Positions 1 to 64,000 of a stretch of 64,000 nucleotides of DNA are shown here, piece by piece (positions within the stretch are counted from its first letter, which is position 1; each line of letters opens with the position of its first letter). The translations under genes were made by a program, and so were the position numbers. The stretch is from Neorhizobium sp. NCHU2750 (GTDB taxonomy: Bacteria; Pseudomonadota; Alphaproteobacteria; Rhizobiales; Rhizobiaceae): contig NZ_CP030830.1 of assembly GCF_003597675.1 (NCBI RefSeq), forward strand, positions 62,001-126,000, in the 5' to 3' direction. The notes under the pieces are model-generated. The model was not told the origin of the DNA and made no database searches. It was given only the letters and a program-made list of their open reading frames with translations.

Positions 1-1303
1 CAGCAAAGGCGACGTCGGTTACTGTCTCCAGCTCCCTGATCCGGTCGCCGAATTCCAGGAATGCGAGCTGCCGGTCCTGAGCCTGCTTTTCCAATGTCGC
101 ATTCCGGGCAATCTTGATGTAGCCGCGAACGGAACCACTTTCAGTCACCAGCGGTCGGACAGTGCCGTCGAGATAGACACGCGTGCCGTCGGCGCGGATA
201 TGCCAACGTCGGTCAATTGCAACGCCGGTTTCCGCGGCGATGGCCAATTCAGAGTCGGGAATGCCGGCCGCCTGGTCTTCGGGCGTGAATATGTCGCGAA
301 ACGGGCGGCCGGTCATGTCGGCTTCGCTGCGTCCAAACGTTTCTTCAGCTCCGCCATACCAACTCGAAATCCGCCCATCGAGATCAAGCGTCAGGATGGC
401 ATAGTCCTTAGCGGCCTGGATGAGCAGGCGCAGCTGTTCTTCACTTCGCTGTAGGGATGCGACTGCAGACATGCGCTCGGTGATGTCGAGAAGCATGATA
501 ATGAATGTGTCTTCGCCCGTTGCCTGGATATAGCCATCGAACCACCGACCAAGAACGCCGACGGACCGGGTAAACCGTTTGGTCTCGCCGGTGGCAACCA
601 CCTCTTCAACATCCCTGACCCATTCATCTTCAACTCCTGGGATAACTTCGCGGATTGTCTTGCCGACTGTATTCTCCGAAGGAATGTTAATGTGGGCTCC
701 CAAGGCTGGGTTCACCTCATCATAGCGCCAGTCAATTACCTTGCCAGTGTGATCGCGGATGACACTGCCGCGAATAATCCCTTCCTCAAGCTGCTGAAAC
801 AGATTGCTCCAGCGTCGATCCGACACGAGGGTCGCGATGTGATTGCTGGCGATCTTGGCGAACTGCGCGAGCAGGCCGAGTTCAGAGTGCGACCAGTCTC
901 TCGGCTGTCCATCGATCGCCGCTATTGCCCCGATAATCGTGCCATCAGGGAGCGTGACCGGCACACCCATATAGGAGATGACCCCCAGGTCCCGGATAGC
1001 CAGGTTTTCGCGAACCCGCTCGTGCATGGTCGCATCACCGACGATGAACGGTTTCTTGTCGTCGACCACGTGCTGGCAGAACGAATGGGTCAAGGGGGTT
1101 TCGCCTCGCTCCGCCCATGGTGCGGGCAGGCCGACATGTGCCGCGAACACTTGCCTGTCTTCGTCGAGGATCGACACAATCGCAACGGGACAGCGTAGCG
1201 CTGTCTTCACTGTCTCAACGATGTCGTTAAATTCTGCTTGATGATGGGGCTCGAACAGCCCGGCGTTGCGGACGGCGCGAATGCGTTTGGACCTGTTCGG
1301 CAA
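1..1303 (-). CDS. GAF-PAS sensor protein (probable HWE/HisKA_2 histidine kinase), partial
   Basis: The reverse strand stays open from about 1303 to the left edge, so the 3' part of the gene is missing. The translation begins with a GAF domain of the type found in rhizobial kinases (PLTHSFCQHVV, then VISYMGVPV and GAIAAIDG). A PAS-like domain follows (about 790-490), then a second PAS domain (about 460-100, with RISSWYGGAEETFG and FRDIFTPEDQA). A further segment at the edge (EFGDRIRELETVTDVAFA) looks like the start of another GAF. The kinase core would lie outside the window, so histidine kinase is an inference from architecture. The start is unclear because there is no in-frame ATG: a TTG at 1303 with a weak GGGG upstream is my choice. 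The gene is divergent from the LOV kinase at 1651. Confidence 0.7.
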   Translation of the reverse strand, partial: MPNRSKRIRAVRNAGLFEPHHQAEFNDIVETVKTALRCPVAIVSILDEDRQVFAAHVGLPAPWAERGETPLTHSFCQHVVDDKKPFIVGDATMHERVRENLAIRDLGVISYMGVPVTLPDGTIIGAIAAIDGQPRDWSHSELGLLAQFAKIASNHIATLVSDRRWSNLFQQLEEGIIRGSVIRDHTGKVIDWRYDEVNPALGAHINIPSENTVGKTIREVIPGVEDEWVRDVEEVVATGETKRFTRSVGVLGRWFDGYIQATGEDTFIIMLLDITERMSAVASLQRSEEQLRLLIQAAKDYAILTLDLDGRISSWYGGAEETFGRSEADMTGRPFRDIFTPEDQAAGIPDSELAIAAETGVAIDRRWHIRADGTRVYLDGTVRPLVTESGSVRGYIKIARNATLEKQAQDRQLAFLEFGDRIRELETVTDVAFA

Positions 1304-1593
1304 GTGGATAAAAACCCCAGAATTAGCGGCGAATACGAAGATCGGGCAGAGATGACAGACCCGCTGTCTATTTACATGGGAAATACGCCCGAAAAGACAA
1401 TCGTCCGGCAAATCTTCTGTTCACCCGAACTATTCGGCGCTCACGATTAACTTGAGGTCGACCGGATGTGTTCTCCATGAGCCGATCGGCACTCGGATCT
1501 TCTATCAGATACGCATGCCTTCGGAGCGCAATTCGCGTGGCTGGGCTCAACCAGTTGCCGAACTGATCGGCATGCCCTACTTGCACGCGCCAA
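1304..1593. other. Intergenic region between divergent sensor genes
   Basis: No convincing gene is seen. A reverse-strand reading frame at 1368-1625 has poor protein character and overlaps the promoter of the kinase at 1651, so I treat it as spurious. Confidence 0.5.
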
Positions 1594-1618
1594 GGAACGA
1601 AATGGCTGATCCGCCATT
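1594..1618 (+). promoter_or_regulatory. EcfG-like promoter candidate for the LOV kinase
   Basis: GGAAC at 1594-1598 is followed after 16 bases by CATT (1615-1618). The -35 matches the alphaproteobacterial EcfG/RpoE2 consensus exactly; the -10 deviates from CGTT. It lies 33 bases before the start codon at 1651. Confidence 0.4.
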
Positions 1619-1650
1619 GTGGCACTTCTAAAGTAACTTCAGGACCATGG

Positions 1651-2778
1651 ATGTCGGACAGGGACCAGCATCAGACAGACGCACGCGACGCAGGCGATAG
1701 GCTCGTATCCGGACATGTCAGCGAAGATCCATTCGCAGCAGCGTTCAAGGCAACGCGCATGCCCATGATCGTGACCGACCCCAATCAGCACGACAATCCG
1801 ATCATTTTCTGCAATGCTGCATTCAGGAAGCTTACCGGCTATTCAGACGAAGAGGTCGTCGGCCGCAACTGTCGTCTTCTCCAGGGACCCAAGACGAATT
1901 CTGAAACTGTCACGAGGATCAGGCAGGCGGTTTCGAAAGGAGAGGATGTTGCTGTTGATATTCTCAACTATCGAAAGGATGGATCGACCTTCTGGAACGC
2001 CGTGTTCATCAGCCCGGTTCGGGATGACAACGGAAAAATCATTTACTTCTTTGCGTCGCAGCTCGATTTCACGAATGTCAAAAGCCGGGAAGCCGATCTT
2101 GCTGCCGCACGCCACAAAGCCGAAGAGGAAGTCGCAAAGCATACGGCAGAGCTGCGGGCTGGCCTGGCCGCCCGATCGCTGCTCGTCCACGAGGTCGACC
2201 ACCGGGTCAAGAATAATCTTTTGACAATGGCATCCATCGTCAAAATGCAGGCGAGGGTGACGAAGGACAGCGGCCAGAAGCAGGCGCTGATGTCGGTCCT
2301 CAATCGGATCGAGGCCCTGAGCACCGTCCAGCGCAAGCTCTTCACCCTCGATGACGTCTCGAAATTCGATATATCTGAGTTCACGCAGGAGCTTGTGACC
2401 GACCTCGTGGGAGCTACTGGTCGCAAGGACATCCGACTGACGCTTGATCTGAAGCCGGTTCATGTTCCCGCAGTGAAGGCCACGCCTTTGTCTCTGATCG
2501 TCAACGAACTGGTCGGTGACGCTGTCCGTCGTGGACTTCACGACGGAGGTGGCGACATCCATGTGGTCGTCCATCGTACCAACGGCCATTTCCTCATCAG
2601 GGTTGAGGATACGTCGGAGCCAGTGGACGTCGATCCGGCAAGCGCGGAGCTTGGCAAGATGTTGCTCGATGCCTCGGCACAACAGCTCGGCGCTACGATC
2701 GAACGCAGAACCGAAAATAAACGGACGACGGTGGAGGTCACACTCCTCGTTGACGGGCATCAGGAGCATGCACATTGA
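1651..2778 (+). CDS. LOV-domain HisKA_2-type sensor kinase with degenerate ATPase domain
   Basis: 375 residues. Residues 30-145 form a PAS/LOV domain with the flavin-adduct motif [10 protein letters not shown] (Cys74), so a blue-light sensor is predicted. A coiled linker (about 145-175) leads to a HisKA_2/HWE dimerisation box, [10 protein letters not shown], with the likely phospho-acceptor His184. The catalytic half is eroded: the usual second Asn of the N box is Asp (NELVGDA), the G1 DxGxG motif reads VEDTSEPVD, and no G2 glycine loop is visible. Family relatives (LOV-HK) feed the PhyR-NepR-EcfG general stress response. The stop overlaps the start of the response regulator downstream, so the two are probably translationally coupled. 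Whether this protein can autophosphorylate is doubtful. Confidence 0.88.
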
Positions 2779-3206
2779 AGGTCATGATAGTTGAAGACGA
2801 GATGCTTCTCGCCATGGAGCTTGAAAGCGAAGTCGAAATGGCTGGCCATCACGTGACCGCTCTCGCGATGAGCAGTGAACAGGCGCGCAGGGAATTGGAG
2901 GCGAACCGGCCGGATTTCGCCTTCGTCGATATTCACCTGATGGATGGGCCGACGGGCATTGACGTGGGACGCGCGCTTGCAGCGGCCGGCATTCCCTACG
3001 TGTTTGTTTCGGGCAACATCAAGAAAATCCCGGAGGATTTCGCAGGCGCATTGGGAGCGATTGAAAAACCCTACACAATGAACGGTATGAAGAACGCTCT
3101 AACTTACATTTCGGCGATCGTTGCCGGTGACGACAGTGTAGATCCGCCGGCAAGCCTCGTACTGGCCGAGGACGTCGGTGCATTAACTCTTCGTAGACGA
3201 GCCTAG
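2775..3206 (+). CDS. Single-domain response regulator
   Basis: 143 residues: a receiver domain with the acidic pair in MIVEDE, phospho-acceptor Asp52 ([11 protein letters not shown]) and the conserved Lys in GAIEKPYT, then about 25 unrelated residues. There is no output domain. The start is TTG at 2775, which keeps the usual (M)KVMIVEDE beginning and overlaps the TGA of the kinase gene; AGGAG sits 8 bases upstream within the kinase gene. Single-domain regulators of this kind act as phosphate sinks or shuttles in HWE/HisKA_2 pathways, and this one is probably the partner of the LOV protein. Confidence 0.88.
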
Positions 3207-3379
3207 ACAGACACGCTGAGGGTTACAGGCGCTGGCGTAGCTCAGTAGCTCACCGAACGATATAAAGTATCGCCTTGCTTGTTAAGGGTTTCGATGTATG
3301 AGCCAGACCATCCTGCCACCTGCTGACGTGGGAAGGCTTCAACGGCGGCAGACAGACATCGCTTGTCCCCTCAGGGACG

Positions 3380-3646
3380 TCAAATGATGTCATTAGCTGC
3401 AGCCACGCGTGACATCATGCCCTTGCAATCGATCACTTCCTGGATCGCTCCCATAATTGCCTCGAACAGACCGGTCGCTGCAGCCTCGTCCGGCTCGACG
3501 AAATCTCCGACGAACAGAATAACGTTGTCTACTGTCAGAGGCATTCCCGCAAAAGAACACTTCAAGATTGCCTGGTTGGCGATCGCGGTCGCACTGATGC
3601 GTTCGAAGAGGCGCACGCTTTCCGTAGCCGAAAGTCCTGGGAGCAA
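3380..3646 (-). CDS. Hypothetical protein, uncertain
   Basis: 88 residues if started at TTG 3646; no ATG is available upstream before a stop codon. The translation is acidic with hydrophobic stretches (VDNVILFVGDFVEPDEA, LFEAIMGAIQEVID) and looks more protein-like than the overlapping frame at 3393-3932. I do not recognise a family. The start codon and even coding status are uncertain. Confidence 0.35.
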   Translation of the reverse strand: MLPGLSATESVRLFERISATAIANQAILKCSFAGMPLTVDNVILFVGDFVEPDEAAATGLFEAIMGAIQEVIDCKGMMSRVAAANDII

Positions 3647-3862
3647 GAGTTTTCCAATCGAGAGATAAGGTTGCGTCCCTATACTGCAGCAACGTGAGAA
3701 TGAGTATGCCGTATATTAGAAAATAGGCATGCGCGTGTGTCATAGCGGCACGGAAGTGACTTCCTTTCGTCTTTCCAGCCGCTTTGGCTAAGGAGAAATG
3801 AAACAGAAACGGCTGCGCTGCGCTTATGAGATAGCTATAATTGAAGAGTACGGCCGGGATTA

Positions 3863-4042
3863 CTAATTCTCTTTGTCCCAGACAGCCGGGGAACTTTCGG
3901 CCGGGTTGTCGGGTATCTCGCGCGCTTCCCATTCGGTGCTCGCTTGCTCCAAAAGCCTGAGGTCCTGTCCGTCAGGTCGCCCGGCTTGTTCCCACAGCTC
4001 ATAGGCGCGCTTCGTGATCCATTCGTCTCTCTGTTCCGGCAT
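3863..4042 (-). CDS. DUF2934 family small protein
   Basis: 59 residues beginning MPEQRDEWITKRAYELWEQ. The core ITKRAYELWEQAGRPDG is the DUF2934 signature (function unknown, common in rhizobia). The start at 4042 is chosen over the longer frame because GGGAGGA sits 6 bases upstream. It is the last gene of a likely operon with the metallophosphoesterase and the DUF2177 gene. A paralogue lies at 15600-15770. Confidence 0.8.
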   Translation of the reverse strand: MPEQRDEWITKRAYELWEQAGRPDGQDLRLLEQASTEWEAREIPDNPAESSPAVWDKEN

Positions 4043-4076
4043 GTGATCCTCCCGATCGACGTGGTCCAGAAACACT

Positions 4077-4583
4077 CTAGTTCCTCGTTTCACAAAGCTG
4101 ATTGGCTTGAACCAAGTTCCGATCTAGCGCCAGCGCGTGAGGCCGTAGAGTTTGGTGCCTGAATTGCCTTGGGATTGGTTTCAATCTTTCGTGCGAGTGG
4201 CCGTGGAGGTTTATCGATCCTTTCCCCATCTGGTTCCAAGTCCGGAAGGCGTAGTGAGACAAAATAAGATGGTGTCCGGCTTCACGGAGTTCTGCATAAT
4301 GCTGGACGCTAGCCCAGCCATATGAGCCGGTCGTCTCCTCCGGATCGTTGTTGCCCATGATCAGATGTTTGCGCCCGTTCAATTTGGCGAGGAGATCGGC
4401 GCAGGGTCCGGCCCTGACCGACATGAAATCTCCATGATGCCAAATGTCGTCATCCTCTCCCACAATATCGTTCCAGTCAGAGATGAGTGCCGCGTCGTGC
4501 GCGGCCATGTCGGAAAACGGGCGCCGGTCAATGCGCAGGACACGCGGATCGCTGAAATGCGTGTCTCCCGTGAAGTAGATCAT
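4077..4583 (-). CDS. Metallophosphoesterase with atypical C-terminus
   Basis: 168 residues. The calcineurin-like metal motifs are all present: TGDTHFSD near the start, HHGDFM, MGNNDPE, LSHYAFRTW and LHGHSH. It should hydrolyse phosphomono- or diesters; the substrate is unknown. From about residue 145 the protein departs from the family's usual ending (normally a DVGVD..FRPV-type tail after RLKPIPRQF) and continues with about 22 unrelated residues. No other frame restores the tail, so this is divergence or replacement rather than a simple frameshift. The gene starts 6 bases after the DUF2177 stop, in the same transcription unit. Confidence 0.82.
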   Translation of the reverse strand: MIYFTGDTHFSDPRVLRIDRRPFSDMAAHDAALISDWNDIVGEDDDIWHHGDFMSVRAGPCADLLAKLNGRKHLIMGNNDPEETTGSYGWASVQHYAELREAGHHLILSHYAFRTWNQMGKGSINLHGHSHERLKPIPRQFRHQTLRPHALALDRNLVQANQLCETRN

Positions 4584-4589
4584 GGCGGT

Positions 4590-4991
4590 CTATCCGAAGG
4601 ATCGGACCGCTGCATATCCGCAGGCGCTTGCCGCTGCCGTCAAGACCGTGCCCCAAGCAAGATCGACAAGGGTCAGAGTGATCGGCCACCCTTTGAGCGT
4701 CGATAGGTTCGTCACGTCATAGGTGCCGTAGGCTGCCAGACCTAGAACCGCGCCGTAGCCGACTGCCATCCAGATCGAACCGGAATCCAAGGCAGGTCTA
4801 ACAGCGAGAATGACAATCGCTGCGGCGAAGAATAGGTAAAAGACCGCGGCGACTGCAAAATTCGGAGATGGAAGCATCGTGTCGCCGAGCTGATTTCGGT
4901 AGAAGTTATTGGCGACAAGCCCGAGCCAGATGGCATCGACCAGAAGGAATGAGATGAGCGTGCCGGCGCAGGCGATGCCGAAAATCTTCAC
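4590..4991 (-). CDS. DUF2177 family membrane protein
   Basis: 133 residues with four hydrophobic segments (about 5-27, 45-65, 75-95, 105-127) and the DUF2177 pattern LVDAIWLGLVANNFYRNQLG and AAYGTYDVTNLSTLKGWP. It is an inner-membrane protein of unknown function. It is the first gene of the unit DUF2177, metallophosphoesterase, DUF2934, and is preceded by an EcfG-like promoter at 5029-5054. Confidence 0.85.
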   Translation of the reverse strand: MKIFGIACAGTLISFLLVDAIWLGLVANNFYRNQLGDTMLPSPNFAVAAVFYLFFAAAIVILAVRPALDSGSIWMAVGYGAVLGLAAYGTYDVTNLSTLKGWPITLTLVDLAWGTVLTAAASACGYAAVRSFG

Positions 4992-5028
4992 GGAGCTGGC
5001 GTCCTCAGATGGATCTCTGTAAATCGGG

Positions 5029-5054
5029 AACCCCGTCGTGTTGGGACCTGTTCC
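5029..5054 (-). promoter_or_regulatory. EcfG-like promoter for the DUF2177 operon
   Basis: On the reverse strand GGAAC (5054-5050) is followed after 17 bases by GGTT (5032-5029), 38 bases before the start codon at 4991. Confidence 0.55.
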
Positions 5055-5194
5055 GATAGAGACCGGATCAACCCTGAGAGGTTCCTTGATAGGACCCCGT
5101 AGATCGAAACACTTTTGATGGGCTCGACGCGTTCCGGAGCAATCGATCCAAACGGTAAACCATTGGGCTCTATGGCCCGATGCTCTTTCGCCGG

Positions 5195-5452
5195 CTAATG
5201 TCGGCGGAGGTCGAACTGCCTGCGGGCTTCGTTGGCCGCTGCTTCGAAGGCGATACGCGCTTCATCGACGGTCCTGTGACCCGCAATCGCGCCGCGGCAG
5301 GCACTGCGGGCGCGGACGAAATCAAGCCCTTGCTGGGCCGGCCAGTTCTCAGTCATGTGCGCGAGTGCCTCAAAAGGACCGCTTACCTTGAGTGAGCCCG
5401 ACGGGGAGGTGAGCTCGACAGGTTCATTCCATCGTGCGTTTGGACCAGACAT
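5195..5452 (-). CDS. DUF982 family protein (copy 1)
   Basis: 85 residues. The pattern SLKVSGPFEALAHMTENWPA, then a mid-protein SACRGAIAG and a C-terminal VDEARIAFEAAANEA helix, is typical of DUF982, a small rhizobial family of unknown function. GGGAG precedes the ATG at a proper distance. It is monocistronic, with an exact EcfG promoter at 5484-5508. Three more DUF982 genes occur in this window. Confidence 0.82.
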   Translation of the reverse strand: MSGPNARWNEPVELTSPSGSLKVSGPFEALAHMTENWPAQQGLDFVRARSACRGAIAGHRTVDEARIAFEAAANEARRQFDLRRH

Positions 5453-5483
5453 GTGTTGAACTCCCTATAGATTCGCCGCAAGA

Positions 5484-5508
5484 AACGTCGCACTACCGGG
5501 TAAGTTCC
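5484..5508 (-). promoter_or_regulatory. EcfG-type promoter for DUF982 copy 1
   Basis: On the reverse strand GGAAC (5508-5504), 16 bases, then CGTT (5487-5484): an exact match to the EcfG consensus, 31 bases before the start codon. Confidence 0.72.
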
Positions 5509-5577
5509 CGTCACCGCGCGAATATTAGGCAAATGATATAAAAGAGAGCAATTACGCCATGCTCGCCGCCAGCACGT

Positions 5578-5844
5578 TCAGTGGCGCCGGTCAACTGACG
5601 GCTCGCCAATATCAAAATTGCCATTACTCAGCGCGTCGTAACTATTGACGCCTGCTCCTGCTCCACGAGTGCCGAAGCCAGTCAATTCGACCAGAATTTG
5701 TCGGGCGTGCTCGACGACGACGTCTTCGCTCGTGACTGCGTCGTCATTGACCTTCACCGAAACAGCTTCACCATCGTCGCCGATGAAGTCGACAACCCAG
5801 TTGCCGGCACCTTCGTGAACTACGCGTGTGTGTACAAGGTTCAT
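5578..5844 (-). CDS. Conserved hypothetical protein
   Basis: 88 residues, beginning MNLVHTRVVHEGAGNWVVDF. The N-terminal two thirds look like a small beta-rich domain ending in a helix (EHARQILVELTGFGTR); the tail is low in structure. GGAGGGTGCG precedes the ATG. It resembles small stress-associated rhizobial proteins but I cannot name a family. A GGAAC promoter candidate lies just upstream. Confidence 0.72.
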   Translation of the reverse strand: MNLVHTRVVHEGAGNWVVDFIGDDGEAVSVKVNDDAVTSEDVVVEHARQILVELTGFGTRGAGAGVNSYDALSNGNFDIGEPSVDRRH

Positions 5845-6190
5845 CGCACCCTCCTGTCTGTGAACGGAACTATGACAAAGTCGCTTCTGTTCCGGGCCGA
5901 GCAGGGAATCGAGCGACGTTTCGTGATGTCTCGCGGTCGGGAAACAGAGGGACAGTCAGATGTCCGACATCACCCCGCACTGCAGCGTTTGCTCTTCCCA
6001 AGGCGGCCGACTAGCGACCAAATATTCGGTCCAGAAGCTCCGCGTGAGAGCAGGAACATCCTCGTTCAGTCGGCTGGGTCGACGATCGCCAGCGCGTGAG
6101 ACCTGGCGGCCGAAATACTCGCGTCTTAACAGGCCGAAAGGGCAAGTACTTAGCCAGAACCGTAAGTGTCCGCCGACATTGACGCATAGC
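5845..6190. other. Intergenic region, no gene seen
   Basis: 346 bases between two reverse-strand genes. Apart from the promoter candidate at 5868-5893 I see no coding pattern, hairpin or repeat worth naming; forward frames here have the composition of random translation. Confidence 0.5.
5868..5893 (-). promoter_or_regulatory. EcfG-like promoter candidate for the 5578-5844 gene
   Basis: On the reverse strand GGAAC (5893-5889) is followed after 17 bases by AGTT (5871-5868), 24 bases before the start codon. The -10 is weaker than in neighbouring examples. Confidence 0.42.
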
Positions 6191-6403
6191 TCATTTTGAA
6201 GAGTTCGATCTGCCGCTAGTTTCTCTAGGGTCGTAGTTCAAATCGAAATCCTTTTCTTTCTTTTGCCCCGGCGGCGTCCGATTGACGGTCGCGTCTTCTG
6301 AACCCGTTACGACCGTCGGCTTCGCACTGTGGACGCCAGTCGCGTGAGGATCTGCCTGCGAAGGCGCGTATTGGCCCTTCGCATCATCCTGTGGCTTTGC
6401 CAT
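6191..6403 (-). CDS. Small hydrophilic hypothetical protein
   Basis: 70 residues starting MAKPQDDAKGQYAPSQADPH. It is very polar, rich in Gly, Pro, Ser, Asp and Lys, without Cys or hydrophobic core, so probably disordered like many stress-induced small proteins. AGGAGAAAG precedes the ATG at 6403, which is why the longer frame is not used. It begins 32 bases after the SDR gene stop and is likely cotranscribed with it. Confidence 0.65.
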   Translation of the reverse strand: MAKPQDDAKGQYAPSQADPHATGVHSAKPTVVTGSEDATVNRTPPGQKKEKDFDLNYDPRETSGRSNSSK

Positions 6404-6435
6404 TTGCTTTCTCCTTTGGTTAAGTTCTCCGCAGA

Positions 6436-7293
6436 TCAAATGATCGGCTTGCCGCCCGTGACTGCGATCGTTGCTCCCGACACGTAGCTCGACAGCGGAT
6501 CGGCCAGCATGACGTAGGCGGTTGCGAGTTCGGCGGGTTGGCCGGGGCGCTGCATTGGTACCTGCTTGCCGAAATTCTTGAGATTCTTATCGGGCATTGT
6601 GGATGGAATGAGCGGCGTCCAGATCGGTCCAGGTGCGACCGAATTGGCTCTAATGCCCTTCTCGGCGAGCATCTGAGCAAGACCTGCTGTGAAATTTTGG
6701 ATGGCGCCCTTCGTTGTGGCATATGCGAGCAGATGTGGGCTTGGACTGTCTGCATTGATCGAGGTGGTATTGATGATGGAGCTGCCCGGTTTCATGTGCG
6801 GCACGGCGGCCTTCGTCAGGTAGAACATTGCATGGATATTGGTGCGGAACGTCACTTCCCACTCTTCGTCTGAAATATCCCCTATATCGCTGAAGCTCGC
6901 CTGGTGAGCGGCATTGTTGACAAGGATATCTATCCCGCCAAGCTGCGAGACCGCTGTGTCGATGATCTCGTTGCAGTGCGGGGCGTACTGAATGTCGCCG
7001 GGCAGCAAGATCGCCTTGCGGCCAGCCTTTTCGACCCAGGATTTTGTTTCCTCAGCATCCTCGTCTTCATCCAAGTATGAAATCAGGATATCGGCACCCT
7101 CGCGGGCGAAGGCAATTGCAACGGCACGCCCGATGCCACTGTCACCTCCGGTAATCACGGCCTTCTTTCCTGACAGACGGCCGGAGCCTCGATAGCTCTC
7201 CTCGCCATGATCGGGCAGAGGGGACATCGCTTCCGTCGTCCCGGGCATATCCTGGCGTGGTGTGTCGAATGGCGGTGTCGGATAGTTGGTCAT
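6436..7293 (-). CDS. SDR family oxidoreductase (general stress YhdF/YdaD-like)
   Basis: 285 residues. A 40-residue N-terminal extension (MPLPDHGEESY-type, rich in Pro) precedes a classical Rossmann fold: cofactor loop TGGDSGIG at 48-55, NNAA motif at 126-129, catalytic Ser178, Tyr191 and Lys195 (YATTK). The C-terminus SGATIAVTGGKPII is typical. The family reduces or oxidises small carbonyl or alcohol substrates with NAD(P)(H) and is commonly stress-induced; the substrate is unknown. AGGAG precedes ATG 7293. It is second in a unit with the DJ-1/PfpI gene (65-base gap). Confidence 0.88.
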   Translation of the reverse strand: MTNYPTPPFDTPRQDMPGTTEAMSPLPDHGEESYRGSGRLSGKKAVITGGDSGIGRAVAIAFAREGADILISYLDEDEDAEETKSWVEKAGRKAILLPGDIQYAPHCNEIIDTAVSQLGGIDILVNNAAHQASFSDIGDISDEEWEVTFRTNIHAMFYLTKAAVPHMKPGSSIINTTSINADSPSPHLLAYATTKGAIQNFTAGLAQMLAEKGIRANSVAPGPIWTPLIPSTMPDKNLKNFGKQVPMQRPGQPAELATAYVMLADPLSSYVSGATIAVTGGKPII

Positions 7294-7358
7294 TTTCACT
7301 CCTTGACCCAAAGGAAATGAGGAGAGCGGACGCCTGGCGGCGCCCGCAAGTGTTAAGA

Positions 7359-7928
7359 TTATGCGCTGCGCGCCTGTGCTGGATGGCGGCCCTCGGCGAA
7401 TTCCTCGACGATCTTCGCGCAGAAGGCCGGCAAGTCGTTCGGGTTGCGACTGGTGACCAGTCCCTTGTCGGTTACCACTTCCTGATCGACCCAGGTTCCC
7501 CCGGCGTTACGGATGTCAGTCGACACAGTCGGGTAGGATGTCAGCGTGCGCCCTTTCACCACGTCGGCCTCCACGAGGATCCACGGGCCATGGCAGATGA
7601 CGCCAACTGGTTTCCGCTGGGCGAAGAAGTCATGCACAAAGGACACGATTTGCTCATTGCCGCGCAGTGTGTCGGCTCCAACACTGCCGCCAGGGATGAC
7701 CAGGCCGTCGAAGTCGGACGCCGCGACTTCAGCTACCGCCTTATCGACGGAGAAGCGTGAACCCGGATCAAGGTCGTTATTGACGGTCTGGACCTCGCCC
7801 GCTTCAAAGCCGATGACAGTAACCGATGCGCCAGCGGCCTCTACAGCGCGTTTCGGCTCAACAAATTCCGGCTCCTCAGTGCCACGGGGCGCCAGCAGGA
7901 TTGCGATCTTCTTGCCTTCCAGGGTCAT
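7359..7928 (-). CDS. DJ-1/PfpI family protein (type 1 glutamine amidotransferase-like)
   Basis: 189 residues. It shows the PfpI pattern: KKIAILLAPRGTEEPEF at the start, FDGLVIPGG at 74-81, and the nucleophile elbow VGVICHGPW with Cys112-His113. Members are cysteine peptidases or deglycase/chaperone-like proteins tied to oxidative and carbonyl stress. GGAG precedes ATG 7928; the longer frame to 8066 lacks support. It is the first gene of a DJ-1, SDR, small-protein unit with an EcfG-like promoter about 130 bases upstream. The catalase at 16136 carries a related C-terminal domain. Confidence 0.9.
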   Translation of the reverse strand: MTLEGKKIAILLAPRGTEEPEFVEPKRAVEAAGASVTVIGFEAGEVQTVNNDLDPGSRFSVDKAVAEVAASDFDGLVIPGGSVGADTLRGNEQIVSFVHDFFAQRKPVGVICHGPWILVEADVVKGRTLTSYPTVSTDIRNAGGTWVDQEVVTDKGLVTSRNPNDLPAFCAKIVEEFAEGRHPAQARSA

Positions 7929-8057
7929 GCTTATTCTCCGTTTGCGATAGGCGATCAGGCGGGCGGCAGGTTGAGACGCGCCCCTTAGGAGGCGCACGAA
8001 GATTCGGCCCGCCGTGTCTGAGTGAAGGTGATGTCTTGGTTCGTGTGACATCAGGAG

Positions 8058-8082
8058 AACCATCACATTGGGAGAAGGTTCC
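8058..8082 (-). promoter_or_regulatory. EcfG-like promoter for the DJ-1/SDR operon
   Basis: On the reverse strand GGAAC (8082-8078), 16 bases, GGTT (8061-8058). It gives a leader of about 130 bases. The 7929-8278 gap holds only this and the divergent promoter at 8216. Confidence 0.55.
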
Positions 8083-8215
8083 TGATGAGTTTGCGACGCA
8101 TTTTCGTCGGCTCGACTCGGCGCCGTTGATCGCTAAGGAATTTGAGTTACGAGGCGACCCTCGGCCGAGTGAATCTTCAACGGCTGTACGATAGCGCACG
8201 GTTACGGCCTGATCT

Positions 8216-8240
8216 GGAACCTGTCAGACGCTGGGCCGTT
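8216..8240 (+). promoter_or_regulatory. EcfG-type promoter for the FAD/NAD(P)-binding protein gene
   Basis: GGAAC (8216-8220), 16 bases, CGTT (8237-8240): an exact consensus match, 38 bases before the start codon at 8279. Confidence 0.72.
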
Positions 8241-8278
8241 TTGTCCGGCCTTCCATCACAACAAGCTCGTCGAGCCTC

Positions 8279-10018
8279 ATGACACGTATCGCCATCATTG
8301 GTTCCGGTCCCACCGGCATCTACACCTTCAAGGGCCTCGTAGCCTCTCAGCAACCGCTGATGATCACTGTCTTCGAAGAGCTACCAGATCCCGGGAAGGG
8401 CACGCCCTATCATCCGGCGGTCAATGATAAGGCTATGCTTGCCAACATCGCGAGCATCGAAATCCCTCGCATCGTCGATACCCTCATCGAGTGGTTGAGT
8501 GGACATTCTGATGCGGACCTGCAGCAGCTAGGCCTTGAACGGGCACGGATCGGTGAGCGCGAATTTTATCCACGCGTCGTGCTCGGTGAGTTTCTGGCAG
8601 CTCAGTTCTGGAAGCTGGTGGATCGGGCGAAGGCCCGCGGCCATGCCGTGGCAATTCGGGCGAACACCAAGATAACCGATATCCGCCTGGAAAAATATCA
8701 CATCGCGCTGGTCGCACGCCAAGGCGATGAACCGAAAAGCACGGAAAACTTCGACCATGTCGTCATGGCGACTGGTCATGATTGGCCGGAAAACACCGAG
8801 GTGAGGCCCGGCTACTTTATCTCGCCTTGGCCCGCCAGCGCCATCAAGCGCATCGGGCCGGTTGAGGTCGGCATTCTTGGAACGTCCCTGAGCGGCATCG
8901 ATGCTGCTGTAACCGTTGCCACCGCTCACGGAATCTTCCTGCTTGATGAGCAAGGGCAGCTTGCTTATCAGCCCACGACCAATGGGCTTCACATGACAAT
9001 GATGTCTCGGAAAGGGCTCTTGCCGGAAGCCGACTTCTTCTGCCCGATACCCTACGAACCTCTCCGGTTTTGCACGCCGGAGGCCGTCGATGCTGCTATC
9101 TCGCGGGGACCGGCAGGGCTATTAGACAACGTGTTCGAGTTGTTCAAAGCCGAACTCGGCGCTGCCGACCCGGACTACGCCTCATCGATCGGCCTGGGGC
9201 TTGCAACGATAGAGGACATCGCTGAGCGTTACTTTCGCACACGGGAAGCAATGGACCAATTCATCGCAGCGGCCCGAAATCTCGCCGAGGCGAAGAAGAA
9301 CAAGGCGGAGAAGATCACGGTTCAGTGGCGGTACACGATCCTTCGCATGCACGAGGTGATTGCGCGCGCCGTTCCACATTTGGATGCCGAGGATCTGAAG
9401 CGCTTCCATAAGCATTTCAAGACGGTTTTTGTCGATGACTATGCCACGGTTCCGCATGAATCCGTGGAGCGTCTGCTTGCCCTTCACAATGCCGGAACGC
9501 TCGATGTCGTAGCGCTTGGAGAAGACTACAAAATCGAGCATCCGGAGAACAAACCCGGTGTGACGATCACGGTCGGAGAGCGTGAGACGCACTACGCGGC
9601 ATTTATCGACGCGACAGGACAGCATGCGGCCTCCGCCTCCGATCTACCGTTCCCAAGCTTGAAACGTCCGGGCCTTGTCAAGGAAGCGGCGACGGAAACA
9701 TCAGCAGAGATGTCCGCAAGTCTGAGGCGTACCGGTGGGATCGAAGTCGACCACGCGTTTCGGCCGATCATCGATCAGCCTGTCTCAAGGAACCTCTACT
9801 GTGTTTCCGTCCCTTTCTTGCTGCACAAGCTTCCTTTCATCCAAGGGATAACAAGTGCACGCGATATGGGGGAGATCGTCTCGAAGGCGATCATTACGGC
9901 GACAGAGTTTGCAGGCAATCCTCTGATCACGACTGAACCGCCCCGGCTTTGCCGGAGACCCCAACTCGTGAGAAGTAGGGTCTATGACAAGCAAGACGAC
10001 GAACAAATTTTCTCCTGA
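8279..10018 (+). CDS. FAD/NAD(P)-binding protein, 3' end replaced by an IS element
   Basis: 579 residues as now encoded. The N-terminal dinucleotide-binding fold begins [18 protein letters not shown], with a later [12 protein letters not shown] and a second nucleotide site [14 protein letters not shown] (about residues 198-211); this matches the NAD_binding_9 type of flavin proteins of unknown substrate. An IS3-family insertion at 9934 cuts the gene: the last 27 residues (from [10 protein letters not shown]) are IS-encoded. Reading across the insertion from the 3-base target duplication gives the original ending, 21 residues LGQESTNLSPTDSLPAPATEA with a stop at 11322-11324. The lost tail is short, polar and Pro/Ser/Thr-rich, so the protein may still work. 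Confidence 0.88.
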
Positions 10019-10313
10019 AGTCCGCGCCCGGGCCGTTCGAATGGTGGCCGATCATGAAGCCGAACATCCTTCCCGGTGGGCGGCTGTATCTTCCATAGCG
10101 GCCAAGATCGGCTGCTCGGCGCATACGCTCAATGAATGGGTGAAGAAGGCCGAGGTCGACAGCGGCAAGCGTGCAGGTTTGCCGAGTGACGTGGCGGAGA
10201 AGATGAAGGCTTTGGAGCGGGAGAACCGGGAGCTTCGTCAGGCGAATGAGATTTTACGCAAAGCCTCGGCGTATTTTGCCCAGGCGGAGCTCGACCGCCC
10301 ACTGAAGCGATGA
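9984..10313 (+). CDS. IS3-family transposase OrfA
   Basis: 109 residues. An N-terminal helix-turn-helix of the transposase_8 type ([37 protein letters not shown]) is followed by a leucine-zipper-like helix ([20 protein letters not shown]). It binds the terminal repeats and dimerises. Its last codons overlap the start of orfB as ATGA at 10310-10313. Confidence 0.92.
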
Positions 10314-11215
10314 TTTCCTTCATCGATGCACACCGCTCGGTGCTCGGGGTCGAGCCGATTTGCAGGCTGCTGCCGATTGCCCCGTCCACCTACTATGAGG
10401 TCGTTGCCAAACGCACGGACGTGGACCGCCTGTCAGCCCGCGAACGGAATGATATTGCCATGAAAGTCGAGATACGCCGGGTGTTCAACGAGAACTTCCA
10501 GGTCTATGGCGTGCGCAAAGTCTGGCGGCAGTTGCAGCGAGAGGGTTACGATATTGCCCGCTGCACCGTCGCTCGGCTTATGAGAATGATGGGGCTTCAA
10601 GGCGTCATTCGCGGCAAGCCAGTCAAAACAACCATGTCGGACAAGTCTGCCCCGTGTCCGCTAGACCGGGTGAACCGACAGTTCTTCGCTCCCGCGCCGA
10701 ACATGCTGTGGTTATCCGATTTCACCTATGTCGCGACCTGGCAGGGCTTCGTTTACGTGGCGTTCGTCATTGATGCCTTCGCCCGCCGTATCGTCGGTTG
10801 GCGGGCAAGCCGAACGGCCCATGCGGGCTTTGTGCTCGATGCCCTCGACCAGGCGCTTCATGATCGGCGGCCCGTCAAACGTGGCGGGCTGGTTCATCAT
10901 TCCGACCGCGGCTCGCAATATGTGTCCATTCGTTATTCCGAACGGCTGGCGGAGGCAGGCATCGAGCCGTCGGTCGGAAGCGTTGGTGATAGTTACGACA
11001 ATGCTCTCGCCGAAACGATCAACGGTCTTTACAAGGCCGAGGTCATCCATCGGCGAGGACCATGGCGCAACTTCGAAGCCGTGGAGTTCGCCACGCTCGA
11101 ATGGGTCGATTGGTTCAACAACCGCCGCCTTCTGGAGCCCATCGGCAACATACCGCCAGCCGAGGCCGAAGAGCGATACTACGCCATGCTGGACGCACCA
11201 GCCATGGCCGCATAA
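10310..11215 (+). CDS. IS3-family transposase OrfB
   Basis: 301 residues with an HTH_21 region and an rve integrase core. The catalytic triad is complete: Asp137 (LWLSDFTYV), Asp199 (HHSDRGSQY) and Glu235 (NALAETING), with 35 residues between the second Asp and the Glu as expected for IS3. It overlaps orfA by four bases (ATGA). I see no A6G-like slippery run before the overlap, so expression by coupling or a different slip site is possible. Confidence 0.93.
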
Positions 11216-11263
11216 CTTAAGCCAAACGGTCTCCGGAAAAGCCGGGGCGGTTCAGACGCTTGG

Positions 11264-11986
11264 TCAGGAAAGCACCAACCTGTCGCCGACCGATAGTCTC
11301 CCAGCCCCTGCAACGGAGGCATAAACTCCAAGGCATCGAGCGCGCTCCCTGACGATTGTCCGCAGGATCTCCGGTTCTTCAGGCAGTCCCGGCTGTGCGA
11401 TCATGGTCATGCCGCACCGCTTGGTCCTTTCGGTAATGGTTCCTTCGACCGAGCCGCAGGCCCAGCCAAGACCCAACCAATCTTCTTCATGACTTTCAGT
11501 CTCGAAGACGACATTCGGCCTGAAACGTCGGCGGTCTACCTCGCTGCTTGGAATAAGTGTCGCCAGATCTGTAAGGCTTTTGGTCGTCAGGAAATGTAGT
11601 GGCGCGAGATCATACCGAGGTTGAAGTTTACTTGCCTCAGGCCTTCCGTGTCCGAGAGGCGCGTCTTTGGGTCGAACGCCGCAGCCAAATCCCATGAGTT
11701 CGCTTAGTGCAACGTCGAGGCTGGGGCCGATCGGTTTCATTTTCCATGTATTTGATGAGACCAGCACCTCATCGCCACATCTACATGCCGAAAGCATCAG
11801 GGCAGGGCGCCAACGCGGTGTCGTTTCCGGTGAAGCGACCTCTCCGGTATCGAGATCGACCAGGAGGTGCGTGCGATCTCCCTCGATCCCATCATCGCCG
11901 ACCGAAGCCGCGTTCAGACCCTCACCACCGTTCGAGGACACGGGATAGCGCCAGATCTCTTTGATTGTACCCACAGTCTCACTCAT
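11264..11986 (-). CDS. MOSC domain protein
   Basis: 240 residues. An N-terminal beta-barrel region (IWRYPVSSNGGEGL, with the usual RYPVKS degenerate to RYPVSS, and DGIEGDRTHLLVD) is followed by a MOSC core ending in RFRPNVVFET and TKRCGMTMIAQPGL, which holds the conserved Cys. MOSC proteins handle sulfur for the molybdenum cofactor or act as Mo-dependent reductase modules. Its 3' end overlaps the original 3' end of the FAD gene by 61 bases on the opposite strand. It is divergent from the Nudix gene. Confidence 0.87.
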   Translation of the reverse strand: MSETVGTIKEIWRYPVSSNGGEGLNAASVGDDGIEGDRTHLLVDLDTGEVASPETTPRWRPALMLSACRCGDEVLVSSNTWKMKPIGPSLDVALSELMGFGCGVRPKDAPLGHGRPEASKLQPRYDLAPLHFLTTKSLTDLATLIPSSEVDRRRFRPNVVFETESHEEDWLGLGWACGSVEGTITERTKRCGMTMIAQPGLPEEPEILRTIVRERARCLGVYASVAGAGRLSVGDRLVLS

Positions 11987-12016
11987 CCAAATCCCTACTG
12001 CTGCCGTTGCCAGCGT

Positions 12017-12042
12017 GGAACACCGCCCGCCGCCTTCGGGTT
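12017..12042 (+). promoter_or_regulatory. EcfG-like promoter for the Nudix gene, nested with a reverse copy
   Basis: GGAAC (12017-12021), 17 bases, GGTT (12039-12042), 30 bases before the start at 12073. On the other strand GGAAC (12044-12040) is followed after 17 bases by TGTT (12022-12019), facing the MOSC gene. The two sites are almost superimposed. Confidence 0.5.
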
Positions 12043-12072
12043 CCCAGTCGGTAAGCTTTGAAAGGATTGCTC

Positions 12073-12477
12073 ATGGCAGAGATTGTGTGTGCGGCGTTTA
12101 TCGACCATGGACGTGTGCTGCTTGTGAGGCGCGCAGCCCATCGAAAATGGTCTGCGAACAAGTGGGATCTGGTCGGCGGTCATGTCGAAAAGGGTGAGGG
12201 GCTCGATGTCGCCCTGGTTCGCGAATGCCAGGAAGAAGTGGGCCTGACGCCCCGCGCCTTTGATCACGTAGCCACGCTCTATGAAGACGACGATCGGAAG
12301 CGAAAGTCGCCCTTTCATATTTTCAGGGTACCTGTCTGGGATGGCGGAACTGCGCGCTTGTTGGGTCACGAGCATTCCGAGCTTGGCTGGTTTGCGGTTG
12401 CAGATTTTCTCGAGGCCAAGCTCGCGTTCGCTGCCTATCGCGAGGTGGTACTGCCTTTGCTGCAGACCGATCAATGA
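12073..12477 (+). CDS. Nudix hydrolase
   Basis: 134 residues. The Nudix box is complete at residues 36-58: GHVEKGEGLDVALVREC then QEEVGL, fitting GX5EX7REUXEEXGU. It should hydrolyse a nucleoside diphosphate linked to another moiety, possibly an oxidised nucleotide, given the stress context. The start at 12073 is preferred over 12058 because AAGGA lies 6-8 bases before it. Confidence 0.9.
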   Translation: MAEIVCAAFIDHGRVLLVRRAAHRKWSANKWDLVGGHVEKGEGLDVALVRECQEEVGLTPRAFDHVATLYEDDDRKRKSPFHIFRVPVWDGGTARLLGHEHSELGWFAVADFLEAKLAFAAYREVVLPLLQTDQ

Positions 12478-12545
12478 GAGCGAAACAGTTAGGCGCTGAC
12501 GTTTCGTACGTTGCCGTACGAAGCTGATTATCACTCGTTTCCCCC

Positions 12546-12570
12546 GGAACTGCTATCGAAAGGCGTCGTT
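12546..12570 (+). promoter_or_regulatory. EcfG-type promoter for the DUF4142 gene
   Basis: GGAAC (12546-12550), 16 bases, CGTT (12567-12570): an exact consensus match, 48 bases before the start at 12619. Confidence 0.72.
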
Positions 12571-12618
12571 CTGTTCAGGATCTTCAATCAGGAAGACCCG
12601 GTTCTAGGGATTACGCAA

Positions 12619-13146
12619 ATGAAACATGTTTTTCTCACAGCAAGCCTCGTCCTTTGTGCTGGCGGTGCTTTGGCGCAGTCGGCAACGGAGTCGACCGGCG
12701 TGAACTCCGCCCTCGGTGTCGCGCCAAAAACCGAGGACTTCATCATGGAGGCCTCCGCCAGTGACGTTTTCGAGATCGAGTCGAGCAAACTTGCTCTGCA
12801 AAAGGGAAATGACGCGACGAAGGCGTTTGCCCAGCAGATGGTCACCGATCACGAGAAAACCACCGCAGAGCTCAAGGCGCTTCTCGCTTCCGGCAAGGTG
12901 CAGGGCAACCCCGTTGCAACGCTGACCGAGGATTTCAAGGAAGAGATCGACGAGCTTGCCAAGCTCGACGGTGACGAATTCAGCGAGGAGTATATCGATG
13001 ACCAGGTTGACGCGCACGAGGATGCGGTCGACCTGTTCAAGCGTTACGCCGAAGAGGGCGAGAATGCCGACCTCAAGGCGTGGGCTGCCAAGACACTGCC
13101 GGCCCTCGAGCACCATTACCAGATGGCACAGGATCTCGATAAATAA
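12619..13146 (+). CDS. Secreted DUF4142 ferritin-like protein
   Basis: 175 residues. A signal peptide, [20 protein letters not shown], is followed by an all-helical DUF4142 domain ([48 protein letters not shown]). The His/Glu pattern is that of a ferritin-like four-helix bundle in the periplasm; function unknown, often stress-induced. The start at 12619 gives a proper signal peptide and has AGGGA 8 bases upstream; the longer frame would bury it. A terminator follows. Confidence 0.88.
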
Positions 13147-13157
13147 TCTCCTTCCAG

Positions 13158-13186
13158 CGGCCGCCTCCAAGCGGCCGTTGTTTTTT
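13158..13186 (+). terminator. Rho-independent terminator after the DUF4142 gene
   Basis: A 7-bp stem CGGCCGC / GCGGCCG (13158-13164 and 13171-13177) with a 6-base loop is followed by TTGTTTTTT. Confidence 0.85.
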
Positions 13187-13238
13187 CGTGCCGCTCACAC
13201 CGATTGCGGCCGCCGTTGATCAATCGGAAGGAACAGAT

Positions 13239-14402
13239 ATGAAAGCGCTGACTTGGCATGGAAGCGGTGACATTCGCTGCGAGCAGGTAGACGATCCCGC
13301 CATCGAGGATGACCGCGATGCGATCATTAGGGTTACAAGTTGCGCTATTTGCGGCTCGGATCTGCATCTCTACGGCGGCTTCGTGCCAGGCATGCACCAT
13401 GGCGATGTCATGGGCCACGAAACCATGGGGGAGGTCGTTGAGGTTGGCCGCGGAAACTCCAAGCTGAAAATTGGAGACCGCGTGGTCGTTCCCTTCACCA
13501 TCTCATGCGGTGAATGCCGACAGTGCAAGTGGGGCCAGTTTTCGCTCTGCGAGCGATCCAATCCGAACGGCGCCATGCAAGCGAAACAGATCGGCTATCC
13601 GACTGCCGGCTTGTTTGGCTACTCCGAAATGTACGGCCGTTTTCCGGGCGGCCAAGCCGAATATCTGCGCGTACCCTATGCCGACGTCGGCCCGATCAAG
13701 GTGCCGGACGGTTTGAGCGACGAGCAGGTGCTGTTTCTGTCCGATATTTTCCCGACGGGTTACATGGCTGCCGAAAACTGCAACATCCAGCCGGGACAGA
13801 CGGTTGCCGTGTTCGGTTGTGGGCCAGTTGGATTGTTCGCGATCAAGTCAGCGTTCCTGCTCGGCGCTGAACGGGTGATTGCAATCGACACTGTGCCAGA
13901 ACGCTTGGCGCTTGCGCGAGGGGCGGGCGCGGAGACGCTGGACTATGCGGATGAAGACCTGCAGCAACGTATCGTTGACATGACCGGGGGGCAGGGACCT
14001 GATGCGGTGATCGAAGCCGTTGGACTGGAGAGCCATGGTGCCGGCGGTTTGATGGAGACGATGCAGACGAAGCTGTCGGCAACCGAGCGACCCTACGCTC
14101 TGAGTCAAGCCATCCTGGCATGCCGTCCGGGTGGAACAATATCCCTTCCTGGTGTCTTCATCGGTCCGGCCGTGCCAGCGCCGCTCGGGGCAGTTGTCGG
14201 AAAGGGACTGACGCTCAAGACTGGCCAAACTCACGTTCAGAAATACCTCGAGCCGCTGATGGATCTAATAATCGAGGGTAAGATCGACCCGTCTTTTCTC
14301 ATCACCCATCGCATCGGCCTCGAAGAAGGGCCAGAAGCCTACAAGACGTTTCGAGACAAAGCCGATGGATGCGTAAAAGTCGTGATTCGTCCCCACGGTT
14401 AA
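13239..14402 (+). CDS. Zinc-dependent alcohol dehydrogenase (glutathione-independent formaldehyde dehydrogenase-like)
   Basis: 387 residues. Catalytic zinc ligands Cys38 (CAICGSD) and His60-Glu61 (MGHET), structural zinc cysteines 90, 93, 96 and 104, and a Rossmann motif [11 protein letters not shown] with an acidic residue (AIDTVPERL) indicating NAD use. The inserted region ([23 protein letters not shown]) is typical of the FdhA-like medium-chain group. The start at 13239 has GGAAGGAA upstream. It probably oxidises an alcohol or aldehyde hydrate; the substrate is not determined. Confidence 0.9.
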
Positions 14403-14443
14403 TCGATCGCGACGTTGAGCTCGGCTCCTGTTCTGGGGCCGGG

Positions 14444-15148
14444 CTAAAAGCGCCAGTCGTGCCGGATATGTTGCTCGTATTCCTTCTCTGCGATGCCATA
14501 GATTGGACTGGCAAGCTCTTTCAGTTTTTCGATGTCCTTGATGAGAATGAGACCGCGCTCGGCCCTGATCGCATGTTTGCCTTCCAGACGATGTAGTGCG
14601 TCCGTGACACTTGGGCGGCGGACACCAAGCATAAGTGCCAGAAAGTCGTGTGTGAGCGGCAACTCGTATCCGATGCGGTCACGGCCCATCAGGATCCAGC
14701 GGGCAAGCCTCTTCTCGACACCATAACGACCATCGGCGAGAGCGGTTGTGGCGACTTGTATCAGGAACACGTGGGCATAGCGTGTAAGAAGCTGGCGCAG
14801 CGAAGCACACGCGTCCATCGCGGAGCGAAGAGCCTCGACTTCGATCCTCAATGCGGGACCTCCACATTGCATGAAGGCGAAGTGCGGCGTGCTGTCTACA
14901 CCGAGTACGGCCGGAACACTCGAAAAACCCTCCAGGCCCACGCAGCCGACTTCGATCGTCTTACTACCCTTACCGCCAGCGATTTCCGACGACAGTCCCC
15001 CTTCGAAAAAGAACACGTGGCGTAGCTGTTGATCGGCTTCAAACAAGTGCTCGCCCTGCTGCAACTCGACTCGCTCAAGATGAGGCCTCAGCCGTGTGAC
15101 GACACTGTCCGGGAGCATCGATAGGATCCTATTCGTCGTCCAGCTCAT
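14444..15148 (-). CDS. Crp/Fnr family transcriptional regulator
   Basis: 234 residues. An N-terminal cyclic-nucleotide-binding-like barrel (LERVELQQGEHLFEADQQLRHVFF) is followed by a dimer helix and a C-terminal HTH_Crp_2 (LTHDFLALMLGVRRPSVTDA). No FNR-type N-terminal cysteine cluster is present. This subgroup is frequent in rhizobia with unknown effectors. ATG 15148 with CGGAG upstream is chosen; the longer frame adds an implausible hydrophobic stretch. It converges on the dehydrogenase gene. Confidence 0.88.
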   Translation of the reverse strand: MSWTTNRILSMLPDSVVTRLRPHLERVELQQGEHLFEADQQLRHVFFFEGGLSSEIAGGKGSKTIEVGCVGLEGFSSVPAVLGVDSTPHFAFMQCGGPALRIEVEALRSAMDACASLRQLLTRYAHVFLIQVATTALADGRYGVEKRLARWILMGRDRIGYELPLTHDFLALMLGVRRPSVTDALHRLEGKHAIRAERGLILIKDIEKLKELASPIYGIAEKEYEQHIRHDWRF

Positions 15149-15282
15149 GATCAGCTCCGGTGCCTTACTTGCATCTATCCAGCTACCTAGTGCGACAAAC
15201 AGGGATATCCATAAAAACAACAGGTTCGCGGGAAACCTATGAGCCTCTGTCAAGTTATGCAGGTGCTACAAGGGAGTGATAA

Positions 15283-15525
15283 ATGATCCGACTTTATTTC
15301 CATATTCGCGAAGGAGATCGATTGTCCAGGGATCCGGAAGGTGCCGAGTTTCAGGACGTCCAAACCGCACATACGGAAGCCGTGCGCTCGGCTCGCGAGC
15401 TTTTGTCCCAGCGCGTGCTGAATGGAGAAGAGATCGATGGGCAATCCTTTGAGCTGACCGACGAGAGCGGCGCTGTCGTGGATACCGTCAAGTTTCGCGA
15501 CGTGCTTCGGTTGCACCAAGGTTGA
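15283..15525 (+). CDS. DUF6894 family small protein
   Basis: 80 residues: MIRLYFHIREGDRLSRDPEG, then AHTEAVRSARELLSQRVLNGE and FELTDESGAVVDTVKFRDVL. This beta-helix-beta pattern is typical of DUF6894 (function unknown). AGGGAG precedes the ATG. Confidence 0.85.
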   Translation: MIRLYFHIREGDRLSRDPEGAEFQDVQTAHTEAVRSARELLSQRVLNGEEIDGQSFELTDESGAVVDTVKFRDVLRLHQG

Positions 15526-15599
15526 AATATTCAGCTTAAGTATAAATGCACATGCAAGGCGGGTGAGGTCGATCACCCGCCTACACGCCTAGTTTTGAA

Positions 15600-15770
15600 T
15601 TACTCTTCGTCGTCCCAAGATGGGCGATCAGGCTCGACTGCGTTCGGTCGAGCATCCCATTCGGCGCTGGCCTGGGACCAATGCTCATGCTCTTGACCCT
15701 CAGGCTGTCCAGCCTGCTCCCACAGTTCGTAAGCCCGACGGGCAATCCATTCCTCACGATTTTCGTCCAT
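15600..15770 (-). CDS. DUF2934 family small protein (second copy)
   Basis: 56 residues, MDENREEWIARRAYELWEQ then AGQPEGQEHEHW. It is a clear paralogue of 3863-4042. The start at 15770 follows GAGGTG. An EcfG-type promoter lies about 135 bases upstream. Confidence 0.8.
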   Translation of the reverse strand: MDENREEWIARRAYELWEQAGQPEGQEHEHWSQASAEWDARPNAVEPDRPSWDDEE

Positions 15771-16097
15771 TTTCACCTCGCTGCGGGAAAGCGAAGAGAT
15801 CCTCGCCACCCAGTTGCTGTCATTCTCGAACTGCTGATCCCGTCAGAGCCGCGAAGGGTGATTAATACCTCGGCGCGACACCTCCAAAAGGAACAGCGGG
15901 CGGAGAACGTCAGCTTCTCTAGGTGGGTTCCTGACGAAAGAGAAAAGTGGGTCAAGGGTACGATGCCGTACCAACGCGGCCACGGATTTCTCCCGTGAAG
16001 CGTGGCTCGCATAAGAGGTGATCGCTAGAGAAGTGTGACGCCGGAAGTCTTATGGTGAAACTGGCGGCTATCCCTGAAGCGATGTCGACGTCAAAGA
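15771..16097. other. Intergenic region upstream of DUF2934 and downstream of catalase
   Basis: Apart from the promoter at 15906-15931, I see no gene or repeat in this stretch. Confidence 0.5.
15906..15931 (-). promoter_or_regulatory. EcfG-type promoter for the second DUF2934 gene
   Basis: On the reverse strand GGAAC (15931-15927), 17 bases, CGTT (15909-15906). Confidence 0.62.
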
Positions 16098-16128
16098 CAT
16101 CGGCGCGAGCCTATCACCCGCGCCGATG
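16098..16128 (-). terminator. Hairpin downstream of the catalase gene
   Basis: A perfect 10-bp stem, CATCGGCGCG / CGCGCCGATG (16098-16107 and 16119-16128), with an 11-base loop lies just past the catalase stop. Only a short T stretch follows on the reverse strand. Confidence 0.6.
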
Positions 16129-16135
16129 ATTGTGT

Positions 16136-18268
16136 TTAAGCTGCAGTTGCCGACGCCGAGCCGAGCTTTACTGACGGCTCGCGCCCCCAGACGCGAAGCT
16201 TGCCAAGCTCTTCGACAAAACTTGCCAAAGTCGTGCCGCCGGAGAGTTCCAGAAGACCTTCGTCAATGTCCTTTGCAATACCGGCTTTCTCAAGCAATGG
16301 CAGGGCGACATCGCTGTAGCCGATGAACTTGCAATGCTGGAACGCGTCCGCTACGAAATCCCGTGCTGTCGCCTCCTTCAGCAGATCTTCCACACCTGCA
16401 TCGGAGGGAAGGAGCGCAACAGCATCGAAAAGCACCGAGGGGCCACCGTCGATCATGTGCTGCGCCTCGATGTAGCTCCCGTCGGAGGTCGTCACGCCGC
16501 CAACCTTTGGTGCGATAAGCTCGACCAGGCCCTTTTCCTTCAAGATGGCGCTCGTAAGAGCCTTCAACAGTTTCGCATCGACACCGTCGGTAACGAGTAT
16601 GCCAAGCTTGCGCCCTTCGAAACGCTTCGGCCCACGTTCGATAATACTGAGCGCGGGTGACGGCTCGAGATCCTGTCGTGTTGCTACGGCTGCTGGCGCT
16701 GCCTTCGACATGGAGGCCATTCCCAACCGGTGGGCGACCTCGGACGCGAGTGTCTCATCAATGTTGATCAGATGAGAAACCATGCGCTCGCGGATCGCAA
16801 CTGTCTCGACCTTGCTGAGCTCGAAGGTGAGCGCCATGATGATGTGACGCTGTTCCGGAGGTGTCTGGCTGATGAAGAATTGCCGCGCCTGACTATAGTG
16901 GTCCGCGAAGCTTTCGGGACGAAGCTGGACCTTGGTGCCGGATTCTTCCGCCGGGAAATGACGGTAGCCGCGAGACTTGCTCTCCCGCGGACCCTCACCG
17001 AAAGAGTTCGGTTCATAGTTCACCCGACCAACCGGATTGCGCATTGCCATATGGCCGTCCTGCTGGAAATGCGCGAAGGGACACTTCGGGGCATTAATTG
17101 GCAGATGGGTGAAGTTCGGGCCACCCAGCCGCTTCAGTTGGGTGTCGAGATAAGAGAAGTTGCGGCCCTGCAGCAGAGGATCGTTACTAAAGCCAATTCC
17201 CGGCGGCACATTCTGTGTCATGAACGCGACCTGCTCGGTTTCGGCGAAGAAGTTGTCCGGCATCCGGTCCAGCACCAGTCGGCCAATAGGTTTTACTGGC
17301 ACTACCTCCTCAGGAATGATCTTCGTGGGGTCTAGGACGTCGAAATCGAAACTATCAGCAAAATCCTGATCGAAGAGCTGGACCCCGAGCTCCCATTCCG
17401 GGAAGTTGCCAGACTGGATGGCTTGCCATAGATCGCGACGGTGGAAGTCGGGATCCGCACCATTGATTTTCACGGCCTCGTTCCAGGCAACAGACTGCAG
17501 GCCGAGCTTCGGTTTCCAGTGAAATTTGACGAAGGTGGATTGATCCTTGTCGTTGATGAACCGGAAAGTATGGACGCCAAAACCTTCCATGTAACGCAGC
17601 GATCTTGGGATGGTCCGGTCCGACATGATCCACATGACCATGTTCATGCTCTCGGGCGTGAGACTGATGAAGTCCCAGAAGTTGTCGTGCGCCGTCTGAG
17701 CCTGCGGGAACGCTCGGTCCGGCTCTTGCTTGGCCGCATGGATGAGATCAGGAAACTTGATCGCGTCCTGGATGAAGAAGACCGGAATGTTGTTACCGAC
17801 CAGGTCCCAGTTGCCTTCCTTGGTGTACATCTTGACGGCAAAGCCGCGGACGTCGCGCGCAAGGTCTGCCGAACCCTTGTTGCCGGCGACAGTCGAGAAG
17901 CGAACGAAGACTGGCGTCTTTTCACCAGCCCGCTGGAATACGTCGGCACGGGTATATTTGGCGAGAGATTCGTATGTCTCGAAATAACCGTGCGCCCCAT
18001 AGCCGCGCGCATGGACCACCCGCTCGGGAATGCGCTCATGGTCGAAATGAAAAATCTTCTCTCTGAAGTGGAAGTCTTCCATCAATGCCGGGCCACGAGG
18101 ACCCACACGCAAGGTGTTCTGATCGTCGGCGACCGGACCGCCCTGTGATGTCGTCAGCACATCGAAGCCATCTTCTGCTGTCTGATGAAGCTCGCCGCCT
18201 GCACCTCTCGAAAGTGTCTGATCGTGGATGGCGACGTGATCGGTTGATGATTGTGTTTTCTTGGCCAT
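16136..18268 (-). CDS. katE: Large-subunit catalase (HPII/KatE type)
   Basis: 710 residues, the size of clade-2 catalases. Visible are the catalytic His in PERVVHARG, the [16 protein letters not shown] block, the distal [10 protein letters not shown] block and the proximal heme ligand region [20 protein letters not shown]-terminal flavodoxin-like/DJ-1-like domain (about 560-700, [17 protein letters not shown]) is characteristic of HPII. It converts H2O2 to water and oxygen in the cytoplasm. The start at 18268 has GAGG upstream; the longer frame adds a non-conserved stretch. It lies 69 bases after the YciE-like gene, with a terminator between them, so some independent promoter or readthrough is needed. 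Confidence 0.95.
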
Positions 18269-18293
18269 TTGCCCGTCCTCAGGTTTATGAAAC

Positions 18294-18321
18294 AGAAAAA
18301 GGCCGCCTTGCGGGCGGCCTC
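18294..18321 (-). terminator. Terminator after the YciE-like gene
   Basis: On the reverse strand an 8-bp stem, AGGCCGCC / GGCGGCCT, with a short loop is followed by TTTTTC. It sits only about 25 bases before the catalase start. Confidence 0.75.
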
Positions 18322-18337
18322 TCGTCATTCCGGTTGA

Positions 18338-18838
18338 TCAGGCAGCTTTCTTGCCCTTGTCGTTGGCGGAAGCTTTTGCCAGTGCCGTCAACTTTTTGTC
18401 GGTTGCCACCTCTTCCGACAGGTTCTGCTCGAGGAGCGGCACGGCGTCCTTCAGCCCGAGCTGCTTGGCCCACTCAATGAGGGTGCCGTAACGCGCAATT
18501 TCGTAATGTTCGACGGCCTGAGCAGACGAGATGAGACCGGCATCAAGCGCGGGCGAACCCTTGAATTCCTCGATGATCTCTTCGCCTTCGGCGATAATGC
18601 CCTGGATGGCCTCGCAGGTCTTGCCGCGCGCCGACTTGCCGAGGAGCTCAAATACCTGTTCGAGGCGCTCGATCTGGCCCTGTGTTTCCTCGCGATGCTG
18701 AAGAAAACCTTCCTTGCCTTCCTCGGACTGCGACGCACGCGCCATCTTCGGCAGTGCCTTCAGGATCTGTTTTTCGGCGAAGTAGATATCTTTGAGCGTG
18801 TCCAAAAAAAGGTCGTCGAGAGTTTTGGCGTTTGCCAT
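18338..18838 (-). CDS. YciE/DUF892 ferritin-like stress protein
   Basis: 166 residues, starting MANAKTLDDLFLDTLKDIYF. It has the DUF892 four-helix pattern with metal-type Glu/His residues (YFAEKQILKALPKM, QHREETQGQIERLEQVFELL, AQAVEHYEIARYGTLIEWA). The family is ferritin-like, often induced by osmotic or general stress. The C-terminus ends in a Lys-rich tail (ASANDKGKKAA). GGAGG precedes ATG 18838. Confidence 0.92.
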   Translation of the reverse strand: MANAKTLDDLFLDTLKDIYFAEKQILKALPKMARASQSEEGKEGFLQHREETQGQIERLEQVFELLGKSARGKTCEAIQGIIAEGEEIIEEFKGSPALDAGLISSAQAVEHYEIARYGTLIEWAKQLGLKDAVPLLEQNLSEEVATDKKLTALAKASANDKGKKAA

Positions 18839-19001
18839 GTCGTCCTCCATCGTTGTTGAGATGTTGCCAGTGGCGCGCACTGCCCGCCGCATCGGTGACA
18901 GTGGGAAATGTCCGATGCGAGTGAACGGTTCCCGTACGCCACCGTACCAGGAACGCCGACAGGCTTGAGGTCCAGTCGGGGCCGCCCCCGCAAGCGTGGG
19001 C

Positions 19002-19340
19002 CTATCGCGTGATCCCGAACAGAAATCCGACGAAGACCGCGATCCCAACTGCCTGCCAGGGGTTCCTGCGAATTCGAAAGCGTACTTCATCCGATGCGCG
19101 ATACCGAAGACTATCGGCTTCTTCTCGCAGTGCCGACAGTGTCTCCTTCGGCTCAACATAAGGGTCGTTACGATGTTCGAGGACGGAATTCAGTGCCTGA
19201 TCAACACGCGGCGCATCCGAAGTGTGGAGCGGACCGGAAACTGTCGGTGACGAGCTTTCAGCCACTACTGGAATGGCCGGTTCCTTCGTTTCCAGATCCT
19301 CACCGCGTGCAGGTGACCTGAAATGAGGGTCATATGTCAT
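19002..19340 (-). CDS. DUF883/ElaB-like membrane-anchored protein
   Basis: 112 residues. A polar N-terminal half is followed by an amphipathic helix (LSALREEADSLRYRASDEVR) and a single C-terminal transmembrane segment (RRNPWQAVGIAVFVGFLFGI). This is the layout of DUF883 (ElaB/YqjD) tail-anchored proteins, some of which bind ribosomes in stationary phase. AAGGAGG precedes the ATG. A GGAAC site on the reverse strand (19426-19422) followed after 18 bases by TT may be its promoter. Confidence 0.78.
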   Translation of the reverse strand: MTYDPHFRSPARGEDLETKEPAIPVVAESSSPTVSGPLHTSDAPRVDQALNSVLEHRNDPYVEPKETLSALREEADSLRYRASDEVRFRIRRNPWQAVGIAVFVGFLFGITR

Positions 19341-19567
19341 AGCGCTCTTATCCTCCTTGGGACGCCGCGGCGTTTATCCGCCGCTTTGGACTGACGAGGC
19401 TAAGCATTGATGCCGACAAATGTTCCACATGCTGCGGGGGCGTTGCGGGGGCGTACGAAACAGCTGGGCCTGGTGGCTGCGGCTATATTTTGGCTCGCAC
19501 ATGGACCTCAGAGTTGCCCGCGCATGGCCCAGAAGATCTTTACTGGCACCATTTTGCGAGTTTGGTC

Positions 19568-19593
19568 GGAACAATCACCGCAGTCCTGTTGTT
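19568..19593 (+). promoter_or_regulatory. EcfG-like promoter candidate for the PRC-barrel gene
   Basis: GGAAC (19568-19572), 17 bases, TGTT (19590-19593), 39 bases before the start at 19632. Confidence 0.45.
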
Positions 19594-19631
19594 TGCCCAC
19601 CGTACCTGAAACCCACGAAGAGGAGGCAGAT

Positions 19632-20027
19632 ATGCTGAATCAGGAAAATCGCGTCACCGGTCAGGATCCTTACGTCAAGGATACCATTTCGTTGATCGCA
19701 AGCGACAAGGTCGAAGGCACGAAGGTCTACGGCGCCGACGGTAAGCGTATCGGCTCGATCCAGCGTCTTCTCCTGGAGAAGCAGGGCGGTCGAGTGGCCT
19801 ACGCGGTGCTGAGCTTCGGTGGCTTCCTGGGCATCGGTGATGATTACTATCCACTGCCCTGGGAAAAGCTGACCTATGACGAAGGTCTTGATGGCTACCG
19901 GATTGACCTTACCAAGGACCAGATCACCGGCGCGCCGCGCTATGCTGATCTGGATGACGACTCCTGGTATCATGCGAACGATCGACGGATCGACGATTAC
20001 TATGGCCTTCCGCCGACGCGGATGTAG
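19632..20027 (+). CDS. PRC-barrel domain protein
   Basis: 131 residues. The PRC barrel is visible as KVEGTKVYGADGKRIGSIQR, VAYAVLSFGGFLGIGDDYYP and LPWEKLTYDEGLDGYRIDLT. Such single-domain proteins are common in rhizobial stress regulons; molecular function unknown. The start at 19632 follows GAGGAGG. Confidence 0.88.
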   Translation: MLNQENRVTGQDPYVKDTISLIASDKVEGTKVYGADGKRIGSIQRLLLEKQGGRVAYAVLSFGGFLGIGDDYYPLPWEKLTYDEGLDGYRIDLTKDQITGAPRYADLDDDSWYHANDRRIDDYYGLPPTRM

Positions 20028-20049
20028 TGGCCGTAGAAATCAAAAGAAT

Positions 20050-20079
20050 GAGGCCTCGCTTTGGCGGGGCCTCTTTCTT
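20050..20079. terminator. Terminator between convergent PRC-barrel and oxidoreductase genes
   Basis: A stem of GAGGCC(T)CGC with GCG(G)GGCCTC and a short loop is followed by TTTCTT on the forward strand. It may serve mainly the PRC-barrel gene. Confidence 0.75.
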
Positions 20080-20140
20080 GTTGACGCGCTGTTTTGGTGC
20101 AGCGACCGGCCAGCAGGTAAAACCCGCCTCTCAACGCATC

Positions 20141-22420
20141 TTATTGCGCCATGATCCTAACAGGGATCGCCTTAGCCGCTGGCGTTTTCGATAACGCGTC
20201 GTGGTGATCAATTGCGTTCAACACGTTGCATTCCGGATAGTAGCCGCCAATCGTGCCGGGTGGCAGCTTGTGAGCTCGAATGGCAAGCCCGCCGAGTTCG
20301 CGGTGCTTGCCATCGCCGAAGTCGCTGACAAGGGCAATCGTCTGACCTTCGCTCAGGCCGGCGGCTTCGATATCCTCCGGGCACATCAGCACCACGTCCC
20401 GCGTTCCCTCAATGCCGCGGAAGCGGTCCGAATAACCGTAGATGGTCGTATTGAACTGATCGTTCGATCTCATGGTGATCAATCGATAACGGCCAGGTGC
20501 ATCCTCGAAGGAGAGGGCGTTCATCCGCTCAGGTTTGGTGAAGAGCGCTTTCTTCTCCTTTGTATTCCAGATCCGCTTATGCGCGTCGTTGCCCCGGTAA
20601 AAGCCTCCCGGCTCGAACATGCGTGCATTGTAATCCTTAAAGTCGTCGGGGTAGGTCGCCTCGATCAGATCCCGGACCAATCCATAATCCGCGGTCCACT
20701 CATCCCATTTTAGTGTCGGCTTGGGATCGAGCGTTGTCTTCGCTATGCCGGCAACAATCGCAAGCTCGCTTTTGAGGTGTTTTGAAGCCGGCGTCCGCTT
20801 TCCGGTCGAACCCGAGATGTGCGAGAAGCTGTCCTCCGTCGTCACGGACTGGTTGCCTGTCGCCTGCATGTCCATCTCCGTTCGGCTCAGGCAGGGAAGT
20901 ATCCAGGCCTCCTTGCCGGGGAAAAGGTGGCTGCGGTTGAGCTTGGTCGAAACCATCACGGTCAGTTCCTGGCCGGCCCATGCTCTTTCCATTTCCTCCT
21001 GGTCCGGAACCGCACGCAGCAGATTGCCGCCCAGAGAGACCGTGGCGCGGATCGTGCCCGCCATCATGCCCTTCACCGCATCGACGATATGGGTGCCGTC
21101 CTCCGTCGGTGGATCAAAGTCGAAAAGCGCCTTCAACTTGTCCATCGGGATCAGCTTCGTTTTTTCCGCGATGCCGACGGTGCGCTGCCCCTGCACGTTC
21201 GAATGGCCGCGCACGGGGCAGCAGCCTGCCCCCTCGCGACCGATGTTCCCTCGCAGGAGCAAGAGGTTGATGAGCATCGCAACGTTGAGCGCTCCCTGGG
21301 CATGTTGGGTAAGGCCCATTCCGTAAACCCCGATGACACGTTCGGCTGCAATATAGCTTTCACCCGCCTCACGCAGATCGGTTTCCGACAATCCGCTTTC
21401 ACGCTCGATATCCGACCAAGACGTTTCCCGCACGCAGGTGATGAACCTCTCGAACCCAGTCGTATGTTCTGCGATGAAGTCGACGTCGAGGATGCGCGGG
21501 GCACCCTTGGCGACAGCGGCGTCATCGGCCTCCACGACGACCTTGCAAAGACCGAGCATAGCAGCGACGTCACCACCCGCCTTCACCTGGCAGTATTGAT
21601 CGGAGATTTTGGTCTCATTTCCTGTCAGCATGTCGAACGGGTTCTGCGGATTGACAAAGCTTACCAGCCCTTGCTCAATCACCGGGTTGAAAGTGACGAT
21701 CTTGGCGCCACGTTTTTTTGCCTCCTGCAGCGGATGCAGGAACCGCGGGCTGTTCGTTCCCGGGTTCTGGCCGAAGAAGAAAAAGGCGTCGGCCTTTTCC
21801 AGATCGTCCCAGACAATCGTGCCGACAGGAGACCCGATCACCTTGTTGAGGCCGACGGACGTGGTCTCATGGCACATGTTCGAGCTTTGCGGCAGGTTGT
21901 TGTTGCCGTAGGCGCGGGCAAGCAGCGCATAGAGATAGGAAGCCTCGAGCCCCGCATGGCCGGACGAGTAGAAAACGACGCTCTGCTTCTCCAATCTTCG
22001 CAGGGTTCTGCCGATCTTCTCGAATGCCTCATCCCATGTCACCTCCACATATCGATCGGTTGCATGGTCGAAGCGCATCGGGTGGGTGAGGCGGCCGGTC
22101 ATCTCAAGATCGTGGTCCTTCCACGATCGCAGCTCGGTCGCGGTATGCTCATTCCAGAAGTCGGGCGTGCAGCGAGCATTCGTGAGCTCCCACATGGTCG
22201 CCTTGGCGCCGTTCTCGCAGAATTCGAAGGGATGATAGTTCTTCGGCTTCGGCCAGGCACAAGAGACGCACATGAAGCCGCCCGGCTTATTCTGCCGCGC
22301 AAGCGTTTCCAGGAATGCTGCCGGCGGCTCGCTCTCACCATAAATGCGGGCGATCGATATCAACGATCCCCATCCCCCCGCAGGACCTTTGCCATCCGGA
22401 TTGTCGATATGATCTGTCAT
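20141..22420 (-). CDS. FdhF/YdeP family molybdopterin oxidoreductase
   Basis: 759 residues. Cysteines CVSCAWPKP and FEFCENGAKA at 52-78 are the reduced Fe-S type site of the YdeP subgroup. The molybdopterin domain shows YSSGHAGLEASYLYALLARA, SSNMCHETTSVGL, FFGQNPGTNSPRF, and GAGCCPVRGHSNVQG. A C-terminal dinucleotide-binding domain ends in GTIGGYYPECNVLNAIDHHD. It is a cytoplasmic bis-MGD oxidoreductase of formate-dehydrogenase-like fold; YdeP homologues are linked to acid resistance but the substrate is unknown. No signal peptide. An EcfG-like promoter lies at 22505-22529. Confidence 0.92.
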   Translation of the reverse strand: MTDHIDNPDGKGPAGGWGSLISIARIYGESEPPAAFLETLARQNKPGGFMCVSCAWPKPKNYHPFEFCENGAKATMWELTNARCTPDFWNEHTATELRSWKDHDLEMTGRLTHPMRFDHATDRYVEVTWDEAFEKIGRTLRRLEKQSVVFYSSGHAGLEASYLYALLARAYGNNNLPQSSNMCHETTSVGLNKVIGSPVGTIVWDDLEKADAFFFFGQNPGTNSPRFLHPLQEAKKRGAKIVTFNPVIEQGLVSFVNPQNPFDMLTGNETKISDQYCQVKAGGDVAAMLGLCKVVVEADDAAVAKGAPRILDVDFIAEHTTGFERFITCVRETSWSDIERESGLSETDLREAGESYIAAERVIGVYGMGLTQHAQGALNVAMLINLLLLRGNIGREGAGCCPVRGHSNVQGQRTVGIAEKTKLIPMDKLKALFDFDPPTEDGTHIVDAVKGMMAGTIRATVSLGGNLLRAVPDQEEMERAWAGQELTVMVSTKLNRSHLFPGKEAWILPCLSRTEMDMQATGNQSVTTEDSFSHISGSTGKRTPASKHLKSELAIVAGIAKTTLDPKPTLKWDEWTADYGLVRDLIEATYPDDFKDYNARMFEPGGFYRGNDAHKRIWNTKEKKALFTKPERMNALSFEDAPGRYRLITMRSNDQFNTTIYGYSDRFRGIEGTRDVVLMCPEDIEAAGLSEGQTIALVSDFGDGKHRELGGLAIRAHKLPPGTIGGYYPECNVLNAIDHHDALSKTPAAKAIPVRIMAQ

Positions 22421-22504
22421 GGAATGGCTCCAAAGAAGTCACGAGGTGGTGTTTGCGTCCGATCGCGGGGTGGACCGGCCAGGACCGATATGTGTCGCGG
22501 GAGA

Positions 22505-22529
22505 AACCTCCTGGCACCGACAACGTTCC
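22505..22529 (-). promoter_or_regulatory. EcfG-like promoter for the YdeP-type oxidoreductase
   Basis: On the reverse strand GGAAC (22529-22525), 16 bases, GGTT (22508-22505), 84 bases before the start codon. Confidence 0.58.
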
Positions 22530-22597
22530 GCGATGAGCCAAGCTTTCGGTCGCCCTGGGCGTGTCCTTTACGTGCTTCGAGAGCGGGAGTGAGCTGG

Positions 22598-22623
22598 GAA
22601 CAATCTGATGACCACTCGGGTTA
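22598..22623 (+). promoter_or_regulatory. EcfG-like promoter for DUF982 copy 2
   Basis: GGAAC (22598-22602), 17 bases, GGTT (22620-22623), 64 bases before the start at 22688. Confidence 0.55.
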
Positions 22624-22687
22624 CTGATGGGCCCGTCCCTGCGATCGACCGATCGCTGTCGACAAACTCTTTTGCATTGGAAGACCG

Positions 22688-22927
22688 ATGACTGAACTTT
22701 GGGAATACCCTGTCGAGATCGCAACCGGCGCAGCCGGCGGTTCGAAATGCATCAGGAACACCCGAGAGGCCGTGGCGTCCTTGGCTCTCGACTTCCCCAA
22801 AGGCGGACCGGATGTAGGCACTGCCAAAAAAGTATGCCTCCGGGCAGTCTCTGGTGCAGTTCCTGGCGACAGCGCCGCTGCGGCTTTTAGAGTTGCCGCC
22901 AGAAATGCGGGTCTACTTCGGGAGTAA
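22688..22927 (+). CDS. DUF982 family protein (copy 2)
   Basis: 79 residues: an N-terminal strand EYPVEIATGAAGGSKCIRNT, REAVASLALDFPKGG, and a C-terminal helix DSAAAAFRVAARNAGLL match the DUF982 layout. Function unknown. It is followed after 85 bases by the next gene on the same strand. Confidence 0.78.
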   Translation: MTELWEYPVEIATGAAGGSKCIRNTREAVASLALDFPKGGPDVGTAKKVCLRAVSGAVPGDSAAAAFRVAARNAGLLRE

Positions 22928-23012
22928 GCCGCGACGGAATTCTCTCCGCCACTCACTGAAACCAATATTGGTGTCGCCAGTTCACCCTTTACCATCACGA
23001 GGGAGTAAGACG

Positions 23013-23321
23013 ATGTCCGACAACAGCACCACCACAGTCCGCGCAATATTTGAAACGCGCGAGGCAGCAGATCTCGCCGTCGAGCATCTGGTCCAGAAGC
23101 ATGGCATTCCTAGATCTGATATTTTCGTTCAGGCGGCAGGTGATGGAAACACGGCCGGTTCGGCGCCCTCTGGAGGGGACGTTTCATCTTCTGGATATGT
23201 AAGAACGGATGCGCCGCTCGCAGGTGAAATTGAGATCTCAGTCGACATTGCAGCAGACCGGTTGGCCGCTATCCAGCGCAGCATGGGTGACCTAGGGGCG
23301 ATGAGGGTGTCGGGCCGGTGA
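23013..23321 (+). CDS. Hypothetical protein with SPOR/heat-induced-type ferredoxin-like fold
   Basis: 102 residues beginning MSDNSTTTVRAIFETREAAD. The pattern of a strand, a helix (REAADLAVEHLVQKHGI), a strand (DIFVQAAG), a Gly/Ser loop and a final strand-helix pair (EIEISVDIAADRLAAIQRSM) suggests a small alpha/beta fold like those of general-stress YflT-type proteins. I cannot assign a function. GAGGGAG precedes ATG 23013. Confidence 0.72.
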   Translation: MSDNSTTTVRAIFETREAADLAVEHLVQKHGIPRSDIFVQAAGDGNTAGSAPSGGDVSSSGYVRTDAPLAGEIEISVDIAADRLAAIQRSMGDLGAMRVSGR

Positions 23322-23582
23322 CATCAATCGCCAGCGTTAGTTCAAGTCTTCGGATGCTCACTTGAAGTAGATAGTGAAGAGGTAGCACGAGTAATGAGTG
23401 ACGCGGACGGATTTCAGACGACTTGGAGCAAATGGTCGCCCGCGCTGATACGGCCGGGGCGGCCCGCGACCGAAAGCGGCACTTTTCAGAAACTGACGTA
23501 GCTACAGGTCACTGAGTGCTTTCCATGAAAGCATGTAGTTACCTCCAACCTCCGAGTTTTGCCTACTCAGCTCCATGATCTT
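23322..23582. other. Intergenic region, no gene seen
   Basis: No coding pattern or strong hairpin beyond local GC-rich repeats such as CGGCCGGGGCGGCC near 23450. Confidence 0.4.
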
Positions 23583-23675
23583 TCAGCCAGCCGGAAACTC
23601 CCGCCACTTCTCCCTCCCCTTTTTGCCAAGCACCGATTTGCCGCGACAAATGTCGCATCGGCCTTTCTCGCAGGG

Positions 23676-23846
23676 TCAAGGCGCCAGGCATTCGTCGCAA
23701 ATGCCGCAGCCGTCTTCGTCCATGGCGGAGTGGGGACGCTGGCGACAGCAGCAAAGGCAAATGGCCATCTCGTGTTCAGTGTTGTGCGCCGGAGGCAAAA
23801 TCTCAATGTCGGCGTCCGAAAACATCTCGGTCATTGCATCATCCAT
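23676..23846 (-). CDS. Cys-rich small protein, possible zinc-binding
   Basis: 56 residues beginning MDDAMTEMFSDADIEILPP. The C-terminal half is cysteine-rich: AICLCCCRQRPHS, then DEDGCGICDECLAP and a TGA stop. Two CxC/CxxC groups about 18 residues apart suggest one zinc site. GGGAG lies about 7 bases before the ATG. The frame stays open for 30 more codons after the TGA and contains a further C-x4-C-x2-C group, ending at 23583 (see findings). Codon and residue pattern argue for coding; no family name can be given. Confidence 0.6.
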   Translation of the reverse strand: MDDAMTEMFSDADIEILPPAHNTEHEMAICLCCCRQRPHSAMDEDGCGICDECLAP

Positions 23847-23981
23847 CCCGATGCTCCCAAAGCGAAGATCGCGACTCGAAATAGGACCGCATTTTCAGCG
23901 AACAAGATGATTTCAGATGAGCTGGAAAAATTTTCGAGCGGGGTCTTGAACGACAAAATATCAAAAACCAAATCGGTCCAC

Positions 23982-24067
23982 GCCGACGGCCCAACCGGGG
24001 GTCGGCTGACCGAGGAGGCGGAATTCACCGCTTCCTTCCATGTTGCTTTACGGAGGATATGGTTATG
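23982..24067 (+). promoter_or_regulatory. ROSE-type RNA thermometer leader of hsp20 copy 1
   Basis: An upstream hairpin (GCCGAC 23982-23987 with GTCGGC 24001-24006) and a final hairpin in which TTGCT (24043-24047) faces the GGAGG ribosome site (24052-24056), followed by ATATGGTTATG. This TTGCT..GGAGG..ATG ending is the hallmark of ROSE elements, which hide the ribosome site at normal temperature and melt on heat shock in rhizobia. Confidence 0.82.
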
Positions 24068-24535
24068 AGAACTGAACTTGATTTTGCCCCGCTCTATCGT
24101 TCGAGCATCGGCTTCGACCGCGTGTTCAATCTGCTTAGCAATACGCAGCGCCTTAACGCGATCGAGACCTGGCCGGCCTATGACATCGTCAAGACCGGTG
24201 AAGACGACTATCGCATCACGATGGCGGTGGCAGGCTTTGGCGAAGGCGATCTCGATATCACGCAGGAGCGCAATGTTCTGGTGATCAAAGGCGGGAAGGC
24301 TGAAGAGCTCCAGGGCGAGTATCTCCACCGCGGCATCGCCGGTCGTTCTTTCGAGCGAAAGTTTGAGCTTGCCGATCATGTGAGGGTGGAAGGGGCCGAT
24401 CTGAAAAATGGCCTGCTGACAATTGCTCTGAAGCGCGAGGTGCCGGAAGCCATGAAACCGCGCAAGATCGAAATCGGCGTCGATCCGGCCGCTAGCGAGC
24501 CGCTCCGGCTCGAAACCGACCGTAAGGTCGCCTGA
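24065..24535 (+). CDS. Small heat-shock protein Hsp20 (copy 1)
   Basis: 156 residues. A short N-terminus (DFAPLYRSSIGFDRVFNLL) is followed by an alpha-crystallin domain (YDIVKTGEDDYRITMAVAGF to LLTIALKREVPEAMKPRKI). The N-terminal YRSSIGFDR-type motif is that of class-A rhizobial and IbpA-like sHsps, holdase chaperones. Two ATGs (24059, 24065) are possible; 24065 is favoured because GGAGG at 24052-24056 is 8 bases away rather than 2. It is a paralogue of 31949-32422. Confidence 0.93.
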   Translation: MRTELDFAPLYRSSIGFDRVFNLLSNTQRLNAIETWPAYDIVKTGEDDYRITMAVAGFGEGDLDITQERNVLVIKGGKAEELQGEYLHRGIAGRSFERKFELADHVRVEGADLKNGLLTIALKREVPEAMKPRKIEIGVDPAASEPLRLETDRKVA

Positions 24536-24632
24536 CCCGAGGGCCAGGAAGAATGAGCGATCGCTATCAGTCGGCCCGATCCAGGGCCGGCTTCAGTCAT
24601 CAGTCGGTACCGAGCAAACGAAGGAGGTTGCC

Positions 24633-24929
24633 ATGTTGCTCGCTCAATTTGACAAGCCCGTCTACGCACAGCGCCGGTATTTCGTGCAAGAAATCACTGG
24701 ACTGGATGACGTATTCGATTTTCTCGATGAATGGCCTATGGAGAAGCGCAATCTCGCTTACGAGACGCTTGTCCGATACTGTCGTGAGGCGGCGAACGGT
24801 CACTGGCCGATCGACGCAGTCAGAGAGAACTTTCGAATTTTTCTGAAGCAGAACGGCAAGCTTGCCGAGCTGGAAGACGTCCCGCCTCATCTCCGGCGCG
24901 ATACGAGCGCGAAGATCGGCGGGGCGTAA
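24633..24929 (+). CDS. DUF982 family protein (copy 3)
   Basis: 98 residues. RYFVQEITGLDDVFDFLDEW, PMEKRNLAYETLVRYCREAA and PIDAVRENFRIFLKQNGKL follow the DUF982 layout (WP motif and paired helices). AAGGAGG precedes the ATG. It lies 97 bases after hsp20, the same neighbourhood as DUF982 copy 4 after the second hsp20. Confidence 0.78.
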   Translation: MLLAQFDKPVYAQRRYFVQEITGLDDVFDFLDEWPMEKRNLAYETLVRYCREAANGHWPIDAVRENFRIFLKQNGKLAELEDVPPHLRRDTSAKIGGA

Positions 24930-24958
24930 CAGCCAGAAAAGCTGCGACAGTTTCAAAG

Positions 24959-25141
24959 CTAGTGGCCGGCGTAGATCCGGTGCATCGTCTCTGCGGCGGC
25001 CTGTTCAACTGGAATTTCGAAGAAAATCTCCGGATTGTTCGCCAACGCCTGAAACGTTCGCTCGATCAAGTTGTCTTTCTCTGGCCCAGCGAGATGGTAG
25101 CGCGCCGCATAGCGGCCCAGCAGCGTTCTCAGTATGCGCAT
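24959..25141 (-). CDS. Small hypothetical protein
   Basis: 60 residues: MRILRTLLGRYAARYHLAGP, then NLIERTFQALANNPEIF and EQAAAETMHRIYAG. It is helical and charged, faintly reminiscent of the first region of ECF sigma factors or of small rhizobial stress proteins, but the similarity is too weak to name. The ribosome site is weak. Confidence 0.55.
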   Translation of the reverse strand: MRILRTLLGRYAARYHLAGPEKDNLIERTFQALANNPEIFFEIPVEQAAAETMHRIYAGH

Positions 25142-25193
25142 GTCGCTCGTGGAAAGACCCCGGCTCCCTCTGTTAATGTTTTCCTCCCTGATC

Positions 25194-25421
25194 TTACCGG
25201 TCTTGGAGGTCGCCCATATCAGCGCCTTCGATTATTCCGATGAGGCCCGAGATAATTTCGACCGCGTCTGAGATCAAGGAGCCTGCGCAATAGCAGCTTG
25301 CCATTGGGCGCAAACGCCAGCCGTCATCGCAGATATGCACGTGGGGGTCTTCAAGATCTGGAGGGGGCCACATCACGAAGTGAATACTGCCGGAAAGGAC
25401 GCGGTCAGGTTCAGTCGGCAT
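25194..25421 (-). CDS. Hypothetical protein
   Basis: 75 residues from ATG 25421 (a longer start at 25505 would overlap the next gene by 95 bases). The sequence has IHFVMWPPPDLEDPHVHICD, ASCYCAGSLISDAVEIISGLIG, and a short acidic tail. I do not recognise it. It overlaps the 3' end of the upstream gene by 11 bases. Confidence 0.5.
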   Translation of the reverse strand: MPTEPDRVLSGSIHFVMWPPPDLEDPHVHICDDGWRLRPMASCYCAGSLISDAVEIISGLIGIIEGADMGDLQDR

Positions 25422-25665
25422 CCCGCCTAGCGGCTTCGGAGGAGGCGGGTTCCAATGCACCAGTGGCAAATTTGGATCGATGAGTGCGGCGTGTCGCGAG
25501 TTCATTGTATCGAGACCTGAGCTCGGAGATCTCGTACTCGCCGCTGATCCACAGCTCGACCCAACCCAGGAACTCTGGGTCATCGTCGATAGGCGTGCCC
25601 CGCGACATCGCCTTGCTGCGAACCTGATCGAAAATCACTCGCCGTCTGTCGCTGTCGATCGCCAA
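25411..25665 (-). CDS. Hypothetical protein, antitoxin-associated-like small domain
   Basis: 84 residues from TTG 25665 with AGGA 7 bases upstream; GTG 25638 or ATG 25608 are alternatives. The core SRGTPIDDDPEFLGWVELW, then ISGEYEISELRSRYNEL, is well structured and typical of small rhizobial domains of unknown role. The last 25 residues look unconserved. Confidence 0.5.
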   Translation of the reverse strand: MAIDSDRRRVIFDQVRSKAMSRGTPIDDDPEFLGWVELWISGEYEISELRSRYNELATRRTHRSKFATGALEPASSEAARRDAD

Positions 25666-25692
25666 TCCAGGTTCCTCGATAAGTCGGGGGCG

Positions 25693-25929
25693 CTAAAGGA
25701 AAACTGCGACCCCCTCCGTATTGACGACATAGATGAACTCTTCCCATGCCTCATGAGCTGACGCAAAGGGTTCATTCCAGTCGGTGAGCTGGTCTTCTAG
25801 GCTGGTCACTTCCATCCGCCAATCATCTCCGCCTGAAGGGCGGAAGATTTCCACAAGGACCGTGATCCCATTGTCGGTGTAACGGCCAGAGAGTTCGGAG
25901 CGTTCGGATAGCTGCTGATGCGGGTTCAT
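25693..25929 (-). CDS. Hypothetical protein
   Basis: 78 residues, with LSGRYTDNGITVLVEIFRPS, DWRMEVTSLEDQLTDWNEPF and ASAHEAWEEFIYVVNTEGV. The alternating strands and one helix look like a small stress-regulon domain seen in rhizobia. No Shine-Dalgarno of note. Function unknown. Confidence 0.62.
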   Translation of the reverse strand: MNPHQQLSERSELSGRYTDNGITVLVEIFRPSGGDDWRMEVTSLEDQLTDWNEPFASAHEAWEEFIYVVNTEGVAVFL

Positions 25930-26149
25930 TGTATCACTGAGAATGTTTGTCCGTAGCGAATGATATCCCTGCCTTTTTCGGTTGCAAGGTGATTCAAGCT
26001 GGAGCGGGCAGATCGCGATGGTAAGGTCGGGATAATGCGGAGATGGACATTTGGCCTCTGGCGCTTTAGAGTCATTCTATCGTTCGCAGACTGATAGGGC
26101 GCGGACGGCTGGGAGATGATCCGCTCTTGCCCCAAGCAGGAGTGAAGCC

Positions 26150-27895
26150 GTGTCTATCTCTATTGAAATCACTCCCGTCGAAATCGAAACTTTGAAAGTC
26201 GCGACACCCCTGTCGACGCTGAATAAGGCGATCGCAGCGATGGGACGTGCCGAGAGTTTCGAAGATGTCGTGGAAACGCTGCGCGCCACCGCCCGTTCGC
26301 TGATCGGCTGCGATGGTATTGCCATCATCCGTCTTGACGGCGATCTCTGCCATTACATCGAGGAAGATGCGATCGGCCCGCTGTGGAAGGGCCATAAGTT
26401 TCCTGCTTCGGCCTGCATCAGCGGCTGGGCCATGATCCATCGGCAAACGGTCGTCGTTCCTGACGTGACAAAGGACGATCGAATTCCCTACGAGCTCTAT
26501 GCCGGCACCTTTGTCAAATCCGTCGCGATGGCACCAGTTCGTGTCGAAAATCCGATCGGCGCCATTGGGGCCTATTGGGCGCGACCGTATTCACCGGCCG
26601 ACTGGGAAGTCGATGTGCTGGAAACGCTCGCGGGAGCGGCTGCCATCGCAATCGAGAAGACCCAGGCAGTCCAAATCGTTGCCAACGCCGAGAAGGCGCC
26701 TGTCGTGGACGATGCCGCAAGCGCGGAAGACTTCTCCAAGGATATAGCACGCGTCGCCGGTATCGCCGCGGTCCCGACGATCCTCGATGTCGTTCTTCGC
26801 ATGACGGGAATGGGCTTTGCTGCCGTCGCTCGGGTGACCGACGATCGCTGGATCACCTGCCAATCGCTCGACCATGTCGGCTTTGGTCTGAAGCCCGGCG
26901 ACGAGCTGCCGGTCCAAAGCACGCTCTGCGACGAAATTCGCGGGCATCGCCAGCCGATCGTTTTCGATGATGCCGCTGAAGAACCTCTCTATCGCGACCA
27001 CCATACGCCGCGGATCTACGGTCTGCGCAGCTATATCTCAGTTCCGATCATCCTGGCCAATGGCCAGTTTTTCGGCACACTCTGCGCCATCGATCCCCAT
27101 CCGGCCAAGGTCAACAATCCGCAAGTCATCGGCACCTTCAAGCTGTTTGCTGAACTGATCGGCCATCACCTCTATGCGGACGACCGCCTCAAGGCGACGG
27201 AAGAGCTGCTCGAACGCGAGAAGGGTCTGTCGGAGCTGCGCGAGCAGTTCATCGCCGTTCTTGGCCATGACCTGCGCAATCCGATTGCCGCGGTCGACGC
27301 CGGCACCTCGCGCCTCCTGAAGGAAGGCTGGACCGCCCGCAGCCCTCTCGTCCTGAAACTGATGAAGGCCAGTATTTCGCGGATGATCGGCCTTGTCGAC
27401 AACGTGATGGACCTGGCTCGCGCGCGGATGGGTGGAGGCATTGTCCTCGATCTGGCAGACGACGACCTTGGCCTCACTCTACGGCATGTCGTTGAAGAAC
27501 TGCAGCTGTCTCATCCGGATCGGGAGATCGCCGTATCCCTCGATCTCCCGGCAGCACTTGCCATCGACCGGCTGCGGCTTGCCCAGTTGTTTTCCAATCT
27601 GGTGTCGAATGCCATCACCCATGGTGTCGAGACCGAGCCTGTCAGGATTGTGGCTGGCGTGAATGGTCAGATGCTGGAAGTGTCCGTTGCCAACGGCGGG
27701 CAGCCGATTTCGGAAGAAACGGTTGCTAAGCTATTCCAGCCGTTTAGACGCGGTGATCTGCGGCCGAGCATGCAGGGGCTCGGTCTTGGCTTGTTCATCG
27801 CCTCGGAGATCGCCACTGCTCATCGCGGGACGATCGAGGTGAAGTCAGACGAGATCGAGACGCGCTTCACCTTCCGCATGCCTTTGGTCGGTTGA
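26150..27895 (+). CDS. Tandem-GAF sensor histidine kinase
   Basis: 581 residues from GTG 26150, with AGGAG 6-10 bases upstream. Two GAF domains (about 25-175 and 195-345; the second has LRSYISVPIILANGQFFGTLCAID) are followed by a HisKA domain with phospho-acceptor His373 (FIAVLGHDLRNP) and an HATPase_c domain with N box LFSNLVSNAITHG, G1 region VANGGQPIS and G2 GLGLGLFIA. There is no transmembrane segment, so it is a cytoplasmic sensor. The ligand is unknown. No response regulator is adjacent. Confidence 0.92.
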   Translation: MSISIEITPVEIETLKVATPLSTLNKAIAAMGRAESFEDVVETLRATARSLIGCDGIAIIRLDGDLCHYIEEDAIGPLWKGHKFPASACISGWAMIHRQTVVVPDVTKDDRIPYELYAGTFVKSVAMAPVRVENPIGAIGAYWARPYSPADWEVDVLETLAGAAAIAIEKTQAVQIVANAEKAPVVDDAASAEDFSKDIARVAGIAAVPTILDVVLRMTGMGFAAVARVTDDRWITCQSLDHVGFGLKPGDELPVQSTLCDEIRGHRQPIVFDDAAEEPLYRDHHTPRIYGLRSYISVPIILANGQFFGTLCAIDPHPAKVNNPQVIGTFKLFAELIGHHLYADDRLKATEELLEREKGLSELREQFIAVLGHDLRNPIAAVDAGTSRLLKEGWTARSPLVLKLMKASISRMIGLVDNVMDLARARMGGGIVLDLADDDLGLTLRHVVEELQLSHPDREIAVSLDLPAALAIDRLRLAQLFSNLVSNAITHGVETEPVRIVAGVNGQMLEVSVANGGQPISEETVAKLFQPFRRGDLRPSMQGLGLGLFIASEIATAHRGTIEVKSDEIETRFTFRMPLVG

Positions 27896-28097
27896 GGCTT
27901 TAGATGAACGCGGTGCGGTTCAAGTCAGGTGAATTCGGTAGCTTGATGACTGACTTCTTGTGAACACATTGGTCGCGTAGAAGATGCCATCGGTATTGCT
28001 GATGAGCGCTGAATGAATTCGCCGCTCGCAATGCTTCGTCGCCACCTGGCTTTGACCACGGATGTACTGGCACTGGTAAAGAGGCGACGGTGAGGGA
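27896..28097. other. Intergenic region after the histidine kinase
   Basis: No gene seen between the kinase stop and the terminator-like structure at 28098; the 28128-28298 stretch upstream of the next small gene is also without recognisable signals. Confidence 0.4.
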
Positions 28098-28127
28098 GGT
28101 CGGTGCGATTTTGCCCCGGCCTTTTTT
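28098..28127 (+). terminator. Terminator-like hairpin
   Basis: GGTCGGTGC (28098-28106) pairs imperfectly with GCCCCGGCC (28113-28121) and is followed by six T. It is about 200 bases past the kinase stop. Confidence 0.45.
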
Positions 28128-28298
28128 GTCGTCGCCGCGTCCAATCATTTAGATGGTGCGTCGATAAGTGTATGATTTCGCTATGGTTCGAAACGGCGGG
28201 TCACCGGTTCGTATCGGTTCAAGATCTAAACTTAGCCAAGCCGCTTGAATTCCTTGACTTCCTCCCCACATCGCTTTGCGCTGTGAAGGAATACCGAA

Positions 28299-28547
28299 AT
28301 GCCATCATTCTTCGAAACAACATTTGGCCCGCCCGAACTGGAAATCATCGACGTCGCCTTGAAATCCTGGCGAAATCGGTACGGGCTGACCAAAGATGAC
28401 CCCGACGCATTAATTGCTGCCGAGATCTGCCTCAATCTATTCCGCGAAGGTCATAATACACTGCCCGAGTTGGTTCAGGCCATGGACGGTCACAGGGGAC
28501 TGGCTGATATCGCAATGGTTCACGACTTATCAGAGTTCGGCAACTGA
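28299..28547 (+). CDS. Hypothetical protein
   Basis: 82 residues, MPSFFETTFGPPELEIIDVA, then DDPDALIAAEICLNLFREGH. It is largely helical and acidic. AAGGAA precedes the ATG. Unknown function; plausible conserved rhizobial protein. Confidence 0.65.
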   Translation: MPSFFETTFGPPELEIIDVALKSWRNRYGLTKDDPDALIAAEICLNLFREGHNTLPELVQAMDGHRGLADIAMVHDLSEFGN

Positions 28548-28611
28548 CCAGGCGCTCATCATCCCATGGATTGTCTCCATGATCAATCTCACGACGATTT
28601 CTCTTCAGCTC

Positions 28612-28818
28612 TCACCTGGGTTGTTCGCCCGTGACTGACTTTAGGGCAGCGTTGAGAAGCTCGTCACGATCCTGCATACCTCTGTTGTAAAGTCTGGCAA
28701 CCGTTGCGGTCAGGCGACCTATTGCTGCGGGATCGCGCAAGATGCCTTGAGCGCGTGCGACCTCCTTGACGACGCTGGCACAAAAGCGCGCATCTTCTTT
28801 CGAAATTGGTGCTGTCAT
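28612..28818 (-). CDS. Hypothetical protein downstream of groEL
   Basis: 68 residues from ATG 28818: MTAPISKEDARFCASVVKEV, then LRDPAAIGRLTATVARLYNRG. A single helical domain of unknown function. GGGGA precedes the ATG. It lies 52 bases after the groEL stop, with a strong hairpin in between. Confidence 0.62.
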   Translation of the reverse strand: MTAPISKEDARFCASVVKEVARAQGILRDPAAIGRLTATVARLYNRGMQDRDELLNAALKSVTGEQPR

Positions 28819-28836
28819 ATCATCCCCGCCAGAATA

Positions 28837-28859
28837 GCCCGCCCCTCGGTGGGGCGGGC
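28837..28859 (-). terminator. Hairpin after groEL
   Basis: A perfect 9-bp stem GCCCGCCCC / GGGGCGGGC (28837-28845, 28851-28859). On the reverse strand TATTCTG follows, a poor T tract, so it may be a partial terminator or an mRNA stabiliser. Confidence 0.6.
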
Positions 28860-28870
28860 GTTGGAACTGG

Positions 28871-30511
<1,641 letters not shown>

Positions 30512-30553
30512 TCAATAGGCAGCTTTTTGACTGATAGGGTTGCCGGCTGATGC

Positions 30554-30868
30554 TCAGGCAGCGATCTTCTGCTCAGCTTGGGCTTCGATAATGCCCAGGA
30601 CGTCACTTTCCTTCATGATCAACAGGTCTTCGCCGTTGATCTTGATTTCGGTGCCTGACCATTTGCCAAACAGGATGCGATCGCCCGCCTTGACGTCGAG
30701 CGCCTGGATCTGGCCGGCTTCGTTGCGCGCACCAGGACCGACGGCGACGACCTCGCCCTCGGATGGCTTTTCCTTGGCGGTATCCGGAATGATGATGCCG
30801 CCTTTGGTCTTTTCCAGGGAATCGACCCGGCGGACGAGAATGCGATCGTGAAGTGGTCGGAACGACAT
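30554..30868 (-). CDS. groES: 10-kDa co-chaperonin GroES
   Basis: 104 residues starting [20 protein letters not shown]. The mobile loop ([17 protein letters not shown]) and roof region are normal. GGAGG precedes ATG 30868; the longer frame to 30901 is not used. Confidence 0.96.
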
Positions 30869-31014
30869 GTTTTCCTCCATTGGACAAAAAAGATGACGCA
30901 AAATCCCCTACCGGACCGGGTGACCAATCCGGACGGGTGCGAACCTCATTCGAGCGTTCGCGGGCAAAATTTATTTTTGAGATTTTTCGATTTCAAGAGG
31001 GTGAACTGAAAAAA

Positions 31015-31041
31015 TTAGCACTCGGCCGCATCGGCTGCTAA
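31015..31041 (-). promoter_or_regulatory. CIRCE operator of the groESL operon
   Basis: TTAGCACTC (31015-31023), nine bases, GGCTGCTAA (31033-31041). The left half is the exact CIRCE consensus; the right half differs from GAGTGCTAA at two positions. It lies about 147 bases before groES. HrcA repressor binding is expected. Confidence 0.85.
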
Positions 31042-31143
31042 CGCACTGCAATCGTTGAGTAAAATCGACAAGAATAATGGTTCTATCTTGAAGTCCCTCA
31101 TAATTTGGGTCACCTTAGCATTGTCACGAAACGGAGATGAAGC

Positions 31144-31414
31144 ATGCAATTCTCATCGGACATTGATCGACAGCTCAAGGGCTACGGCCACCACCGCACA
31201 CATCCTCTATCGCATCCCAGACTTTGAATTCGCTCTTCAGACCTATGTCTGGCAGGACTACGATCTCGCACCTGATTTCCCCGAGATGCGCAAGTTCCTG
31301 GATTTCTGGAAGACCTCTCTCGATGGGCCTTTGCATTCTGTTCGTTACAGCCACCAGCGCCTGATCGGGCCGAATGAATGGCGACGCGTCGATGGCGAAT
31401 TCAAGCTGCAGTGA
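31144..31414 (+). pseudogene. usg: usg family gene with a frameshift
   Basis: The start is ATG 31144 behind GGAGATGAAGC. The first 15 codons (MQFSSDIDRQLKGYG) match the usual Usg beginning; the rest of the protein (TTAHILYRIPDFEFALQTY to GPNEWRRVDGEFKLQ) is in a different frame. The change falls at about 31188-31190, where two bases seem to be missing relative to the expected GYGLTTA. Usg is a short protein of unknown role, named from tryptophan-operon neighbourhoods. Either the gene is broken or the sequence has an error here. Confidence 0.75.
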
Positions 31415-31508
31415 ACCTTGAATTCGATTTCTCGCTCTCCTAGCTGAGCGGCGGCCGAGGCTTGATGAGCTCGGTCGCTTTTCCACGTCTGTATGGAGTC
31501 GAGACCGC

Positions 31509-31799
31509 ATGGAACAGAATATCGAGATCATGAAAAACGCGAGCGTTTCCGAAAGGGAAGAAATCATTATCGATTTCGCCCGGTGGCTCGAGACAACGTC
31601 CCAGGATGCATTGGTCTATGGCGAGGGACGTTTCGCCTTGATGTCTGCAAACTTGGCTCAGGCGATCCGTGCCAACGCTGATGACCTTGCGCGCGACACG
31701 CCTGAAACGGCGGCGCGCCTGTTGCAGCAGGCATGCGCAATGATATCGCAGTTCAAGGCAACTTATCCCCATCGCGTCCTAAGCCGCTCGATCCACTGA
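31509..31799 (+). CDS. Hypothetical protein
   Basis: 96 residues, helical and charged: SEREEIIIDFARWLETTSQD, SANLAQAIRANADDLARDTP and ETAARLLQQACAMISQFKA. GGAG about 10 bases before the ATG. Unknown; lies just before the ROSE leader of hsp20 copy 2. Confidence 0.65.
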   Translation: MEQNIEIMKNASVSEREEIIIDFARWLETTSQDALVYGEGRFALMSANLAQAIRANADDLARDTPETAARLLQQACAMISQFKATYPHRVLSRSIH

Positions 31800-31862
31800 T
31801 ACCGTCGATTTTTTTCGCGACAGATCTTGAATCGAAAAATCGGCAAACCAAAATCGAATGTC

Positions 31863-31951
31863 GCCAGCCGCTCAACAATGGGCTGGCTTTGCCGGGAGCG
31901 CCGCTTTTGGCATTCCCGTACCCATGTTGCTTCAAGGAGGATATGGCTATG
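31863..31951 (+). promoter_or_regulatory. ROSE-type RNA thermometer leader of hsp20 copy 2
   Basis: Hairpin GCCAGCC (31863-31869) with GGCTGGC (31881-31887), a middle GC-rich structure, and the terminal TTGCT (31927-31931) facing GGAGG (31936-31940) before ATATGGCTATG. The last 25 bases are closely similar to the copy at 24043-24067. Confidence 0.85.
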
Positions 31952-32422
31952 GCAACATCTTACGACTACGCACCGCTCTACCGTTCGAGCGTCGGCTTCG
32001 ACCGGATCTTCAATCTTCTCGAAAACGCCCAGCGCGCCCGCTCGTCGAACGACTGGCCGCCCTATGATATCGTCAAAACGGATGATGACACCTACCGTAT
32101 CTCGATCGCGGTCGCGGGCTTCGCTCAGGATGATCTCGACATCACCTTCCAGTCCAATCTGCTGACAGTCACGGGCAAGAAGCAAGACTCTCCGTCGGAG
32201 GACTACCTGCATCGCGGTATCGCAGGTCGTCCGTTTGAGCACCGCTTCGAACTAGCTGATCACGTCCGAGTGAACGCGGCCGACTTGAACAACGGTCTGC
32301 TGACGATCGAGCTCGTTCGTGAAATCCCCGAGGCTCTGAAACCGAGGAAGATTTCGATCCAGAGCACGCCTGCATTGACGTCGGTCGCTCCAGCACAGAT
32401 CGAAGCCCAAAAAGCGGCGTGA
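31949..32422 (+). CDS. Small heat-shock protein Hsp20 (copy 2)
   Basis: 157 residues starting MATSYDYAPLYRSSVGFDR, with an alpha-crystallin domain ending LLTIELVREIPEALKPRKI. It shares the YRSS.GFDR N-terminus and overall sequence with copy 1. The start at 31949 rather than 31943 is chosen on ribosome-site spacing, exactly as in copy 1. Confidence 0.94.
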   Translation: MATSYDYAPLYRSSVGFDRIFNLLENAQRARSSNDWPPYDIVKTDDDTYRISIAVAGFAQDDLDITFQSNLLTVTGKKQDSPSEDYLHRGIAGRPFEHRFELADHVRVNAADLNNGLLTIELVREIPEALKPRKISIQSTPALTSVAPAQIEAQKAA

Positions 32423-32446
32423 TCCTGAAATTCGTTCATTGGGTCA

Positions 32447-32468
32447 GGGCGCCATTGCGATGGCGCCC
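32447..32468 (+). other. Hairpin between hsp20 copy 2 and DUF982 copy 4
   Basis: A perfect 9-bp stem GGGCGCCAT / ATGGCGCCC with a 4-base loop and no T tract. It may limit or stabilise the downstream message. Confidence 0.5.
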
Positions 32469-32499
32469 ATCAACATTGCGGGTAGGGAAGGAGAAAACG

Positions 32500-32799
32500 A
32501 TGAAACCCGATATGTTCAGAGAACCCGTCACCATTCTGGTTGGCCTCGGGTTCCCGGCGCAAGTTCGAGGGGTGACAGATGCTTACCGACACCTTGTTGA
32601 GTGGCCAGGCTCACTCAGGGACAGGGCTCACGCTGTCGCCTTGAACGCGTGCCAGGCAGCACTGCATGGCGAGATCGAATCGGAGACGGCGCGCGGCCTT
32701 TTCGTAGCGTTCGCAGAGAAGCACGAGCTTCTTACGACTGAGACGCCGGCGGTTGTGGCAGCTCGGTCGCGTAGCGACACAGATCCCCATGTGCAGTGA
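32500..32799 (+). CDS. DUF982 family protein (copy 4)
   Basis: 99 residues. EPVTILVGLGFPAQVRGVTD, AYRHLVEWPGSLRDRAHAVA, LNACQAALHGEIESETARGL is a textbook DUF982 arrangement with the WP motif. AAGGAG precedes ATG 32500. As with copy 3, it follows an hsp20 gene. Confidence 0.85.
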   Translation: MKPDMFREPVTILVGLGFPAQVRGVTDAYRHLVEWPGSLRDRAHAVALNACQAALHGEIESETARGLFVAFAEKHELLTTETPAVVAARSRSDTDPHVQ

Positions 32800-33141
32800 G
32801 GGGCTCACCAGGTCCCCACATGCAGGAGCATCTGCCCAGCGATTTTATAAAAAACTCCGCTCACAGTCAAAAAAGACGGGCTCTGCTAAAGGTTCCCGCT
32901 CAGCACTCTTTGCCGTCGAGTTGGACAGGTTTTGCGTTGGCTCGGCGGTATTTTGCTCATCCACCAGACCACTGTCCGCCCTCACAACTCGTCATTGACG
33001 GCATTGTAGGTTCGTTGGAGCCAATCGGGTTGTCACGGCTTTTGAAGAAGTAACGATGGCAACCTCGTCACGACGCGACGTGACACAGAGACGGTTTGAT
33101 TGAGGGCTGTCGAGCAGTGCTAAACTTGCTTGCGGGTCGTC
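32800..33141. other. Intergenic region
   Basis: No gene seen. A short inverted repeat, GTCACG-N6-CGTGAC at 33067-33084, could be an operator. Confidence 0.4.
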
Positions 33142-33363
33142 TTATTCAGCTGCTTGAAGACGGAATGCCGTTTTAGGCTGCTCGATCTCGCTGAGGATCT
33201 CGAAGTCGTCGATCATGAAATGCTGATACGATCCCGGCACCGCCAAGGTCCAGAATTCTCGACTTGTGCCAAATATCGTAGAAACCTTCACAACCGTAAG
33301 ACGCCCCTCGTTATGTTTTACGGAACGAGCCCAATAGAATGCGTTCGGAACCAGATTGCTCAT
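33142..33363 (-). CDS. Hypothetical protein
   Basis: 73 residues: MSNLVPNAFYWARSVKHNEG, then VVKVSTIFGTSREFWTLAVP and HFMIDDFEILSEIEQP. Beta-rich, no recognised family. AGGAG precedes the ATG at a good distance. Confidence 0.65.
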   Translation of the reverse strand: MSNLVPNAFYWARSVKHNEGRLTVVKVSTIFGTSREFWTLAVPGSYQHFMIDDFEILSEIEQPKTAFRLQAAE

Positions 33364-33569
33364 GTCGCTACTCCTGTCAGACAGGATCGTACGAGAGTAA
33401 GTCGGGAAGACACTACGAAAATGAGACGCTCAGGTAGCGCTGTCTCCAGGTTTCAGACACGAACGAAAAAAGTCTTAGAAAAGTGTCAAGTGGGCGAGGG
33501 CGATGGCGCTTGAATTCTTATCCCAGAAAAACCATTTGACCGGCGATTTCTGTACGAATGGAGGTATTC

Positions 33570-35462
33570 GTGACGACAGTAGAAGAGCTGCAGCCCGAGC
33601 AACACGTATTTGCGGCCGACGTCAGCCGGCTCCTGCACATGATGGTGCATTCTGTTTACTCGGACAAAGATGTTTTCCTCCGGGAATTGATCTCGAACGC
33701 CGCGGATGCCTGCGAAAAGCTGCGGTATGAGTCCATTTCCAAGCCGCAGCTCGCGTCCGATGGAACCCCGCCGGCGATTCTCGTAACGCTCAATGAGGCG
33801 GCGCAGACACTCGTTATTGAGGATAACGGCATCGGCATGAACCGCGAGGAGATGATCGACGCGCTTGGCACGATCGCGCGCTCCGGAACAAAGGCGTTCA
33901 TGGAGCGGCTTGAGGCGGCCAAGGCTGGCGAGAAGGCGGAGCTGATCGGCCAGTTCGGCGTCGGGTTCTATTCTTCGTTCATGGTCGCCGATCGGGTCGA
34001 TGTCATCTCCCGCCGCGCCGGCGAGGGCGAGGCCTGGAAATGGTCATCCGACGGTAAGGGAAGCTATGACATCGTCGGGACCGAAGACGGGCAAGCACCA
34101 GCACGCGGTACGCGTGTCGTGCTACATCTCATGGACGATGCGAAGAAATACGCCAGCAAATGGACGGTCGAGAAGATCATTCGTGATCAATCCGGCCACG
34201 TGCCTGTTCCTATACGTCTGGTAGAAAACGAGGGCGCGGAGCCGTCACAGGTGTCCGATGGTGCAGCGCTCTGGCTCAAGCAGAAGAGCGAGATATCTAA
34301 GCAGGACTACGACGATTTCTATCGTAGTGTCTCGGGCCAGTACGATGAGCCGCTGGCTAACGTGCATTTCCGCGCTGAGGGCCGCCACGAATATACTACG
34401 CTTGCCTTCATACCGGGCTCTCAACCATTCGATCTGATCGATCCAGACCGACGGGGTCGGATGAAGCTCTACGTGAAGCGCGTCTTCATAACCGATGAGG
34501 CCGAATTGCTGCCGCGCTACCTGCGCTTTGTCCGTGGCATCGTCGACACCTCGGACCTGCCGCTCAACATTTCCCGTGAGATGATCCAGGAAAGTCCCGT
34601 GCTTGCCGCTATCAAAAAGGGCGTAACGAGTCGGATCCTTTCGGCTCTGGAGAAAATGGCTGAAGGCGAAGCCGAGACGTTTTCCAAAGTATGGGATCTG
34701 TTCGGCCCTATTCTTAAGGAAGGTATTTACGACGACTTCGAGCGGCGCGCACAGTTGCTGAAGCTGGCGCGCTTTCGTAGTACCGTATCCGATGGGGCAA
34801 CTCGGAGCCTGGCCGACTATCTGGCCGGAATGAGGGAAGGGCAGTCGGCGATCTATTACATTAGCGGCTCCAGTCTGGACCAACTGAGATCGTCGCCGCA
34901 ACTCGAGGGTTTTCGAGCCAAAGGGATAGAGGTGCTTTTCCTGACTGATGGCGTGGACAATTTCTGGCCAACTAATGTTGCGGATTTCGAGGGCAAGCCA
35001 TTCAAATCGGTTACCCAGGGCCTTGCCGATCTGAACGCTGTTTCAAGGGCGGGCGGGGACGATGAGGCTGGCCGGCAAGCCTCTCCTAAAGTTACCGCGT
35101 TCATCGATTTCGCTCGAAGCGTCCTCGGCGAGGAAGTCGCTGACGTGCGTGTCTCCGATCGGTTGACCGAAAGTGCGGTATGCCTTGTCGCGTCGGAGCA
35201 TGGGCCCGATCGCCAACTCGAAAAGCTCCTCCAGGGGGCGGGGCGTTTGCAGACGGCAACGAAGCCGATCCTGGAGATCAATGCCCAGAGCGAGCGTGTT
35301 AGAAGTATCGCCTCGATCGACGACCCGGCCTTCCGGGAGGATGCGGCTTGGCTGCTGCTTGACGAAGCACGCATTCTTGACGGGGACAAACCAGCCAATC
35401 CGCGGGCTTTTGCCGACCGACAGGCCAGGCTGTTTGCGCTGGCCATTGGGCAAGGCAAGTGA
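33570..35462 (+). CDS. htpG: Chaperone HtpG (Hsp90)
   Basis: 630 residues from GTG 33570, which has GGAGGTATTC directly upstream; the ATG at 33558 overlaps that ribosome site and is not used. GHKL ATPase motifs: ELISNAADACEKLRY, IEDNGIGMNREEM and GQFGVGFYSSFMV. The middle domain (LPLNISREMIQESPVL) and a C-terminal dimer domain are present. It is a cytosolic ATP-dependent chaperone, fitting the heat-shock neighbourhood. Confidence 0.96.
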   Translation: MTTVEELQPEQHVFAADVSRLLHMMVHSVYSDKDVFLRELISNAADACEKLRYESISKPQLASDGTPPAILVTLNEAAQTLVIEDNGIGMNREEMIDALGTIARSGTKAFMERLEAAKAGEKAELIGQFGVGFYSSFMVADRVDVISRRAGEGEAWKWSSDGKGSYDIVGTEDGQAPARGTRVVLHLMDDAKKYASKWTVEKIIRDQSGHVPVPIRLVENEGAEPSQVSDGAALWLKQKSEISKQDYDDFYRSVSGQYDEPLANVHFRAEGRHEYTTLAFIPGSQPFDLIDPDRRGRMKLYVKRVFITDEAELLPRYLRFVRGIVDTSDLPLNISREMIQESPVLAAIKKGVTSRILSALEKMAEGEAETFSKVWDLFGPILKEGIYDDFERRAQLLKLARFRSTVSDGATRSLADYLAGMREGQSAIYYISGSSLDQLRSSPQLEGFRAKGIEVLFLTDGVDNFWPTNVADFEGKPFKSVTQGLADLNAVSRAGGDDEAGRQASPKVTAFIDFARSVLGEEVADVRVSDRLTESAVCLVASEHGPDRQLEKLLQGAGRLQTATKPILEINAQSERVRSIASIDDPAFREDAAWLLLDEARILDGDKPANPRAFADRQARLFALAIGQGK

Positions 35463-35767
35463 AAGGTCCTGGCGAGGTGGTCTTCGGCTGCCTAGCCACA
35501 AGCCTAGGCAGAGAAGGGTTCAGCGCGATCGGCGGTGTTTCGCGTTCTTCGGGAATGCACAGCGCTTCTCGGTTCACGATCTGAGGTCATCGCCAGCCGC
35601 ACTCAGTGCACAGACCGCCAAACTTCTGTTATTTAAAGGATCTTTGAATACTAGGTTCGTTTGAACTTTGCGGGTCGAAGGTTCGGCTCCCATCAAGAGC
35701 CCAAGTGCTAAAGCCACCGTAGGGTGATACACAAGGATAAGCTCGGTAATCACCGCGCATAACGCTG
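35463..35767. other. Intergenic region after htpG
   Basis: 305 bases with no gene. An 8-bp hairpin, CTGCCTAG / CTAGGCAG (35488-35511), lies 26 bases past the htpG stop and may end transcription, though there is no T run. Confidence 0.4.
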
Positions 35768-36790
35768 TCACGCGCTATCTCTCTCAACCAGCTCGCCACA
35801 AAATATCCGGTTAAAGTCACGATCATCTTTTTCGCCGAGTACATGAACGAGATACTGCGTCATCTCGGTGAGGGGTTGACGGTAGGTGGTAAGTCGATAA
35901 TTGGCGCTCGCTGCCTCGGGTACGTCATCGAAGCCGATAACCGCGATATCTTCGGGGATGCGCAGCTTGAGGCTGTGGCGAATGGCATCGATTGCACCTA
36001 TGGCAAGCGCATCGTTTTCGCAGACAAGAATGTCAGGCATTTCCGGTTCCAGGCGCCCGGAAAGCGTCTGCTCGACAATTGCCGCGCCGAGCGCAGGATC
36101 ATAAGCCGTCACGGCGACCGTTTCCGGCTCGCTGTCGAAATGCTGGCGCCAATAGTCGACAAATGTCTCTTGGCGCAACAGATGCGCCGAGGCCGTGCGC
36201 GGGCCGGCCAGGAACAACGGTCGCCGGTAACCGCGCTCATGCACGTAGTTCGCGATCTCCGTCATGGCGCTCACATCGTCAACCGCAATCGAAATCGTGT
36301 TGGGATTGCGTGAGGTGCGGGCGAAAATAATCAGCTTACGGAAACGACGTGCATGAAGGGCGGCATCGAGGACGTCGTCATCGAACTGGATGCCGATCAG
36401 GATGACGGCATCGACGCGGCGCTGGCTGGCATTTGCCAGCGCATTCCCCGTGTCGTCGCGGTCGATCGTGTTGACGAGAAGGATATCCCAGCCTGCGCGC
36501 CTCAGAATTCGCGTCAACCGCTCCATCATCACCAGCTTGTGCGGATTGGCGAAATCATCGATTAGCAATGCAACGAGGTTTGTCCTGTCCGAGGCGAGGC
36601 TGGCCGCCCGCAGATCCGGTACATAGCCCAAGCGTTCTGCGGCGATGCGAACCTTTTCGAGACTTTTGGGCGAGATCGAGGCCTCCTTGCGGAACGCGCG
36701 ATTCACCGTCCAACGCGATACGCCCGCCTCCGCGGCTACATCGTCCGCCGTTATATGCCCCGAGAAGGAAGGTCTCTTTTCATTCGGCAT
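35768..36790 (-). CDS. LacI-family regulator of the inositol operon
   Basis: 340 residues. The N-terminal HTH (ITADDVAAEAGVSRWTVNRA) and hinge (KVRIAAERLGYVPDLRAASL) are followed by a periplasmic-binding-like effector domain ending in the usual IGFDDVPEAASANYRLTTYRQ-type block. It is divergent from the iol genes, with two palindromes in between, so it most likely represses them until an inositol-derived inducer appears. Confidence 0.88.
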   Translation of the reverse strand: MPNEKRPSFSGHITADDVAAEAGVSRWTVNRAFRKEASISPKSLEKVRIAAERLGYVPDLRAASLASDRTNLVALLIDDFANPHKLVMMERLTRILRRAGWDILLVNTIDRDDTGNALANASQRRVDAVILIGIQFDDDVLDAALHARRFRKLIIFARTSRNPNTISIAVDDVSAMTEIANYVHERGYRRPLFLAGPRTASAHLLRQETFVDYWRQHFDSEPETVAVTAYDPALGAAIVEQTLSGRLEPEMPDILVCENDALAIGAIDAIRHSLKLRIPEDIAVIGFDDVPEAASANYRLTTYRQPLTEMTQYLVHVLGEKDDRDFNRIFCGELVERDSA

Positions 36791-36843
36791 TCAAATCCCC
36801 CAAACCTTCCCTGGATCGGTCGGTCTGCAATTTCATAGCGCAT

Positions 36844-36860
36844 TTTCAAGGCGTTTGAAA
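36844..36860. promoter_or_regulatory. Palindrome TTTCAA-N5-TTGAAA
   Basis: A 6-bp perfect inverted repeat in the iol divergent region, next to the two larger palindromes. It may be a second regulator's site or part of a promoter. Confidence 0.4.
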
Positions 36861-36867
36861 TTTATTC

Positions 36868-36885
36868 TGCTCACGGGAGCAAAAC
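36868..36885. promoter_or_regulatory. Operator 1 of the iol divergent promoter
   Basis: TGCTCACGGGAGCAAAAC; the core TGCTC-N4-GAGCA is an inverted repeat of LacI-operator size. It is repeated identically 23 bases downstream. Confidence 0.7.
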
Positions 36886-36890
36886 ACCCT

Positions 36891-36908
36891 TGCTCACGGG
36901 AGCAAAAC
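36891..36908. promoter_or_regulatory. Operator 2 of the iol divergent promoter
   Basis: An exact 18-base copy of operator 1, starting 23 bases after it (about two helix turns), 53 bases before the iolG start. Confidence 0.7.
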
Positions 36909-36960
36909 TTGCAATCCTTCGCTCGTGGGCAGTCGGGAGCTGCCTGATGGGAGGAAGAAA

Positions 36961-37953
36961 GTGCTGAAAGTCGGATTGCTCGGCGCAGGCCGTATCGGCC
37001 GCGTGCATGCCATCAATATCGCCGCTCACGCGCGCAGCCAGCTGGTTGCGGTCTCGGATGTCAACGCGGATGCGGCGCAGACGCTGGCCACGGCGCATGG
37101 CGCGAAAGCTTCGACATGGGATGCGATCCTGAACGACCCGTCGATCGACGCGGTTCTGATCGCCACGTCGACGGACACCCATTCCGATCTGATCGAAAAG
37201 GCGACCGCCGCCGGCAAGCGCGTTCTGTGCGAAAAGCCGGTGGATCTGTCGCTGGAGCGCGCGCAGCGGTGCCTGGCCGCCGTTGCGAAAACGGGCATCC
37301 CCGTCATGATTGGCTTCAATCGCCGGTTCGACCCGAATTTTTCCACATTGAAGGCGTCGCTGACGGCGGGGGAGATCGGCAAGCCCGAGCTTCTGTCTAT
37401 CACCTCCTTCGATCCGTCGCCGCCGCCGGTTTCCTATGTGAAGGTTTCGGGCGGCCTGTTCCGCGACATGATGATCCATGATTTCGACATGGCGAATTTC
37501 CTGATGGGAAGCGCGCCGCAGAAAATCCACGCGGCCGGCACCTCGATCGTCGACCCCGAAATCGGCAAGGCCGGCGACGTTGATACGGCGGTGGTGACGC
37601 TCACCTATGCCGACGGCCGCATCGCGGTCATCAAGAACAGCCGTCGCGCCGTCTATGGCTACGACCAGCGTGTCGAGTTGCTCGGGTCGCAGGGGCTTCT
37701 GTCGGCCGGCAACGTTCTCGAAAACACCGTTTCAAGATCGACCGGCAGCGGCGTGGTCAGCGCCAAGCCGGAACTGTTCTTCCTCGAGCGCTACATGCGC
37801 GCCTATGTGGCGGAATGGGATGCGTTCGTCGCCTCGGCGCTCGACGGCGCCGCCGTGCCTGTTTCGCTGGAAGACGGCGTTGCCGCGCTGGCGCTGGCGG
37901 AAGCGGCAACGGAATCGGCACGCTCCGGCCAGGCGGTCCTGCTCGCGCAATAG
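36961..37953 (+). CDS. iolG: Inositol 2-dehydrogenase (Gfo/Idh/MocA family)
   Basis: 330 residues from GTG 36961 with GGGAGGAAG upstream. The NAD fold begins LKVGLLGAGRIGRVHAINIA; the family EKP motif is CEKPVDLS, and the catalytic region GGLFRDMMIHDFDMANFLMG contains the H-D pair. It oxidises myo-inositol to 2-keto-myo-inositol (scyllo-inosose). It heads the iol operon; the assignment to inositol rests on this context as well as on the family. Confidence 0.9.
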   Translation: MLKVGLLGAGRIGRVHAINIAAHARSQLVAVSDVNADAAQTLATAHGAKASTWDAILNDPSIDAVLIATSTDTHSDLIEKATAAGKRVLCEKPVDLSLERAQRCLAAVAKTGIPVMIGFNRRFDPNFSTLKASLTAGEIGKPELLSITSFDPSPPPVSYVKVSGGLFRDMMIHDFDMANFLMGSAPQKIHAAGTSIVDPEIGKAGDVDTAVVTLTYADGRIAVIKNSRRAVYGYDQRVELLGSQGLLSAGNVLENTVSRSTGSGVVSAKPELFFLERYMRAYVAEWDAFVASALDGAAVPVSLEDGVAALALAEAATESARSGQAVLLAQ

Positions 37954-37988
37954 GACCGGCGATTGCCTGTGTTTGCGGCCGAAAAGGG

Positions 37989-38021
37989 CCGATCCGGGAT
38001 CCCTTGCAGTCGCCGGATCGG
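37989..38021 (+). other. Intercistronic hairpin between iolG and iolC
   Basis: A 9-bp stem, CCGATCCGG (37989-37997) with CCGGATCGG (38013-38021). No T run follows. It could set the iolG to iolC message ratio. Confidence 0.5.
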
Positions 38022-38049
38022 ATCGCAAAATCGAAAGTTAGGACACGTC

Positions 38050-39972
38050 ATGAAGGCACTCGATGTCATCACCATCGGCCGCGCCGGTGTCGATCTCTAT
38101 GGCGCGCAGGTCGGTGGGCGCCTCGAGGACATGGGCTCGTTCGAGAAATATATCGGCGGTTCCCCGACCAATATCGCCTGCGGCGGCGCACGGTTGGGTC
38201 TGAAAACCGCGCTGATCAGCCGGGTCGGCAACGAGCATATGGGTCGCTTCATCCTCGAACAGCTCAAACGCGAGGGTGTTTCCACCGAAGGCGTCAGGAT
38301 CGATCCCGAACGCCTGACGGCCCTCGTCATCCTCGGCATTCGCGACGACACGCAGTTTCCGCTGATCTTCTATCGCGAGAACTGCGCCGACATGGCGCTC
38401 TGCGAGGACGACATCGACGAGGATTTCATCGCCTCCGCCCGCGCTGTCGTCGTCACCGGCACGCATCTTAGCAATACCAGAACCGAGGCCGCCGTCCTCA
38501 AGGCGTTGACGCTGGCGCGCAAGCATGGGCTTCGCACCGCGCTCGATATCGACTATCGCCCCAATCTCTGGGGCGTCGCCGGCCATGGCGACGGGGAAAG
38601 CCGGTTTGTCGAAAGCGCAAGCGTGACCGCCAGGCTGCAAGCCACGCTCCACCTGTTCGACCTGATTGTCGGCACGGAAGAAGAATTTCACATTGCCGGC
38701 GGCTCGACGGACACGCTGGAGGCGCTGCGCGCGGTGCGGGCCGTGAGCAAGGCGACGCTTGTCTGCAAGCGCGGCCCCATGGGCGCGACGGCTTTCGAAC
38801 ATGCCATTCCCGACAGTCTCGACAAGGGGCAGGCAGGGCAAGGCTTTCCGATCGAGGTGTTCAACGTGCTCGGCGCCGGCGACGGTTTCTTCTCGGGCCT
38901 TTTGCGCGGCTGGATGACCGGCGAGGACTGGCCGACATCGCTGAAATTCGCCAATGCCTGCGGCGCGTTCGCCGTCAGCCGCCATGGCTGCACGCCGGCC
39001 TATCCGACATTCGAAGAGCTGCAATTCTTCCTCAAGCGCGGCGTGGTTCGGCCTGATCTGCGCAACGATCCCGAACTGGAGCAGCTTCACTGGTCATTGA
39101 CCCGTCACACCCGCGTCGATGGCGACTGGTCGACGATGCGGGTCTTCGCCTTCGACCATCGGGTGCAGCTTGAAGCAATGCCCGGCTATTCGTTGAAAAA
39201 GGGGGCGGCATTCAAGGAATTGTGCCTCAAGGCAGCGCTTGCCGTGCAGGCCGGTAGGCCCGGATACGGCATTCTCTGCGACAATCGCATTGGCCGCTCC
39301 GCCCTGCACCGCGCCTCCGGCTCCGGCCTGTGGATCGGACGTCCGGCGGAATGGCCGGCGTCGCGGCCGCTGGAACTGGAGCCGGAACTGGGAAGCGATT
39401 GCGGAACGCTGAGCGAATGGGCGCGCGAGGATGTCGTCAAGGTTCTCTGCTTCTGCCACCCGGACGATGACGCGGCGACGCGGGCGGATCAGGAGGCGAC
39501 CGTCAAGCGCCTCTTCGAAGCCGCTAGACGCAACAGGCTGGAATTCCTGCTCGAAATCATTCCCTCCAAGGTCGGCCTGACCGACGACCTCACGGTTGCG
39601 ACCCTGATCGGGCAATTCTATGCCGCCGGGATCTATCCCGACTGGTGGAAGCTGGAACCGATGAAGACTGCGGTCGCATGGACCCATGCGATCGCCGCGA
39701 TCGAAGCCCATGACCGGCACACGCGCGGCATCGTCGTGCTCGGGCTTGATGCGCCGGAGGCCGAGCTTTCGGCGAGTTTCGAAGTGGCGGCGGCATTCGG
39801 TCTGGTCAAGGGGTTCGCGGTCGGCCGTACGATCTTCGGCGAGGCGGCACGGCGCTGGCTTGCCGGCGAGGTGACGGATGCGGAAGCGGTCGCGGACATG
39901 TCGGCACGCTATCAGCGGCTTTGCCGGATCTGGGACGTGGCAAGGGACAAGGCACGGGAGCAGGCAGCATGA
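38050..39972 (+). CDS. iolC: 5-dehydro-2-deoxygluconokinase fused to a DUF2090 aldolase-like domain
   Basis: 640 residues. Residues 1-330 are a PfkB kinase (DVITIGRAGVDLYGAQVGGR; anion-hole motif NVLGAGDGFFSGLLRG). Residues about 345-640 are DUF2090 (VFAFDHRVQLEAMPGYSLKK, ending in a TIM-barrel-like FAVGRTIFGEAARRWLAGE). This fused form is normal in Rhizobiales; the C-terminal part may supply the aldolase step (IolJ role). The kinase phosphorylates 5-dehydro-2-deoxygluconate. The start at 38050 has AGGAC upstream. The stop overlaps the iolD start as ATGA. Confidence 0.92.
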   Translation: MKALDVITIGRAGVDLYGAQVGGRLEDMGSFEKYIGGSPTNIACGGARLGLKTALISRVGNEHMGRFILEQLKREGVSTEGVRIDPERLTALVILGIRDDTQFPLIFYRENCADMALCEDDIDEDFIASARAVVVTGTHLSNTRTEAAVLKALTLARKHGLRTALDIDYRPNLWGVAGHGDGESRFVESASVTARLQATLHLFDLIVGTEEEFHIAGGSTDTLEALRAVRAVSKATLVCKRGPMGATAFEHAIPDSLDKGQAGQGFPIEVFNVLGAGDGFFSGLLRGWMTGEDWPTSLKFANACGAFAVSRHGCTPAYPTFEELQFFLKRGVVRPDLRNDPELEQLHWSLTRHTRVDGDWSTMRVFAFDHRVQLEAMPGYSLKKGAAFKELCLKAALAVQAGRPGYGILCDNRIGRSALHRASGSGLWIGRPAEWPASRPLELEPELGSDCGTLSEWAREDVVKVLCFCHPDDDAATRADQEATVKRLFEAARRNRLEFLLEIIPSKVGLTDDLTVATLIGQFYAAGIYPDWWKLEPMKTAVAWTHAIAAIEAHDRHTRGIVVLGLDAPEAELSASFEVAAAFGLVKGFAVGRTIFGEAARRWLAGEVTDAEAVADMSARYQRLCRIWDVARDKAREQAA

Positions 39973-41801
39973 CTTCGACGAGACTGACGGCCGCGCAGGC
40001 CATGGTGAAATGGCTTGCCGCGCAGATGACGGAAGACGGCGAGCGTTTCGTCGACGGTATCTGGGCGATCTTCGGTCATGGCAATGTGGCAGGTCTCGGC
40101 GAAGCCCTGCAAAAGGCGGGCAACAGCCTGCCCACCTGGCGGGGCCAGAACGAGCAGACCATGGCCCATGCGGCCATAGCCTTTGTAAAGGCTTCGAAGC
40201 GCCGCCGGGTGCAGGCGGTGACGTCGTCGATCGGCCCGGGCGCGACCAATATGGTGACGGCGGCGGCTCTCGCGCATGTCAACCGGCTGCCGCTGCTTCT
40301 CATTCCCGGCGATGTCTTTGCCAATCGACGGCCCGATCCGGTGCTTCAGCAGATCGAGGATTTCGACGACGGCACGGTATCGGCGAATGACTGCCTGCGC
40401 CCGGTCAGCCGCTATTTCGACCGCATAACACGGCCCGAACAGCTTTTAACGGCGCTGCCGCGGGCGTTGCGCGTGCTGACGGATCCGGCCAATTGCGGGC
40501 CGGTGACGCTGTCCTTCTGCCAGGATGTGCAGGCGGAAGCCTATAACTGGCCGGAGGCGTTTTTCGAGCCGAAAGTCTGGCGCATTCGCCGACCGGAACC
40601 GGATGCCGTCGATCTCGAAGAGGTGGCGGGCCTCATCCTTGCGGCGAAAAACCCGGTCATCGTTGCCGGCGGGGGCGTGATCTATAGCGGCGCCGAGGCA
40701 GATCTCGCCGAATTCGCCACCCGTCACGCCATTCCCGTCATCGAGACGCAGGCCGGAAAATCGGCGCTGGCGCAAAGCCATCCGATGAATTTCGGCGCAG
40801 CCGGCGTGGATGGCTCGGCGGCCGCCAATACACTTGCGCGAAAAGCCGATCTCGTCATCGGCCTCGGCACCCGCTTCCAGGATTTCACCACCGGCTCATG
40901 GTCGCTCTTCGAAGCCAGGGGGCGTCGGCTTGTATCGATCAATGTGCAGGCCTATGACGCCGACAAGCATGGCGCAACCGGCCTTGTCGCCGATGCGAAG
41001 GTTGCGCTTGCCGCACTCGGCAGGAAGCTCGGCGCCTTCACCGCACCAGCCCCGGATGCCGCCATCCGGACGGCCTGGCTTGCGGCCGTGGACAAGCATT
41101 GCGCGGCCCCCGAGGCGGCCGGCCTGCCAAGCGACGCGCAGGTGATCGGCGCCGTGCAGCGGGCGACCGGCGAGAGCGCCATTGCCATGTGCGCGGCAGG
41201 CACGATGCCGGGGGCGCTGAAGCTTCTGTGGCAGCCCAGCCAGGGCGGCTACCACATGGAATATGGTTTTTCCTGCATGGGCTACGAGATTGCCGGTGCG
41301 ATGGGGCTGAAGCTCGCCAGCCCCGAGCGGGAAATCATCTGCTTCGTCGGCGATGGTTCCTACATGATGGCGAATTCCGAGCTTGCGACCGCCGTCATGC
41401 GCAAGGTGCAGTTCACCGTGGTTCTGACCGATAACCGTGGCTATGGGTGCATCAACCGTCTGCAACGCGGCACCGGCGGCGAGGCCTTCAACAATCTCTA
41501 TCGGGATTGCAATGTCGAACAGCAGCCGCAGATCGACTTCGTCGCCCATGCCGCCGCACTCGGCGCGGCCTCGGTCAAGGCAAGCGATATCGCGGATCTC
41601 GAGCGGCAGATCGAGAAGGCCCGCTCGCGCGACATACCGACCGTCATCGTCATCGATACCGATCCGACGGATGGTCCGGGTTTCGGCGATGCCGGCAACT
41701 GGTGGGATGTCGCGGTGCCGCAGGTCGGCAATACGGAAAAGCTGAAACAGGCTTACGCGCGTTATCTCGAGAGCGCCGCCAAACAGAACACCGTCAACTG
41801 A
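39969..41801 (+). CDS. iolD: 3D-(3,5/4)-trihydroxycyclohexane-1,2-dione hydrolase
   Basis: 610 residues, a thiamine-diphosphate enzyme. The N-terminal PYR domain has WAIFGHGNVAGLGEAL and SIGPGATNMVTAAALA; the central domain PVIVAGGGVIYSGAEA; the PP domain has the ThDP motif VGDGSYMMANSEL..VVLTDN. It hydrolytically opens the ring dione in inositol catabolism. It is translationally coupled to iolC by a 4-base overlap (39969-39972). Confidence 0.94.
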   Translation: MTSTRLTAAQAMVKWLAAQMTEDGERFVDGIWAIFGHGNVAGLGEALQKAGNSLPTWRGQNEQTMAHAAIAFVKASKRRRVQAVTSSIGPGATNMVTAAALAHVNRLPLLLIPGDVFANRRPDPVLQQIEDFDDGTVSANDCLRPVSRYFDRITRPEQLLTALPRALRVLTDPANCGPVTLSFCQDVQAEAYNWPEAFFEPKVWRIRRPEPDAVDLEEVAGLILAAKNPVIVAGGGVIYSGAEADLAEFATRHAIPVIETQAGKSALAQSHPMNFGAAGVDGSAAANTLARKADLVIGLGTRFQDFTTGSWSLFEARGRRLVSINVQAYDADKHGATGLVADAKVALAALGRKLGAFTAPAPDAAIRTAWLAAVDKHCAAPEAAGLPSDAQVIGAVQRATGESAIAMCAAGTMPGALKLLWQPSQGGYHMEYGFSCMGYEIAGAMGLKLASPEREIICFVGDGSYMMANSELATAVMRKVQFTVVLTDNRGYGCINRLQRGTGGEAFNNLYRDCNVEQQPQIDFVAHAAALGAASVKASDIADLERQIEKARSRDIPTVIVIDTDPTDGPGFGDAGNWWDVAVPQVGNTEKLKQAYARYLESAAKQNTVN

Positions 41802-41810
41802 GGACAAGAG

Positions 41811-42707
41811 ATGATCCGCTACGGCACCAATCCCATCGCCTGGGCCAATGACGACGACCAGAGCCTCGGCGCCAATATCCCCACGGAGCAGATCCTTCGG
41901 GAGGCAAGCGAGATCGGCTTTGACGGTATTGAAAACGGTCATCGCTGGCCGAACGATCCGCAGGCCCTGAAGGAATTGCTCGGGAGCTTCGGCCTCGCCT
42001 TCGTCTCCGGCTGGTATTCGCTCAACCTTCTGACGCAGCCGGTCGAGGACGAGAAGAAGGCGATCCAGCCGCATCTCGACAAGCTCAAGCACAATGGCTG
42101 CACGGTCTGCATCGCCTGCGAAACATCGAACAGCGTGCAGGGGCTGCAAGAACCGCTGTCGCAGAGCCCCGTACTCTTGTCCGAAGAAATGAAGGCTTTC
42201 GGGGCAAAGGTGGAGGCGCTTTCGGCCTTCACCGCAAGCCAGGGCATCAAGCTCGTCTATCATCACCACATGGGAACGGTGGTAGAAACGCCGGAAGAGA
42301 TCGATGCCTTCATGGCGGCGACCGGCCCCCAAACCCGCCTTCTGTTCGATGCCGGCCATTACTATTTCGGCGGCGACGGCCGAGATCCGACGCCGGTGCT
42401 TGCCCGCCATATCGACCGGGTCAGCCATTTCCATGCCAAGAATGTCCGCCCTGCGATCATGCGGAAAGTGCGCGAGGAGGGGCTTTCCTTCATGGATGGC
42501 GTGCGTGCCGGCGTGTTCACCGTGCCGGGCGACGAGGAAGGCGGCGTCGATTTCGCACCGCTTCTGAGTATCCTCAAGCAGGCCAGCTATGACGGCTGGA
42601 TCGTCATCGAGGCAGAGCAGGACCCTGATGTCCGCAATCCCTTCCATTATCAGTCGCTCGGCCTAAAGACGCTGAAGGCGCAAGCCGCAAGCCTCAATCT
42701 CGCCTGA
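41811..42707 (+). CDS. iolE: Inosose dehydratase
   Basis: 298 residues, a xylose-isomerase-like TIM barrel: [62 protein letters not shown], and [20 protein letters not shown] carry the metal-binding Glu/His/Asp. It dehydrates 2-keto-myo-inositol. It starts 9 bases after iolD. Confidence 0.95.
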
Positions 42708-42726
42708 CAGGGAACAGGAGTTCGTC

Positions 42727-43524
42727 ATGTCCCATCTTCTCCATCGCCCCTTCGGCACGCATGGCAAGGTTCACGAGATCACGCCTGCTCTTGCGGGCTG
42801 GCGCCATGTCGGCTTTTCGCTCTATCGCCTGCGCGCCGGCGAAACGGCCAGCGAAGCGACAGGCGAGCGCGAGGTCATCCTCGTCATGATCGAGGGAAAG
42901 GCTGCAATCGAGGGGGTGGGGCGGTACTGGGGCGTGCTCGGCGAGCGGATGAGCGTCTTTGAAAAATCGCCTCCCCATTGCCTCTACCTGCCGAATGGCA
43001 GCGAATGGACGGCGAAGGCTGCGACCGATTGCGTCATCGCGATCTGCTCGGCGCCCGGCAAAGGCAGCCACGAGGCGCGCCGCATCGGCCCCGACGGCAT
43101 CACGCTCACCCAGCGCGGCGAGGGCAGCAATACCCGTTTCATCAACAATATCGCCATGGAGAACGAGGATTACTGCGACGCCCTTCTGGTGACGGAGGTC
43201 TTCACGCCGGCCGGGAACTGGTCGAGTTATCCGAGCCATCGCCATGACGAGGACGATTTTCCGCGCGTCACCTATCTGGAAGAGACCTATTATCACCGGA
43301 TCGATCCCGCCGACGGCTTCGGCATCCAGCGCGTCTATACGGACGACCGCCAGCTCGACGAAACCATGGCCGTGCATGACGGTGATGTCGTCTGCGTGCC
43401 GCGCGGACACCATCCATGCGGCGCGCCGCATGGATTTGAAATGTACTATCTCAACGTGATGGCCGGCCCCTTGCGCAAATGGCGCTTTGTCGCCGCCCCA
43501 CCGGTGGCGCATCTCATGCGGTGA
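42727..43524 (+). CDS. iolB: 5-deoxy-glucuronate isomerase
   Basis: 265 residues, a bicupin. The metal-site region reads YPSHRHDEDDFPRVTYLEET and later PRGHHPCGAPHGFEMYYLNVM. It isomerises 5-deoxyglucuronate to 5-dehydro-2-deoxygluconate, the IolC substrate. It is the last gene of the operon; no iolA (methylmalonate-semialdehyde dehydrogenase) follows. Confidence 0.95.
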   Translation: MSHLLHRPFGTHGKVHEITPALAGWRHVGFSLYRLRAGETASEATGEREVILVMIEGKAAIEGVGRYWGVLGERMSVFEKSPPHCLYLPNGSEWTAKAATDCVIAICSAPGKGSHEARRIGPDGITLTQRGEGSNTRFINNIAMENEDYCDALLVTEVFTPAGNWSSYPSHRHDEDDFPRVTYLEETYYHRIDPADGFGIQRVYTDDRQLDETMAVHDGDVVCVPRGHHPCGAPHGFEMYYLNVMAGPLRKWRFVAAPPVAHLMR

Positions 43525-43577
43525 CGGCATCGCCCGGCGGAATTCCGTCGGACGATACGGCATTCAGAAACGATCAA

Positions 43578-43605
43578 GCGCCATGGCCTGTAGCGACCAT
43601 GGCGC
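43578..43605. terminator. Hairpin between convergent iolB and ugpC
   Basis: A 9-bp stem GCGCCATGG / CCATGGCGC (43578-43586, 43597-43605) lies between the two converging operons. There is no T tract on either side, so bidirectional termination is only a suggestion. Confidence 0.5.
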
Positions 43606-43610
43606 GGCCA

Positions 43611-44654
43611 TCAGGGATCGAGCCTTTTTCCCCCCGCGTCAAAGTGGTGCAGATTGCCAGCAGCCGCCGACACGCTCACCTCGTCGCCGATAGCAATCCG
43701 CGAGCGGCCGGGAACGCGGAAGACGATCGGATGTCCGGTGGCCGTCGTTGCATGAACATAGCTTTCGGCGCCCACGAGTTCGACGGCAGCCACGGTCACG
43801 CGAACGGCGAAGGGATGGGAAGGGTCCTGCCCGAGAACGAGATCTTCCGGCCTGACCCCGATCGTTCCGCCTTTCTCCGCGCCATCCGCCAGGGCGGCCC
43901 CTGCCGCAACGACGGTTTCCTGCGCGATCAGGTTCATGGAGGGCGAGCCGATGAATGTCGCGACGAAGGTCGTTGCCGGCCGCTCGTAAAGCTCGATCGG
44001 GGTTCCCACCTGCTCGATCCGGCCGCCGTTCAGGACCACGAGCCGATCCGCCAGCGTCATCGCCTCCATCTGGTCATGGGTGACATAGATGCTGGTTGTG
44101 GCAAGCGACCGCTGGAGTCTTCGGATTTCCACGCGCATTTGCACACGCAGCTTGGCGTCGAGATTGGACAGAGGCTCGTCGAACAGGAAGACGGCCGGCT
44201 TTCTGACGATTGCCCGGCCCATCGCGACGCGCTGACGCTGGCCGCCGGAAAGCTGGCGGGGTTTTCTGTCGAGAAACGGCTCGATCTCCAGCGCCCTCGC
44301 AGCCTCGGTGATGCGGCGGTCGATCTCATCTTTCGGTGTGCCACGGTTCTTCAACCCGTAGGAGAGGTTCTGGCGCACCGTCATATGTGGATAAAGCGCA
44401 TAGTTCTGGAAGACCATAGCGATATCCCGTGCGGCTGGTTCCAGGTCATTGACCCGCCTTCCGCCGATTGCCACCTCGCCGGAAGTGATGCCTTCGAGGC
44501 CCGCCACCATTCTCAATAGCGTGGACTTGCCGCAGCCGGATGGGCCGACGAGCACGATCATCTCGCCATCCGCGATCTGCAACGAGACGCCCTTGATCGC
44601 CTCGATGGTGCCGCCATAAATTTTGCGGACATCGTTCAATTCGATCTGTGCCAT
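43611..44654 (-). CDS. ugpC: sn-glycerol-3-phosphate ABC transporter ATPase
   Basis: 347 residues. Walker [11 protein letters not shown]-loop [11 protein letters not shown], signature LSGGQRQR, Walker [13 protein letters not shown], and a C-terminal TOBE/regulatory region of the MalK/UgpC type. It powers the UgpAE permease. Its start overlaps the stop of the preceding permease gene by one base. Confidence 0.93.
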
Positions 44655-45502
44655 TACTTTTCAGTCTCCACCAAACCTTTGACGAACCAGCGCTGCATCA
44701 GGACCACGACGACGACCGGCGGGATGATGGCGAGAATTGCTGTGACCATGACGTAGTTCCACGGCGTTGACGCGTCGGCGAAATCGACCATCCTGCGAAG
44801 CCCGATGATGATCGTGTTCATCTCGGCCTTGTCGGTGACAAGAAGCGGCCAGAGATATTGCGTCCAGCCATAGATGAAGAGAATGACGAACAGGGCGGCG
44901 ATGTTCGTCAGCGACAGCGGCAGGAGAATGTCGCGCATGAAGCGGAAAGGCCCGGCGTTGTCGATTCGGGCAGCCTCGACCATTTCTCCGGGAATTGTCA
45001 GGAAGAACTGGCGGAACAAGAAGGTCGCTGTTGCGGACGCCATCAGCGGCAGCGTCAGGCCGGCATAGGTGTTGAGAAGGCCGAGATCAACGATCACCTT
45101 GTAGGTCGGTAGGATGCGGACTTCGACCGGCAGCATAAGCGTGACGAAGATCATCCAGAAGAACAGGTTTCGGAATGGAAACCGGAAGAAGACGATCGCG
45201 AAGGCGGACAGGAAGGATATGACGATCTTGCCGATGGCGATCGTCATCGCCACGACGAAACTGTTGAAGAGAAGACGTTCGAGGCTCACGCCGACCACCC
45301 GTTCGACGCCGCCGCCGATCGCATCGGCGTAGTTTTCGACCATATGTCCAGCCGGGAGGAGAGAGAGCGGCGGACGCAGAATGGCCGACGACGTCGCGGT
45401 CGACGCAACAAACGTATAGTAGATCGGAAAGGCGACGATGATGATCCCGATAATCAGCATCAGATGCGCCATGAGCCGTGCAAGGGGGCGGTTTTCGATC
45501 AT
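44654..45502 (-). CDS. ugpE: sn-glycerol-3-phosphate ABC transporter permease UgpE
   Basis: 282 residues with six transmembrane segments and the MalG-type EAA loop [20 protein letters not shown]. It pairs with UgpA in the membrane. The start lies 9 bases after the ugpA stop. Confidence 0.92.
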
Positions 45503-45511
45503 TTCGGAACC

Positions 45512-46393
45512 TCACGCATAATGCACGCGCCGCTCGACGAAGCGGAACTGGAAGGCCGTGAGCGCAATGACGATGACCATCAGCACCACCGATTGGGCCG
45601 CCGACGAGCCGAGGTCGAGATTGACGAAGCCATCGTTATAAACCTTGTAGACGAGCGTTTCCGTTGCCTTCGCAGGCCCGCCGCCCGTCACTGCATGAAT
45701 GATGCCGAACGTGTCGAAGAAGGCGTAAACAGTGTTGACCACCAGCAAGAAGAAGGTCGTCGGCGCCAGAAGTGGAAAGACAATCGTCCAGAAACGGCGG
45801 CTGCCACGCGCGCCATCGATTGCGGCAGCCTCGAGCAACGATTTCGGGATCGCCTGCAGCCCTGCGACGAAGAAGAGAAAATTGTAGCTGATCTGCTTCC
45901 ACGCGGCGGCGATCACCACGAGAACCATCGCCTGATTGCCGTTAAGCAGCGGGTCCCAAGGCACGCCATTTCGGCGCAGCAGATAGGCAAGTGTCCCCAT
46001 GGCCGGGTTGAACATGAAGAGCCATAACATGCCGGCAAGCGCTGGCGCTACCGCATAGGGAATGATCAGCATGGTACGGTAGAGCCCCTTGCCGCGCACC
46101 ACAAGATCGGCAGAGGTCGCAAGCAGAAGCGCCACGGCCATCGCCAGAAAGGCGGTCGCCACGCTGAAGATTACGGTCGTCCTGAGTGACGACAGATAGG
46201 TCTCGTCAGAAAGGATGGCGGTGAAATTCGCCAGCCCAACGAAGCCGCTCTGCAGCCCGAACGGGTCTTCGCGCATCATCGACTGGTAGAGCGCCTGGCT
46301 CGCGGGCCAGAAGAAGAAGATGACCGTCAGGATGATCTGTGGGGCGACCAGGAAATAAGGCAGGATCCTGTTTGGAAAAATGACGTTCTGCAT
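45512..46393 (-). CDS. ugpA: sn-glycerol-3-phosphate ABC transporter permease UgpA
   Basis: 293 residues from ATG 46393 (GGAGGAG upstream), six transmembrane segments, EAA loop [20 protein letters not shown]. The longer frame to 46453 would run through the hairpin after ugpB. Confidence 0.92.
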
Positions 46394-46421
46394 GGGGCTC
46401 CTCCAGGCCTCAGGAAGGGCA

Positions 46422-46445
46422 GCTCCCGAGAGCTGTCTCGGGAGC
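46422..46445 (-). other. Intercistronic hairpin between ugpB and ugpA
   Basis: A perfect 9-bp stem GCTCCCGAG / CTCGGGAGC with a 6-base loop, just after the binding-protein gene. Such hairpins commonly raise binding protein over permease expression. Confidence 0.65.
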
Positions 46446-46465
46446 CGATTCACGTCACTTTCCGA

Positions 46466-47773
46466 TCATTTTCCGATGGCCTTCTGGATCGCCGCATTGC
46501 CGCGCTCGACCGCCTTGTTCAGGGCCGTCTTGGCATCCTGCTTGCCGGCGAGCATAGCTTCGAATTCCTCGTTCATGATGTCGCGAACCTGCGGCAGGTT
46601 GACAAGTCTAACACCTTTGGAATTCGGCGTCGGCGCCTTGCCCATCATCTGCTGGATCGGCGTCTCGCGGCCGGGGTTCTTGTCGTAGAAACCTGATTTC
46701 TTCGTTTCGTCATAGGCGGCAAGGGTGACGGGAAGATAGCCGGAAACCTGATGCAGTCTGGCCTGGATCTTAGTTTGCGACAGGAAATGGAAGAAGGCTG
46801 CGGTGCCCTTGTATTCCGCATCGCTCTTGCCGGCAAAGACCCAGAGGCTTGCTCCTCCAGGAATGGTGTTTTGCGGCCGTCTGTCACCTTCGTAGTAAGG
46901 GAGTTGGCCGATGCCGTAATTCATGCCCGACTTGATGATATCGCCGAGACCACCGGAAGATTCAGTCAGGATGCCGCATTCGCCCGACGTGAAGAGCTGC
47001 TTAGCCTCGGATGTACGACCGCCATAGCGGAAAGTGCCGTCCTTGGCGAGATCGGCGATCGACTGGAAGTGCTTGACGAAAAAATCGGAATTGAACGTCA
47101 GCTTGACATCGGTCCCGCCGAGGCCGTTCTCATTACTGCCATAAGAAACGTTATTCCAGGCGGCGAGGTTTTCCGTCTGGATCCACGTCAGCCATGTCGA
47201 TGTGAAACCGCAAGGTGCCGCCCCGCTGGTCTTGATCTTGCGGGCCGCCTCAAACAGTTCGGGCCATGTTTTCGGTGGATTGGCAGGATCGAGCCCGGCC
47301 TTCTGGAAGACGTCCTTGTTGTAATAGAGGATCGGCGACGAGGAATTGTAGGGGAAGGACAGCATGGTGCCGTCGGGCTTAGAATAATAGGCGACGATGC
47401 CGGGGAGATATTCCGACTTGTCGAATGTGTATCCACCCTTGGTCAGCACGTCGGCCACCGGCACGATCGCGCCCTGCGCGCCCATCATCACGCCGCTGCC
47501 GGCATCGAAGACCTGGATGATGGCCGGCGGCTGCTTGGCCCGGAAGGCGGCAATCCCGGCATTCAGTGTTTCGGGGTAGGTGCCCTTGAACACTGGAACG
47601 ATCTTGTAGTCGCCCTGGCTGTCGTTGAATTCCTTGGCGAGCTGCTCGACGACTTCGTTATTGGCCCCAGTCATGGCGTGCCACCACTGAATCTCAGTGG
47701 TGGCCATCGCGGACGAACCCATCACAGCCGACAAGCCGGCTGCAACAATTGCTGTCTTCATACTGCTTCTCAT
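46466..47773 (-). CDS. ugpB: sn-glycerol-3-phosphate/glycerophosphodiester-binding protein UgpB
   Basis: 435 residues with signal peptide (MRSSMKTAIVAAGLSAVMGS, then SAMA). The mature protein follows E. coli UgpB closely by eye: IQWWHAMTGANNEVVEQLAK, DYKIVPVFKGTYPETLNAGI, PYNSSSPILYYNKDVF, GGASLWVFAGKSD and SGYLPVT. It binds glycerol-3-phosphate and, in some bacteria, glycerophosphodiesters in the periplasm. Start 47773 has GGGAGG upstream. It lies 103 bases after the phosphatase gene, on the same strand. Confidence 0.94.
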   Translation of the reverse strand: MRSSMKTAIVAAGLSAVMGSSAMATTEIQWWHAMTGANNEVVEQLAKEFNDSQGDYKIVPVFKGTYPETLNAGIAAFRAKQPPAIIQVFDAGSGVMMGAQGAIVPVADVLTKGGYTFDKSEYLPGIVAYYSKPDGTMLSFPYNSSSPILYYNKDVFQKAGLDPANPPKTWPELFEAARKIKTSGAAPCGFTSTWLTWIQTENLAAWNNVSYGSNENGLGGTDVKLTFNSDFFVKHFQSIADLAKDGTFRYGGRTSEAKQLFTSGECGILTESSGGLGDIIKSGMNYGIGQLPYYEGDRRPQNTIPGGASLWVFAGKSDAEYKGTAAFFHFLSQTKIQARLHQVSGYLPVTLAAYDETKKSGFYDKNPGRETPIQQMMGKAPTPNSKGVRLVNLPQVRDIMNEEFEAMLAGKQDAKTALNKAVERGNAAIQKAIGK

Positions 47774-47876
47774 GGATGTTCCTCCCTTTACCATGAAGCC
47801 GATCTCTGCGAGCGGGATCCTCCAATCCCACCTTGGGCCGCCTCCATGTTTCGATCGGGGCAGCGCCATGTTGTGA

Positions 47877-48701
47877 CTATGTGTGCGCTAGACTTGCGGC
47901 GTCAATGCCTGCAATCCGTGTGAGATCGTCGAGGGCACCAGGTCCGCCGGCAACGACGGGTGCGCCCCTTGTCAATTGCTCTTGCCCGGTCGGGAACGGA
48001 TGATACCAGCCGCCCGCCTCCTTCACGAGGCAATAGCCGGCAAGGCAATCCCAAGCATGCATGTAGGGTTCGTAATAGCCGACGAGGCGACCGGCCGCGA
48101 CATAGGCGAGCATCAGTGCACCGGAACCATTGCGAATGAAGTTTCCGCCGGCCTCCAAGAGGCTTTCGACCATCCTTGCGACGAAGGCGGGCGTGACGTG
48201 ACTATTGGCGCCGATACCGGTGACGGCATTGCGGATGGTCTTGTCAGGTGAGAGTGACAAAGGATTGCCGTTCAGGGTTGCGCCGCCGCCGGCGCGCGCG
48301 GCGTATGTTTCATCAAAGCAAGGCGCATAGATCACGCCAAGCACTGGACTTCCATCGTGAAGGAGGGCGATCGAAACGCACCAGTTGGGCATCCCATTGA
48401 CGAAGGGGCTGGTGCCGTCGATCGGATCTACAACCCATGTAAAGCCGGAATTGCCATTTTGCAGACCATATTCTTCGCCAAGAACACCATCGTCTGAGAA
48501 GGCTTCGGCAAAGCGGGATCGGATCAGTTCTTCTACCTCACGGTCCGCGATGGACACTACATCTTGAGGGTCGCGCTTGGTTTCGATGACCAGCTTGTCA
48601 CGTTCCTTGAAATAATGAAAAGCGAGCTTGCCCGCTTCCTGCACAACGACCTGTGCCAGCTGGAACCTTTCGTCAAGGCCGGCGATCGACGGGGAATTCA
48701 T
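47877..48701 (-). CDS. Inositol-monophosphatase-family phosphatase
   Basis: 274 residues. All metal-site motifs of the IMPase/HisN family are present: GEEYG (about 95), WVVDPIDGTSPFVNGMP (about 112-128) and AWDCLAGYCLVKEAGG (about 213-228). Members dephosphorylate inositol phosphates, histidinol phosphate or other sugar phosphates with Mg2+. Start 48701 has AAGGA upstream; the longer frame would overlap the ATPase gene. It is 40 bases downstream of the AfuC-like ATPase and 103 bases upstream of ugpB, so between two importers of phosphorylated solutes. No signal peptide, so it acts inside the cell. Confidence 0.9.
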   Translation of the reverse strand: MNSPSIAGLDERFQLAQVVVQEAGKLAFHYFKERDKLVIETKRDPQDVVSIADREVEELIRSRFAEAFSDDGVLGEEYGLQNGNSGFTWVVDPIDGTSPFVNGMPNWCVSIALLHDGSPVLGVIYAPCFDETYAARAGGGATLNGNPLSLSPDKTIRNAVTGIGANSHVTPAFVARMVESLLEAGGNFIRNGSGALMLAYVAAGRLVGYYEPYMHAWDCLAGYCLVKEAGGWYHPFPTGQEQLTRGAPVVAGGPGALDDLTRIAGIDAASLAHT

Positions 48702-48741
48702 GGAGGAGATCCTTTGCGTGGTTGGCTCGTAAGAAAAGGAA

Positions 48742-49803
48742 TTAGCCGATGATAGCGATGCCGCGATCGCGAAGTCCGATCTTGACCCTTGTCGAGATGG
48801 GAAGCGGTTCATCGGCGGTGGCATCGACAACGAAGAGTTTCGAGGATCCGGTGTCCACTTCATACTCGACATGATCCCCAAGATATGCCGCGTGGATGAT
48901 CTCTCCAGAAAAACCGACAGCCGAGCCATCGGGGGAAAGGTCGATGGCGTTAGGTCGGATTGCAAGCTGTGCGGCCCCTTGCTGCGCCTTGCCGGCGGGC
49001 AGGCGGTGGCGAAGACCCGCGATGTCGATCAGGGCCTGTCCGGCGTCCACCGCGAGCACGTTGCAATCGACGACATTGGCCTCGCCCATGAAATCGGCAA
49101 TAAAGGCGGATGTCGGCGCCTCGTAGAGATCGCGCGGGGCGCCCTGCTGGGCAATACTGCCGTCCTTCATGACGATGATCTCGTCGGATACTGCAAGGGC
49201 CTCATCCTGGTCATGCGTGACATACACCGCAGTGAAGCCAAGCCGCTGCTGCAACTCGCGAATCTCGGTTCTCACCCGCCTGCGCAAACGCGCATCAAGA
49301 TTGGATAGCGGCTCGTCGAGCAGTAGGACCTGCGGTTCCAGGACCAGCGCGCGGGCCACTGCGACACGCTGCTGCTGACCACCGGAAAGCTCGGCAGGCA
49401 ACCGATGTCCCATGCCGGCAAGTCCCACCAGCTTCAAGCCCTCCTCGGCTTGCTCGCGCGCTTCGTTACGCTTGATGCCGGAAGACTGGAGACCGTATGC
49501 GACATTGTCGAGCGAGGTCATGTGGGGAAATAGAGCGTAGCTCTGAAACACCATCGACACGTCGCGCTCGTTGGCGGGCAACATTGTGACATCCTTGCCG
49601 CCGATCAGGATGCGGCCGGAACTCGGATGTTCCAGACCCGCCAGCATCCGCAGCGTCGTCGTCTTGCCACAGCCGGACGGACCAAGGAGGGTGACAAGCG
49701 TGCCGGGCTTGATGGTGAGCGACAGATCTGGAATGGCCGTAAAGGCACCGAACGACTTGCGGACATTCTCGAAGACAACGGAGCCGGGATTAATCATGCT
49801 CAT
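48742..49803 (-). CDS. AfuC/FbpC-like ABC transporter ATPase
   Basis: 353 residues. Walker A GPSGCGKTT, Q-loop VFQSYALFPHM, signature LSGGQQQR, Walker [13 protein letters not shown], plus a C-terminal TOBE domain. Start codon ATG 49803 overlaps the permease stop by four bases. It belongs to the ferric/polyamine/AfuC branch; the substrate is set by the binding protein. Confidence 0.9.
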   Translation of the reverse strand: MSMINPGSVVFENVRKSFGAFTAIPDLSLTIKPGTLVTLLGPSGCGKTTTLRMLAGLEHPSSGRILIGGKDVTMLPANERDVSMVFQSYALFPHMTSLDNVAYGLQSSGIKRNEAREQAEEGLKLVGLAGMGHRLPAELSGGQQQRVAVARALVLEPQVLLLDEPLSNLDARLRRRVRTEIRELQQRLGFTAVYVTHDQDEALAVSDEIIVMKDGSIAQQGAPRDLYEAPTSAFIADFMGEANVVDCNVLAVDAGQALIDIAGLRHRLPAGKAQQGAAQLAIRPNAIDLSPDGSAVGFSGEIIHAAYLGDHVEYEVDTGSSKLFVVDATADEPLPISTRVKIGLRDRGIAIIG

Positions 49804-52052
49804 GCTACTTTCTCCTGAGCGATTGGCGTTCTCGCCGAAGCTGCCGGCGCCGCCGACGCAACCCGGTTTTCGCGCCGCAGGCGCCGCTCCCCGACAAGCA
49901 GCTGGAAGCCGGCAATGACGGTGAGCATGACGAGGATGAGGGCGGAGGAATAGGCGATGGCGACACCATACTGGCCATTTTCCACCAGCCCGACGATGAA
50001 GGCGGTCGACATGTTGTATTGCGCACTGACGAGAAAGATGACGGCGCTGATCGAGGTGATGGCCCGCACAAAGGAATAGACCAGTGCCGCATTGATCGCG
50101 GGACGTAGGAGCGGCAGAATGACCTTGCGGATTGTTCTGAAACTATTCGCTCTCAAGGTTAGCGACGCCTCATCCAGGCTCTTGTCGAGCTGGCTCATGG
50201 CCGCGACGCCGCCGCGCACGCCAACCGGCATATTGCGGAAGACGAAGCAGGCGACAAGGATCAGCGCCGTTCCCGTCATTTCCAGCGGCGGCAGGTTGAA
50301 GGCCATGATGTAGCTGATGCCAATCACGGTTCCCGGAATGGCAAAGCTCATCATCAGCGCAAACTCGAACAGGTTGCGGCCGGCAAATTTCTGGCGAACG
50401 ATGATATAAGCAGTGAGAAGCCCGACGGCTGCCGTCAACGGTGCCGAAATCAGCGCGATCTCCATCGTCGTCCAGAAGGAGTTCCAGGCGACGCCGGACC
50501 ATTCGATGGCCCCATCGTTGCGCAACCCGACCGAGAAGGCACGGACATAGTGTTCGATCGTCAGGCTGTTATCAAGGCCCCAGGTCCGAACGAAACCACC
50601 GAACAGGATCATTCCGTAGATGACTAGCGTGAAGGCGATCCAGGGAAGCACGAGCACATGAATCGCGATTGACAGGCCTCGGGGAAGGCCGGCATGGGCG
50701 CCGGAATCGCCCTTGCCGGTCACCGTTGCAAAATTCTTGCCCGAAAGCCAGAAACGCTGAGCGATGAAGGCCGTCATTGTAAAGAAGAGAAGGATCATCG
50801 CCAGAACAGCCGCGCGTGACGGATCATTCTGGGAGCCGACGACGGCGAAGAATATCTCAGTCGACAGCACGCCGTTGCTGCCGCCAAGCACCATCGGATT
50901 GCCGAAATCTGCCATGCTTTCGATGAATCCGATCAGAAAGGCGTTTGCGATCCCTGGGGCCATCAGCGGCAAGGAAACCCGCCAGAACGTGCGCCAGCGG
51001 TCTGCGCGCAGAGTTTGCGAGGCCTCTTCCATCGACGGGCTGACACCTTCGACGACGCCGATCAGGACGAGAAATGAAATTGGGGTAAACGATAAGACCT
51101 GGGCGATCCAAATGCCGATCAGACCATAGAGCCAACGGCTCGGCTCCGTGCCGGTGAGGCTTGCGAACCATTGGGTGACGACGCCGGAGCGACCAAACAG
51201 CAGGATGAGCGCCAGGCCGATAACGAAAGGCGGAGTTATGATCGGCAAGATGGTGAGAAGACGAAGGCCTTTCTTGAAAGGAAAGCGCGTGCGTGTTGCG
51301 ACCAGCGCGAAACAAAGGCCGAGCAATGTCGAGCCGCACGCCGTCATTATGGCGAGCCACAGCGTACGCCAGGCAACGCCGCATCGGTCACCGCCAACGA
51401 GGCAATCGAGGCTCCAGATCGATGGGTCCTGGATATTGCCGGTAAACCCGCTGGCATCAAACGAGCCATCGAAGGATTGGAAGGCGGCCACAAACATGCT
51501 GCCAACCGGGTAAAAGACGAAGATCGACACGAGTACGATCAGCATCGATATGGCACCGATGACAAAGGCATCGCCTTTCATCACGCCCCGTTCAGCAAGG
51601 CCAAAAGCGAACATCAGGACGAAGACGATGCCGGCTAAAACGCCGCCTGCACCGATGGAGGGTTGACCGTCGGCAAGTGGACCGAAGAGCGCCTCAAGAA
51701 ATGACCAGCTCCAGCCGGAAAAATTGATCGCCAAGCCCTGGACCACCAGGAAGAGCACGCCGGCAGCACCCACACAGGACAACGCGGCGCCGCGAGTTTC
51801 CGGGGCCTGCAGGAAGCGCGTTGCACCAGCGGTCAGGAGGAGTAGGGCAGGGATGATCAGCCACCACCTTCCGAATTCGGCGATTTCCAGCACAAGCGGG
51901 GCATTTGCGGCATCGTTGAGGAAGCTCGAAAGCCAGCCGAAGCTGTAGAAGCCACCCTCGATCCGATACCAGGGCAGGGTGATAAGGCCGACGAGGCCGA
52001 CGATGAAGGCAATATCCTGCCTCCAATGCACCCTTCGAATGAGATGGGTCAT
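49800..52052 (-). CDS. Fused two-domain ABC permease (AfuB/FbpB-like)
   Basis: 750 residues, with about 14 hydrophobic segments and two permease halves, each with an EAA-type loop (MEEASQTLRADRWRTFWRVSLP and LDEASLTLRANSFRTIRKVILP; shown here as separate copies). An extra N-terminal membrane region of about 200 residues is longer than in FbpB. Start 52052 has GGGAAG upstream. Confidence 0.9.
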   Translation of the reverse strand: MTHLIRRVHWRQDIAFIVGLVGLITLPWYRIEGGFYSFGWLSSFLNDAANAPLVLEIAEFGRWWLIIPALLLLTAGATRFLQAPETRGAALSCVGAAGVLFLVVQGLAINFSGWSWSFLEALFGPLADGQPSIGAGGVLAGIVFVLMFAFGLAERGVMKGDAFVIGAISMLIVLVSIFVFYPVGSMFVAAFQSFDGSFDASGFTGNIQDPSIWSLDCLVGGDRCGVAWRTLWLAIMTACGSTLLGLCFALVATRTRFPFKKGLRLLTILPIITPPFVIGLALILLFGRSGVVTQWFASLTGTEPSRWLYGLIGIWIAQVLSFTPISFLVLIGVVEGVSPSMEEASQTLRADRWRTFWRVSLPLMAPGIANAFLIGFIESMADFGNPMVLGGSNGVLSTEIFFAVVGSQNDPSRAAVLAMILLFFTMTAFIAQRFWLSGKNFATVTGKGDSGAHAGLPRGLSIAIHVLVLPWIAFTLVIYGMILFGGFVRTWGLDNSLTIEHYVRAFSVGLRNDGAIEWSGVAWNSFWTTMEIALISAPLTAAVGLLTAYIIVRQKFAGRNLFEFALMMSFAIPGTVIGISYIMAFNLPPLEMTGTALILVACFVFRNMPVGVRGGVAAMSQLDKSLDEASLTLRANSFRTIRKVILPLLRPAINAALVYSFVRAITSISAVIFLVSAQYNMSTAFIVGLVENGQYGVAIAYSSALILVMLTVIAGFQLLVGERRLRRENRVASAAPAASARTPIAQEKVA

Positions 52053-52117
52053 GGTGATCTTCCCGAAGTGATAAGAGCTTTCCGGTCCAGGCATTCGCCT
52101 GTGTTCCGGGCTATTGG

Positions 52118-52160
52118 CACTGCCTGATCCGGTGGTTGTCCTCCCACGGGCCAGGCAGTG
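52118..52160 (-). other. Intercistronic hairpin between binding protein and permease
   Basis: A 9-bp stem CACTGCCTG (52118-52126) with CAGGCAGTG (52152-52160). It lies just after the binding-protein gene, the same position as the hairpin after ugpB. Confidence 0.55.
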
Positions 52161-52172
52161 GTCGAGGGCAGA

Positions 52173-53201
52173 TCAGTTCGCCTTGGCGCCTATCTCTTTG
52201 TCCCAACGGGACAACAGCGCCTTGCGCACAGCCGGATCACCATACTTGGCAAAATCATAGTTGATCAGCTTGATGTCTTCGAATTTGGGCGCTTCTTTCG
52301 GTATCTCTGCCGACTTGTTGGATGGCAGTTGATAGGACTTGCCATCCTTCATATGCGACTGCGCCTCAGCACTCAGTGCCCAGTCATACCATTTCTTGGC
52401 GTTTTCCAAGTTTTTGGCACCCTTGATGATCGACATCGATCCAATCTCGTAGCCAGTCCCCTCGCAAGGGGCAACGGACTTGATCGGAAACCCTTCGACC
52501 GTCTGGGCAACGGCATCATGCATGAACACGATGCCGATCGTCGCCTCTCCGCGGGCCGCGGCCTTCACCGGCGCCGAACCGGATTTGGTATATTGCGAGA
52601 TGTTGGCATTAAGCTTGCCTAGATAGTCGAATGCCTTGTCCTCGCCCATGATTTGCACGAGCGTCGCAAGTGTGTTGTAGGATGTGCCCGATGAATTGGG
52701 GTTGGCGATCTGTATCTCGCCCTTGTAGGCAGGATCGAGAAGATCGGCCCAGCATTTCGGCTCCTTCAGCCCCTTCTTCTTAAGAAGATCGGTGTTGTAG
52801 CCCCAGCCGAGCGCACCTGCATAAACCCCGACGGTGCGAAACTTGGCACTCTCCGCCTGTTTTTTCGCCCAGTCCTGCAATTGGTCGAACAGCGGTGACT
52901 TGTATTCCTGCGTCAACCCCTCCGCTGCAGCCTGAAGATGCGGGTCTCCCGTTCCCGCCCACCAGATGTCGGTCTTCGGATTGCGTGCTTCCGCACGGAT
53001 CTTCGCATAGGTTTCCCCCGCCGAGAGACGGACCATGTTGACCTTGATGCTCGTCTGCTTCTCGAACAGGTTCTTCATGACGTCACAAACTTCGGGATCT
53101 GCCGAGCAGATCATATTGAGATCGTCCGCAGCATGCGCGGAAAAGGCAATAAGGGATACGCCCCCGGCAAGCATTGCCGCGGCCAGTGTCTTGATGCTCA
53201 T
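52173..53201 (-). CDS. AfuA-like periplasmic binding protein
   Basis: 342 residues with signal peptide MSIKTLAAAMLAGGVSLIAF..SAHA. The mature protein is of the COG1840 type (ferric, phosphonate and AfuA-like hexose-phosphate binders): TDIWWAGTGDPHLQAAAEGL, GWGYNTDLLKKKGLKEP, ANPNSSGTSYNTLATLV. At the position where iron binders have a conserved Tyr-Tyr pair this one reads GIVFMHDAVAQ, so it is probably not an iron protein. An organic phosphate or similar anion is more likely. Divergent from the LacI gene at 53383. Confidence 0.88.
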   Translation of the reverse strand: MSIKTLAAAMLAGGVSLIAFSAHAADDLNMICSADPEVCDVMKNLFEKQTSIKVNMVRLSAGETYAKIRAEARNPKTDIWWAGTGDPHLQAAAEGLTQEYKSPLFDQLQDWAKKQAESAKFRTVGVYAGALGWGYNTDLLKKKGLKEPKCWADLLDPAYKGEIQIANPNSSGTSYNTLATLVQIMGEDKAFDYLGKLNANISQYTKSGSAPVKAAARGEATIGIVFMHDAVAQTVEGFPIKSVAPCEGTGYEIGSMSIIKGAKNLENAKKWYDWALSAEAQSHMKDGKSYQLPSNKSAEIPKEAPKFEDIKLINYDFAKYGDPAVRKALLSRWDKEIGAKAN

Positions 53202-53241
53202 ATTTTCCTCCTTAGGGGCGACGCCTCCACGTCGCCAGCTA

Positions 53242-53257
53242 TTGCAAGCGTGTGCAA
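53242..53257. promoter_or_regulatory. Candidate LacI-type operator 1
   Basis: TTGCA-N6-TGCAA in the 181-base gap between the divergent AfuA-like and LacI genes. Confidence 0.62.
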
Positions 53258-53327
53258 CGCTCTCATGGGCATTGCTTTATGTCAATCACTAAACCCCAGT
53301 GATGCGGATATTCGTGTTCATTTCGGC

Positions 53328-53345
53328 ATTGCACGCAATTGCAAT
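53328..53345. promoter_or_regulatory. Candidate LacI-type operator 2
   Basis: ATTGCACGCAATTGCAAT: a 6-bp perfect inverted repeat ATTGCA-N6-TGCAAT with the same core and spacing as operator 1, 86 bases away. Confidence 0.65.
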
Positions 53346-53382
53346 ATGGTGCATTACCTTGTGCAATATCGTGGGGTTTGAG

Positions 53383-54387
53383 ATGCGAAAAGAGTTTGTC
53401 AGTGCCCAGGAGGTAGCGGAAAAGGCAGGGGTTTCACGGTCGGCCGTCTCACGTACGTTTACAGCTGGTGCAAGCGTATCTCCGGAAACCAGAAAACGTG
53501 TTTTGGCCGCTGCCGATGAGCTTGGTTACCACGTCAACCAGCTCGCCCGTGGGCTTATGCGCAACGAGACGGGCATCGTCTGCCTTGTAGGATCTGAAGT
53601 TGCCACGCCTTATCGCTCGGTCCTGCTACGCGAACTGACCCAGCAACTCCAAAGCGTGGGCAAGGTGGCAATGCTGATCAATACCGACAGGTCTGACGGC
53701 AGTGTCGATCGCGCGCTGCAGCAGGCGATACGCTACCGCGCCGATGCTTCGATCATCATGTCGGGGATGCCAGACAAGTCGATCGCTCAGCTTTGCCTGC
53801 GCAGCGGTCAAAGGCTCGTTCTCATTAATCGGGATGACGATCAACTTGGTTCGCTGCGTATCAACCTCGACGATCATGAATGCGGGGCACGTATCGCAAC
53901 GGCCTTCGTCAGGGCAGGGTGCCGACGTCTCGCCTTTGCCAATTCCGAGGCGGGAACTCCCAGTCTCATGGGCCGGGAACATGGTTTCGTTGCTGCAGCA
54001 CGGCGACTGGGAATGGACGTGGTCGTGCAAAGATTTGGCCATACGGGCTACGATGCGGGTCGCGTTCTTGCACAGCGTCTTTTGACCCGATCCGACCGCC
54101 CTGATGCCGTGTTCTGTGCGACGGATCTTATCGCCTGCGGGTTCATGGATGCCGCACGCCATCAGTTTCGCATCGCGATACCGCATGAACTCTGTGTGGC
54201 TGGTTTCGACGACATAGAACAGGCTGCATGGTCTTCCTATGATCTGACGACATTTTCGCAGCCGGTGGCGGCGATCGCCAAGGAGGCTATTCGTTGGCTC
54301 CAGGCGAATGCGTCAGAGGGAGAAACACCAACCGGGGTTAGACTCAATGCGGATTTGGTCTGGCGGGGCACAGTGCGAGGCGCATAG
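53383..54387 (+). CDS. LacI-family regulator of the Afu-like/phosphatase/ugp cluster
   Basis: 334 residues from ATG 53383. HTH SAQEVAEKAGVSRSAVSRTF, hinge ADELGYHVNQLARGLMRNE, effector domain ending VAGFDDIEQAAWSSYDLTTF. It is divergent from the transporter genes, with two matching palindromes between them, so it is probably their regulator and self-regulator. Confidence 0.9.
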   Translation: MRKEFVSAQEVAEKAGVSRSAVSRTFTAGASVSPETRKRVLAAADELGYHVNQLARGLMRNETGIVCLVGSEVATPYRSVLLRELTQQLQSVGKVAMLINTDRSDGSVDRALQQAIRYRADASIIMSGMPDKSIAQLCLRSGQRLVLINRDDDQLGSLRINLDDHECGARIATAFVRAGCRRLAFANSEAGTPSLMGREHGFVAAARRLGMDVVVQRFGHTGYDAGRVLAQRLLTRSDRPDAVFCATDLIACGFMDAARHQFRIAIPHELCVAGFDDIEQAAWSSYDLTTFSQPVAAIAKEAIRWLQANASEGETPTGVRLNADLVWRGTVRGA

Positions 54388-55003
54388 CGAGTACCGAGCG
54401 GTGGCCGGGTACCAGCCGCTCGCCTTGGGGGCGTTATAACCAGTCGAGACCGAGGCTGAAATCATCTCCGTAAGCCTGCCAAATGGACGGAGCATCTTCT
54501 GGGAGGAGGAATTGAATGTTTTTAAAAGCACATGACGGATCAAACGTGCTCGCCCATTTACCATTGGGAGTGGGCTTTATCTGGATCGAAGCAGACGGAG
54601 GAGTACTCGACCGGGAAGCGAAACCTGCAATGGCGCGCGCAGGGTGTAAGGCCTCGGCATTTCTATTGGATTGGCTCCCGCAGTTCGTTGGTGCTCTGTT
54701 CGGGCTAACGTCGCCTAAAAGCCCGAATGGCAGTGCGGGATTGGAACGATCGGTTGTTAGGCACAGAACATTTCGACATCAGCACGCAGGACCGAGCGAT
54801 GTCTGAGATATCCGTCCAGCAGGATGGAATGCGCTCGTTCACGTGCAACTGATCTCGCGTCGGTAGTCCCACGTGGCTGGGCCATCGGTAACGGCGTCAG
54901 GCTGGGACTGCTTATTCCGGCTCGTTGGCGATCGGAACAGTAACGAGGCATTTCCATTGACTGCGAACTTTTCAACAGGCCGGCCTCAACTTCAAAAATT
55001 TCC
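54388..55003. other. Mostly non-coding region after the LacI gene
   Basis: Just past the LacI stop is an inverted repeat CGAGCGG / CCGCTCG (54395-54401, 54416-54422), possibly a terminator without T tract. A forward frame at 54516-54806 is listed separately as doubtful. From 54807 to 55003 I see nothing. Confidence 0.4.
54516..54806 (+). CDS. Doubtful small protein
   Basis: 96 residues, preceded by a strong GGGAGGAGGAATTG ribosome site. The first half (LAHLPLGVGFIWIEADGGVL) is protein-like; the second half has the look of random translation. No family recognised. Included mainly because of the ribosome site. Confidence 0.22.
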   Translation: MFLKAHDGSNVLAHLPLGVGFIWIEADGGVLDREAKPAMARAGCKASAFLLDWLPQFVGALFGLTSPKSPNGSAGLERSVVRHRTFRHQHAGPSDV

Positions 55004-55249
55004 CTAAAGTTGCTGCATCAGAATTTGCAACAATTGGCGGGCAGTCAAAGGCGCATCTCTGCGGTATCGGATGGCTATATGCACAGCTTTTTGGCCAAGG
55101 TTGCTCGCCATGGAAGCCCCGCTTTGCTGACACCAGAAGTGGGCAGCTGCCATGACATCCTCGATCGCGGTATCGTCCAGTTCGAGAAGGGAAGGGGTCT
55201 CATCGCTGTTTCGGGGTTTGCTGCCCGTATCGTTCAAATGCTCTGTCAC
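55004..55249 (-). CDS. Hypothetical protein cotranscribed with the Na/Pi cotransporter
   Basis: 81 residues: a polar N-terminus, then LLELDDTAIEDVMAAAHFWC, SMASNLGQKAVHIAIRYRRD and a final helix ARQLLQILMQQL. It starts 5 bases after the cotransporter stop, so it is probably translated from the same message. No family recognised. Confidence 0.65.
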   Translation of the reverse strand: MTEHLNDTGSKPRNSDETPSLLELDDTAIEDVMAAAHFWCQQSGASMASNLGQKAVHIAIRYRRDAPLTARQLLQILMQQL

Positions 55250-55254
55250 GGTGA

Positions 55255-56931
55255 TTACAGTGCTGGAGCTGCGCTGTCGTTCGACGAGAGGCGGCTCTGC
55301 AACAGCTCGCCTTGCTTCTCAAGCACTGGGTATGCCGTCGCGGCGATCAGATGCGAGTTGATGGATTTCAAGTCTCGGATGATATCGAGATGCAGCGAAC
55401 TCGTTTCCATAGTGTCCAGACCGCCCCTCCTAAGCCTGTCGAAATGGGCAGCTGTCGTCTCACGTTCGGCACGTCTGAAGATCACCTTTTCTCCTGCAAG
55501 CATGCGGGCCAAACGCTCGTCCTGTGACATGAACAAGGCCGCAGCCGTATCGAGATTGGTGACAAGCCTGTCGAACAGGCCGCAAAGTTCGTCCTGACCG
55601 GGCTTGGAGAAGGTCAAGCCGCGGCGCACACGCTTGGCAAGATGTGGCAGCAGGTTCTGATCGAGGACGTCGCCCGCCTGTTCCAGGTTCATCGAGAATA
55701 GAAGGATCTCGTCCATCCGGCCACGGTCAGCATCGCCGATCTCGTCGGGATCTATGGATGTCAGGTAGGTCTTGATGGCGGTGTTCAGGCTATCAAGGAT
55801 GTTATCTTTCTTTCTCAACTCAGCGAGGGCTCGACGGTCGGTTGACGACACTGCGGCCTTCGCGCCTATGATCATTTCGCGTAGCACATCGGTCAGACGG
55901 AGCGCTTCGCGGGAAGCAGCACCGAGCGCAACCACCGGCGTCTCCTTCGCTCCGGCATCGAGGTAGCGAGGTTTGGATGGGTCTGCGTCGTCGATCCTCT
56001 GCGGAAGCATTTTCACCAGGAAGTCGGCATATGGCTGCAGGAACGGCATGAAGAGTATGGCGAGGAGGAGATTAAATGCGGTATGGAAATTGGCGACACT
56101 GCGCGATGCATCGTCGCTTAACATACTCATCAGCGCCGTCAGCGGGCTTAGGGTGGCGAGCGCGGCAACGACGCCAACGAACCTGGTCAGAAGATTGCCG
56201 AGCGGCAGGCGTTTCGACGCTAGATCACCGTCCGAGTGGCCCTCGACGACAGGATTGATGGACGTGCCGAGGTTTGCACCGAGAACGAGCGCGAACGCTT
56301 GATAGGGGTCGATCAGCCCTTTGGTGGCGAGCGACATGATCAGCAAGACGATGGCGACGCTGGAATGGGCGGCCCATGTCAGGACAGCCGCCAGAAGGAC
56401 ACTCAGGATGGGCGTCGTGGCAATGCTCTTCAGGACATAGGACAGGGCCTCCGATCCTTCGTACTGTGTCATCATCTCCAGCAACTGGTGCAGAGCCAAC
56501 AGCATAAAGCCCAAGCCGATCACGACACGGCCGAGATCATGGATCTGCGGGTTACCGTTCCGCTTGAACATGATGAAGCCCGCGAGGACGAGCGCGGGAT
56601 AGAGTGCTGCAACGTCGAACGACAGAACCTGGACGATCAGCGTCGTACCGACGTTCGCGCCGAGCATGACGGATAGGGCAGGCATCAAACCGACAAGGCC
56701 GCCGGCTGCAAAGCCTGACGCCATCAGACCGGTTGCTGTGCTACTTTGGAGGACGGCGGTCACACCGAGACCGGCCATAAATGCCTTGAAACGATTGCTC
56801 AATGCACGGCCAAGGAATGTCCGTAGGCTCGGCCCGAAGGCTCTTTGTATGCCCGTCTGAACCATGCGCGTGCCCCATAAAAGGAGCGCAATGTGACCCG
56901 CCAGTCCGACGAGGCCAATGATGAAAGCCAT
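55255..56931 (-). CDS. Na/Pi cotransporter family protein with PhoU-like domain
   Basis: 558 residues. Two inverted NptA-type repeats with the signature QSSTAT (about 62-67) and the matching WAAHSSVAIVLL, eight or so membrane segments in residues 1-310, and a helical PhoU-like C-terminal domain (about 340-550). It is a sodium-driven phosphate carrier or exporter. A Pho-box-like repeat lies about 110 bases upstream of its start. Confidence 0.92.
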   Translation of the reverse strand: MAFIIGLVGLAGHIALLLWGTRMVQTGIQRAFGPSLRTFLGRALSNRFKAFMAGLGVTAVLQSSTATGLMASGFAAGGLVGLMPALSVMLGANVGTTLIVQVLSFDVAALYPALVLAGFIMFKRNGNPQIHDLGRVVIGLGFMLLALHQLLEMMTQYEGSEALSYVLKSIATTPILSVLLAAVLTWAAHSSVAIVLLIMSLATKGLIDPYQAFALVLGANLGTSINPVVEGHSDGDLASKRLPLGNLLTRFVGVVAALATLSPLTALMSMLSDDASRSVANFHTAFNLLLAILFMPFLQPYADFLVKMLPQRIDDADPSKPRYLDAGAKETPVVALGAASREALRLTDVLREMIIGAKAAVSSTDRRALAELRKKDNILDSLNTAIKTYLTSIDPDEIGDADRGRMDEILLFSMNLEQAGDVLDQNLLPHLAKRVRRGLTFSKPGQDELCGLFDRLVTNLDTAAALFMSQDERLARMLAGEKVIFRRAERETTAAHFDRLRRGGLDTMETSSLHLDIIRDLKSINSHLIAATAYPVLEKQGELLQSRLSSNDSAAPAL

Positions 56932-57039
56932 GGCCTTCCTTTCAACGGGAAGCAGGATACGTCTCGCTCCAAGTCTGCTGAAATCCCCAGCGCCTTAGAA
57001 GATGCTTCGCGTTAAGAGGTTGAAATTGCTCGACACGTA

Positions 57040-57057
57040 CTGTCATAAAACTGTCAC
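57040..57057. promoter_or_regulatory. Pho-box-like repeat upstream of the Na/Pi cotransporter
   Basis: CTGTCATAAAACTGTCAC: two 7-base repeats with 11-base period, as in the rhizobial Pho box. A third CTGTCA occurs at 57069. It reads on the forward strand while the cotransporter is on the reverse strand, which lowers confidence. Confidence 0.6.
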
Positions 57058-57146
57058 AAATCGACGGGCTGTCAACCCGAAAGTCGACAAATGGTCATGA
57101 GCCAGCTAAACATTGTCAGCATGTGCAAGACTGGCATCCGCGCGGC

Positions 57147-57596
57147 TCAGTCGTATAGATAATACTTCTTCCACTTCGAACGCGGTACAACCGGCCCTAT
57201 CTTGTACTTGAGCTCATGGGCGTCGAGGTGGCGAGGGCCGGTTCTGCAGACGTACTGAAGACGATACCACTGGCCGCGGCTTCGTAGCACCGCCCCCGGG
57301 GCTTCGACCATGTTCTCGCTGGTTGTCGTGTCGCCGAACGTATACGCGATCACCTTGTCGACACCGAACTTTCTGTTCTCGCGGTTGATGCGCAGCATCA
57401 CTTCTGTGTCGCAGGTCTGCTCCAGGCGGGTCGCTGGGTCGAGCTTGAGCAATTGCCCGTTCAGTCGTTCGTCTTTTAGCGCGTAAGCGGCCGGCGTAGA
57501 CCCGATGAAAGCGATCGTGATCGCCGCTGAGAAACGGACCAGGAAGTACGACTTTGGCTTCCGGACGTTCTGAAGATGTCTCGACATACGGTGCAT
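57147..57596 (-). CDS. DUF930 domain protein, exported
   Basis: 149 residues from ATG 57596 (57587 is an alternative). A signal-type N-terminus (SYFLVRFSAAITIAFIGSTP) is followed by the DUF930 domain: LLKLDPATRLEQTCDTEVML, RSRGQWYRLQYVCRTGP, PRSKWKKYYLYD. Two Cys pairs could form a disulfide. Function unknown. It follows the FbpC-like gene by about 58 bases on the same strand. Confidence 0.85.
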   Translation of the reverse strand: MHRMSRHLQNVRKPKSYFLVRFSAAITIAFIGSTPAAYALKDERLNGQLLKLDPATRLEQTCDTEVMLRINRENRKFGVDKVIAYTFGDTTTSENMVEAPGAVLRSRGQWYRLQYVCRTGPRHLDAHELKYKIGPVVPRSKWKKYYLYD

Positions 57597-57654
57597 CCGG
57601 GCTGTGTACGGCGTTGGAAGCGCGACCGTCAACCGGACGAATCGCTGTAATAGG

Positions 57655-58683
57655 CTACTTCTGTGGATAGACCATCACAGGTCCGTCGATGCCAAGCAGC
57701 ACGGTTCCGTCTGCTCCAATCTCTCTATCCCGGAGCAGAGGCACACTGAAGGTCCGGCCCGCGGCCTCGATCGAAGCGATCCAAACACCGCTCCTCATCG
57801 AGATGGAAAGCAACTGACCCGGCGTCCCGTCACATGCAGATCCGACCGAAATCTGCTCCGGTCGGACAGAAACAATACAACTGTCACCGGGGAACTTCTC
57901 GTGTCCTTCGGCAACAACGAGACCAAGGCAGGTTCGGACTCGTCGTCCCTCGACAGTTCCATCCAGCAGATAGCTCTGGCCAGTCAACTTCGCCACAGCC
58001 GGGGAGACCGGGCGCCTATAGATCTCCAATGGGCCACTCTTTTGCGCGATCACGCCATCCACCATTGCGGCGACCTCGTCCGCCACTTCGAAGGCCTCGT
58101 CGGGGTCGTGGGTTACCAGAACGGCAGTGACACCAAGGTCGCGCAAAGTATGGATAATGTCAGCCCTTATCGACTGCCGGAGATCCCGGTCGAGCGCATT
58201 GAACGGCTCGTCGAGGAGTACCACGTCGGGAGACGGGGCCAGAGCACGCGCGAGCGCACCGCGCTGCTGCTGCCCACCAGAGAGCTGGTGCGGAAAACGG
58301 TCCGCCAGATCTGCCAGCCCCGTCAACTTTAAAACTTCCTCGACGCGCCCTTGCGCGCGAGCGTGTCGCGATACGCCGTAGCCCACGTTCCGAGCGAGCG
58401 TGAGATGGGGAAACAAGGCGCCTTCCTGCGGCACGTAACCGATACGGCGCCGCTCGGGAGGAAGGTGGACGCCTTTGCCGGCGAGAACCGCGCCCGCTAC
58501 CCTGATGCTTCCGCCGTCGATTGTGTCGAATCCCGCGATTGCACGCAGCAATGTCGTCTTGCCGCTTCCGGATGCACCCAGGAGGGCAACAATCCGGCCT
58601 TTCTCCACGATGCAGTCAAGTCCTCTCAGAACCTCTGTCTTCCCCAATGTCTTAACGATGCCAGTCAGCTCGATTGCATTCAT
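57655..58683 (-). CDS. fbpC: Ferric iron ABC transporter ATPase
   Basis: 342 residues. Walker A GASGSGKTT, Q-loop YVPQEGALFPHL, signature LSGGQQQR, Walker B VVLLDEPFNALD. It overlaps the permease stop by four bases (58680-58683). The C-terminal TOBE-like region has IVSVRPEQISVGS. Confidence 0.9.
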   Translation of the reverse strand: MNAIELTGIVKTLGKTEVLRGLDCIVEKGRIVALLGASGSGKTTLLRAIAGFDTIDGGSIRVAGAVLAGKGVHLPPERRRIGYVPQEGALFPHLTLARNVGYGVSRHARAQGRVEEVLKLTGLADLADRFPHQLSGGQQQRGALARALAPSPDVVLLDEPFNALDRDLRQSIRADIIHTLRDLGVTAVLVTHDPDEAFEVADEVAAMVDGVIAQKSGPLEIYRRPVSPAVAKLTGQSYLLDGTVEGRRVRTCLGLVVAEGHEKFPGDSCIVSVRPEQISVGSACDGTPGQLLSISMRSGVWIASIEAAGRTFSVPLLRDREIGADGTVLLGIDGPVMVYPQK

Positions 58684-60233
58684 TCGATATCTGCCCCCTT
58701 TGTTCCCCGGCGCGTGAAGACATAAGTCGGCACGGCCGAGACTACGACCAGCATGGCGGCGAAAGGGGCCGCGGCAGCATACTCGGTATCGTTGGTGTGG
58801 CTCCAGACCTCGGTCGCAAGAGTCGTGACCCCGATCGGCGCCAGCATCAGGGTCGATGTCAGCTCTCGCATGAGTTCCAGTGCCACAAGCGCAAGGCCGG
58901 CTCCGATCCCCGGAAGGATGTTCGGGAGGGTTATCGACATGAACGCACTGAGCGGTCCTCTTCCAAGGCCGCGGGCCAGCTCTTCCAGACTGGAAGGAAC
59001 GAGCGCGATGGAAGATCGCAGGGCGGACTGAGCGAGCGGAAGGTACAAGATTGCATAGGCCGCCATCAGCACCGCATAGGTCTGATATAGTGCACTCGCA
59101 TAGTGAATCGACACGAAGACCAGTGCCAGCGCGACGACCAGGCCCGGCAGCCCGTGAATGACGTAAGGGAGGCGGTCGGCCATGCGGGAGACCCCACCTG
59201 TATGTCGGCTGGAGAGAAGCACAACCGGCAGGGCAAGGACGACGACGATGACGGCTCCGGGAATTGCCAGGCTCAGTGACCCGTAGACTGCGTCATCGAT
59301 GTCGGACAGGCCGTTTCCCGCTGAGAGACCGACGGACAGCCAGTAGCAGAGGATGGCCATGGGAACGGCAAGGGCAAATACAAGAAGGACGGCCAGGGCA
59401 AGCTGGACTGGCACCGTGCGCCATCCGAGCCGCACGAATGCGTCAGGTCTGCGAACACCCTTGCCGGACCTGACAGTGCGGCCGCCTGTTCGAAGCCGCA
59501 TCTCGCCGTAGGCTGCTGGAAGACAGAGCAGGATGAGCACGAGCGACTGCAATGCCGCCGAACGGCTGTCGAATTCCAGTTCGAAACTGTCGAAGATCGC
59601 TGTCGTAAACGTCTGGACACGCAGGAAAGCCAATGCCCCGAACTCGGCGAACATATGCGTCAGGACAAGCAGCGATCCGACCCCGAGCGCCGGCCGGACC
59701 TGTGGCAGCGAAGCGCGGAAGAACGTTTCCCACGGTCCCTTGCCGAGAGATCGTGAAACATCCTCGTAAGTCGAGTCCATGCCCCGGAATGCTGCCGCAA
59801 CCGGCAGGTAGACCAGCGGATAGGTCGAGAGCGTCAGAATGAAGATCGCGCCACCCATCGTCTGGAGCGACGCATCGAAGGACGACCACGCATAGCTGGA
59901 GATGAAGGCCGGCACGGCAAGCGGAAGACTGACGATCACCCGCCACAGGGATCGGGCAGGAAGCTCGGTCTTTTCCACACACCAGGCCACGGACGTCCCG
60001 ACGGTCGCTGCTCCGGCGGTCACGCAGCAACCGAGAACGAGCGTGTTCACCAGCAGATCGAACGTGCGCCGCCTGAATATCTCCTCGACGCTCCCCTCCC
60101 ATCCGATCTCGGCAGAGCGCGACAGCACGTAGAAGAGCGGAATGCAGGTGAGGGACAGAGCTGGCAGGCAACAAAGCGTCAGGAACAGGGGCGAACGTGC
60201 GCGCCCCTGTCTCTGTCGGATGGCAAAGCTCAC
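58680..60233 (-). CDS. fbpB: Ferric iron ABC transporter permease (fused, FbpB type)
   Basis: 517 residues with about 12 membrane segments and two EAA-type loops (TYEDVSRSLGKGPWETFFRA and SLEELARGLGRGPLSAFMSI). It overlaps the binding-protein stop (60230-60233) and the ATPase start, so the three genes are translationally coupled. Confidence 0.9.
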   Translation of the reverse strand: MSFAIRQRQGRARSPLFLTLCCLPALSLTCIPLFYVLSRSAEIGWEGSVEEIFRRRTFDLLVNTLVLGCCVTAGAATVGTSVAWCVEKTELPARSLWRVIVSLPLAVPAFISSYAWSSFDASLQTMGGAIFILTLSTYPLVYLPVAAAFRGMDSTYEDVSRSLGKGPWETFFRASLPQVRPALGVGSLLVLTHMFAEFGALAFLRVQTFTTAIFDSFELEFDSRSAALQSLVLILLCLPAAYGEMRLRTGGRTVRSGKGVRRPDAFVRLGWRTVPVQLALAVLLVFALAVPMAILCYWLSVGLSAGNGLSDIDDAVYGSLSLAIPGAVIVVVLALPVVLLSSRHTGGVSRMADRLPYVIHGLPGLVVALALVFVSIHYASALYQTYAVLMAAYAILYLPLAQSALRSSIALVPSSLEELARGLGRGPLSAFMSITLPNILPGIGAGLALVALELMRELTSTLMLAPIGVTTLATEVWSHTNDTEYAAAAPFAAMLVVVSAVPTYVFTRRGTKGADIE

Positions 60234-61258
60234 GCCAGTCCGGCCTCGCGACGAAGCGCGAGTGCGTCGGCAGCATCCCCGAGATCGGCGGGCGTCACCG
60301 CCGGAGCGCCGATTTCCTTGAACGGCAGAAGTTTGTACGGCGACTTGATGCCCTCGCGGACGGGATATTCGGCGACGGAATCGGCGATGGCCTGCTGGCC
60401 GTCGGCACTGACCATGAACTCGACGAACTTCTGCGCCGTCTCCTGCTTCTTGCTCGACTTCAGGATGCCTGCTGCCGAAACAGTGATCAGCGCGCCGGGA
60501 TCCTGGTGGCCGACATAGTGAAGCGCGGACTTCATCTTGTCCTCGCCGTTTTCCTTGGCCAGCGAGAACCAGTAGTAGTTGTTGATGAGAGCGGTCGCCA
60601 CATCACCGTTCTCAACCGCCTTCAAGGCCGCGCCATTGCCGTTATAGATCTTGCCGTTTTCCTTCAGGCCCTTCAGCCAGGCGAGCGCAGCATCACGGCC
60701 CTTGAGGATTTCGATGGCAATGATCTGCTCCTGGAATGCGCCGCTCGTCGGGACGAAGCCGACCTTGTCCTTCCAGGCCGACGTCGCGAAGTCGAGAACC
60801 GAGCCGGGGAGCTTGCCGGCATCGATCATGTCCTTGTTATAGGCCACGACCCTGCAACGGGAGCTTGCGCCGAGCCAGGTCCCGTCCTTGGCATGATACT
60901 CCTTGGGGATCTGCGAGAGGGTGGCCTTGGCGATTGGAGACAGCAGACCTTTTTCTGCCAGGGTGGCAACAGGTGGGCTTTCTTCGGAATAGAACAGGTC
61001 GGCAGGAGAAGCAGCGCCTTCCTCGATGATCTGGTTCGCCAACTGCGAACTGCTGCCCTTGCGAGCATCGACCGTGATGCCGGTCGCTTTCTTAAAGGCT
61101 TCCACAAGAGCCTTGGTGGTCTGGGCGTGCTGGCCGTTGTAGAGCACCAGCGTTTCGTCTGCCGCCCAGGATGTCTTCACGAATGGTGTGGAGAGAATTG
61201 CGCCCGCGGCAACCGCTGAGCTCATCTTCAGAAACCGGCGACGGTTGAGTTCGTTCAT
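60230..61258 (-). CDS. fbpA: Ferric iron-binding periplasmic protein, Tat-exported
   Basis: 342 residues. The N-terminus MNELNRRRFLKMSSAVAAGA carries a twin-arginine motif (RRRFLK), so it is folded, perhaps metal-loaded, before export. ASPADLFYSEESPPVATLA and ATALINNYYWFSLAKENGE hold the Tyr-Tyr pair typical of FbpA/FutA iron binders. It is the first gene of fbpABC. A Pho-box-like site lies about 82 bases upstream, between it and the divergent gene. Confidence 0.91.
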   Translation of the reverse strand: MNELNRRRFLKMSSAVAAGAILSTPFVKTSWAADETLVLYNGQHAQTTKALVEAFKKATGITVDARKGSSSQLANQIIEEGAASPADLFYSEESPPVATLAEKGLLSPIAKATLSQIPKEYHAKDGTWLGASSRCRVVAYNKDMIDAGKLPGSVLDFATSAWKDKVGFVPTSGAFQEQIIAIEILKGRDAALAWLKGLKENGKIYNGNGAALKAVENGDVATALINNYYWFSLAKENGEDKMKSALHYVGHQDPGALITVSAAGILKSSKKQETAQKFVEFMVSADGQQAIADSVAEYPVREGIKSPYKLLPFKEIGAPAVTPADLGDAADALALRREAGLA

Positions 61259-61339
61259 CCGTTAGCCTCCTATCTAGTTTTCGAAACAACGCCTAAAAGG
61301 ACCCTAGTGTTACAGCCGTCAAGGCGAAGTTGAACAAAT

Positions 61340-61357
61340 CTGTCATGTTTTTGTCAT
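61340..61357 (+). promoter_or_regulatory. Pho box in the fbpA / secreted-protein divergent region
   Basis: CTGTCATGTTTTTGTCAT: two 7-base repeats with 11-base period, an almost exact Pho box, followed by AATAT. It reads toward the gene at 61478 and lies 82 bases from the fbpA start on the other side. Confidence 0.75.
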
Positions 61358-61477
61358 AATATTTCGCGGCCGGGATCGGCTTCCCGAACGATCTTGGAAA
61401 GACTTCCGCCTTGTCGACGGGGAAATTCGGCCTACCTCCGTGGCAAATTTGACCACTGGAAATCAGTGAGGAATGTC

Positions 61478-62299
61478 ATGACCATAAGACGTGTTTCATC
61501 CATCCTGGGAATGCTCCTCGCTGTCTCATTGGGCACCACGGCTCACGCTGAGCTGAAAGGAATAAGTTCTCGGGAGTACAAGCTCGGACTCGATCCCAAA
61601 AGCCTTTCGGGGCCGACTGGCGATGTCTTCAAGACCATCAGCGAACGCCTTCAAACTGCGCTGCCATTGCAATTCGGCGCCGCCAGTCACGGCAAGGTTC
61701 AGTTCTTCGACACACAGGCCTGTGACCTTTCCCACGGATCGATGCTACTTCGATATCGGCAGAGAGATGGCAAGGCCGAGCGGGTGACGCTGAAGATCCG
61801 CGACGCCGACATACTTGCAATCGATACCTCGCCTCTTCGGCCGGCGCAGGGCAAGATGCCGAAGATTGAAGACGATTTCAGCATCCGGGAGACCGGCAAG
61901 GCGGCGAGCGATTTTTCGAAGTCCTTCTCTTATGAAGGCGGCCAACCGGCGACGGTCGGCGAGCTGGCCGAACATCTCCTGCATCTGGACAAGGTCAGCA
62001 AGGCGGCTGCGTCAGATCGGTTTGTCGGCGGGCCTCCTGTTTCCGAAACGGTCTATGCCTCAAAGCCAGTAAGGCTGACCGATAGCCTCGATGTAACCGT
62101 CGAGGTTTCGCTCTGGTATGGAGAGGGAAGCGGAAAACCGCTTGCCGGCGACGTCTCCTTCACGATCGACGGACCGTTCGAGCACCAGTCGCTAGCTGTG
62201 GCGGGTGCCACGCTCGAACGGCTGGCCACTTCGCTCGGCGACATGAGGGGCAGTTCGGGCGAGAAGTCTCTCGCCGTCGTGCCTGAGCAATGCCGATAA
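61478..62299 (+). CDS. Secreted protein with CYTH-like features
   Basis: 273 residues from ATG 61478 (GAGG upstream). A signal peptide MTIRRVSSILGMLLAVSLGT..AHA is followed by REYKLGLDPK, then KVQFFDTQACDLSHGSMLLR..YRQRDGKAERVTLKIRDAD. The FFDT..L..LR.R..LKIR spacing resembles the CYTH/triphosphate-tunnel fold, but the leading ExExK is incomplete (REYK), so the match is tentative. Being exported and preceded by a Pho box, it could act on extracellular polyphosphate or other phosphate compounds. Confidence 0.8.
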   Translation: MTIRRVSSILGMLLAVSLGTTAHAELKGISSREYKLGLDPKSLSGPTGDVFKTISERLQTALPLQFGAASHGKVQFFDTQACDLSHGSMLLRYRQRDGKAERVTLKIRDADILAIDTSPLRPAQGKMPKIEDDFSIRETGKAASDFSKSFSYEGGQPATVGELAEHLLHLDKVSKAAASDRFVGGPPVSETVYASKPVRLTDSLDVTVEVSLWYGEGSGKPLAGDVSFTIDGPFEHQSLAVAGATLERLATSLGDMRGSSGEKSLAVVPEQCR

Positions 62300-62357
62300 G
62301 GAACTTTCGGCCACCGCAATGCATTCCGTCTCCACAAATCCATGGAGACATCCCCCT

Positions 62358-62621
62358 ATGAAGATCACCGCATACGCCGTTTGCCTGTCCATTATCGCGC
62401 TCCCGACCTTGGCTTCGGCATCTGACCGTCCCGGTAGGGACTGGATCCAGAAGCCGGAGTTGAAGCAACAGATGCAGGCGGCTGGCTATAGCGCCATCGT
62501 CGTCGGGGCGGATGACGGACACTGGGAAGGCGAGGCTGTGAAGGATGGGCGCATCGTCGAATTCCATGCTGACGCCCGCACCGGAAAGATCACCAAGTCC
62601 GAGCCTAAAACGGAAGAATAA
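62358..62621 (+). CDS. PepSY-like exported small protein
   Basis: 87 residues with signal peptide MKITAYAVCLSIIALPTLAS. The mature part (WIQKPELKQQMQAAGYSAIV, DGHWEGEAVKDGRIVEFHAD and TGKITKSEPK) is the PepSY_2 pattern of small periplasmic proteins. Role unknown. It lies between two exported phosphate-type proteins. Confidence 0.85.
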   Translation: MKITAYAVCLSIIALPTLASASDRPGRDWIQKPELKQQMQAAGYSAIVVGADDGHWEGEAVKDGRIVEFHADARTGKITKSEPKTEE

Positions 62622-62727
62622 TCGAATTGCCCTCTGGAGCATCGGCCCCCGAGGGCGCTTATAAAATTGACACTGCGGTCTCAGGGTCCCATGAAATCAC
62701 GTCGACATCATCGAACGGAGATCATGG

Positions 62728-63411
62728 ATGAAATTTTCCGCGTGCTATCTTGCCATTCTCGCGGCCTTGGCGACTTCGCCGGCCTTCGCTGACGATACCA
62801 GCTTTGGCGGCTCGACCACTGACCAGCTCGCGCACCAGGATCCTATCCACTGGGTGGACGTCGGCCAGATCGAGAAGTCGCTGGAAGGGAAGCCGCCGAT
62901 GACGGTCGGCTTCGACATCGACGATACCGTGCTGTTTTCCAGCCCATGCTTCTTTTACGGCCAGCAGAAATATTCGCCGGGCAAGTTCGACTACCTGAAG
63001 AACCAGGCGTTTTGGGATGACATCAACAAGAACTGTGACATCAACTACTCCATCCCGAAGGATGTCGCGGCCAAGCTGATCGCCATGCATACCAAGCGCG
63101 GCGACACGATCTATTTCATCACCGGTCGCACCAAGAGCGAAGGCGAACGGGTCACCGAGACGATCAAGCGTGATTTCAACATGGATAAGATCAATCCGGT
63201 CGTGTTCACCGCTGGCGACGCCACCAAAACCGCCTTCCTCAAAGATAAGGGCGTGAAGATCTACTACGGCGATGCCGATGGCGACATGAAGCAGGCAATC
63301 GAAGTTGGCGCACGGCCGATCCGCGTCTTGCGCGCATCGAACACGACCTATAAGCCGATGCCCAAGAACGGATCCTTCGGCGAGGAAGTGATCGTCGACT
63401 CTGATCACTGA
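62728..63411 (+). CDS. aphA: Class B acid phosphatase (AphA-like, HAD)
   Basis: 227 residues with signal peptide MKFSACYLAILAALATSPAF. The HAD motifs are FDIDDTVLF (Asp63 nucleophile, Asp65), FITGRTKSEG, a conserved Lys region and YYGDADGDMKQA. It is a periplasmic phosphomonoesterase releasing phosphate from nucleotides and other esters. It follows the PepSY-like gene by 106 bases; CGGAG precedes the ATG. It completes the phosphate-scavenging set of this end of the window. Confidence 0.93.
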   Translation: MKFSACYLAILAALATSPAFADDTSFGGSTTDQLAHQDPIHWVDVGQIEKSLEGKPPMTVGFDIDDTVLFSSPCFFYGQQKYSPGKFDYLKNQAFWDDINKNCDINYSIPKDVAAKLIAMHTKRGDTIYFITGRTKSEGERVTETIKRDFNMDKINPVVFTAGDATKTAFLKDKGVKIYYGDADGDMKQAIEVGARPIRVLRASNTTYKPMPKNGSFGEEVIVDSDH

Positions 63412-64000
63412 CGAATCGCCTTGAAAACCCTGTGGGCTGCCCGTCAACTGTCGGGCAGCGATCTCTCTCAACGCCAGATATTCCCATGGCATCAGAAATA
63501 CGGAAAAACGTTCATTGCGGTCTCTCCCACTACGATACCATTTATGCATAACACGTCTTGCGCCATCATCTCGGCAGGATGAAGTTGAATGCCACGAATT
63601 GAGCGTAGTACCAGGCTGGCCTTAGTCAACGTAGTAACCGAACAACCCGTATAACGGCAGAGGCGTAGCCGAGCGGCACACCAAAGCGGATGCCGTACTT
63701 TGGTCACCGCGCTATTCCGAACTTTCGATCGAGACCGACTTGAAGCTGGGCTTGGTCGAGCGTTGCACGGAGTACCTTTGCCCGCTGAAAAGAGCGATCG
63801 GTCCGCCCCCAGAGATGTCCGATCACGATTTGCTCGTCAAAGCGCTAGAGGTAAATGGACGACTTTCCAGCCATACGAGTTTGAGGAGGATGGTCGTAGG
63901 GAAGAGGCAATTTTTATCCTTGACGCTCAACCAGACACGTATCGATCTCACAGGGATTTCGGTTTTCCTTCTGTCGAAAGATTCAAAGCCAGCTCATAAG
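63412..64000. other. Unresolved region at the right edge
   Basis: No family is recognised. On the forward strand one frame is open from about 63632 to the edge and reads like protein (SPRYSELSIETDLKLGLVER, CTEYLCPLKRAIGPPPEMSD), but it has no good start before ATG 63815. A second frame (63700-63999) overlaps it and is closed at the edge. A gene fragment or a partial gene continuing past 64000 is likely. Confidence 0.3.

Follow-up and report, generated by a model that had tools for sequence, protein, structure and literature searches.

The window, a stretch of 64,000 nucleotides from Neorhizobium sp. NCHU2750, carries a run of eight genes on the minus strand, from 53201 to 43611, in the order afuA, afuB, afuC, IMPase, ugpB, ugpA, ugpE and ugpC. 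All eight reading frames are open and complete, and the gaps around the phosphatase gene measure, as an earlier note on this DNA had described, 40 and 103 bases, given starts at 48701 for the phosphatase and 47773 for ugpB. The limits proposed for the block (43611..54387) do enclose the eight genes, but 54387 is the far end of a divergent LacI-family gene and not of the run. The block converges, again as described, on the plus-strand genes iolG-C-D-E-B: 86 bases separate the end of iolB (43524) from that of ugpC (43611), and a weak minus-strand terminator stem (43575-43590) lies directly past ugpC. Scans for terminators over the region gave 20 candidates (11.0 expected) and those for promoters 2 (4.4 expected).

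The iol genes are iolG, encoding inositol 2-dehydrogenase (36925..37953; TIGR04380, 440 bits for a cut-off of 355), iolC with a C-terminal extension (38053..39972), iolD (39966..41801; 61% identity to the L073 protein, which itself passes TIGR04377), iolE (41811..42707) and iolB (42727..43524; above the TIGR04378 cut-off, with the match at C4:104772, window position 42772). Names for iolC and iolE follow from sequence reading and gene order. A LacI-family regulator, LacI1 (35768..36790, minus strand; reading frame and family match), is divergent from iolG. A separate one, LacI2, is divergent from afuA (53383..54387, plus strand); its reading frame opens at 53299, and most homologues align from residue 25-32. 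Beyond it lies a Na/Pi transporter of the NptA/YjbB kind (55255..56931, minus strand), a possible phosphate exporter, recognised by PF02690 and a weak PhoU match.

The afuA-like gene (52173..53201, minus strand) encodes a periplasmic binding protein of the sugar/cyclitol-phosphate type, assigned from structure-library matches and aligned residues. It matches the solved structures 4r72 (AfuA, E 9e-90), 8x1a and 6wce (P5PA); the entries 4r72 and 8x1a carry iron names. Its nearest solved relatives of known ligand are the glucose-6-phosphate (G6P)-binding AfuA and the pyridoxal-phosphate (PLP)-binding P5PA, in both of which the phosphate group anchors the ligand. This closeness to AfuA also speaks for the absence, proposed earlier, of the iron-binding Tyr-Tyr pair. 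Residues H228, D229, E252 and T173 align with AfuA H205, D206, E229 and T150, and all 29 aligned rows (the window and 28 of the 100 order-sample loci) have this H-D-E triad and the Thr at the place of T150 unchanged. At the position of AfuA Ser37 the window protein has Ala; in Actinobacillus AfuA the S37A substitution is described as lowering binding without abolishing it (PMC4546632). Since the protein is closest to a hexose-phosphate-binding AfuA and keeps both the triad and Thr150, its ligand is likely an organic phosphate, in agreement with the earlier proposal, and import of a phosphate ester is supported by homology and motif. The fused permease (afuB-like, 49800..52094, minus strand) is a single reading frame of 764 residues with two membrane domains, corresponding to two PF00528 (BPD_transp_1) stretches; its PhnU2 match is below cut-off. 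The afuC-like ATPase (48742..49803, minus strand) is identified by reading frame and family matches.

The phosphatase gene (47877..48701, minus strand) opens at 48965, with the likely start ATG at 48701, and its product belongs to the IMPase family (PF00459), an assignment to which a tree and an alignment contribute. It scores 163 bits with the HisN model TIGR02067 (cut-off 275) and 125 bits with the SuhB model NF008027 (cut-off 332), and is also below the CysQ cut-off. HisN motif 5 is described as having an Asp four residues past the Arg (PMC5516325); the window protein reads RNGSG, with Gly in that place, and the genome's own HisN RYGCD. That HisN is a separate paralogue elsewhere in the genome (L005, 308 bits for the cut-off of 275), which also encodes a CysQ above cut-off and a SuhB-like paralogue under cut-off. 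A HisN identity, which the earlier note had named, together with inactivity on inositol phosphates, as fatal to its proposal, is thus contradicted by score, by motif 5 and by the separate HisN, and was discarded. Although it is below the SuhB cut-off, the enzyme may act on inositol phosphates.

The gene order is not a product of chance, because AfuA-AfuB-AfuC-IMPase recurs consecutively and in one direction in 77 of the 80 named loci, with UgpB directly after it in 12. An IMPase-family enzyme is the usual partner of AfuABC; in four loci (L092, L094, L095 and L096) a HAD-family gene, checked against Pfam for the L095 copy, takes its place. Directly downstream of the IMPase only UgpBAEC recurs among the 80 loci; the exception is a single gene family, met there in three close loci of Phyllobacterium.

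A LacI-type operator, TTGCAMRCGYKTGCAA, is found upstream of afuA in 49 of 50 loci, in two copies in 40. In the window the two predicted LacI2 operators are TTGCAAGCGTGTGCAA (53242..53257) and TTGCACGCAATTGCAA (53329..53344). The number of sites alone is no evidence, because the four matches in the window (2.05 expected) are reached in 15 of 100 shuffles; the weight lies on position and conservation. Conservation likewise supports the importer-phosphatase unit and the operator sites. A shared afuA/iolG operator was also sought: none precedes iolG in the window at up to one mismatch, nor in any of the 25 loci scanned for exact sites, eight of which have sites, so that control shared with iol is unsupported. 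Elsewhere in the genome, an operator-like site at C1:3994848 agrees with the presence of a LacI2 paralogue 4 kb from it, and another lies between phoR-like and pstS-like genes, with no second instance among those listed places that came with a locus (part of the list). Sites also precede some NptA-type genes: the NptA-side site is kept in three of the 13 NptA-type copies of the genus (G000, G399 and G401), and G403, G405 and G406, with a LacI2 at 66-67% identity, do not have it. Membership of NptA-type genes in a LacI2 regulon is suggestive only. The transporter itself is a recurrent neighbour, found close to AfuA in 8 of the 174 rows of the tree and in L236 and L237. Given the conserved operator, the LacI2 regulon should be easy to map. 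Phosphate may also take part in the control of the block.

The ugp names given earlier hold for all four genes, each above its NCBIfam cut-off: ugpB (46466..47773; NF008211, 509 bits for 411), ugpA (45512..46453; NF007852, 385 for 335), ugpE (44654..45502; NF008210, 398 for 297) and ugpC (43611..44654; NF008653, 538 for 432). With residues numbered from the reading frame start at 47869 (likely start 47773), UgpB is of an Asp122 subtype: it keeps eight of the nine G1P/G3P pocket residues of the G3P-binding Phaeobacter UgpB, and D122 stands for the pocket residue E88 (PMC12718374). Asp holds this position in all 18 rows of the subtype, which include the window gene twice and two loci (L150 and L288) that look like one genome. 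The block UgpB also has the two Trp clamps known from G3P binders. A second UgpBAEC of the genome, of the Glu type, is on C1. UgpB is nearby in 15 of the 80 named loci, and UgpBAEC has been added to AfuABC loci repeatedly (L148, L196, L200 and L224); it is a later, recurrent addition outside the conserved core. The block contains no glycerophosphodiesterase, and the four PF03009 matches of the genome are all on other contigs.

Linkage of AfuABC to inositol catabolism also recurs. Among 88 order-sample genomes with AfuA, 14, from five families, have iol genes near it, and of the IolG, IolD and IolB proteins encoded there, the ten that were tested all score above the equivalog cut-offs. The layouts differ: iolG-IMPase-afuABC (L072, L073, L082, L084, L086 and L146), iolD-E-B followed by IMPase-afuABC (L077), convergence on iolB-E-D-C with no UgpBAEC between (L163, L164, L165 and L178), iol genes on the side of the regulator (L219, and L290, where iolG is the one such gene seen), and a cluster that also contains NptA, a metallophosphoesterase, LacI2 and IMPase (L236 and L237). 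G381, one of these 14 genomes, shows a loose link, with iolB 25 kb off and unrelated genes between. On the AfuA tree the iol label has to change 11 times, and well-supported branches force at least eight of these changes. In 73 of the 80 named loci no iolB-E genes occur within the stretch read, and L050, the closest relative in the order sample to have this same block, shows no iol adjacency in the 19 kb read, almost all downstream.

These observations give about an even chance to the reading of the block as an operon under LacI control, with LacI2 as putative repressor, that serves the uptake of phosphate esters of a ring polyol, the polyol then being used as carbon source. AfuABC would import a monophosphate ester, in the Neorhizobium-related lineage most likely inositol monophosphate; the IMPase-family enzyme would dephosphorylate it in the cytoplasm, the inositol so released would enter iolG-C-D-E-B, and the NptA/YjbB-type transporter may export excess phosphate. 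UgpBAEC, with its unusual UgpB subtype, might bring in a related glycerol phosphate or glycerophosphodiester. The earlier proposal of an inositol-phosphate pathway gains from the organic-phosphate ligand, the non-HisN phosphatase and the recurring iol link; its two-importer form is weakened by the position of UgpBAEC outside the core, and the part given to iol convergence by L050 and by the operator pattern. The Ala at the Ser37 position counts against the ring-polyol reading. So does the behaviour of Actinobacillus AfuA, which discriminates G6P from glucose-1-phosphate, a compound that bears its phosphate on the ring as inositol phosphates do (PMC4546632).

The main rival, a serious one though rather unlikely, is that AfuABC takes up phosphates of hexoses or heptoses (G6P, F6P), like its Actinobacillus counterpart, with the phosphatase freeing the sugar and the iol neighbours reflecting general carbohydrate islands. 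The triad is identical to that of G6P-binding AfuA, and in three f41 genomes (L074, L079 and L131) IMPase-AfuABC adjoins zwf- and edd-like genes, named by sequence reading, which point to hexose phosphate; a gluconolactonase-family gene is also present in L074, the one genome for which that family was established. With a HAD-family gene in place of the phosphatase in some loci, the unit may handle several different sugar phosphates. Imported G6P, however, needs no phosphatase, the forced changes in iol linkage include iolG-IMPase-afuABC runs, and past the IMPase it is UgpBAEC that recurs. A general organic-phosphorus scavenging cluster, with both importers supplying phosphorus and iol adjacent by chance, is quite improbable: Ugp is a classical phosphate-starvation importer, one operator-like site lies beside a pstS-like gene and the iol adjacency is absent from L050, but the conserved element of the afuA gap is a LacI-type site, iol linkage recurs, and the recurrent Na/Pi neighbour belongs to a type of transporter for which phosphate export has been reported.

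Glycerophosphoinositol as main substrate, taken up by UgpBAEC and cleaved within the cell to inositol phosphate, is improbable, and overlaps with the ring-polyol reading rather than excluding it. It would fit the Asp122 of the block UgpB, since a mycobacterial GPC-binding protein has Asp102 in the role of Glu88, and the repeated joining of UgpBAEC to AfuABC loci; the rarity of UgpB near AfuABC and the retained Trp clamps speak against it, and it is weaker as a substrate because the block has no glycerophosphodiesterase. Iron, polyamine or PLP as ligand of the AfuA-like protein, the first two of which had been set out as refuting the proposal, is highly improbable and was dismissed on similarity and binding residues. 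Distant matches exist, as do the iron names, but the best polyamine binder (5e-13) and the best iron binder (7e-9) are far weaker than AfuA, and P5PA, described as limited to Pasteurellaceae (PMC8427247), does not have the Asp and Glu kept here.

A more specific version of the ring-polyol reading is possible at less than even chances: a dedicated bacterial inositol-phosphate route, with an importer of the AfuABC type and its captive phosphatase, a UgpBAEC variant that takes a glycerophosphodiester (glycerophosphoinositol, for example), and one LacI regulator perhaps also recruiting a phosphate exporter, feeding inositol catabolism and assembled as a module several times in alphaproteobacteria. 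The importer-phosphatase-iol arrangement of some relatives hints at a way, so far uncharacterised, of feeding on inositol in phosphorylated form or on similar sugars. Phosphorylated inositols make up a large share of soil organic phosphorus. If the importer takes them up whole and the ring is burned, this would explain the use of part of the soil pool as carbon, and would assign a function to an importer whose relatives bear iron or 2-aminoethylphosphonate names. No link between AfuABC and inositol was found among the open-access papers surveyed, most of them judged by title and abstract opening.

Among known systems, AfuABC of Actinobacillus pleuropneumoniae (PMC4546632) has the same binding-protein family, H-D-E triad and Thr150; the block differs in its Ala at Ser37, LacI operator sites, usual IMPase-family partner and iol linkage, and the word inositol is absent from the main text of that paper. 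The P5PA importer shares the family and the phosphate-binding end with the block protein, but has Leu105 where, by alignment count, the block has Gly129, and lacks the Asp and Glu; the block protein does not have a P5PA-type pocket (PMC8427247). HisN, SuhB and CysQ share with the block phosphatase the Inositol_P family, although it scores below all three cut-offs. The agrocinopine acc operon of A. tumefaciens (PMC4526662) likewise pairs an ABC importer for a phosphorylated sugar compound with AccG, which is a putative dedicated phosphatase; the likely acc copy on C5 differs from the block in its family-5 binding protein, GDPD gene and DeoR regulator, and the 20 kb read around it contain no Afu or iol genes. 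The four Ugp proteins resemble UgpBAEC of E. coli, and the block UgpB shares most of its pocket with the Phaeobacter protein (PMC12718374), from which its subtype is set apart by Asp in place of Glu88.

All the genes named in the earlier note were recovered in the window by reading of open reading frames: the minus strand carries, starting at 53201 and ending at 43611, afuA, a permease with two fused domains, an ATPase, a phosphatase of the Inositol_P family (IMPase), ugpB, ugpA, ugpE and ugpC in this order, with gaps of 40 and 103 bases flanking the phosphatase when starts are set at 48701 and 47773. The block converges, as proposed, on the iol operon, which lies on the opposite strand and stops at 43524; 86 bases separate its end from that of ugpC. 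The right end claimed for the block, 54387, is a real gene end, but that of the LacI-family regulator gene (LacI2) divergent from afuA. UgpB, UgpA, UgpE and UgpC score above NCBIfam cut-offs and IolG and IolB above those of their families; iolC and iolE were identified by sequence reading and gene order. Just beyond the block (57655-60233, minus strand), the list of reading frames includes a permease that looks to have two domains and a further ABC ATPase.

At E 1e-50, AfuA has relatives in 91 of the 397 genomes searched in the order, from which 100 stretches were fetched. A separate set of 80 named loci leans to close kin, since these are the best 80 of 587 confirmed places; the nearest is Neorhizobium alkalisoli, at 96%. 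Among these best 80, AfuA-B-C-IMPase is co-directional in 77, LacI2 is divergent from afuA in 49 and iolB, C, D or E is near in 7. IMPase does not follow AfuC in the remaining three (L156, L183 and L220); L156 carries a phosphatase gene of 38% upstream on the opposite strand. Two consecutive AfuC-like stretches precede IMPase in L170 and L226, which a frameshift or a duplication of the ATPase may explain.

The association of AfuABC and the phosphatase with inositol catabolism is real, and firmer than could be known from the window, recurring across layouts and five families (f1, f6, f27, f35 and f42). In the order sample, iolB is present in 73 of the 88 genomes with AfuA (E <= 1e-100) versus 94 of the remaining 309 (Fisher p 6e-19, with no correction for relatedness; 166 of the 167 iolB genomes were among the matches listed). 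The distance from AfuA to a listed iolB is at most 25 kb in at least 10 of the 88, and at most 10 kb in at least 7 of these, where the rough chance expectation is 0.3 (73 genomes, ~5 Mb, one iolB each). In four further genomes (G327, G354, G137 and G296) AfuA adjoins other iol genes, which brings the total to at least 14 of 88. G381 is a loose case, with AfuA and iolB 25 kb apart and unrelated genes in between.

The layouts are varied. iolC is divergent from iolG-IMPase-afuABC in L072, L082, L084, L086 and L146, and is separated from it by an RpiR-family gene in L072, L082 and L086; iolG-IMPase-afuABC adjoins iolD-E in L073, and iolD-E-B is followed by IMPase-afuABC in L077. In L163, L164, L165 and L178, afuABC-IMPase converges on iolB-E-D-C, UgpBAEC not lying between; the window layout is found in L150, L171 and L288. 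The iol genes lie on the regulator side in L219, and iolG was seen in L290. Stretches from which IMPase is absent have iolC and iolG (L139 and L148, the latter also with UgpBAEC) or only iolG (L149, a short contig) beside afuABC. An f6 cluster (L236) unites iol genes, a metallophosphoesterase, the Na/Pi transporter NptA, LacI2, IMPase and AfuABC; L237 is similar, with AfuABC beyond the stretch, 24 kb from iolB. The 10 IolG, IolD and IolB proteins tested from iol-linked loci all exceed equivalog cut-offs. On a FastTree AfuA tree of 174 rows (the window and 173 of the 180 loci, seven distant loci omitted, some genomes in both samples, f6 clusters outside the stretches scored), at least 11 changes are required for the 18 iol-linked rows and 9 for the 18 Ugp-linked rows, of which starred branches force 8 and 7, respectively; these changes may be gains or losses.

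AfuABC-IMPase is best regarded as a general device for importing phosphoesters and removing their phosphate, for which inositol is one repeated outlet. This view follows from evidence that tells against the inositol link: from L050, the closest relative in the order sample to carry the entire block, whose 19 kb of sequence read, almost entirely downstream, contain no iol gene; from three f41 genomes (L074, L079 and L131) with IMPase-AfuABC beside zwf- and edd-like genes (names by reading) and, at L074, a gluconolactonase-family gene, which is a hexose-phosphate setting; from f44 loci (L092, L094, L095 and L096; Pfam run on L095), where a HAD-family gene occupies the phosphatase position after AfuABC and IMPase is missing; and from tandem-AfuA loci, where a two-component system replaces LacI2. 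Two tandem afuA genes were observed in L052, L053, L055, L056 and L059-L062; in most of these loci, genes for a sensor and a response regulator run divergently.

The solved chains nearest to the window AfuA by sequence are AfuA (4r72, E 9e-90), 8x1a and the PLP-binding P5PA (6wce), against E 5e-13 for the top polyamine binder and 7e-9 for the top iron binder. In the AfuA study (PMC4546632), G6P binding is abolished in His205, Asp206 or Glu229 Ala mutants, the phosphate is held by Ser37 and Thr150, and G6P is separated from glucose-1-phosphate. Alignment to AfuA shows H228, D229, E252 and T173 kept in the window protein, and Ala in place of Ser37; none of the four kept residues varies across 29 aligned rows (the window plus 28 loci out of the 100 in the order sample). 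In P5PA, Ala replaces both Asp and Glu of the AfuA triad, whereas the window protein keeps both. A phosphorylated ring with hydroxyls is therefore the expected ligand. The discrimination made by AfuA counts against inositol phosphate, since inositol monophosphate bears its phosphate on the ring, like glucose-1-phosphate. Inositol phosphate is the leading, but unproven, candidate ligand of the first importer.

The phosphatase falls under the cut-offs for HisN (163/275), SuhB (125/332) and CysQ (98/229). Eight PF00459 places occur in its genome, block copy included, among them a HisN (308/275) and a CysQ (251/229) over cut-off and a SuhB-like member under it (222/332). Identity as HisN was rejected on this score, with a separate HisN elsewhere in the genome, and on motif 5, which in HisN contains an Asp (PMC5516325): the Asp of the genome's own HisN (RYGCD) is Gly in the block copy (RNGSG). 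A quick 46-row tree, several of whose deep branches are long or weak, groups the AfuABC-linked phosphatases with an acc-like paralogue (L004), away from the genome's HisN, CysQ and SuhB-like proteins; one second copy (L236) lies outside the group. Elsewhere in the genome, L234 (G000:C5:164000-183999) carries a DeoR regulator, a family-5 binding protein, peptide-type ABC genes, GDPD and an IMPase-family phosphatase, adjoins an NptA-type gene and looks like an agrocinopine acc operon.

Phosphate freed in the cell while the ring serves as carbon would presumably need to leave through an NptA/YjbB-type exporter; YjbB, of the same kind as NptA, is termed a phosphate exporter in PMC10055408. Two palindromes lie in the afuA-LacI2 gap, at 53242-53257 and 53329-53344, 87 bases apart. 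With one mismatch allowed, the pattern has 4 matches in the window versus 2.05 expected, not above chance, so that the operator case rests on conservation: sites (at least 9/10 outer letters) occur in 49 of 50 such gaps (the window and 49 named loci; exception L226) and two sites in 40, spaced by 78 to 125 bases, mostly 87-99; Erwinia, Pantoea and Enterobacter loci have such sites too. The same scan found nothing comparable upstream of iolG in the window, which weakens the suggestion of shared control of block and iol operon. The genome holds five matches (reversed-pattern control 0): two in the gap, one before an NptA-type gene, one, exact, between phoR-like and pstS-like genes (L240:1501-1516) and one close to a LacI2 paralogue. 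In G000, G401 and G399 (L241:1501-1516, L263 and L265), the palindrome precedes the NptA-type gene by 84-96 bases, and it is kept in 3 of 13 NptA-type copies of the genus; in the f6 cluster L236, an afuA-type site is found both in the NptA-LacI2 gap and ahead of AfuA. In L286:4849-10159 and L287:2693-8770, another ABC importer, fronted by its own palindrome, is followed by a LacI2 paralogue (43%); in G402 an IMPase-family gene is first in this operon. The LacI2 match in L275 (G399:C10:63633-64691) contains one TGA, perhaps located before the actual start codon.

The part given to Ugp in the inositol-phosphate route now appears weaker than proposed: UgpB is near in only 15 of the named loci (directly after IMPase in 12), again the best 80 of 587, and a profile search of the genome placed no PF03009 gene in the block. 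According to PMC12718374, nine residues hold G1P/G3P in Phaeobacter UgpB; by alignment, 8 of the 9 are kept in the block UgpB and Glu88 becomes Asp122. Glu is found in the UgpB of L148, L156, L196 and L224, where another Ugp joined AfuABC, and in the genome's own C1 copy. Asp is found in all 18 UgpB rows at 79% identity or more (two being the window's own gene, and L150 and L288 looking like one genome), and in a distant UgpB-like protein (37%) in L246. The same source places Asp102 of a mycobacterial GPC-binding protein in the role of Glu88, and by this analogy Asp122 hints at a glycerophosphodiester as the Ugp ligand.
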